Part shown: piece by piece, positions 1 to 30,088 of the stretch
Layout: every line of letters begins with the position of its first letter
Numbering within the stretch: the stretch's first letter is position 1
Virus record (IMG/VR): IMGVR_UViG_3300030104_005306
Span: 7,940-38,027 of that record
Strand: one strand, 5' to 3'
Source: a virus
DNA length: 30,088 nt
Made by a program: the position numbers and the translations under genes
Notes under the pieces: model-generated
Told to the model about the DNA's origin: nothing
The model's input: the letters and a program-made list of their open reading frames with translations, nothing else
Database searches by the model: none

Positions 1-3000
1 ACTGATAATAGGATAAGTGATGTTAAAATTATCAATGCTGGAATTGGATATTCGAGTACATCTTATATTAAAGTTGATTCACCAGGTAAAAATGGAAAAT
101 TAAGTGCTTCTGTTAGACCATTATCACTCAATTTAAACAATAAAATGGGTGATGAGTTGTTATTAGAAGGTGATAATAATTTATCTTATAGTCTTTGTGG
201 GTATGCAAAGACTTATAGAGACTCTTTTGGTGAGGTAGGAAGTGGTACCACAGTTCCTTCTAAAATTATTGGATGGGCATATGATGGAAATCCAGTATAT
301 GGTTCTTTTGGTTATAGTGATTCTGCAGATTCATCAAGTGATGCACGACGATTAGTTAGTGGTTATGAGGCAGATATTGCAAATATTGTAGATAGACCTG
401 TTGGATTTGCTGCTGGTTTCTTCGTAGATGACTATAAATTCACAAATAATGGTGATTTAGATGTTAATAATGGTAGATTTGGAAAAACACCAGAATATCC
501 TGATGGTGTTTATGCATATTTTGCAACTATTGATGGTGATGGTAAGACACAATTCCCATATTTCATCGGAAATTCTTATAGATCACTACCTTTAGAGCAA
601 AATATTGACCAAGATTTTGATTTTAAGGGATCAGATCTAAAAAGAAACACATTTCCTTACAGAGTTGCTGATAAAAATGCTGATAATGACTTTATTATCG
701 AAACAAATGAACTCGAAGATCAAAAAATAGAAATAAAATCAGTTACTGATGGTTCAGTTGACCAATTATCGGTTGTTTCAGCAGGAGAAAATTATAAAAT
801 TAATGATTCTATTGATTTTGACAACAATGGTGGTGGTTCTGGAGTAGTTGCTAAGGTTTCATCATTAAAAGGTAAGGATGTTGTTGGTGTAAGTGTCACA
901 ACATCTTCATATGAAAACGCAATATTCAGTTGGGTGGATAATAAGACAGTAAAAGTTACTGTATTACCAAGTCATAATTGGATAAACAATGATAATATTA
1001 TAATTTCTGGTGTTTCTACTTCATCTGGTATTTCTTCTAGTGTTCCAGCACTAACTCAAATAGATGGAAACTATCAAATTGGAGTTTCTTCTCAATCTGC
1101 ATCAATAATTTCGGAGATAACACCATCTGCAACGGGAATAACAACAGAAATATATGTTAGTTCAATACCAAATTCTCTTTCAATAGGAAGCACTGCTGAA
1201 ATTGGTGGAACAAATACTGAAGAACTAAAAATTCTTAATATCTATAGAGATCTTAAAGCATTAAGAGTTGTAAGATCAACAGGACTTGCTCATAGTATAA
1301 CTTCACCCATAACATATCTTCCAGATTCTTTTACTATCGAGAAAACAACAGATTCTTTCGAATCAGAAGTAAATGATATAGTTTACTTTAACCCAACACA
1401 ATCAGTTGGATTTGGTACAACAGCAGGAGTCACACATAAAACTTCCTTCCGTTTTGGTTCTACAGAAATAATTACAAGAAATATACCGACTCAAAGAATT
1501 TATCTTGAGGATCATCCATTTAAAGTTGATCAGGAATTAACATTTGATACGGGTGGTGAAGCTGCCATTGTAGTAGCTACAGGGATAGCTATCACTACAG
1601 ATACATTCGATCTTCCATCAACTGTTTATGTTTCTGATGTCACTCCAAATACCATTGGTATAAAAACAGGTATTGGTACAACTAGTGGTGATTTTAAAGA
1701 CCTTTACTTTACTGCTGGTGGTGCTGATTATGATGATAAGTATACATTCACAACCAATTATCCACAAATAACTGGAGAACTTCAGAAAATAACAGGAACA
1801 GTTGCAATATCTACGGTTGCCACATCCAATTTAAAATTTGGAGACCAAATTAAGTTGGATATTAAACCAGACCTATCAGTTGGGATTGGTACATCTACTG
1901 CTGTAAGGGTTGTAAGAGACTCTGAAACGGGTTATATGTTGATTGATCCAGTTGAGACATCTTACACAAATATAGACGTTGCTGCTGACACTATTAGAAT
2001 TGATAATCATGGATTTAAAAGAGGTGATAAGGTATTCTATACAATTTCTGATGGTACATTCCCTACTGGATTAACTACTAATAGTTCATACTTTACATAC
2101 GTTGTTGATGATAATTTCATTCAATTATCAGAAACATCTGTAGATTGTTTATCTAACCCACCAAAAGTTGTTGATATTACAGCAGCTGGTGTTGGAACTA
2201 GTAAGTTCTATCAAATTAATCCTCAACTTGAGGTTGTTAAAAATAATAACTTAGTATTTGATTTATCAGATTCCTCTTTATCAAATTATAATTTAAAATT
2301 CTACTATGATAATGAATTTAAGAATAATTTTGTATCTACAGGATCTACTACAAATACATTCAGTATAGTCAGTAGTGGAACTACAACTACACTTAATCAT
2401 GATTCATCTTATCCATCTAAGTTGTACTACTCTCTCGAAAGATCTGGATTTATTAGTACAGCAGACACTGAAGTTTCTAATTATTCTGAAATAACATTTG
2501 TAGATAGTCTCTTTAACAATTCATATAATGTTGTTGGAGTGGGTACTACCTCATTTGATTTTACTTTAAATCAAGTTCCAGAAAAATTATCATATTCTGA
2601 TACTGAGTGTGATTCTATTTCATACACTACTAAGTCTTTAAATGAGACAGGTGGTATTCATGCTGCCTCTATTGTTTCTGGTGGAGTTAATTACAAGAAA
2701 TTGCCCAATTTTGTCGGATCATCTTCTACAGAAGGAACTGGTGGTTATGTTATTGCAAAATCAAAAACTATTGGTAATATTAAGCAAGTAAGAATTATCA
2801 ATGAAGGGTTTGAGTATTCTGCAGATAGTACTCTAGAACCAACTGCATTAATATCTCCACTTATTTCTATTAAAAATTCTAATACTATAGGTGTTGTTAG
2901 TATTACTAGTGGTGGATCTCAATTCATAGATGCTCCAGATATTGTTATTGTAGATTCTACAACAAGAGAAAAAATTGATAGGGGTATTCTTCGTCCATTC

Positions 3001-6000
3001 ATAACAGGATCTGCTATTTCTAGAGTTGATATTATAAGTCCTCCAAATGGTCTTCCCGATGAACCTACTACATTATTCACCATCAATAATGATAATGGGG
3101 TTGGTATTTCATCGATTGTTTCTAATTCAACTGGAATATTTACATGTTATTTAGATACACCTTCATCAGGATTTTCAACTTTCCCATTCTTGGTTAATGA
3201 TGAAGTCTTTATAGAAGGAGTCAGTCGTGTTGGTTCAGCTGGATCTGGATTTAATAGTGCTGATTGTGGATACAAATTTGGTAAAGTTGCTAATTATACT
3301 ACTGGTACAACTGATTCAGTTACAATAGATCTTCAGACAATTGGTGTATCCACTAATACTGGAATAGCAGCAACTGATCAAGGTTCATTTGCAATGATTA
3401 TTAATAAGAATAATTATCCATCATTCACTACAGTTGAAGAATCTAATCAATTTATTATTGGTGAAGAACTGATATTAGATGAGGTTGTAATAGGATTAGT
3501 AATTACTCATTCTGAAGATGATTTTATTAAAGTATTTGGTAGTTATGAGTTAAAGGTTGGTGATATTATCACTGGACAAACTTCAGGATCAATAGCCACT
3601 ATTTCTAGTGTTCAAGAGAACTTAGGAAAATATACTGTTAAATTCTCGGTTAAGAAGAATATTGGATGGTCTGATGATATTGGAAAACTTGATTTAGATA
3701 CTCAGGTAATACCAGATAATGATTATTATCAAAATCTTTCATATACTGTTAAGAGTACAAAAGGATTTGATGAATTAAGAAGTCCAGTAAATGCATTACT
3801 TCATACTAGTGGACTTAAGAATTTTGCTGATGTTGGAATAGGTTCTACAACAAGATCTACTGGTGGAATATCTACAGATGGATCTTGGAGAGTTGGAACA
3901 TCTAGTACTGATTTCTCAATTATAATACAAGATGTTGTAGAAGATAATACAGTTTGGACTATTAATGATTATGATGAGGCATATGATTTTGGAAATAGTG
4001 CAACTCAATCTCGATTCATAAAACTCCAAAATAAGGCTTTATCTGATTATAATATTGCTCTAAGTAATGAGGTTCTTAAGATTGATAATATCAATCAGCA
4101 ATTCTCCAATCTTGAGGGTGATCCAAGTGAATACTTAGATCTTATTGAGTTACAAAGTAATGTTCCTTATCAGAATATTTTCTATAGAGTTACTAATTTA
4201 GATGCTACTGATGTTCAGACTACTGATTTAGTTGTATTAAATAATGGAACAAATAATGTTTTATTAGAAAAATCTAATTTAGAGGATGATTATAGCATAG
4301 GAACATTCAGTATTGCGATAAATTCATTGGGTGCAAATGTTCTTAGATTTACACCAAATCCAAATGCATATGATTATGATTATAATTTAAAAGAAATTAA
4401 GAAAACTTTTGATTCTTCTACAGGTATTGGAACTTTCCCAATAGGATTTGTTAATAAAACTGGATTTGTGGGTGTTGCTACAACAGCCACTTCTGGTGTT
4501 ACCACTACATCAATTATAGCAGTAGATTCTACTAAGTTTGATTCTTTCCATGTTCAGAATCATTTGGTGAATAAAACAACGGATGAAATGAATTATGTGG
4601 AAATATATGTTACTCATGATGGAACAGATACTTATACTTCTGAATATTTCTTAGATACTCATAATCCTATAGACGGATATTCAGGTACGTTAATGGGATC
4701 CTTTAGTGGAGAACTTGATGGATCCGTATTCTCTTTACAATATGAGAATGATTTAACTGATGAGATTGAAATTAGTTCTAATATTGTTGGATTTGGTAAA
4801 ACTTCTGTTGGAATTGGAACATATAGATTCCTTGCAACTGGTCAGGCAGAAACTTCTGAAAGAAGTGCACTTTATCAATCCAATTATGCAGTTGGAGTAG
4901 GAACAACAAGTATTGTTGAATTTGATTCGAATTTGTTTAATGCTGCTAAATCTATAGTTCAGGTTAGTGTCGGATCTACAAGAATTGTATCTGAGGTTAA
5001 ATTTAACCATGATACTACTAATACTTTTGTACAAACTGGCCCATTCTTGTCTAATGCTGGAATAGGAACAGTTAATCCTATTGGAGTCTTTACTGGAGTA
5101 TTAAGTGGTGGTACTTTTGCATTATCATTTACACCAGAAAGTGGATATGCATCAAATAGTATTCAGGTAGATGCTCTTACTTTAGGTGTGTATACTGATA
5201 TTGACACTGATAATATCCCTCTGATTAATGACTTTGAATATGGTAAAGCAAATGAGTCTATTAATGCACACTATTATAATGCTATTAATGGATTAAGAAT
5301 TGATAGAACGAATTTCACATTAAATCATGACAAAACACCAATTTTTGCAAAAACCTTTGATCCTAATTCTAGTGTCGTTAATCTTGCTACAGGACTCTTT
5401 AGTATTGACAAACATTTATTCAGAACAAATGAAGAGTTAATATACACACCTGGAGTATCATTTGTTGGTGTTGGAAGCACTGCAATGCAATATCAAAGTG
5501 GTGCATATCATCATCAACTTCCATCTTCAGTGTTTTCTATTAGAAACGATGCTAACAGTTTCTACATATCAACGACAAGAGCAGGAGCAGCTGTCACATT
5601 TGTCGGAGTTGGTACTGGAAATGTTCATCAATTTGCAATGGCAAAGGCTGACACTAAAGCAGTATTATCAATTAATGATGTAATTCAGTCACCATTAGCA
5701 TTTTCTCCTGTTAGTCATACTTTACAAAATAACCCAGAATCTGTATTGGGTGGTGTTGGTATAGGAACTACTGCGACTATATTCTCTCTTAGTGGAATAT
5801 CATCATTAGCTCCTACTGATATATTAAAAGTTGATGATGAATATATGAAAGTTCTTGATATTGGAATAGGAACGGAAACTAGTGGGCCTATTACAGTTGG
5901 AATAGGATCAACTACTCTAGTTCAGGTTGAGAGAGGTTTTGTTGGATCAGCAGCAACTGCTCATACTAACACAACAACTGCCCAACTTTATAAGGGTACA

Positions 6001-9000
6001 TATAGAATTGTTGGTCAAGATATTTGGTTTACAGAACCTCCAAGAGGAAATCCTCAAGTAATCAAAGATAGTAGTAATTTGGATTGGCCAACTTCCTCCT
6101 TTAATGGAAGGGTTTTCCTAAGAAATGATTATACTAGTAACAAAATATATGATGATGTTTCTAGTGAGTTTAGTGGAATTGCTACAAACTTTGAGTTAAA
6201 GGTTAACGATTCTCCTGTAGTTGGTATGGGAACTACTGGTGGTAATGGTATTGCACTAATTAATGGAATATACCAAAGACCAACAGCAAAAAATAACCCA
6301 CAAAATAACTATCAAATATTAGATTCTAGTGTAGGTTTTGGTACCACTAGTATAATGTTTACTGGTATTTCTACCAATGTTGGGGATCCAATAAGTATTA
6401 ATGAAAATGATATTAATCAAAATCAGTTACCAAGAGGTGGAGTAATAATATCTTTAGGATCCACACCAGGTAGAGGATATGCTCCTTTAGTACCAGCACA
6501 AGTTTATCCACAACTTGATGCTAATGGTACCATTACAAGTCTTGTCAGTGCTGCTGCAACAGGCCCAAGTAATTCTATCACAACTGCATCCTATAATAAT
6601 GAAACTGGATCTTTAGAGATTACTACTGAAAATGCACATAATTTTGAGGTTGGAATTGTAGATCAGGTAAAACTTGCAGGATTAGAATTTACTTGCAGTG
6701 GATCATTCAATGTATATGATGCTGATTATAATCAAACCACAGGTGACTTAGTATTGACAGTTGGTGATCATTATCTAGCAGCAGGTCAATTCATTGGAAT
6801 TAAGACTGATTCCTTGACATTTACTTGTGATGCTGATGCTGATGCCACATATCATTCTTATCCACGTCATGGTACTGATCCAATCGCAGGAATATCTACA
6901 CCTATTAGTGCAACAACTAATAGTACTATTACTGTTAATGTTGGAACTACTAGTGTTCATCAATTTGTAGGTATTGGTACAGAGGCAATTATCATTAGAA
7001 GTGGATATTCAGGAACAACAAGTAATATCTTCCCATATGCCGCCGTAGGATTGGGCAGCACAAGTTTTGATTATACAATCGTAAGTATTGCTGCTACAAA
7101 TAAATTTACAACTGAAGTAGGAATTAACTCAATACCTCATACTTTTGTTGGTGGTGGTAGTGTAATGCCTTGGTATGGAGATGCTAATCTCGGATCTGGT
7201 TATTATGGTGATACGGTTTCTATTGGAGTCACAGATATACCATTTACTCATAAGTTTGTAAGTGCTGCATCAGGTACTATAGTAGGTTATACCACTGCAC
7301 CTTCTTATATTGATTATAATCCAGCAACTGGATATCTGGTGGTATCTTTACCTAATCATGGAAAAACCACTAGTGATACTGTAACATTTGCTAATGATAA
7401 GATTACTCTTACATGTTCTAAAGATAACTATGCAACTGAGCACACCTATCCAAGAGCAAGTGATCGCATCTCAGGAATAGCAACCGCTATAACTGCTTAT
7501 GATACAAATACATTTACCGTATACGTTGGTGAGAATGCTGGTTCAGGTGGTTCGGTTACAGCCACGATAGGTATTGGTGGAACTCTAACCTTTACTATTG
7601 GTGCTGGTGGTACCAATTACCAGAATCCAGTTATCAACATCCCTGAACCATCATACGCTGGTTTAGGAGTTACTGGAATATCTAGATTATCAGTTCCAGG
7701 TGGAACTACCACAGATACTGGAGTTGGATTACTTTTAGATTTACAAGTATCAGCAGCTTCTACTGTTGGTGTAGGATCTACACAGTTTGCAGTGAACAAG
7801 TGGGAAATAGCAAGAAATGGATATGCATTCCAACGTGGTGATGTCTTTGCTCCTGTAGGATTAGTTACAGATGCTAGTCTTTCCAGTCCTATAGAGGAAT
7901 GTCAATTTACTGTATTGGACGTATATAATGATCCGTTTGCAGCATGGCAATTTGGACAATTGGATTATATTGATAGTATTAAACCTTTACAGGATGGAAG
8001 TAAGAGGAGATTTGATTTAAAATATGATGGAGATCTCTTAAGTTTTGAATTGCCAGAAAATCCTGATTTCCCATATATGAATCTTGCTAATGCATTATTC
8101 ATTGTTGTTAATGGAATTATTCAGGAACCAGGAGTTGCTTATGAGTTTGATGGTGGTACATCTTTTGTATTTACAGAAGCTCCTAAAGATGTAGATGATG
8201 TCGCAATATTCTTCTATCAGGGAAGTCCATCTGTTGATACTTCATTAGTAACTAATATTATTCCTTCTCTTAAGGAAGGTGATAGTGTTCAGATGAAGAA
8301 AATCACCGAACAAAATCCACCTACAGAAGTTAATCAAACTTCTAGATTTATTGCTGATTTGAGTAGATCAGATGTAATCGAAACTAATTTATATACTGGA
8401 GATGGTATTAGTGATACTAGACCAAAATCATTAAGTTGGACTAAACAGAAAATTGATAGAGTTATTAATGGTCAAATAATCTATAAATCTAGAGATGCTT
8501 TAGAATCATTAATATTCCCAACTGCAAAGATTATTAGCAACTTCTCAACAACTGATAATGTAGTATATCTTGATAATGCAGATTTATTTGCATATGATGT
8601 CATACCTTCTGCATCTCCTCTTGGTGGATTTATTGTAGATAACACCAATCCCGTTGCTGCTGCATTGACTGCCACAGTATCTCCTGCTGGAACTATTTCA
8701 GCACTCACTATTGTTAGTGGTGGATCTGGTTATGTTGGGGCAACAACTTCAGTTTCTATTACTGCACCACCAGTTGGTGTAGGCACCTTCATTAAACCAG
8801 ATGGTTCAGTTGGTGTAGGATTAACTGCAACAGCAACTGTTCCAGTAACTAATGGAGTTCTTACAGGAACTCCAATAATTACAGGAATTGGATTGGGTTA
8901 TACAACTACAAATCCACCTCAAGTAATTGCTGCTCTTCCTTCATATAAATCTGAATTAATTACTAATATTACTTCTGTTAAGGGATTCTCTGGAATTGTA

Positions 9001-9492
9001 ACTGGTATTGGAACAGCAGGAGGTGTTGGATCAACTCTTGCTATCAAATTCCATGTAACTGGTATTGCTACGGGTGCATGGACTGATTTAAGTGTAGGAT
9101 ATCCTATTTCTGTATTTGATACACAAGTTGGATCTGGAGTAAGTTCTGTTTATGAATCTGGTAATGGTATAGTTGGAGTCGGAACAACCTTCTTAGATAA
9201 TATCTATCGTGTTGCTCAGATATCCTTTACAGGAACTGCCAATTCACCAACTGCTGTTGGACTTATAACATGTAACGTTGAGTATTTCGGTAATCATGCT
9301 GGAATAACATCAACTGGAACTGTGCCAATAGGAGGAATATCATGGGGTAGATTGTCTGGAACTTTAACCAGAAATTCACCAGTCGGGTTTGCAGTTAGTA
9401 ACTATACTGTTAATTCTGGATTGACCACTTTCCCAACATTACAACGAAGAAGTGAGGGAATTAGAGACACTGGTGGAATTGAACCAAATTAA
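1..9492 (+). CDS. Giant repeat-rich virion structural protein (5' partial), in the gp7 slot of the baseplate cluster
   Basis: The reading frame is open from the first base of the window, so the Met codon at 145 is internal and the true start lies upstream; 3163 residues are visible. The N-terminal visible part (about nt 180-600) has a YHYH-like domain signature: 'GWAYDGNPVYG', then 'NNGRFGKTPEYPDGVYAYF' and 'FPYFIG'. The rest is beta-rich, with dozens of short VG(I/V)GTT motifs, Gly-x-x-Tyr repeats (for example nt 784, 2680, 8719, 8890) and three copies of a TC...YPR domain (nt 6586-7530). Near the C-terminus is an 'NGIIQEPGVAY' segment (about nt 8110-8145) of the type common in phage tail proteins. 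No signal peptide or membrane segment is evident. It lies directly before gp8, where T4 encodes wedge protein gp7 (about 1030 residues), so a peripheral baseplate or fibre role is likely. That role is inferred from position and composition; I see no direct gp7 sequence match. Confidence 0.8.
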   Translation, partial: TDNRISDVKIINAGIGYSSTSYIKVDSPGKNGKLSASVRPLSLNLNNKMGDELLLEGDNNLSYSLCGYAKTYRDSFGEVGSGTTVPSKIIGWAYDGNPVYGSFGYSDSADSSSDARRLVSGYEADIANIVDRPVGFAAGFFVDDYKFTNNGDLDVNNGRFGKTPEYPDGVYAYFATIDGDGKTQFPYFIGNSYRSLPLEQNIDQDFDFKGSDLKRNTFPYRVADKNADNDFIIETNELEDQKIEIKSVTDGSVDQLSVVSAGENYKINDSIDFDNNGGGSGVVAKVSSLKGKDVVGVSVTTSSYENAIFSWVDNKTVKVTVLPSHNWINNDNIIISGVSTSSGISSSVPALTQIDGNYQIGVSSQSASIISEITPSATGITTEIYVSSIPNSLSIGSTAEIGGTNTEELKILNIYRDLKALRVVRSTGLAHSITSPITYLPDSFTIEKTTDSFESEVNDIVYFNPTQSVGFGTTAGVTHKTSFRFGSTEIITRNIPTQRIYLEDHPFKVDQELTFDTGGEAAIVVATGIAITTDTFDLPSTVYVSDVTPNTIGIKTGIGTTSGDFKDLYFTAGGADYDDKYTFTTNYPQITGELQKITGTVAISTVATSNLKFGDQIKLDIKPDLSVGIGTSTAVRVVRDSETGYMLIDPVETSYTNIDVAADTIRIDNHGFKRGDKVFYTISDGTFPTGLTTNSSYFTYVVDDNFIQLSETSVDCLSNPPKVVDITAAGVGTSKFYQINPQLEVVKNNNLVFDLSDSSLSNYNLKFYYDNEFKNNFVSTGSTTNTFSIVSSGTTTTLNHDSSYPSKLYYSLERSGFISTADTEVSNYSEITFVDSLFNNSYNVVGVGTTSFDFTLNQVPEKLSYSDTECDSISYTTKSLNETGGIHAASIVSGGVNYKKLPNFVGSSSTEGTGGYVIAKSKTIGNIKQVRIINEGFEYSADSTLEPTALISPLISIKNSNTIGVVSITSGGSQFIDAPDIVIVDSTTREKIDRGILRPFITGSAISRVDIISPPNGLPDEPTTLFTINNDNGVGISSIVSNSTGIFTCYLDTPSSGFSTFPFLVNDEVFIEGVSRVGSAGSGFNSADCGYKFGKVANYTTGTTDSVTIDLQTIGVSTNTGIAATDQGSFAMIINKNNYPSFTTVEESNQFIIGEELILDEVVIGLVITHSEDDFIKVFGSYELKVGDIITGQTSGSIATISSVQENLGKYTVKFSVKKNIGWSDDIGKLDLDTQVIPDNDYYQNLSYTVKSTKGFDELRSPVNALLHTSGLKNFADVGIGSTTRSTGGISTDGSWRVGTSSTDFSIIIQDVVEDNTVWTINDYDEAYDFGNSATQSRFIKLQNKALSDYNIALSNEVLKIDNINQQFSNLEGDPSEYLDLIELQSNVPYQNIFYRVTNLDATDVQTTDLVVLNNGTNNVLLEKSNLEDDYSIGTFSIAINSLGANVLRFTPNPNAYDYDYNLKEIKKTFDSSTGIGTFPIGFVNKTGFVGVATTATSGVTTTSIIAVDSTKFDSFHVQNHLVNKTTDEMNYVEIYVTHDGTDTYTSEYFLDTHNPIDGYSGTLMGSFSGELDGSVFSLQYENDLTDEIEISSNIVGFGKTSVGIGTYRFLATGQAETSERSALYQSNYAVGVGTTSIVEFDSNLFNAAKSIVQVSVGSTRIVSEVKFNHDTTNTFVQTGPFLSNAGIGTVNPIGVFTGVLSGGTFALSFTPESGYASNSIQVDALTLGVYTDIDTDNIPLINDFEYGKANESINAHYYNAINGLRIDRTNFTLNHDKTPIFAKTFDPNSSVVNLATGLFSIDKHLFRTNEELIYTPGVSFVGVGSTAMQYQSGAYHHQLPSSVFSIRNDANSFYISTTRAGAAVTFVGVGTGNVHQFAMAKADTKAVLSINDVIQSPLAFSPVSHTLQNNPESVLGGVGIGTTATIFSLSGISSLAPTDILKVDDEYMKVLDIGIGTETSGPITVGIGSTTLVQVERGFVGSAATAHTNTTTAQLYKGTYRIVGQDIWFTEPPRGNPQVIKDSSNLDWPTSSFNGRVFLRNDYTSNKIYDDVSSEFSGIATNFELKVNDSPVVGMGTTGGNGIALINGIYQRPTAKNNPQNNYQILDSSVGFGTTSIMFTGISTNVGDPISINENDINQNQLPRGGVIISLGSTPGRGYAPLVPAQVYPQLDANGTITSLVSAAATGPSNSITTASYNNETGSLEITTENAHNFEVGIVDQVKLAGLEFTCSGSFNVYDADYNQTTGDLVLTVGDHYLAAGQFIGIKTDSLTFTCDADADATYHSYPRHGTDPIAGISTPISATTNSTITVNVGTTSVHQFVGIGTEAIIIRSGYSGTTSNIFPYAAVGLGSTSFDYTIVSIAATNKFTTEVGINSIPHTFVGGGSVMPWYGDANLGSGYYGDTVSIGVTDIPFTHKFVSAASGTIVGYTTAPSYIDYNPATGYLVVSLPNHGKTTSDTVTFANDKITLTCSKDNYATEHTYPRASDRISGIATAITAYDTNTFTVYVGENAGSGGSVTATIGIGGTLTFTIGAGGTNYQNPVINIPEPSYAGLGVTGISRLSVPGGTTTDTGVGLLLDLQVSAASTVGVGSTQFAVNKWEIARNGYAFQRGDVFAPVGLVTDASLSSPIEECQFTVLDVYNDPFAAWQFGQLDYIDSIKPLQDGSKRRFDLKYDGDLLSFELPENPDFPYMNLANALFIVVNGIIQEPGVAYEFDGGTSFVFTEAPKDVDDVAIFFYQGSPSVDTSLVTNIIPSLKEGDSVQMKKITEQNPPTEVNQTSRFIADLSRSDVIETNLYTGDGISDTRPKSLSWTKQKIDRVINGQIIYKSRDALESLIFPTAKIISNFSTTDNVVYLDNADLFAYDVIPSASPLGGFIVDNTNPVAAALTATVSPAGTISALTIVSGGSGYVGATTSVSITAPPVGVGTFIKPDGSVGVGLTATATVPVTNGVLTGTPIITGIGLGYTTTNPPQVIAALPSYKSELITNITSVKGFSGIVTGIGTAGGVGSTLAIKFHVTGIATGAWTDLSVGYPISVFDTQVGSGVSSVYESGNGIVGVGTTFLDNIYRVAQISFTGTANSPTAVGLITCNVEYFGNHAGITSTGTVPIGGISWGRLSGTLTRNSPVGFAVSNYTVNSGLTTFPTLQRRSEGIRDTGGIEPN
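180..600 (+). other. YHYH-like domain within the giant protein
   Basis: The translated segment contains an Asp-Gly-Asn-Pro-Val-Tyr-Gly core (nt 280-303), followed by Asn-Asn-Gly-Arg-Phe, Thr-Pro-Glu-Tyr-Pro-Asp-Gly-x-Tyr-Ala-Tyr-Phe and Phe-Pro-Tyr-Phe-Ile-Gly. From memory, this order resembles the YHYH family, found in secreted bacterial proteins and in large structural proteins of marine T4-like phages. The eponymous Tyr-His-Tyr-His stretch is not visible and may lie upstream of the window or be degenerate. The function of the domain is unknown to me. Confidence 0.5.
6586..6702 (+). repeat. Copy A of the TG-L...FTC repeat domain in the giant protein (truncated copy)
   Basis: The copy reads Tyr-Asn-Asn-Glu-Thr-Gly-Ser-Leu-x-Ile-Thr ... 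His-Asn-Phe ... Leu-Glu-Phe-Thr-Cys. It matches the first half of copies B and C but stops after the Cys, lacking the His-x-Tyr-Pro-Arg second half. It abuts copy B. It is a protein-level repeat; the DNA has diverged. Confidence 0.7.
6721..6948 (+). repeat. Copy B of the TG-L...FTC...YPR repeat domain
   Basis: A full-length copy: Tyr-Asn-Gln-Thr-Thr-Gly-Asp-Leu-Val-Leu-Thr ... Leu-Thr-Phe-Thr-Cys ... His-Ser-Tyr-Pro-Arg ... Asp-Pro-Ile-Ala-Gly-Ile-Ser-Thr-Pro-Ile ... Thr-Val-Asn-Val-Gly. It aligns by eye with copy C across its whole length. Similar units occur many times in large structural proteins of marine T4-like phages, as far as I recall. Confidence 0.75.
7303..7530 (+). repeat. Copy C of the TG-L...LTC...YPR repeat domain
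   Basis: A full-length copy: Tyr-Asn-Pro-Ala-Thr-Gly-Tyr-Leu-Val-Val-Ser ... His-Gly ... Ile-Thr-Leu-Thr-Cys ... His-Thr-Tyr-Pro-Arg ... Asp-Arg-Ile-Ser-Gly-Ile-Ala-Thr-Ala-Ile ... Thr-Val-Tyr-Val-Gly. It is separated from copy B by about 350 bases of VGxGTT-rich sequence. Copies B and C are both 76 codons long as delimited here. Confidence 0.75.
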
Positions 9493-9507
9493 TTCTTTAT
9501 AAACTCT

Positions 9508-9515
9508 TATAAATA
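9508..9515 (+). promoter_or_regulatory. T4-type late promoter (TATAAATA) for gp8
   Basis: An exact TATAAATA octamer lies in the 40-base gap before gp8, ending 17 bases upstream of its ATG. This is the T4 late-promoter -10 consensus, recognised by the phage sigma factor gp55 with the gp45 clamp; cyanophages use NATAAATA. A near-copy (TTATAAAC, about 9498-9505) sits just upstream, giving an imperfect tandem. The predicted leader would be only about a dozen bases, and no clear Shine-Dalgarno sequence is present. Confidence 0.75.
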
Positions 9516-9532
9516 TCTAAAAAACTATTAAT

Positions 9533-11131
9533 ATGTCTGCTGTCGTAACAGATCAATTCCGAATATTTAATGCAGGTAATTTTGTAGATTCCGTACTAGA
9601 TACTAATAATTCTTATTATGTATTTCTAGGACTCAGTAATCCTACATCACCCAGTCCTGGATTTGGTAGATCAGAAACTTGGAATGATGCATCTGGCCCT
9701 CCTAATCCAACTGATAATTTTCAGTACGAATCTCAATATGGGGAGACTTCTCTTTTTGGGAAAAGAATTGTTAGTAACAATATAAGAAGAGTTGTAAGAA
9801 AAGTTGAATGGACTGAAAATACTTATTATGATATGTATAGGCATGACTATAGTGTCAATAATAAAGCACCTAATTCTCAGACTGGAAGATTATATGATGC
9901 AAATTATTTTGTAGTTAATAGTGATTATAATGTTTATATTTGTATAGAAAATGGTAGTTCGGGAGCTCCTGATTCTATAACTGCTAAAGGTAATAAATCT
10001 AAAGATGAACCAACCTTTACGGATTTGGAACCCTCTGCTGCTGGAACTAGTAATGATGGTTATATTTGGAAATTCTTATTTTCCATATCACCCAGTGATA
10101 TTGTAAAATTTGATTCTACCGAATATATTGTTGTTCCTAATGATTGGGCAACCTCAACAGATTCTCAAATTCAGAATGTCAGAGAAGCAGCTGATTCCGA
10201 TATAAACCAAAATCAAATTAAAACGGTTTATATTGAGAATGGTGGTTCTGGTTATACTACTAGTGATACTATAACATTAGATATATTGGGTGATGGTACT
10301 GGAGGAAAGGTTTCTGTTACTACTTCAGGTGGGGTTATTACTTCTACCGTAGTTACTGCGGGTGGAAGTGGTTATACTTATGGTATTGTTGATTTAAGAC
10401 TTCTTCAACCAGCTGGCACGTTATCTACTCCTGCAAAATTAATACCTATTATACCTCCTTCTAGAGGTCATGGATATGACATCTATAAAGAATTGGGTGC
10501 TGATAGAGTTTTAGTTTATGCAAGATTTGATGATTCGACTAAGGACTTTCCAACTGACACGAAATTTTCTGAGGTTGGAATTGTAAAAAATCCAACAACA
10601 TATACCAATAATAATACTATATTTACTGGTAGTCAGTACTCATCTTTAGGTGCAATTAAAATTGACCCTTCTGGATTTGATAGTTCATCTCTTGTTATAG
10701 GAAGTAAAATAGAACAAATACGTACCGATACTACTGGTGTTGCTAAAGCGTATGTTGCTTCTTATGACAAACAGACTGGTGTTTTAAAGTATTATCAAGA
10801 TAGATCCCTATATTTTGGAAATAATGTAGATCAGACTGATTATATTGGTGTTAGTACAGATGCTAAAGTATTAGGATTTCAGTCTACCAATGCATCTAGT
10901 ATTGTGTTTGCAGCTGGCGGCCCTTCTGATGTTAATGTTTCTGTAGCATTTACTGGAAGAACAGTAACTGATGGTGATAAACAAATAGATCTTGGGGTAT
11001 ATTTTACAGGCGGTCTTGCTGATCCTGAGATAAATAAAACAACTGGCGATGTCATCTATATTGACAATCGAAAAGAAGTCACTAGAGACAGTAGGCAAAA
11101 AGAAGACATCAAAATCATCCTGGAATTTTAA
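9533..11131 (+). CDS. gp8: Baseplate wedge subunit gp8
   Basis: This is the T4 gp8 homologue, a component of the baseplate wedge that assembles with gp7 and gp10 in the host cytoplasm. By eye it shares with T4 gp8 the N-terminal 'VVTDQFR' segment, 'FGRSETWND' (T4 FGRSEPW), 'NDGYIWKFLF' and 'EYIVVPNDW' (T4 GDGYVWEYLF, EYIVVPW), and the C-terminal 'IYIDNRKEV...EDIKIILEF' (T4 IYMENRPPI...EEINILFTF). At 532 residues it is much longer than T4 gp8 (334). Much of the excess is an internal Gly/Thr-rich segment at about residues 234-290 with two GGSGYT repeats, resembling modules in neighbouring proteins. It is preceded by a perfect late promoter but lacks an obvious Shine-Dalgarno sequence. It is separated by 6 bases from the next gene. 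Confidence 0.88.
   Translation: MSAVVTDQFRIFNAGNFVDSVLDTNNSYYVFLGLSNPTSPSPGFGRSETWNDASGPPNPTDNFQYESQYGETSLFGKRIVSNNIRRVVRKVEWTENTYYDMYRHDYSVNNKAPNSQTGRLYDANYFVVNSDYNVYICIENGSSGAPDSITAKGNKSKDEPTFTDLEPSAAGTSNDGYIWKFLFSISPSDIVKFDSTEYIVVPNDWATSTDSQIQNVREAADSDINQNQIKTVYIENGGSGYTTSDTITLDILGDGTGGKVSVTTSGGVITSTVVTAGGSGYTYGIVDLRLLQPAGTLSTPAKLIPIIPPSRGHGYDIYKELGADRVLVYARFDDSTKDFPTDTKFSEVGIVKNPTTYTNNNTIFTGSQYSSLGAIKIDPSGFDSSSLVIGSKIEQIRTDTTGVAKAYVASYDKQTGVLKYYQDRSLYFGNNVDQTDYIGVSTDAKVLGFQSTNASSIVFAAGGPSDVNVSVAFTGRTVTDGDKQIDLGVYFTGGLADPEINKTTGDVIYIDNRKEVTRDSRQKEDIKIILEF
10232..10400 (+). repeat. GGSGYT beta-module insertion in gp8
   Basis: Two Gly-Gly-Ser-Gly-Tyr-Thr units (about residues 237 and 280) flank a Thr/Gly/Val-rich spacer with 'GDGTGGKVSVTTSGG'. 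The unit form is GxGYxxxDxIxxxxxGxGxxAxVxxxxGxI. T4 gp8 is roughly 200 residues shorter, and this block accounts for part of the difference. Confidence 0.65.
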
Positions 11132-11137
11132 AGTAAC

Positions 11138-14100
11138 ATGGCACAGAAAAAAGATTTAAATATCAGTCCCTATTATGATGATTTCGACCCAAGTAATAAT
11201 TTTTACAAGGTCTTATTCAAACCAGGATTTCCAGTACAAGCTAGAGAATTAACATCTCTACAGTCCATTCTTCAAAATCAGGTAGAAGAATTTGGATCTC
11301 ATATGTTTAAAGAGGGATCTGAGGTCATACCTGGTGGGGTAACTATTGATGTTGCATATGATGCCGTAAAATTAAATGCCACTCAATTTGGCATTGATAT
11401 AACTCTTTATACTAGTGAATTAATTGGTAAAGTTGTAGAGGGAGAAATTACTGGTGTATCAGCAACTGTAGAATTTGTTGCATTACCTGATGGTGGTGAT
11501 GTAGAAGATATAACAATATATGTAAAATATGAGAGTGCTGGTATATATGATCCGACTAAAATTAAATTTGTGGATGGTGAAGGATTATTAGTAAAAGAAA
11601 GTTTGGTATATGGAAATACTACTATTAATGCAGGAACGTCCGTTGCAACCTTAATAGCTAGTGCTGCAACATCTATTGGTTCTGCTGCATCTATTGCAAA
11701 GGGTGTTTATTTTGTTAGAGGAACCTTTGTAAATGTAGATAAACAAACCATAATTCTCGATCATTATAATAATACTCCTTCTTATAGAATTGGATTAAAA
11801 GTTGATGAAATAATAATAGGTGCTAAGGATGATCCTTCTTTATATGATAATGCAAAAGGATTTACAAATTATGCTGCACCAGGTGCTGATAGACTTAAAA
11901 TTTCTTTAACTCTATCTAAAAAAATACTTACAGATAAAAATGATACTGATTTTATCGAAATTGCAAGAACTGATGGTGGACAAATTAAGAAGATTAATAA
12001 TAAAACTCAGTATAATATAATTAGAGATTACCTTGCAGAAAGAACATATGAAGAATCTGGAAATTATGCTTTACAACCTTTTACTGTTAATGTTTCCAAT
12101 TCATTAAATGATAGATTAGGTAATGGTGGACTATATTATGACAATCAAAGAACTGAAAGTGGTAATATTCCATCAGATGATTTGATGTGTGTTAAAATTT
12201 CTGAAGGTGAAGCTTATGTAAAAGGATATGATATAACAACAGATAGTACTTCTATTCTGGATGTAGCTAAACCAAGAGATACAAAAACAACCACAGGAAG
12301 TGTTCCTTTCAATATGGGGAATAACTTAGTTGTTAATAATCTTGAAGGTCAACCACAATATAGAGAAGTTATTGATTTATATGGAGAATTACAACAAGGT
12401 ACTAGTATTGTAGGAATTATAGGAAAGGCAAGAGTATATTCTGCCACTCCTAGAACATATCAATCTAATGGACAAGGAAGTACTTGGGATTTGCGTCTTT
12501 ATGATGTTCAGATGTTTGATAGAATTGCATTAAATGATAGTTTAACATCCTCTGGAATTACTACTGGTTATCATATAAAAGGTAGAAATAGTGGAGCTGA
12601 AGGATATTCCGTTTCTCATGGAACCAATATTGCTCTTGCTTCTGGGGTAGGTATAAGTACAAACTGGATAAATGTCGATGGTACTAACGGAACATATCTT
12701 AAGAATGAACCAATCATCATTAATGGTGAAGAAAAACAAGGAAACTTAATTAAAGAGGTTATTAAGTTTAGTCCTAGAGATGTTAAATCTATTCAGCAGA
12801 CTGCAGTAAGTCCATATACTCAATCTTTTAAAGCAGATGCTCTTTTACAACAGATTCCTCTTCCTAATGGAATTACTCAAGGTGATATAAGTGGTGGTAA
12901 TAAACTTGAAAGTCCTGGAAAAATATTTACTAATATTAAAGCAGGTGATATACTCACGTATCAAGGTGCAAGTCAAAGTGATGTTAATTATAATGTAATA
13001 ACTGGTGTTGGTGATGGTGGTAGAAACTTACCTCTTGCTGCGGTTTCTTCTATTGCTGGAGTATATAGAGGAAGTGTTGATAATACTACTAGATCATCGA
13101 TATTCCAAGCTGTCTCATCTTTAGATTCTAGGGATGTTGGTTTATATGGAGTACTTCCAGAAAGAAATATTTCTTCTGTAGATTTTTCTAGTTCTAATTT
13201 AACTGTTTCTGCACAATTAACAGGACAATCTTTATCTGGAATGGGTGGTACTGCTTCTATAAGTGCAGTTAAAGATGGTGGTGGTGTAGCTATATCAACT
13301 GCATTTTTCGAACCTTATAGTATTAGTCAATATTCAGTTCATTTTGGTAGTACTGCTGGTTTTGCCACAGTCACTGCTGATAAATTTGAGTTATTGAGTG
13401 GAGGTGCTTCTTTAAGTCTTGCTGGATTAGGAACTGTAGGTAATGCTGATGCTAATACTGTAATTAGTGTAACTGCAGAGAAGCAAGGAATTCAGAGTAA
13501 AGTAAAGGAATATCAAAGAAGTCAGTTAGTTACCGTAGATAAATCAAACTTTGTAGGGTCTGGTAGTTCTGTTGCCAATCTTAATGATGGGTTGACATAT
13601 AATAGCACTGCTTATGGTTTAAGAGTTCAGGATGAATCTATATCCTTAAATGTTGCTGATGTTTCGAGAGTATTGGTAGTCTATGAATCTCTTGATACAA
13701 ATGCACCTACTTTGGATCATGTAGAATTTCCTTCATCTGCAAATGTTTTAGCTAATGCAAAAATTGGAGAAAATATTATCGGAAAGGATTCTGGTACTAT
13801 TGCAAGAGTAGTTACAAATAATAGTTCGACACCATCAGCTGGTGGAACTAATAGACTGGGGATAGTCTATCTTAATGAGAGAGTATTTAATGTAAATGAA
13901 GAGGTTACATTTTTAGAATCAAATATTCAGACTAGCATTGAGAGTATTAATTCACAAGTTACTGATGGTCAATATAGTGATATTACAAATTCTTTTTATC
14001 TTGATAAAGGACAAAGAGATCAATATTATGATTATTCAAGAATTATTAGAAGAAAAAATACTTCCATACCATCAAAACAATTATTAATTATAATAGACTA

Positions 14101-17100
14101 TTATGATGTTCCTGTTGATGATACAGGAGATGTATTCTCTATATTGAGTTATGGTGGGGATAGATATACGAATGATATTCCATTGATTGGTAATAGTGGA
14201 ATAAGAGCAACTGATACTTTGGACTTTAGACCAAGAGTATCTCCATTTACTGCTACTGATTCATCACCATTCTCATTCCAGAGTAGAACCACTGGATTTG
14301 CAAATACTCCTAAATTCATAGTTACAACAAATGAAAATACTTTAGTGGGATATGATTATTATCTTGGAAGAATTGATAAAGTATATTTGGATGTGGGAGG
14401 TCAATTACAATTAGTAAAGGGACAATCTGCTAAAAATCCATATCCACCAAGTAGTTCTAATGATTCTATGTTAGTGGCTGATATTATATTGCCACCATAC
14501 CTTTATAATCCAAGACATGCACAAATAACTCTTGCAGATAATAGAAGATATACAATGCGTGATATTGGAGAGTTGGAAAATAGAATTGAATCTTTAGAAA
14601 ATGTAACTACCTTATCTTTATTGGAAGTTAGTACTGAAGCAATGAATATAGAAGATGCTTATGGTAGAAATAGATTTAAGAGTGGATTTTTTGTAGATAG
14701 TTTTATTACTGATACTAATGTCGATTTAGGAAAATCAAGTATAACTGTTGATACGGGCAATAGAGTAATTAGACCATTAGTTACTCGAAATAGTCTTAGT
14801 AATTTACTTTTACCTGCTATAAGTACGGTTGATGAAGAGTTAGATTTTGGAACAGATTATCCTTTATATGATTCAAATGTTCAGAAGACTGGAAATGCTG
14901 TTACTTTACAATATGATGAAGTTTCATGGATAGAGCAGTCCTTTGCTACAGGACAAGAAAATGTCAATCCATTTCATGTAGCTTCTTTCACATCAGGAAC
15001 TATTACATTAAGTCCAGAATCTGATTCATGGAGTAGAACCATACAACAAGATGTAGGTACTGAAGGAGAAGCAATTCGAGCTCGAATTGCTGATATCAAT
15101 GCAGCAAGTACAACATGGAGTAGACAGTATGGATCTTCCATATCTCATTTAAATTTATCAAATCTTGACACAGATACTTTTAATACTCTTGTAAGTGATA
15201 TACAAAATTCTGGTTTACAATCAACGATTAATACTGATTCTAGTGCTAATGAAGTTAGAAGTTCTGCAGGACTTCGTGTGGATGAATATACTGTTCGTAA
15301 TAGATCAATTACTCTTAGAGATGGTGTCGTATTCAGTGGTGAAGATGGATTAATGAGATCCAGAAATACTTCATTCTATGCCACTGGATTAAGACCTTTT
15401 GAGAGACATTATCAGTTCCTTGATGGAAATGGTAATGTAGATGTTATTCCAAAGTTAATCGAAATTGCAAGTGATGCGGAAAGAATCAATTATGGTTCTT
15501 CTACTGCTTTTCAAGTGGGAGAAGAAGTGAAGGGTTATATTGATACAAATCATAGTGGACCAACAGAAATCTTTAATGCAAGAGTTGCGACATCTAATCA
15601 TAAAGAAGGGCCTTTTGGAAATCCTACTAAAATATACACCGACAATCCATATGTTCCTACTGAAAATATACAAGCAATTTATACCAGTACTTCAAAAGTA
15701 TTAAATATTGATATCATTGCATTATCTGCAGAAGCACAGGGTTTATATAAGGGATATATCACTAATCAAACAAGATTGGTTGGACAGAATAGTGGAGCAG
15801 TTGCTTACGTTAAAAATATACAATTGAAACCAGATGGTGCTGGAGAAGTCCAAGGTTCTTTCTTCCTTCGTGATCCACATACAACTCCACCACCAAGTGT
15901 CACAATTGAAACTGGAACAAAGACTTATAAACTTACAAGTAGTTCGACTAATGCAAGGCCTGCTACTGGAAGTAATTTAATTTCATCATCAGTTGTTAGG
16001 TATAGGTCTGTTGGTAGTCTTAATGTAGAAGGTTCTATTATTGAGATTGAAGATCAAGATGTTACTGTACGTGATTATTGGGATCCTTTAGCTCAATCTT
16101 TCAGTGTTGGTGCAAATATAGAAGCACCTGATTCTAGTGGATCTTTGGGTGATGATGATAATGGTATATTCTTAACATCTGTAGATTTATTCTTTGCCAA
16201 TAAGAGTACTACTAATAAAGCAGTAACAGTTGAAGTTAGAACTATGGAGTTAGGAACTCCTACAAGAAATAGACTTGGAAGAGGTGTTACATTACTTCCA
16301 AATGAAATTACAACTTCAACTGATGGTTCAGTTGCAACGAATGTTAAATTCCCAGAACCAATTTATCTTGGTCCTGGTCAGGAATATGCGATTGTTCTTC
16401 TTGCTCCAACTAGTACGGAGTTTGAAGTATTTGTTGCCACGATGAATGAACCTACAAAACAATCACAAGATCTTCCTAATGCATCTGCTGTGATTTATTC
16501 TGAGCAATGGGCTCTTGGTAGTTTATTTAAATCACAAAATGGTTCGATTTGGGAACCAAGTCAACTTCAGGATATGAAGTTAAAATTATATAAAGCAAAG
16601 TTTGTAAATAGTGGTACTGCTTTCTTTGCAAATCCTACTTTAAATTCTAGTAATGGTTTTGATGCTCATCTTGGATCAAATCCAATTGTAACATTACCAA
16701 AAACTGGACAAATTAAAATTGATACTCTTACTGTTGGATTCTCGACATTTACTGGGGGAACCATCATTAACGGAGCTACTGATGATGAAGTTACAGCAAC
16801 CATTGTAGATACTGGATGTTCTGCTCAAGGTGTGGGAATTGTTACTGGTGGAACTGGTTATGAAGTTGCATCTGCTGTTGAAACATTTGCAGTTACTGGA
16901 AAGGGTCAAGGATTTAAAGGTAATATTACTGTTGATGCAAATGGAACCATTACAGGTATAGTAACCACTGCTAATGGAACTGGATATCGACAGGGTGATG
17001 TTGTTGGTATTGTGACTGCAGGTGCTTCTGGATCTGGTACAGGTACTGGTGCACTCCTTAGTGTTATTAATAAAACTGATGGAATTGATACCCTATTCTT

Positions 17101-18589
17101 GACTAATATAAAAGGAACTGCTGCTAGTGGAGGATTTATTAATAATGGAGCATTTAGATATACTGATGGCGGTGGAAATATCCAAGAAGTTGTTGGTACT
17201 TTATACGATGGAAATTTGGTAGAAGATGGAACTCCAAATGATGGAAAACATATCTACATTTCACAGTTTGATCATGGAATGTATGCAACAAACAATAAAT
17301 TAACTGTCACGGATGTTAGAGGAAATAGTAATTCTACTAATTTGGGTGTGGCATTGACGACGACAGAAGCAAATACTATTAGTGTAGGATCTACTACTGG
17401 ATTAGACACCTTTGAGGGTCTTGTAGTTAGTGGTACTAATCCTGGATATGTAAGAATTAGTGATGAAATTATTGGTTATAGTTCTATTGGTGAAGGAACT
17501 TTGACTATTGCTTCTAGTGGAAGAGGAATCGATTCTACTCAAATTATACCTCATGATGCAGGAACTTATGTTGAGAAGTATGAACTTAATGGTGTTTCTC
17601 TAAGAAGAATAAACAAGGAACATACTATATCATCTCATAATATTGGATTTGATGATTATTATATTGAGATTGATAGATCTGCAAATGGTGTTGATAGATC
17701 ATCTGATTCTACTGGTAAACCGCAATTATCATTTGATAATGAGGAATTCTTAGGTGGAGACTCAGTTCATATTACTAAGAATATACAGTACGATGCACTG
17801 GTTCCAACTTATAATTTACGTACTCCATCAAGTGCTACTGAAGCAACGGCATCAATTAGAACTGTAAGTGGAACTAGTATTGGTGGAAATGAAGTTTCAT
17901 TCCAAGATCAAGGATTTGAACCAGTTCAGTTAAATACAGAAAATCAATTAACCACACCAAGACTTATATGTTCTAAGGTTAATGAAAATGAGTATTTAAA
18001 TAATATTGATAGGAATAAATCATTCACTACTGCTATAGAATTTAAAACTTCCGATGAGAGTGTTTCTCCAGTAATTAACTTAAGACGTGCACAAACAGAA
18101 TTTAGAAGCAATAGGTTAAATAATCCTGTTTCTGATTATGCAACTAATGCATTAGTAAAAACTTCTTTATATGATGATCATAGTGCGATTTATGTCTCAA
18201 ATATAATTAATTTGGAAAAACCTGCTGATTCATTAAAGGTTATTCTTTCTGCAAATAGACCTGCTTCATCTGATTTTAGAGTTCTTTATGCTTTAGTCAA
18301 AAAAGATTCTAATACATTAGATCAAAGATATACTCTATTCCCTGGTTATGATAATTTGAGAGATACTGACGAAAATGGTTTTGGTGATGAAGTAATAGAT
18401 TCTGCTAATAATAGTGGACTTCCTGATGCATTTGTTTCTGCTAGTGTTTCTAATGAATTTTTAGAATATCAATTTACTGCAAATAATATTGGTGAATTTA
18501 CAGGATATAGAATTAAGATAGTAATGTCTGGAACCAATCAGGCACAAGAACCAAGGATCACTGATTTACGTACAATTGCTTTAAAATAA
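11138..18589 (+). CDS. DUF4815-type giant virion structural protein (baseplate periphery / tail fibre network)
   Basis: 2483 residues. The N-terminus ('PYYDDFDPSNNFYKVLFKPG' then 'VQARELTSLQSILQNQVEEFGSHMFKEGS') is the signature I associate with DUF4815, found at the start of large structural proteins in marine T4-like and other phages. A short heptad-like helix follows at residues 1140-1163 ('GELENRIESLENVTTL'), which could trimerise. Residues about 1625-1790 hold 'DYWDPLAQSF' and a beta domain ('GIFLTSVDLFFANK...VTVEVRTME'), a pattern seen in tail-associated phage proteins. Residues about 1890-1970 hold GxGY repeats (GGTGYE, GTGYRQGD). It occupies the T4 gp9/gp10 region, so it may serve as a baseplate-rim or fibre-anchoring protein; this is inference. 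Its stop overlaps the next start (TAATG). Confidence 0.82.
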   Translation: MAQKKDLNISPYYDDFDPSNNFYKVLFKPGFPVQARELTSLQSILQNQVEEFGSHMFKEGSEVIPGGVTIDVAYDAVKLNATQFGIDITLYTSELIGKVVEGEITGVSATVEFVALPDGGDVEDITIYVKYESAGIYDPTKIKFVDGEGLLVKESLVYGNTTINAGTSVATLIASAATSIGSAASIAKGVYFVRGTFVNVDKQTIILDHYNNTPSYRIGLKVDEIIIGAKDDPSLYDNAKGFTNYAAPGADRLKISLTLSKKILTDKNDTDFIEIARTDGGQIKKINNKTQYNIIRDYLAERTYEESGNYALQPFTVNVSNSLNDRLGNGGLYYDNQRTESGNIPSDDLMCVKISEGEAYVKGYDITTDSTSILDVAKPRDTKTTTGSVPFNMGNNLVVNNLEGQPQYREVIDLYGELQQGTSIVGIIGKARVYSATPRTYQSNGQGSTWDLRLYDVQMFDRIALNDSLTSSGITTGYHIKGRNSGAEGYSVSHGTNIALASGVGISTNWINVDGTNGTYLKNEPIIINGEEKQGNLIKEVIKFSPRDVKSIQQTAVSPYTQSFKADALLQQIPLPNGITQGDISGGNKLESPGKIFTNIKAGDILTYQGASQSDVNYNVITGVGDGGRNLPLAAVSSIAGVYRGSVDNTTRSSIFQAVSSLDSRDVGLYGVLPERNISSVDFSSSNLTVSAQLTGQSLSGMGGTASISAVKDGGGVAISTAFFEPYSISQYSVHFGSTAGFATVTADKFELLSGGASLSLAGLGTVGNADANTVISVTAEKQGIQSKVKEYQRSQLVTVDKSNFVGSGSSVANLNDGLTYNSTAYGLRVQDESISLNVADVSRVLVVYESLDTNAPTLDHVEFPSSANVLANAKIGENIIGKDSGTIARVVTNNSSTPSAGGTNRLGIVYLNERVFNVNEEVTFLESNIQTSIESINSQVTDGQYSDITNSFYLDKGQRDQYYDYSRIIRRKNTSIPSKQLLIIIDYYDVPVDDTGDVFSILSYGGDRYTNDIPLIGNSGIRATDTLDFRPRVSPFTATDSSPFSFQSRTTGFANTPKFIVTTNENTLVGYDYYLGRIDKVYLDVGGQLQLVKGQSAKNPYPPSSSNDSMLVADIILPPYLYNPRHAQITLADNRRYTMRDIGELENRIESLENVTTLSLLEVSTEAMNIEDAYGRNRFKSGFFVDSFITDTNVDLGKSSITVDTGNRVIRPLVTRNSLSNLLLPAISTVDEELDFGTDYPLYDSNVQKTGNAVTLQYDEVSWIEQSFATGQENVNPFHVASFTSGTITLSPESDSWSRTIQQDVGTEGEAIRARIADINAASTTWSRQYGSSISHLNLSNLDTDTFNTLVSDIQNSGLQSTINTDSSANEVRSSAGLRVDEYTVRNRSITLRDGVVFSGEDGLMRSRNTSFYATGLRPFERHYQFLDGNGNVDVIPKLIEIASDAERINYGSSTAFQVGEEVKGYIDTNHSGPTEIFNARVATSNHKEGPFGNPTKIYTDNPYVPTENIQAIYTSTSKVLNIDIIALSAEAQGLYKGYITNQTRLVGQNSGAVAYVKNIQLKPDGAGEVQGSFFLRDPHTTPPPSVTIETGTKTYKLTSSSTNARPATGSNLISSSVVRYRSVGSLNVEGSIIEIEDQDVTVRDYWDPLAQSFSVGANIEAPDSSGSLGDDDNGIFLTSVDLFFANKSTTNKAVTVEVRTMELGTPTRNRLGRGVTLLPNEITTSTDGSVATNVKFPEPIYLGPGQEYAIVLLAPTSTEFEVFVATMNEPTKQSQDLPNASAVIYSEQWALGSLFKSQNGSIWEPSQLQDMKLKLYKAKFVNSGTAFFANPTLNSSNGFDAHLGSNPIVTLPKTGQIKIDTLTVGFSTFTGGTIINGATDDEVTATIVDTGCSAQGVGIVTGGTGYEVASAVETFAVTGKGQGFKGNITVDANGTITGIVTTANGTGYRQGDVVGIVTAGASGSGTGTGALLSVINKTDGIDTLFLTNIKGTAASGGFINNGAFRYTDGGGNIQEVVGTLYDGNLVEDGTPNDGKHIYISQFDHGMYATNNKLTVTDVRGNSNSTNLGVALTTTEANTISVGSTTGLDTFEGLVVSGTNPGYVRISDEIIGYSSIGEGTLTIASSGRGIDSTQIIPHDAGTYVEKYELNGVSLRRINKEHTISSHNIGFDDYYIEIDRSANGVDRSSDSTGKPQLSFDNEEFLGGDSVHITKNIQYDALVPTYNLRTPSSATEATASIRTVSGTSIGGNEVSFQDQGFEPVQLNTENQLTTPRLICSKVNENEYLNNIDRNKSFTTAIEFKTSDESVSPVINLRRAQTEFRSNRLNNPVSDYATNALVKTSLYDDHSAIYVSNIINLEKPADSLKVILSANRPASSDFRVLYALVKKDSNTLDQRYTLFPGYDNLRDTDENGFGDEVIDSANNSGLPDAFVSASVSNEFLEYQFTANNIGEFTGYRIKIVMSGTNQAQEPRITDLRTIALK

Positions 18590-18792
18590 TGCAAAGAGTT
18601 GAGGGACACTCACATCTTTATCGTGACGAAAATACGGGAGCTATTATTAATACTAATAGTTCTCATTACAAACAAAGATTGAGATCTATATCTACCACTA
18701 AATCAGATAAAGATCAATTAAATAAACTGAGAGAAGAAATTGATGAATTGAAACTTCTACTTACACAGTTAACAGATACAATGCCTAAATAG
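18589..18792 (+). CDS. Small coiled-coil protein of unknown function in the tail cluster
   Basis: 67 residues, starting inside the stop codon of the preceding gene (TAATG). The N-terminal half is polar ('VEGHSHLYRDENTGAIINT'). The C-terminal half (about residues 38-63) is a predicted amphipathic helix with regular Leu/Ile spacing ('DQLNKLREEIDELKLLLTQL'), consistent with a short coiled coil. I recall similar small proteins at this place in marine T4-like phages, where they are annotated as hypothetical. A small assembly factor or minor virion component is plausible from position alone. There is no Shine-Dalgarno sequence, so translation probably depends on coupling to the upstream gene. Confidence 0.75.
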   Translation: MQRVEGHSHLYRDENTGAIINTNSSHYKQRLRSISTTKSDKDQLNKLREEIDELKLLLTQLTDTMPK

Positions 18793-18817
18793 GAATATAG
18801 AGATTCTGTGAGAATTA

Positions 18818-19156
18818 ATGGCTGCAGTCTATACGAGTAATTTAGTAATAAACACAGGGAGTACTTTTTCTCAGACTTTTACATTAGAGGGAAATGACGA
18901 TTCAGCGTTTGATTTGACTGGATATACTGTTACATCCCAAATTAGGAAGTGGAGAGGTTCTGCAACTGCCACAGATTTTACCACTGCTATTCCTAATCCT
19001 GCTACACAGGGAAAGATTCTTGTTAGTTTAACTTCTACAGAAACTGCGGCACTGACTCCAGGTAGACATGTCTATGATGTATTGATTACTATTAATGATA
19101 CGAAAGAACTTGTAGTTGAAGGATCTGTTCTTATAAGGGAAGGGGTAACGAGATAA
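18818..19156 (+). CDS. Small beta-sandwich structural protein resembling the BppU N-terminal domain
   Basis: 112 residues with no signal peptide or membrane segment. The layout is: polar beta strand with 'NTGSTFSQTFTL', then 'FDLTGYTVTSQIRK', a spacer, 'GKILVSLTSTETAALTPGRHVYDVLI' and a final 'VVEGSVLIREGVTR'. The pattern (D-Leu-Thr-Gly-Tyr, Leu-Thr..Thr-Ala-x-Leu-x-x-Gly-x-x-x-Tyr-Asp, terminal Val-Thr-Arg) resembles N-terminal baseplate-attachment domains such as BppU_N of lactococcal phages, and free-standing versions in other tailed phages. It probably makes a small adaptor in the baseplate or fibre attachment. It ends in a TAATG overlap with the fibre gene. The homology is from pattern memory only. 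Confidence 0.7.
   Translation: MAAVYTSNLVINTGSTFSQTFTLEGNDDSAFDLTGYTVTSQIRKWRGSATATDFTTAIPNPATQGKILVSLTSTETAALTPGRHVYDVLITINDTKELVVEGSVLIREGVTR
19135..19145 (+). promoter_or_regulatory. Strong Shine-Dalgarno sequence for the 473-residue fibre gene
   Basis: AAGGGAAGGGG lies at the end of the upstream coding region, 10 bases before the ATG at 19156. It is among the purine-richest ribosome-binding sites in the window. It supports the TAATG start, so this junction does not rely only on re-initiation. Confidence 0.7.
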
Positions 19157-20577
19157 TGCCAGATATTAAAGTCAGAGTTGGCCAACAAAATGCGGTAAAA
19201 GTAGTTGCTAGTGCTTTTGGTGGATCGCTTACGGCTGAACAGGCGGTAAATGCTACTAATGTAAAGGGTGGTATTGCATCTGTAACATCAATAATTAATT
19301 CTGGAATTACTACTTTAACTGGCCCAGTTGGATTAGGTTCAGATTTATATGTTGCTGGAATATCTACACTTTCTGCTTTAGGTGGTATTACAACTACTGG
19401 TGGAGATTTATATGTTGGTGGAGATTTATATGTAAGGGATGATGTTACCTATGATGAAATTAATGGTAGAAATCTTAATGTAACTGGTGTTGGTACAATT
19501 GCCACTTTAAATATTAGTGGAGATGTACAAGTCTCTGGGATGTTAACGGTTGGAACAACCAGTTTAACTTTAGATGGTGATAATGATATTATTAATGTTG
19601 GTACAGGATTAACTCTTAGTTCTGCAAACGGAATTTATGCTGTTGCTGGACTTAATATATCAGGTATTTCTACATTTGGTGGAAGAATTGTTGGTGCTGC
19701 AACAAGTAATGTAATACCATTTTTATACAGTAATTTTAGCGATTTACCATCAGCTAGTACATACCATGGTGCATTTGCACATGTTCATGCACGAGGGAAG
19801 GGCTATTTTGCACATTCTAGTAATTGGTATGAATTAGTTAATACACAGTTAAATGGAACTGTTGGAACTGGAACAGAAAGATATAATATTGGTCCAACAA
19901 ATGTAACAACTCTAAATGCTTCTGGTATTTCCACATTTGTTGGTCATGTTGGATTAAGTACAGGTTTAACAGTTGCTGGTGTTACTACATTTAATCAAGA
20001 TGTACAATTTAAAGGTGCAGCTTATAATGCATTATGGGATCAGGCTACCAGTAAACTAAAATTCTATGATTTAACACAAGCAACATTTGGTGATGGAAAT
20101 GATTTGCAGGTATATTCGGATGGAACGAATGGAATTATAAAAGGAAATGATAAAACAAAGATTACAGGAATTACTGAATTAACAGTAGCTAGAGTAAATG
20201 TTACTGGTGTTTCTACATTTACAGGAATTGTTACTACTAGTAGTGATTTGTATGTTGGTGGAGATTTATATGTTTTAGATGATGTAGTATTTGATGAGGT
20301 AACTGCCACTAGTCTAAATATCACAGGAGTATCTACCTTTGCTGGTGATGCTCAATTTAATGGTAATGTTTCTATAGCAGGAACATTAACCTATGAAGAT
20401 GTAACAAATGTTGATTCTGTAGGTATTATCACTGCTGGAAAGGGATTTAGAGCTACGACTGGTGGATTAATTGTAACTGCTGGAATTTCTACTTTTGGAG
20501 CAATCGCAACATTTGCACAGAATGTATTTGTTGATGGAACATTAACTGCAGGACTTATAGATGGAGGCTCATTTTAA
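19156..20577 (+). CDS. Repetitive tail-fibre-like structural protein
   Basis: 473 residues. The leader 'MPDIKVRVGQQNAVKVVAS' is typical of fibre-like proteins in marine T4-like phages and probably marks a conserved attachment end. The body is a run of short beta repeats ending in Gly-(Ile/Val)-Ser-Thr-Phe, with two copies of a GGDLYVGGDLYV...DDV..DE block (about residues 80-105 and 362-385). It also has 'SDLPSASTYHGAFAHVHARG' (about residues 195-214), a module I recall from cyanophage fibres, and 'FGDGNDLQVYSDGTNGIIKG' (about residues 311-330), another widespread fibre motif. A trimeric beta-helical shaft is likely. It sits just before gp13, where T4 has fibritin (wac, 487 residues), but shows no fibritin-like coiled coil. 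Receptor specificity cannot be read from the sequence. Confidence 0.8.
   Translation: MPDIKVRVGQQNAVKVVASAFGGSLTAEQAVNATNVKGGIASVTSIINSGITTLTGPVGLGSDLYVAGISTLSALGGITTTGGDLYVGGDLYVRDDVTYDEINGRNLNVTGVGTIATLNISGDVQVSGMLTVGTTSLTLDGDNDIINVGTGLTLSSANGIYAVAGLNISGISTFGGRIVGAATSNVIPFLYSNFSDLPSASTYHGAFAHVHARGKGYFAHSSNWYELVNTQLNGTVGTGTERYNIGPTNVTTLNASGISTFVGHVGLSTGLTVAGVTTFNQDVQFKGAAYNALWDQATSKLKFYDLTQATFGDGNDLQVYSDGTNGIIKGNDKTKITGITELTVARVNVTGVSTFTGIVTTSSDLYVGGDLYVLDDVVFDEVTATSLNITGVSTFAGDAQFNGNVSIAGTLTYEDVTNVDSVGIITAGKGFRATTGGLIVTAGISTFGAIATFAQNVFVDGTLTAGLIDGGSF
19399..19433 (+). repeat. 18-bp tandem repeat (GGDLYV x2) in the fibre gene, copy 1 of a dispersed block
   Basis: GGTGGAGATTTATATGT occurs at 19399-19415 and again at 19417-19433, an in-frame tandem with an 18-base period encoding GGDLYV twice. 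The block recurs about 840 bases downstream. The 23 bases at 19411-19433 match 20251-20273 exactly. Confidence 0.85.
20242..20304 (+). repeat. Second copy of the GGDLYV...DDV..DE block in the fibre gene
   Basis: The sequence encodes SDLYVGGDLYVLDDVVFDEV, matching the first block (GDLYVGGDLYVRDDVTYDEI) at about 19402-19464. The first half is nearly identical at the DNA level and the second half has diverged. This is consistent with internal duplication of a shaft segment. Confidence 0.8.
20563..20567 (+). promoter_or_regulatory. Shine-Dalgarno sequence (GGAGG) for gp13
   Basis: GGAGG lies 9 bases before the ATG at 20577, inside the last codons of the fibre gene. It supports the chosen TAATG start. 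Confidence 0.7.
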
Positions 20578-21422
20578 TGGCTAAACCAAGTACCAAACAA
20601 GGATTAATAGATTACTGTAAGAGACAACTTGGTGCTCCAGTATTAGAAATTAATGTCGCTGATGATCAAATAGATGATTTGCTTGATGATGCACTTCAGT
20701 TATTTAATGAACGTCATTATGATGGTGTTGAGAGAATGTATCTGAAGCATCAAATTACTCAGGAAGAGATTGATAGAGGAAAAGCATCTGGTACCACTGG
20801 AGTGGGTATTGTAACCACTACCGCAGAATCAACTTCTGTCAGTGGAATTGGAACTATCACAACTAAGTGGTATGAGAATTCTAATTTCCTTCAGGTTCCA
20901 GATTCAGTAATTGGTGTAGAAAAAATATTTAAGTTTGATACTAGTTCTATTTCGGGTGGAATGTTTAGTATTAAATATCAGTTATTTTTAAATGATTTGT
21001 ATCAATTTAACTCAATTGAATTACTTCAGTATTCTATGGTTAAAACATATCTGGAAGATATTGATTTTCTTTTAACCACAGATAAACAAATAAGATTTAA
21101 TCAAAGACAAGATAGATTATACATGGATATTGATTGGGCAGCTCAAACTGCTGGTACTTATCTGGTTCTTGATTGTTGGAGAGCATTAGACCCTCTATCA
21201 TATACAAAAGTATATAATGATAGGTTCCTTAAACTCTATTTGACTCAATTGATTAAACGTCAATGGGGTATGAATTTAATCAAATTTAAGGGAGTAAAAC
21301 TTCCTGGTGGATTAGAATTAAATGGAAGAGAAATATATGATGATGCACAAAGAGAATTGGAATATATTAAAGAGAAAATGGCTACTGAATACGAATTACC
21401 ACCACTTGATGCGATAGGATAA
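20577..21422 (+). CDS. gp13: Neck protein gp13 (head completion)
   Basis: Homologue of T4 gp13, which with gp14 builds the neck that closes the filled head and receives the tail. The N-terminus 'LIDYCKRQLGAPVLEINVADDQIDDLLDDALQLFNERHYDGV' (split here in description, residues about 10-50) follows the T4 pattern (L..VI.RRLGAP.....T.DQI.D.I..AL.LY...H.DG). The C-terminal 'LPGGLELNGREIYDDAQREL' parallels T4 LPGGVTIDGQRLIEEARLE. At 281 residues it is slightly shorter than T4 gp13 (309). A VGxGT-type stretch (about residues 70-100, SGTTGVGIVTT...GIGTITT) is inserted between the N-terminal helices and the 'VIGVEKIFKF' strand. It is flanked on both sides by TAATG overlaps, consistent with coupled translation of the neck genes. 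Confidence 0.93.
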   Translation: MAKPSTKQGLIDYCKRQLGAPVLEINVADDQIDDLLDDALQLFNERHYDGVERMYLKHQITQEEIDRGKASGTTGVGIVTTTAESTSVSGIGTITTKWYENSNFLQVPDSVIGVEKIFKFDTSSISGGMFSIKYQLFLNDLYQFNSIELLQYSMVKTYLEDIDFLLTTDKQIRFNQRQDRLYMDIDWAAQTAGTYLVLDCWRALDPLSYTKVYNDRFLKLYLTQLIKRQWGMNLIKFKGVKLPGGLELNGREIYDDAQRELEYIKEKMATEYELPPLDAIG

Positions 21423-22834
21423 TGGCATTAAATCCCTTTTTTCTCCAAGGTTCACAAAGTGAGCAAAGACTTGTTCAGGATTTAATCAATGAGCAACTTA
21501 CAATTTATGGTGTAGAAGTAACTTATATACCCAGAAAAGTTGTAAATAAGAAAACAATCTTTAGAGAAGTAACGGCATCAAAATTTGATGATAATTTTCT
21601 GTTGGAAGCTTATGTGAATACCTATGAAGGGTATGATGGTCAAGGAGATATAATGACCAAGTTTGGAGTTAGTCTAAAAGATGAATTAACATTAACAATA
21701 TCAAAAGAGAGGTTTGAGGATTTTATTTCACCATTTATGGCAGCTGATAGTGACATTACAGTTTCCACAAGACCTGAGGAAGGAGATTTAGTATATTTTC
21801 CTTTAGGTCAAAGACTATTTGAAGTTAAATTTGTAGAGCATGAAAAACCTTTTTATCAATTAGGTAAGAATTACGTTTATCAATTACAATGCGAACTCTT
21901 CGAATATGAGGATGAGGTTATTGATACTAGTATTGATGAAATTGATGAAACCATTGAGGATCAAGGATTTGCCACTGATTTGGTTCTATTCTCTTTGGGG
22001 ACAAATGCAGTAGGAAGTGCAGTTACATCTGCTAATTCTGGATACATACAAAAACTTTGGCTTAATAATGATGGTTATGGATATACTAAGAATCCAACAG
22101 TTGCAATAACAACTTCTCCAACAGGAGATAATGCAACTGCTGTTGCCATAACCACATCTGTAAGTAACATATATTCAGTCAAAGAATTATTAATTACAAA
22201 TGTTGGTTCTGGATATACTGTAGTACCAACCGTCACTATTGTAAGTGCAGCAACAACTGCAACTAATGGAGTCACAACTTATCATGGAGTCGGAGCTGCG
22301 GCAACTGCAAGCTTGACTACAGTTGGTGCTGGTATTTCATTTGTTGGATTAACAACTGTTGGTGCTGGATATAGTTATGCTCCTACGGTTACATTTGGTA
22401 CTCCATCATCAGGAGTAGGAACTGCTACAGGAACAGCGTTTATTAGTAATGCTGGAGTTGTCACTGCAGTTTACTTATCTGATGCAGGTATTGGATATAG
22501 TACAGGAACTTCTACTATCACATTTGGTGCTTCACAATCAATTACTGGAGTTGGTACATATCAATTCAATGAGATTGTTACTGGTCAAAATAGTGGAACA
22601 ACTGGTAGAGTTAAGAATTGGGATATTGATACCATGGTACTTAGAGTTGGTAATGAAAGTGGAGTATTCACTAGAGGAGAAACTATTGTTGGATCTGCAT
22701 CTTCTGCTAAGTATAGTATCAGGTCTGTTCCAGAAGGTGAGAATTTAGATAAATATGATCAGAATACTGATATAGAGATCGAAGCAGATCTTATTCTTGA
22801 TTTCAGTGAGTCAAACCCATTTGGTAGTGTGTAA
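21422..22834 (+). CDS. gp14: Neck protein gp14 with a large internal repeat insertion
   Basis: Homologue of T4 gp14. The N-terminal 180 residues carry the family pattern: 'YGVEVTYIPRKVV', 'YEGYDGQGDIMTKFGVSLKDELTLTI', 'EGDLVYFPLGQRLFEVKFVE' and 'PFYQLGKNYVYQLQCELFEY'; T4 has GVECYYIPR, FEGYEG, EGDLIYFP and PFYQLG. The C-terminal 'SESNPFG' parallels the T4 'ESSPFDNDF' end. Between them, about residues 195-435, is an insertion absent from T4 gp14 (256 residues) with four GxGY-type repeats at residues about 217, 262, 314 and 356 and then a 'GQNSGTTGRVKNWD' segment. The insertion probably forms beta-rich decoration on the neck. It may stand in for the whiskers or collar surface; that is speculation. 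TAATG overlaps occur at both ends. Confidence 0.93.
   Translation: MALNPFFLQGSQSEQRLVQDLINEQLTIYGVEVTYIPRKVVNKKTIFREVTASKFDDNFLLEAYVNTYEGYDGQGDIMTKFGVSLKDELTLTISKERFEDFISPFMAADSDITVSTRPEEGDLVYFPLGQRLFEVKFVEHEKPFYQLGKNYVYQLQCELFEYEDEVIDTSIDEIDETIEDQGFATDLVLFSLGTNAVGSAVTSANSGYIQKLWLNNDGYGYTKNPTVAITTSPTGDNATAVAITTSVSNIYSVKELLITNVGSGYTVVPTVTIVSAATTATNGVTTYHGVGAAATASLTTVGAGISFVGLTTVGAGYSYAPTVTFGTPSSGVGTATGTAFISNAGVVTAVYLSDAGIGYSTGTSTITFGASQSITGVGTYQFNEIVTGQNSGTTGRVKNWDIDTMVLRVGNESGVFTRGETIVGSASSAKYSIRSVPEGENLDKYDQNTDIEIEADLILDFSESNPFGSV
22070..22530 (+). repeat. Four GxGYxxxPTVxI repeats inserted in gp14
   Basis: Units GYGYTKNPTV, GSGYTVVPTV, GAGYSYAPTV and GIGYSTGTSTI occur at codons about 217, 262, 314 and 356, with spacings of 45, 52 and 42 residues. 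Each is followed by a Thr/Val/Ala-rich strand pair. The same pattern recurs in gp8 and in the two giant proteins. Confidence 0.85.
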
Positions 22835-23652
22835 TGTTAGGTACTTATTATTATCACGAGATAATTAGAAAAACCATTATTGCTTTTGGTACTGTTTTTA
22901 ATGGTATTAATATAAAGCATAAGGAGCAGGATGGTTCTGCGTTTAGTGACTTTAGAGTTCCGTTGTCATACGGACCTGCACAAAAGTTTCTTGCTAGGTT
23001 AGAGCAACAACCAGATTTAAATAAACCCATTCAAATAACACTTCCTAGAATGTCATTTGAGATGAATAATGTTGCTTATGATGCTTCTAGAAAAGTTGGG
23101 GTCACTCAAACTTTTAAAACATCTGATGGAACAAATTTAAAGAAAGTTTATATGCCTGTTCCATATAATATAGGATTCGAATTAAATATTTTTACTAAAT
23201 TAAATGATGATGCACTACAGATTGTAGAACAGATATTACCATATTTCCAACCATCATTTAATTTAACCGTAGATTTAGTAAGTGCCATAGGAGAAAAGAG
23301 AGATATTCCTATCATTCTTGATAACATATCTTTTCAGGATGATTATGAAGGAGATTTTACTTCTAGAAGAGCACTTATCTATACTATAAATTTTACTGCC
23401 AAGACTTATCTCTTTGGTCCTGTTGCTGAGACCACAAGTGGACTTATTAAGAAAGTTCAGACTGATCTATATGCAGATACGAATCTTAAGACTGCTAAAC
23501 GTGAAATGAGATATACAGCAACACCTAATCCTGCAGATGCAGGGCCTGCTGATGACTTTGGATTTAGTGAAAGTTGGCAGGATGTTTCAGCTGCATCTGA
23601 TTCATTAAAGGCAGATCAAACTTATAGTCCAACAAGACAAGAGGATATTTAA
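22834..23652 (+). CDS. gp15: Tail sheath stabiliser / tail completion protein gp15
   Basis: Homologue of T4 gp15, a hexameric tail terminator that caps the tube and sheath and provides the docking surface for the neck. The length is the same as T4 gp15 (272). Shared features are the 'MLGTYYYHEIIRKTI' start (T4 MFGYFYNSSFRRY), 'FRVPLSYGP', 'ITLPRMSFEM' (T4 TILPRINLHL), the strongly conserved 'IVEQILPYFQPSFNLTV' at residues about 130-146, and 'GLIKKVQTDLYADT' (T4 GLIRTTYTDFHANT). It starts in a TAATG overlap with gp14 and ends 2 bases before gp16. Unlike gp14 it has no repeat insertion, which fits a tightly packed ring. Confidence 0.96.
   Translation: MLGTYYYHEIIRKTIIAFGTVFNGINIKHKEQDGSAFSDFRVPLSYGPAQKFLARLEQQPDLNKPIQITLPRMSFEMNNVAYDASRKVGVTQTFKTSDGTNLKKVYMPVPYNIGFELNIFTKLNDDALQIVEQILPYFQPSFNLTVDLVSAIGEKRDIPIILDNISFQDDYEGDFTSRRALIYTINFTAKTYLFGPVAETTSGLIKKVQTDLYADTNLKTAKREMRYTATPNPADAGPADDFGFSESWQDVSAASDSLKADQTYSPTRQEDI
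23641..23644 (+). promoter_or_regulatory. Shine-Dalgarno sequence (GAGG) for gp16
   Basis: GAGG lies 10 bases before the ATG at 23655, in the last codons of gp15. It supports the start chosen for the terminase small subunit. Confidence 0.5.
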
Positions 23653-23654
23653 TC

Positions 23655-24092
23655 ATGAGTAATAGTTATGATCCTATTGATGAAGCACTTAATACTACTA
23701 GTGCTATTGAAGTGAATGATAATCCAGAAAATGGTTGTGTAAAAAGAAAAGATCGATTGAAAGATGTGAATGATATAGAACAAGATTATGATTATACCCG
23801 TGCTAATTTATATTCATTAATTGAGAAGGGACAAGAATCTCTTAATGGTATTATGGAACTTGCTGGTGAAAGTGCAAGTCCAAGAGCATATGAGGTTGCA
23901 GGACAGATTATTAAGTCTGTTGCCGATACAACTGATAAGTTGATGGAATTGCAGAAAAAGGTAAAAGAAGTAGATGAAGAGAAGGCAAAAGGTCCAAGTC
24001 AAGTCACAAATAATGCAGTTTTTGTAGGGTCTACATCAGACTTATCAAAGATGTTAAAGAGTGGGATTCTAAATAATAATAAGGAATCTTAA
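23655..24092 (+). CDS. gp16: Terminase small subunit gp16
   Basis: 145 residues (T4 gp16 is 164), placed immediately upstream of gp17 as in T4. Small terminase subunits recognise concatemeric DNA and regulate the ATPase and nuclease of gp17. The N-terminal third is acidic and polar. Residues about 50-110 are predicted to be helical, with 'ANLYSLIEKGQESLNGIMELA', 'AYEVAGQIIKSVADTTDKLM' and a charged 'ELQKKVKEVDEEK' helix, consistent with the central coiled-coil oligomerisation region of T4-type small subunits. The C-terminal tail ('NNAVFVGSTSDLSKMLK') matches a pattern I recall from cyanophage gp16. The assignment rests on synteny plus helical architecture; the family is poorly conserved in sequence. 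Confidence 0.88.
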   Translation: MSNSYDPIDEALNTTSAIEVNDNPENGCVKRKDRLKDVNDIEQDYDYTRANLYSLIEKGQESLNGIMELAGESASPRAYEVAGQIIKSVADTTDKLMELQKKVKEVDEEKAKGPSQVTNNAVFVGSTSDLSKMLKSGILNNNKES

Positions 24093-24101
24093 TAAAATCT
24101 T

Positions 24102-24269
24102 ATGGATTTGAATAATGATCATCAAGAAAGGGTGACTATAGAGGATGCTAATGGCAATCCATATGTGGAATTTGTTGATGTTGTTGGGCCAAACCAAATG
24201 CCTCAATTATTTAAGATGAAAAAACCTGAGATTTCCGATTGGAGAGATGATTTGGAATTTGAGGTTTAA
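24102..24269 (+). CDS. Small acidic ORF (55 residues) between the terminase subunits, function unknown
   Basis: ATG at 24102 to TAA at 24267-24269, filling nearly all of the gap between gp16 and gp17 (9 bases before, 5 after). The protein is acidic and shows a pattern 'VTIEDANGNPYVEFVDVVGP', then 'MPQLFKMKKPEISDWRDDLE'. No membrane segment or cysteine is visible. The Trp/Asp-rich C-terminus looks like a short interaction peptide. Its codon use resembles its neighbours, and the Shine-Dalgarno sequence of gp17 lies in its last codons. The upstream Shine-Dalgarno is weak (AAGGA at 24081-24085, 16 bases away). I do not recognise a family. A packaging-accessory role is suggested only by position. 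Confidence 0.7.
   Translation: MDLNNDHQERVTIEDANGNPYVEFVDVVGPNQMPQLFKMKKPEISDWRDDLEFEV
24261..24264 (+). promoter_or_regulatory. Shine-Dalgarno sequence (GAGG) for gp17
   Basis: GAGG lies 10 bases before the gp17 ATG, inside the final codons of the 55-residue ORF. Ribosomes finishing the small ORF therefore pass directly over the gp17 initiation site. Confidence 0.55.
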
Positions 24270-24274
24270 ATTTT

Positions 24275-25930
24275 ATGAATAATAGTAATGATGTATATCT
24301 TGGTAATCCCAATTTAAAGAAAGCTAATACTGCTCATGAGTTTACTGAGGAGCAGATTATTGAGTTTTTAAAATGTAAGGCAGATCCAATATATTTTACT
24401 AGACAGTATATAAAAATCGTTTCTCTTGATGAGGGACTGGTTCCTTTTAATATGTACGATTTCCAAGAGAAATTGATTAAAAGGTTTCATGAAAATAGAT
24501 TTAATATCTGTAAGATGCCTCGACAGACAGGTAAATCTACAACTTGTATATCATATCTTTTACACTATGCAGTTTTTAATGATAATGTCAACATTGCTGT
24601 TCTGGCGAACAAAGCGTCCACGGCTAGAGATCTACTTGGCAGATTACAACTTGCATATGAAAATTTACCTTCATGGATGCAACAAGGTATCATCAGTTGG
24701 AATAAAGGATCACTGGAGTTAGAAAATGGATCAAAAATTTCTGCTAACTCTACGTCTTCATCTGCTGTCCGAGGTGGTTCCTATAATGTCATCTTTCTTG
24801 ACGAGTTCGCCTTCATCCCGAATCACATTGCTGATGACTTCTTTGCCTCTGTTTATCCTACTATTACGTCTGGACAAAGTACTAAAGTAATCATTGTTTC
24901 TACCCCAAGGGGTATGAATCACTTCTATCGTATGTGGCACGATAGTGAAAGGGGTAAAAGTGAATATGTTCCTACTGATGTTCATTGGAGTGAAGTTCCT
25001 GGTAGGGATGCTGTTTGGAAAGAGCAAACAATTGCAAACACATCAGAACAACAATTTAAAATTGAGTTTGAGTGTGAATTCTTAGGATCTGTTAATACTC
25101 TTATTAGTGCGACAAAACTTAAAAATCTTGTATTTGAACCACCAATCAAAAAAAATGCTGGATTGGATATCTATGAAAATCCAGTTAAAGAGCATAATTA
25201 TATAATCACTGTTGACGTTGCAAGAGGATTGGGAAATGACTATTCTGCATTCATTGTTTTTGACACTACCGAGTTTCCATATAGGGTGGTTGCCAAATAT
25301 AGGAATAATGAAGTAAAACCGATGCTATTCCCCAATATTATACTTGACGTTGCAAAAGGATATAATCAAGCATACTTATTAATAGAAGTTAATGATATAG
25401 GAGATCAAGTAGCAAGTATTCTTCAGTATGATCTTGAGTATGAAAATTTGTTAATGGCTTCTATGAGAGGAAGAAATGGTCAAATAGTCGGACAAGGATT
25501 TTCAGGTAAAAAGACTCAACTTGGTGTAAGAACTACTGCAGCAGTTAAAAAGTTGGGATGCTCCAATCTTAAGACAATGATGGAGGATGATAAATTATTA
25601 ACTTGTGATTATGAAATCATATCAGAGTTAACTACATTTGCACAAAAACATAATTCGTTTGAGGCAGAAGAGGGATGTAATGATGACCTAGCAATGTGTC
25701 TTGTTATATTTGCATGGTTAGTGGCACAGGATTATTTTAAGGAGATGTCAGATAATGACATCAGAAAAAGAATTTATGATGAACAGAAAAATCAAATAGA
25801 ACAGGATATGGCACCTTTTGGATTTATATCTGATGGATTTGAAGACATGGATAGCTTTGTTGATGAGGATGGAGATAGATGGCATACAGATGAATATGGA
25901 GATAGATCATACATGTGGGACTATATGTGA
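24275..25930 (+). CDS. gp17: Terminase large subunit gp17 (packaging ATPase and headful nuclease)
   Basis: 551 residues (T4 gp17 is 610). The N-terminal ATPase has a Walker A loop 'PRQTGKST' at residues 82-89, a Walker B strand with catalytic Glu 'NVIFLDEFAF' at 171-180 (D176, E177) and the coupling motif 'VSTPRG' at 208-213. The C-terminal RNase H-fold nuclease shows its three acidic positions: D314 in 'ITVDVARG', E371 in 'LLIEVND' and D471 in 'CNDDLAM', matching T4 D401, E458 and D542. It powers DNA translocation through the portal and cuts the concatemer at headful. All catalytic residues are present, with no intein or intron. The C-terminal tail is unusually acidic and aromatic ('DSFVDEDGDRWHTDEYGDRS'). 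Confidence 0.98.
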   Translation: MNNSNDVYLGNPNLKKANTAHEFTEEQIIEFLKCKADPIYFTRQYIKIVSLDEGLVPFNMYDFQEKLIKRFHENRFNICKMPRQTGKSTTCISYLLHYAVFNDNVNIAVLANKASTARDLLGRLQLAYENLPSWMQQGIISWNKGSLELENGSKISANSTSSSAVRGGSYNVIFLDEFAFIPNHIADDFFASVYPTITSGQSTKVIIVSTPRGMNHFYRMWHDSERGKSEYVPTDVHWSEVPGRDAVWKEQTIANTSEQQFKIEFECEFLGSVNTLISATKLKNLVFEPPIKKNAGLDIYENPVKEHNYIITVDVARGLGNDYSAFIVFDTTEFPYRVVAKYRNNEVKPMLFPNIILDVAKGYNQAYLLIEVNDIGDQVASILQYDLEYENLLMASMRGRNGQIVGQGFSGKKTQLGVRTTAAVKKLGCSNLKTMMEDDKLLTCDYEIISELTTFAQKHNSFEAEEGCNDDLAMCLVIFAWLVAQDYFKEMSDNDIRKRIYDEQKNQIEQDMAPFGFISDGFEDMDSFVDEDGDRWHTDEYGDRSYMWDYM

Positions 25931-25959
25931 TGAAAAAATACATGTAAAAAAGATAATTT

Positions 25960-25967
25960 AATAAATA
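25960..25967 (+). promoter_or_regulatory. T4-like late promoter (AATAAATA) for gp18-gp19
   Basis: AATAAATA matches the NATAAATA late motif described for marine T4-like phages and differs from the T4 consensus at one base. It sits in the 73-base gap before the sheath gene, the longest non-coding gap in the window, ending 36 bases upstream of the ATG. A promoter here fits the need for high expression of sheath and tube. Confidence 0.65.
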
Positions 25968-25989
25968 TTTCTAGATAAATTTGGACTGC

Positions 25990-25994
25990 GAGGG
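25990..25994 (+). promoter_or_regulatory. Shine-Dalgarno sequence (GAGGG) for gp18
   Basis: GAGGG lies 9 bases before the ATG at 26004, a near-ideal spacing. It fixes the start of the sheath protein. Confidence 0.75.
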
Positions 25995-26003
25995 AAAAAC
26001 AAG

Positions 26004-28448
26004 ATGCCTTTAAATTTAGCATCTCCTGGAATTTTGGTAAGGGAAGTAGACTTAACCATAGGAAGAGTCGATCCTACTACCGATAAAATAGGTGGAATAG
26101 TAGGGCCTTTTGCACAAGGTCCAGTTGGAGAACCAACACTGATTGCCAACGAAAACGAATTACTTAACGTATTTGGACAACCATATAGTACAGATAAGCA
26201 ATATGAGACTTGGTTGACCGCATCATCATATTTGGCATATGGTGGACAATTAAATGTTATAAGAGCAGATGATCAGGGTCTCTATAACGGAACTGTCGGT
26301 GCTGCTTCCAGTGTGAAAATTAAGAGTGTAGATCATTACGAAGAATTAGGGTATGATATTAACACTTATACTGGTGCAGACATAGTTGCACGAAATCCTG
26401 GAAGTTGGTCAAACGGAATTAAGATTGGTATAATTGATGGTAGAGCAGATCAGACTCTGACCATGAATACCACTCAGGTTCAGAATTTTGTTGCAGCAAT
26501 TTCTAATAGAAGTGGTACCATAGTAGGATCTGCAAACACAATAGGAATTACAACATCATCAGTCATTGTAGGACAAGTGGTAATATGCGATGTTACTGGT
26601 GTTCTTAGTGAAGGAACAACAGTTTCATCTATTGGTGTTGGTACTATTGCACTTAGCGGTACTTCCAATTTTGGAGTAGATGTCACCACAACATTCGACT
26701 TTGGTGCTAATAGTGCTGTTGTAACTGCACCAGTAGTTGGATATGGACTTACACAAGCAGTCCCTGATAATCTAGTGGTTTCCAAGACAGGAACATCTGG
26801 TGCTGGTAAAACTGAAGTTATTGACGGATACTTTAAAGGTGTTATTACTAAAGTTAACAGTGGTTCTGTAGAAGCTAAAGTGATAAGTCACGTTTCTGCT
26901 GCAGGAACTGAGAGTGTACAAGAATATAATAATATCTACAAGTTTAGTAAAGATGTTGCAGTTGCCATTCATACTAATGGTCAATCTACTTCTTATGGAT
27001 CTACTTCTGTCACTGCAGTTGCTGACTGGTTTGACGCACAAGAACTTGAGATCTCTACTGCAACTGTTGGTGGTGCAGTAACCACTAATACAATTAAGTG
27101 GAATGTTCTATCGGAACGTCCTACTACATCAGAGTATGCATCTGCACGAGGTGGAAGATTTGATGAAGTTCATGTAGTTGTAATTGACGCAAAAGGAACA
27201 ATTAGTGGTAATGCAGGAACAGTCCTTGAAAAGCATTTAAATCTTTCTAAGGCAAAGGATGCAACATTCTCTGTAGGTTCACCTTCTTACTGGAGACAGT
27301 ATCTACAAACTAATTCAGAGTACATCTATGGAACCAGTGCACCATCAGGAATTGTAACAACTGGATATACAAGTGGGTTTACACTTGAAGCAGATGGTGG
27401 ATGGGATCAAGATGCAGAGGGTATTATTTTCGATTCTATCGGAACATACAATCAGACCATAGCAGATGGTAAAAACTATGCTGGAGTTTCTACCATAACA
27501 GAAACTGGAGCACTTGATTGTGGATTAGATGATCTAGTAGGAGGTTATACACTCTTCGAAAATGATACTAATGTTGATGTAGATTTCCTTCTAATGGGAT
27601 CTGCTAAAGGTGGTGAGTATGCTGCAAGAGCACTTGCAACTAAATTGATTTCAGTTGCAGAATTGAGAAAAGATGCAGTCGCATTTATTTCTCCTTATAG
27701 AGGAGCAATGATTTCTGATAGTTCTGAGCAAGATGCAGTGCAAGTATTGAGTGATGCTGACATTACAGATAATGTCATCAATTACTATGAACCTATGACT
27801 TCTTCATCATATGCCGTATTCGATAGTGGATACAAGTATATGTTTGATAGATTCGAAGGTGCATTTAGATATATTCCTCTAAATGGTGATATTGCTGGAC
27901 TTTGTGCCAGAACTGATATCAATCAGTTCCCTTGGTTCTCACCAGCAGGAACTGCAAGAGGAGCAATCCAAAATGCAATTAAACTTGCATATAATCCTAC
28001 TAAGGAACAAAGAGATCGTCTTTATTCTGCAAGAGTTAACCCTGTAATCTTCTCACCAGGATCTGGAATAATCCTATTTGGTGATAAGACAGGATTCGCC
28101 AAAGCATCTGCATTCGATAGAATCAATGTTCGTAGATTGTTTATCTTCTTAGAAGATGCAATATCTGCAGCAGCAAAAGATCAACTCTTCGAATTCAACG
28201 ATGAAATCACAAGAACTAACTTTGTGAACATTGTCGAACCTTTCCTACGTGACGTTCAGGCTAAACGAGGAATCACAGATTATGTTGTTATTTGTGATGA
28301 AACAAATAACACTGGTGCTATAATTGATGCAAATGAGTTCATTGCGGATATATACATTAAGCCTGCAAGGTCAATCAACTTCATTGGTCTTACATTCGTT
28401 GCCACTAGAACTGGCGTTTCGTTTGATGAAGTAATCGGTAACGTTTAA
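26004..28448 (+). CDS. gp18: Contractile tail sheath protein gp18
   Basis: 814 residues against 659 in T4 gp18. The N-terminus 'NLASPGILVREVDLT' and 'VFGQPYSTDKQYETW' matches the sheath family (T4 'LLSPGIELKETTV', 'TFGQP'). The conserved C-terminal core carries 'GDIAGLCARTD' (628-638), 'DRINVRRLF' (705-713) and 'YIKPARSINFIGLTFVATRTG' near the end (split: YIKPARSINF, then VATRTG). These build the inner domain that packs round the tube and links subunits during contraction. The extra length lies partly in an insertion at about residues 155-255 with VGxGT-type beta repeats, probably exposed on the outer sheath surface where T4 has its variable domains. It has its own late promoter and strong Shine-Dalgarno. 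Its codons use more C-ending choices (TTC, AAC, GAC, ATC) than the giant proteins, as expected for an abundant protein. Confidence 0.97.
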   Translation: MPLNLASPGILVREVDLTIGRVDPTTDKIGGIVGPFAQGPVGEPTLIANENELLNVFGQPYSTDKQYETWLTASSYLAYGGQLNVIRADDQGLYNGTVGAASSVKIKSVDHYEELGYDINTYTGADIVARNPGSWSNGIKIGIIDGRADQTLTMNTTQVQNFVAAISNRSGTIVGSANTIGITTSSVIVGQVVICDVTGVLSEGTTVSSIGVGTIALSGTSNFGVDVTTTFDFGANSAVVTAPVVGYGLTQAVPDNLVVSKTGTSGAGKTEVIDGYFKGVITKVNSGSVEAKVISHVSAAGTESVQEYNNIYKFSKDVAVAIHTNGQSTSYGSTSVTAVADWFDAQELEISTATVGGAVTTNTIKWNVLSERPTTSEYASARGGRFDEVHVVVIDAKGTISGNAGTVLEKHLNLSKAKDATFSVGSPSYWRQYLQTNSEYIYGTSAPSGIVTTGYTSGFTLEADGGWDQDAEGIIFDSIGTYNQTIADGKNYAGVSTITETGALDCGLDDLVGGYTLFENDTNVDVDFLLMGSAKGGEYAARALATKLISVAELRKDAVAFISPYRGAMISDSSEQDAVQVLSDADITDNVINYYEPMTSSSYAVFDSGYKYMFDRFEGAFRYIPLNGDIAGLCARTDINQFPWFSPAGTARGAIQNAIKLAYNPTKEQRDRLYSARVNPVIFSPGSGIILFGDKTGFAKASAFDRINVRRLFIFLEDAISAAAKDQLFEFNDEITRTNFVNIVEPFLRDVQAKRGITDYVVICDETNNTGAIIDANEFIADIYIKPARSINFIGLTFVATRTGVSFDEVIGNV

Positions 28449-28454
28449 TTAATT

Positions 28455-28460
28455 AAGAGG
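28455..28460 (+). promoter_or_regulatory. Shine-Dalgarno sequence (AAGAGG) for gp19
   Basis: AAGAGG lies 10 bases before the ATG at 28471, in the 22-base gap after the sheath gene. No promoter motif is present in this gap, so gp19 is probably read from the gp18 promoter. Confidence 0.75.
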
Positions 28461-28470
28461 TCCAAAAACA

Positions 28471-29064
28471 ATGCCAAGTAGAGTTCAACAGAACAGTATT
28501 CCACTAAGGAAGATCAGTGACTTTAAAAGTAAGTTAACTGGTGGTGGAGCTAGGCCGAATCTCTTTGAGGTGGAACTAGCATTTCCTGCAGCAGTTGCAA
28601 TAGAGAATGATGTCTTACAAAAATCTAGGTTTTTGGTTAAGGCAGCAGCACTCCCATCATCAACAGTTGCTCCAATCGAAATTCCGTTCAGAGGTCGTAT
28701 TTTAAAGATCGCTGGTGACAGAACATTCGAAACATGGACAATCACCGTTATTAACGATACTGATTTTGTCATTCGTTCTGCTTTCGAAAAGTGGATGAAT
28801 GTAATCAACAAGTTAGATGATGGAAGCGGATTGCAAAATCCTGATGAATATCAGAAAGATGCAATGGTTCATCAATTAGATCGTGATGCTGGAATCCTAA
28901 GATCTTATAAGTTCTGGGATATATTTCCAACTAATCTATCTACTATTGATCTGAATTATGAAACTACAGATACTCTAGAAGAGTTTACAGTAGAAATGCA
29001 AGTTCACTGGTGGGAAGCATATAAAGGTACTTCATCTGCGGCTGGCGGTGAAAATATCGGATAA
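28471..29064 (+). CDS. gp19: Tail tube protein gp19
   Basis: 197 residues (T4 gp19 is 163). It forms the stacked hexameric rings of the inner tube through which DNA is ejected. By eye it shares with T4 gp19 'ARPNLFEVEL' (T4 ARPNLFQVEI), 'KAAALPSSTV' (T4 KATALPAGIV), 'GDRTFETWTITVINDTDF' (T4 GDRTFDDWTVTVMNDEAH), 'VHQLDRDAG' and the C-terminal 'FPTNLSTIDLNYET...EFTVEMQVHWWE' (T4 WPTNVGELQLDWDS...TFEVTLALDYWE). The extra residues are an N-terminal extension of about 20 and a short Gly/Ser tail. It is co-transcribed behind gp18. Confidence 0.97.
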   Translation: MPSRVQQNSIPLRKISDFKSKLTGGGARPNLFEVELAFPAAVAIENDVLQKSRFLVKAAALPSSTVAPIEIPFRGRILKIAGDRTFETWTITVINDTDFVIRSAFEKWMNVINKLDDGSGLQNPDEYQKDAMVHQLDRDAGILRSYKFWDIFPTNLSTIDLNYETTDTLEEFTVEMQVHWWEAYKGTSSAAGGENIG

Positions 29065-29067
29065 ATA
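29060..29067 (+). promoter_or_regulatory. T4-like late promoter (GATAAATA) for gp20, overlapping the gp19 stop codon
   Basis: GATAAATA matches NATAAATA and includes the TAA stop of gp19 (29062-29064). It ends 32 bases before the portal ATG at 29100, leaving room for a leader of about 20 bases. Its position at the start of the next head-gene block is what a late promoter would require. Confidence 0.6.
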
Positions 29068-29099
29068 TGTTATAATAGTAAATAAACACGGATTATAAT

Positions 29100-30088
29100 A
29101 TGGCCAGGTTATTTGGTTTTTCACTTGACAAGAAGGAAAAGAATCCTTCCGTAATATCCCCCGTTCCTCAAAATAATGAGGACGGGGTTGATAATTATAT
29201 TACTAGTGGATTTTACGGATCTTATGTAGACATCGAAGGTGTTTATAGAACTGAATCCGATTTAATAAAAAGATATCGTGAAATGGCATTACACCCAGAG
29301 TGTGATGGTGCCATTGAGGATGTAATAAATGAAGCAATTGTTAGTGATCTTTATGACACTCCAATTGAGATTGAACTTTCAAATTTAAATGCAAGTGATA
29401 AACTAAAAAAAGCAATCAGGCAAGAATTCAAAACCATTAAAGATATAATGGATTTTGATAAAAAATCTCATGAAATATTAAGAAACTGGTATGTAGATGG
29501 TAGATTATATTATTTTAAGGCAATTGATGTAAAGAAACCAGAAGAGGGTATAAAAGAAATAAGATATATTGATCCTATGAAGATGCGTTATGTGCGTCAG
29601 GAAAAGAAGAATAAAAATGATCGCATGTCAATGCAATCAAATACAAATAATCAAACACCCGAAAAAGTAATAACACCTGAAATTGAAGAGTATTTTATAT
29701 ACACCCCAACTCCAGCATACCCATCTAGTTCGATAACAAGTGGTGGTGGAACCAAAGGTGTTAGAATTGCAAAAGATTCTATTACATATGTAACCTCTGG
29801 TCTTGTAGATAGAAATAAAGGAAATGTCCTTTCATATCTTCATAAAGCAATTAAGGCACTTAATCAGCTTAGAATGATTGAGGATAGTCTTGTTATATAC
29901 AGATTATCAAGAGCACCAGAAAGAAGAATATTCTACATTGATGTAGGTAATCTACCAAAAGTAAAAGCAGAACAATACCTCAGAGAGGTAATGAGTCGTT
30001 ATAGAAATAAGTTAGTATATGATGCTAACACTGGTGAAGTTAGAGATGATCGTAAGTTCATGTCTATGATGGAAGATTTCTGGTTACC
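29100..30088 (+). CDS. gp20: Portal vertex protein gp20 (3' partial)
   Basis: The frame is open from ATG 29100 to the window end, giving 329 full codons of a protein that is 524 residues in T4. The portal is a dodecamer at one head vertex; it nucleates the prohead, docks gp17 and later joins the neck. The region 'APERRIFYIDVGNLPKVKAEQYL' (in part) and 'MSRYRNKLVYDANTGEVRDDR' (in part) followed by 'MMEDFW' is the highly conserved block used as the g20 marker for cyanophages and other marine T4-like phages. The N-terminus 'MARLFGFSL' and 'EGVYRTESDLIKRYREMAL' (in part) also fits the family. Only the C-terminal third is missing, because the window stops. Confidence 0.97.
   Translation, partial: MARLFGFSLDKKEKNPSVISPVPQNNEDGVDNYITSGFYGSYVDIEGVYRTESDLIKRYREMALHPECDGAIEDVINEAIVSDLYDTPIEIELSNLNASDKLKKAIRQEFKTIKDIMDFDKKSHEILRNWYVDGRLYYFKAIDVKKPEEGIKEIRYIDPMKMRYVRQEKKNKNDRMSMQSNTNNQTPEKVITPEIEEYFIYTPTPAYPSSSITSGGGTKGVRIAKDSITYVTSGLVDRNKGNVLSYLHKAIKALNQLRMIEDSLVIYRLSRAPERRIFYIDVGNLPKVKAEQYLREVMSRYRNKLVYDANTGEVRDDRKFMSMMEDFWL

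Follow-up and report, generated by a model that had tools for sequence, protein, structure and literature searches.

A giant protein in the baseplate wedge slot whose N-terminus is related in sequence to the core of T4 gp7

The window analyzed here, a stretch of 30,088 nucleotides (positions 7940 to 38027 of a virus record that is 38,027 bases long), opens inside a gene for a 4,376-residue protein that we read from its sequence as an enlarged gp7 and not as a replacement of gp7. Profile comparisons show that its residues ~1-320, encoded upstream of the window, are homologous to T4 gp7 ~638-822, and a second gp7 segment probably lies some 2,100 residues further on. Taken as a whole, the likely explanation is a giant gp7 in which a split scaffold is anchored in the wedge and inserted and appended beta arrays face outward.

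Extent and setting of the gene

One frame on the + strand of the window is free of stop codons from base 1 to the stop at base 9492, a run of 3,163 codons, as the first-pass annotation had stated, and the frame continues upstream. The complete gene spans 4301-17431 of the source record (L002) and has 4,376 codons; its 5' end, which that annotation had proposed to recover from the flanking sequence, lies 3,639 bases before the window. The first residue encoded in the window corresponds to aa 1214 of the giant gp7, the window share being the C-terminal 72%, and the computed mass and pI of the whole protein are ~469 kDa and 4.5, with four unknown residues taken as alanine. At ~34% GC, stops are expected by arithmetic at ~7% of random codons, which excludes a chance origin of a 3,163-codon frame; among ORFs of at least 80 aa, a single one of 93 aa overlaps it in another frame.

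The genes for gp25 (PF04965, E 1.6e-13), gp6 (PF21379, E 2.2e-19), the giant gp7, and gp8 follow one another in one run. The gp6 gene ends at position 4299 of the source record, leaving 1 base before the giant gene, and gp8 begins 40 bases past the giant's stop. The giant gene lies next to both gp6 and gp8, where a gp7 wedge gene is expected, in agreement with the earlier placement of a protein of more than 3160 residues in the gp7 slot before gp8. A separate gp7 gene between gp6 and the giant was also considered and is rejected, as the single base there leaves no room for a hidden one.

Window 1..9492, + strand: giant gp7, C-terminal 3,163 residues (aa 1214-4376); phrog_2885, "baseplate wedge subunit"
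Window 9533..11131, + strand: baseplate wedge gp8, the next gene; PF09215 E 5.8e-13, phrog_438 E 1.2e-149

The match to phrog_2885 covers nearly the full protein (aa 3-4363 on profile positions 3-4178 of 4179, E 0, 3296.7 bits). Downstream of gp8, window 11138-18589 holds a 2,483-aa gene (DUF4815, PF16075, E 7.4e-61; phrog_358), and the gene after gp8 is named VrlC in the annotations of P-HM1, S-SM2, and HTVC008M. Window 18818-20577 encodes two proteins, one of 112 aa that matches phrog_3304 ("L-shaped tail fiber protein assembly") and one of 473 aa with matches to PHROGs for baseplate wedge and tail fiber.

Ten N at positions 7930-7939 of the source record lie inside the giant gene, directly before window base 1. 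The reading frame is identical on both sides of this gap, and all nine relatives compared have four residues at the same place, as the frame requires. We examined 80 IMG/VR loci carrying the giant N-terminus, the best 80 of 589 relatives; 79 of them are open to the end of the available sequence (up to 3,778 aa), and in one the frame stops at 3,550 aa. Six named phages carry unsplit giant genes: S-CAM9 (3,884 aa), S-SM2 (4,156), ACG-2014f (4,225), P-HM1 (4,446), P-SSM2 (5,195), and syn9 (6,076). The ACG-2014f protein aligns end to end with the giant gp7 (1-4220 with 1-4373) at 33% identity, and that of syn9 (L097:18138-36368) has ~500 additional residues (aa 111 to 613) that separate its first helix from the gp7 core. 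In S-SKS1 (L086:4192-16560), the giant sequence appears as seven matches in three frames, without N, and the breaks are probably sequencing errors; that record annotates pieces of the giant sequence only.

Relation of the N-terminus to gp7

gp7 belongs to the baseplate wedge of contractile tails, where each of the six wedges has it bound to two gp6 copies; T4 gp7 is 1,032 aa long. When the giant N-termini (alignment A1, 69 of 303 loci) were compared by hhalign with eight T4-type gp7 proteins, the match had a probability of 96.6% and an E of 5.4e-10, which supplies the gp7-like N-terminal match that the first-pass annotation had sought. Against T4 gp7 alone the probability was 90.0%, and nine other single T4 proteins run as controls reached at most 0.8% (the gp5 control, a 30-residue fragment, is left out of this count). 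A 29-sequence run (89.2%) aligned giant residues 190-315 to T4 gp7 724-822. Eleven further windows of the giant, reaching ~aa 3640, gave at most 0.5% against gp7, and hhalign in global mode gave no match between giant and gp7. In a PDB profile search of 177,635 sequences, the top match was "Baseplate wedge protein gp7" (E 1.7e-4; next match 0.027), and T4 gp7 itself matches phrog_2885 (E 1.3e-4). A single-protein PDB search with the giant gave one match at E 0.22, which we read as chance.

Searched against 656 ORFs, a core profile built from 29 cyanophage sequences alone recovered all five T4-type gp7 proteins present (E 5.2e-6 to 4.5e-5) and none of the other ORFs from the T4-type gp7 loci; its single off-target match, which scored better (E 4e-7), falls on a beta module of a syn9 protein. 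With HMMER, the 69-sequence giant profile matched five of the eight T4-type gp7 proteins (E 8.1e-7 to 6.2e-6), leaving those of T4, RB49, and AS-yj unmatched at E ≤1, and here too the syn9 beta-module protein scored better than T4-type gp7 (E 3.7e-11). The Pfam models for T4-group gp7 (PF21427, PF21456, and PF21428, for V, VI, and the helical domain), all three of which T4 gp7 matches, had no match in the whole giant at E up to 1 or in its first 450 aa at E up to 10. PF23786 (Baseplate_wedge) touched aa 188-221 of those 450 at E 0.088, far below its cut-off. The unmatched Pfam domains bar the label "T4-group gp7" for this protein, not the label "gp7 homologue". No counterpart of the N-terminal 640 residues of T4 gp7 or of its domain VI was found in the giant.

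The monomer model of the N-terminus was poor (pLDDT 66.5, pTM 0.38), and Foldseek returned nothing for it at E ≤0.001. VIA-align of model residues 1-411 listed 5iv5_BJ (T4 baseplate, 1,004 residues; Z 8.3) and 9f4a_A0 (KP1-variant baseplate, 1,031 residues; Z 8.0), aligned over 634-847 with rmsd of 8.8 and 9.4. Both chains are unnamed in the list; their lengths fit gp7, and the hits are consistent with it at a Z of ~8 and an rmsd near 9, values close to background.

Slot proteins of other phages bridge the two groups. The T4-type gp7 profile, searched against 776 sequences, matched the 1,007-aa protein of phiM12 (E 3.5e-7, profile 629-819 on phiM12 6-205), and hhalign placed phiM12 4-205 on T4 gp7 638-831 at 85%. 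From the other side, the giant profile searched against four sequences matched phiM12 (2.4e-21), RHph_I1_18 (2.6e-18), and HTVC008M (1.7e-26) and left DLP_6 unmatched, while the giant N-termini aligned to HTVC008M at 98.7% by hhalign. Taken singly, the bridging proteins other than phiM12 matched T4-type gp7 weakly by hhalign (RHph 10.7%, DLP_6 14.4%, HTVC008M 1.5%). We also built a non-cyanophage core profile, which combined the eight T4-type proteins with those of phiM12, RHph, and DLP_6 and contained no cyanophage or HTVC008M sequence. Among 776 sequences, this profile recovered all nine giants, with E between 1.1e-15 and 1.5e-5, and matched nothing unrelated up to an E of 10. The values were 1.1e-15 for S-SSM7, 2.6e-12 for syn9, 1e-10 for P-HM1, 7.1e-9 for the S-SKS1 fragment, 2.3e-8 for P-SSM2, 1.4e-7 for S-SM2, 3.1e-7 for S-CAM9, 2.7e-6 for ACG-2014f, and 1.5e-5 for the window's giant gp7, the weakest of the nine; HTVC008M scored 9.4e-17. 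With these results we regard the N-terminus as an established homologue of gp7.

Two sets of database labels touch on these proteins. The HTVC008M protein annotated as "head closure Hc2" (L324:33435-36485, 1,016 aa) is a gp7 homologue, and its gene lies between wedge subunits in the gp6 and gp8 places. phrog_4406, phrog_701, and phrog_19630 match the gp7 core region and are filed under "head and packaging", which is probably a category error. Both the HTVC008M label and the filing of the gp7-core PHROGs are annotations to mend.

Second segment, beta modules, and YHYH domain

The features recognized within the window part of the giant gp7 are the following, all on the + strand.

Window 22..123, +: GxGY-type repeat module (aa 1221-1254); iterated HMM, domain E < 0.01
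Window 256..534, +: degenerate YHYH domain (aa 1299-1391); PF14240 E 6.9e-23
Window 1084..1326, +: small beta-barrel module (aa 1575-1655); AF2 model, VIA-align
Window 1498..1662, +: HGF-type repeat module (aa 1713-1767); iterated HMM, domain E < 0.01
Window 1993..2148, +: HGF-type repeat module (aa 1878-1929); iterated HMM
Window 2896..3033, +: GxGY-type repeat module (aa 2179-2224); iterated HMM
Window ~3622..3948, +: probable second gp7 segment (aa ~2421-2529), counterpart of T4 gp7 ~854-894; motif and profile
Window 5404..5580, +: HGF-type repeat module (aa 3015-3073); iterated HMM
Window 6559..7491, +: variable-number module, three matches (aa 3400-3710)

The first-pass annotation had seen no recognizable gp7 core in the visible part of the protein; the probable second segment falls within that part, so this reading probably needs correcting. 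The segment carries the motif YYQ..SY..KS ... H[PT]xG at aa 2454-2485, with H-x-x-G at aa 2481, and T4-type gp7 carries a similar motif with its H at T4 884. A profile was made from 43 sequences (nine named records, the giant gp7, and 33 of 80 loci, chosen as those with the short pattern and full flanks). Among 772 ORFs, this cyanophage profile matched HTVC008M at 2.6e-14 and one of the eight T4-type gp7 proteins, that of T4, at 2.4e-3; with HTVC008M included, three of eight were matched (1.7e-4, 2.3e-3, and 3e-3). Comparison with T4 gp7 by hhalign was weak (25% or 38%), the nine controls reaching at most 0.5%. Among the giants and HTVC008M the segment is strong, as it is in phiM12, RHph, and DLP_6 in a four-sequence search. 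In the non-cyanophage profile, T4-derived positions 249-286 fall on the motif in six of nine giants, and profile positions offset from that range by one or two or more do so in HTVC008M, phiM12, RHph, and DLP_6 (in the last from position 238), each match being weak; they miss it in the window's giant gp7 and in S-SM2, and the S-SKS1 entry, a 710-aa fragment, ends short of the segment. With the second segment at ~2421-2529, ~2,100 residues would be inserted between the two segments and ~1,850 appended after them.

The earlier description of the protein as mostly repeated beta modules stands for the beta content and not for the repeats. In the AF2 model of window 10-3351 (mean pLDDT 69.3), 437 of 1,114 residues (39%) are strand and 44 (4%) helix, while repeats recognizable from sequence make up only ~14% of the part encoded in the window and ~18% of the whole giant gp7. 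The repeats counted are a pair of barrels near the N-terminus, six modules of the HGF type, four of the GxGY type, and three near the C-terminus; a further "RG2" module drifted onto other modules and was left out of the counts. The two N-terminal barrels flank the gp7 helices, at aa 69-162 and 316-384 in the model and at aa 73-124 and 319-367 as a sequence repeat. The barrel at aa 1575-1655 superposes on the JBD30 baseplate chain 8rk3_b (VIA-align Z 11.3, rmsd 1.5, 75 residues) and resembles phage tail protein barrels; its likeness to F1/V1-ATPase barrels as well makes it a common small fold. This barrel dominated the VIA list for the window model, such that other parts, the YHYH fold included, were barely probed. 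A PDB profile search with the window 10-3351 alignment gave two matches (E 0.13 and 0.33) that we read as chance, and Foldseek with the window model gave one (9.1e-4, TM below 0.1) that we read as meaningless; alignment A2 comprises 28 loci in addition to the window. How often the C-terminal module is matched differs between phages, with 3 matches here, 14 in P-SSM2, 18 in the second S-SSM7 gene, 7 in P-HM1, and 1 each in syn9 and ACG-2014f.

The YHYH domain matches PF14240 at 82 bits against a cut-off of 25, over profile positions 93-183 of 193 only. The accessible text of a YHYH review (PMC7824862) presents the family as a predicted metal-dependent (Zn) hydrolase on the grounds of conserved His and Asp. 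In all 29 aligned sequences, the motif reads YAY[F/Y/H]; Ala replaces the first His in all 29, only 4 of the 29 retain the second, and no column of the domain in these 29 has H in more than half. Because the motif histidines are lost, an active hydrolase is rejected for the giant gp7, and we read the domain in the giants as structural or binding, not catalytic. It adjoins aa 1351-1500, one of the more conserved regions, in which the most common residue averages a frequency of 0.70 across 27 sequences (0.79 and 0.74 in the first two 150-residue blocks). A pattern scan of 11 proteins found YHYH in 8, which are the eight giants having that region, and not in the second S-SSM7 gene, HTVC008M, or T4 gp7; in P-HM1, syn9, and S-SSM7 the domain was assigned by pattern, not by Pfam.

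Proposed architecture, alternatives, and known relatives

In the architecture that we propose, the N-terminal helices would, as in T4, phage XM1, and TssF2-TssG, become part of the (gp6)2-gp7 core bundle and of the trifurcation close to the sheath initiator gp25, so that the first 320 residues of the giant would act as its anchor in the baseplate. The inserted and appended arrays would project outward as a built-in baseplate periphery, present in six copies (~2.8 MDa), which may hold or form host-contacting parts and relay the contact signal to the core. The available portions of the XM1 (PMC10457771) and TssF2-TssG (PMC6300606) papers describe gp7-type helices bundled with two gp6-type subunits; for XM1 they describe one gp7-type bundle per wedge, with an internal loop and the C-terminus of the gp7-type protein holding spikes, a precedent for both growth points. 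By analogy, the extension may form the outer baseplate. The first-pass annotation had offered two options, an external structure of large size or a fusion of gp7 with such a structure. It is the second that fits, since the N-terminal gp7 scaffold lies upstream in the same frame; the external position is what we infer. One further suggestion, which we hold only tentatively and think rather doubtful, is that one chain does the work that T4 splits among gp7 and the outer wedge and pin proteins, with array length, through module number, setting baseplate reach or host range.

The alternative that survives best, which we nonetheless consider unlikely, is that the giant is translated whole and works as, or is cut into, gp7 proper (~aa 1-2590) and a C-terminal fiber-like part. 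S-SSM7 (L088:19986-39080) speaks for it: this phage has two genes (3,007 and 3,001 aa), each named gp7 and separated from the other by a 340-aa gene, the first matching giant gp7 aa 9-2582 and 3053-3168 and carrying both gp7 segments, the second matching aa 3187-4363, the C-terminal extension. Yet a single gene is found in six of the seven named records with unbroken frames, S-SSM7 being the seventh (S-SKS1 is left out).

To this may be added the view, to which we give a very low probability, that gp7 was lost and that an unrelated fiber-like giant or VrlC took its place. The accessible part of PMC7029224 calls T4 gp7 absent from pelagi- and cyanomyophages and apparently replaced by VrlC, that of PMC3037559 puts gp7 among the non-cyanophage core genes, and the core gene list as available in PMC2993671 is without 7; moreover, the syn9 giant is annotated as "putative fiber", and the T4-type gp7 profile alone recovers no giant at E ≤10. 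Against these points stands the core homology found by several routes, and VrlC is a different gene, the one after gp8, for which reason it is rejected as the gp7 substitute. Weakest of all, and of almost negligible probability, is the idea that assembly or sequencing fused a gp7 gene with a fiber gene, a possibility that the first-pass annotation had raised and that the ten N before the window and the two S-SSM7 genes might favor, and which we reject given the open frames in 79 of 80 separate contigs, the 3,884 to 6,076 aa genes in the six named phage records, the end-to-end alignment with ACG-2014f, and the consistent gap length.

The domain map argues, at the level of sequence, against an absence of gp7 from cyanophages; it refines the existing gp7 label and is not the origin of it. 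GenBank labels several giant genes gp7 or "baseplate wedge initiator". The first 450 residues of the giant have matches in 462 of 50,697 phage records, all 462 with names that start with Synechococcus, Prochlorococcus, Cyanophage, or Marine. Among marine cyanophages, giant gp7 genes are commonplace, and marine cyanomyoviruses are abundant. The open-access literature searched yielded no domain map of these giants, and the literature searched no marine cyanomyovirus baseplate structure. The map offers a testable assignment of which residues would lie in the wedge core and which would project from it.

In the accessible tables of the S-SZBM1 virion proteome (PMC9146016), S-SZBM1_208 is listed as "Baseplate wedge initiator" (724 kDa, 6,619 aa) and was detected by mass spectrometry with 71 peptides and 13.5% coverage, figures given without peptide positions. 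In the S-SZBM1 genome, a gene of 6,619-aa length follows a 691-aa wedge subunit in the gp6 place and a 137-aa one, and its product matches the giant core (aa 120-421) and the second-segment region of HTVC008M. A giant gp7 homologue is thus found as a virion protein in S-SZBM1, a phage other than that of the window, and given this and the named giants already known, both the size and the place in the virion were on record before.

Compared with known systems, the cyanophage giant gp7 proteins (phrog_2885) are nearest: they occupy the same slot after gp6 and are unsplit at 3,884 to 6,619 aa, as here, and they differ from the window's giant in length and module number; in syn9 and S-SZBM1 the gene after the giant is not annotated as gp8, unlike here. 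A 1,937-aa wedge protein of S-CREM2 is on record in a published paper, and the available part of PMC5349666 lists DLP6 gp7 with identities of ~4 to 11% to other phages. The slot proteins of Rhizobium RHph_I1_18 (528 aa), phiM12, and Pelagibacter HTVC008M resemble the giant in having the core at the N-terminus and the second segment further on, with inserts much shorter than that of the giant gp7. XM1 gp17, as described in the accessible text, has an N-terminal helix-turn-helix in only 242 residues and is likened to the giant without alignment, and TssG, on the same footing, has a helical stem bundled with two gp6-type partners. T4 gp7, like the giant, lies between gp6 and gp8 and has the core at ~638-822 and, as a weaker match, the probable second segment at ~854-894; ~640 residues precede its core, whereas the giant gp7 starts with the core, and its two segments are nearly adjacent, whereas those of the giant gp7 would lie ~2,100 residues apart.
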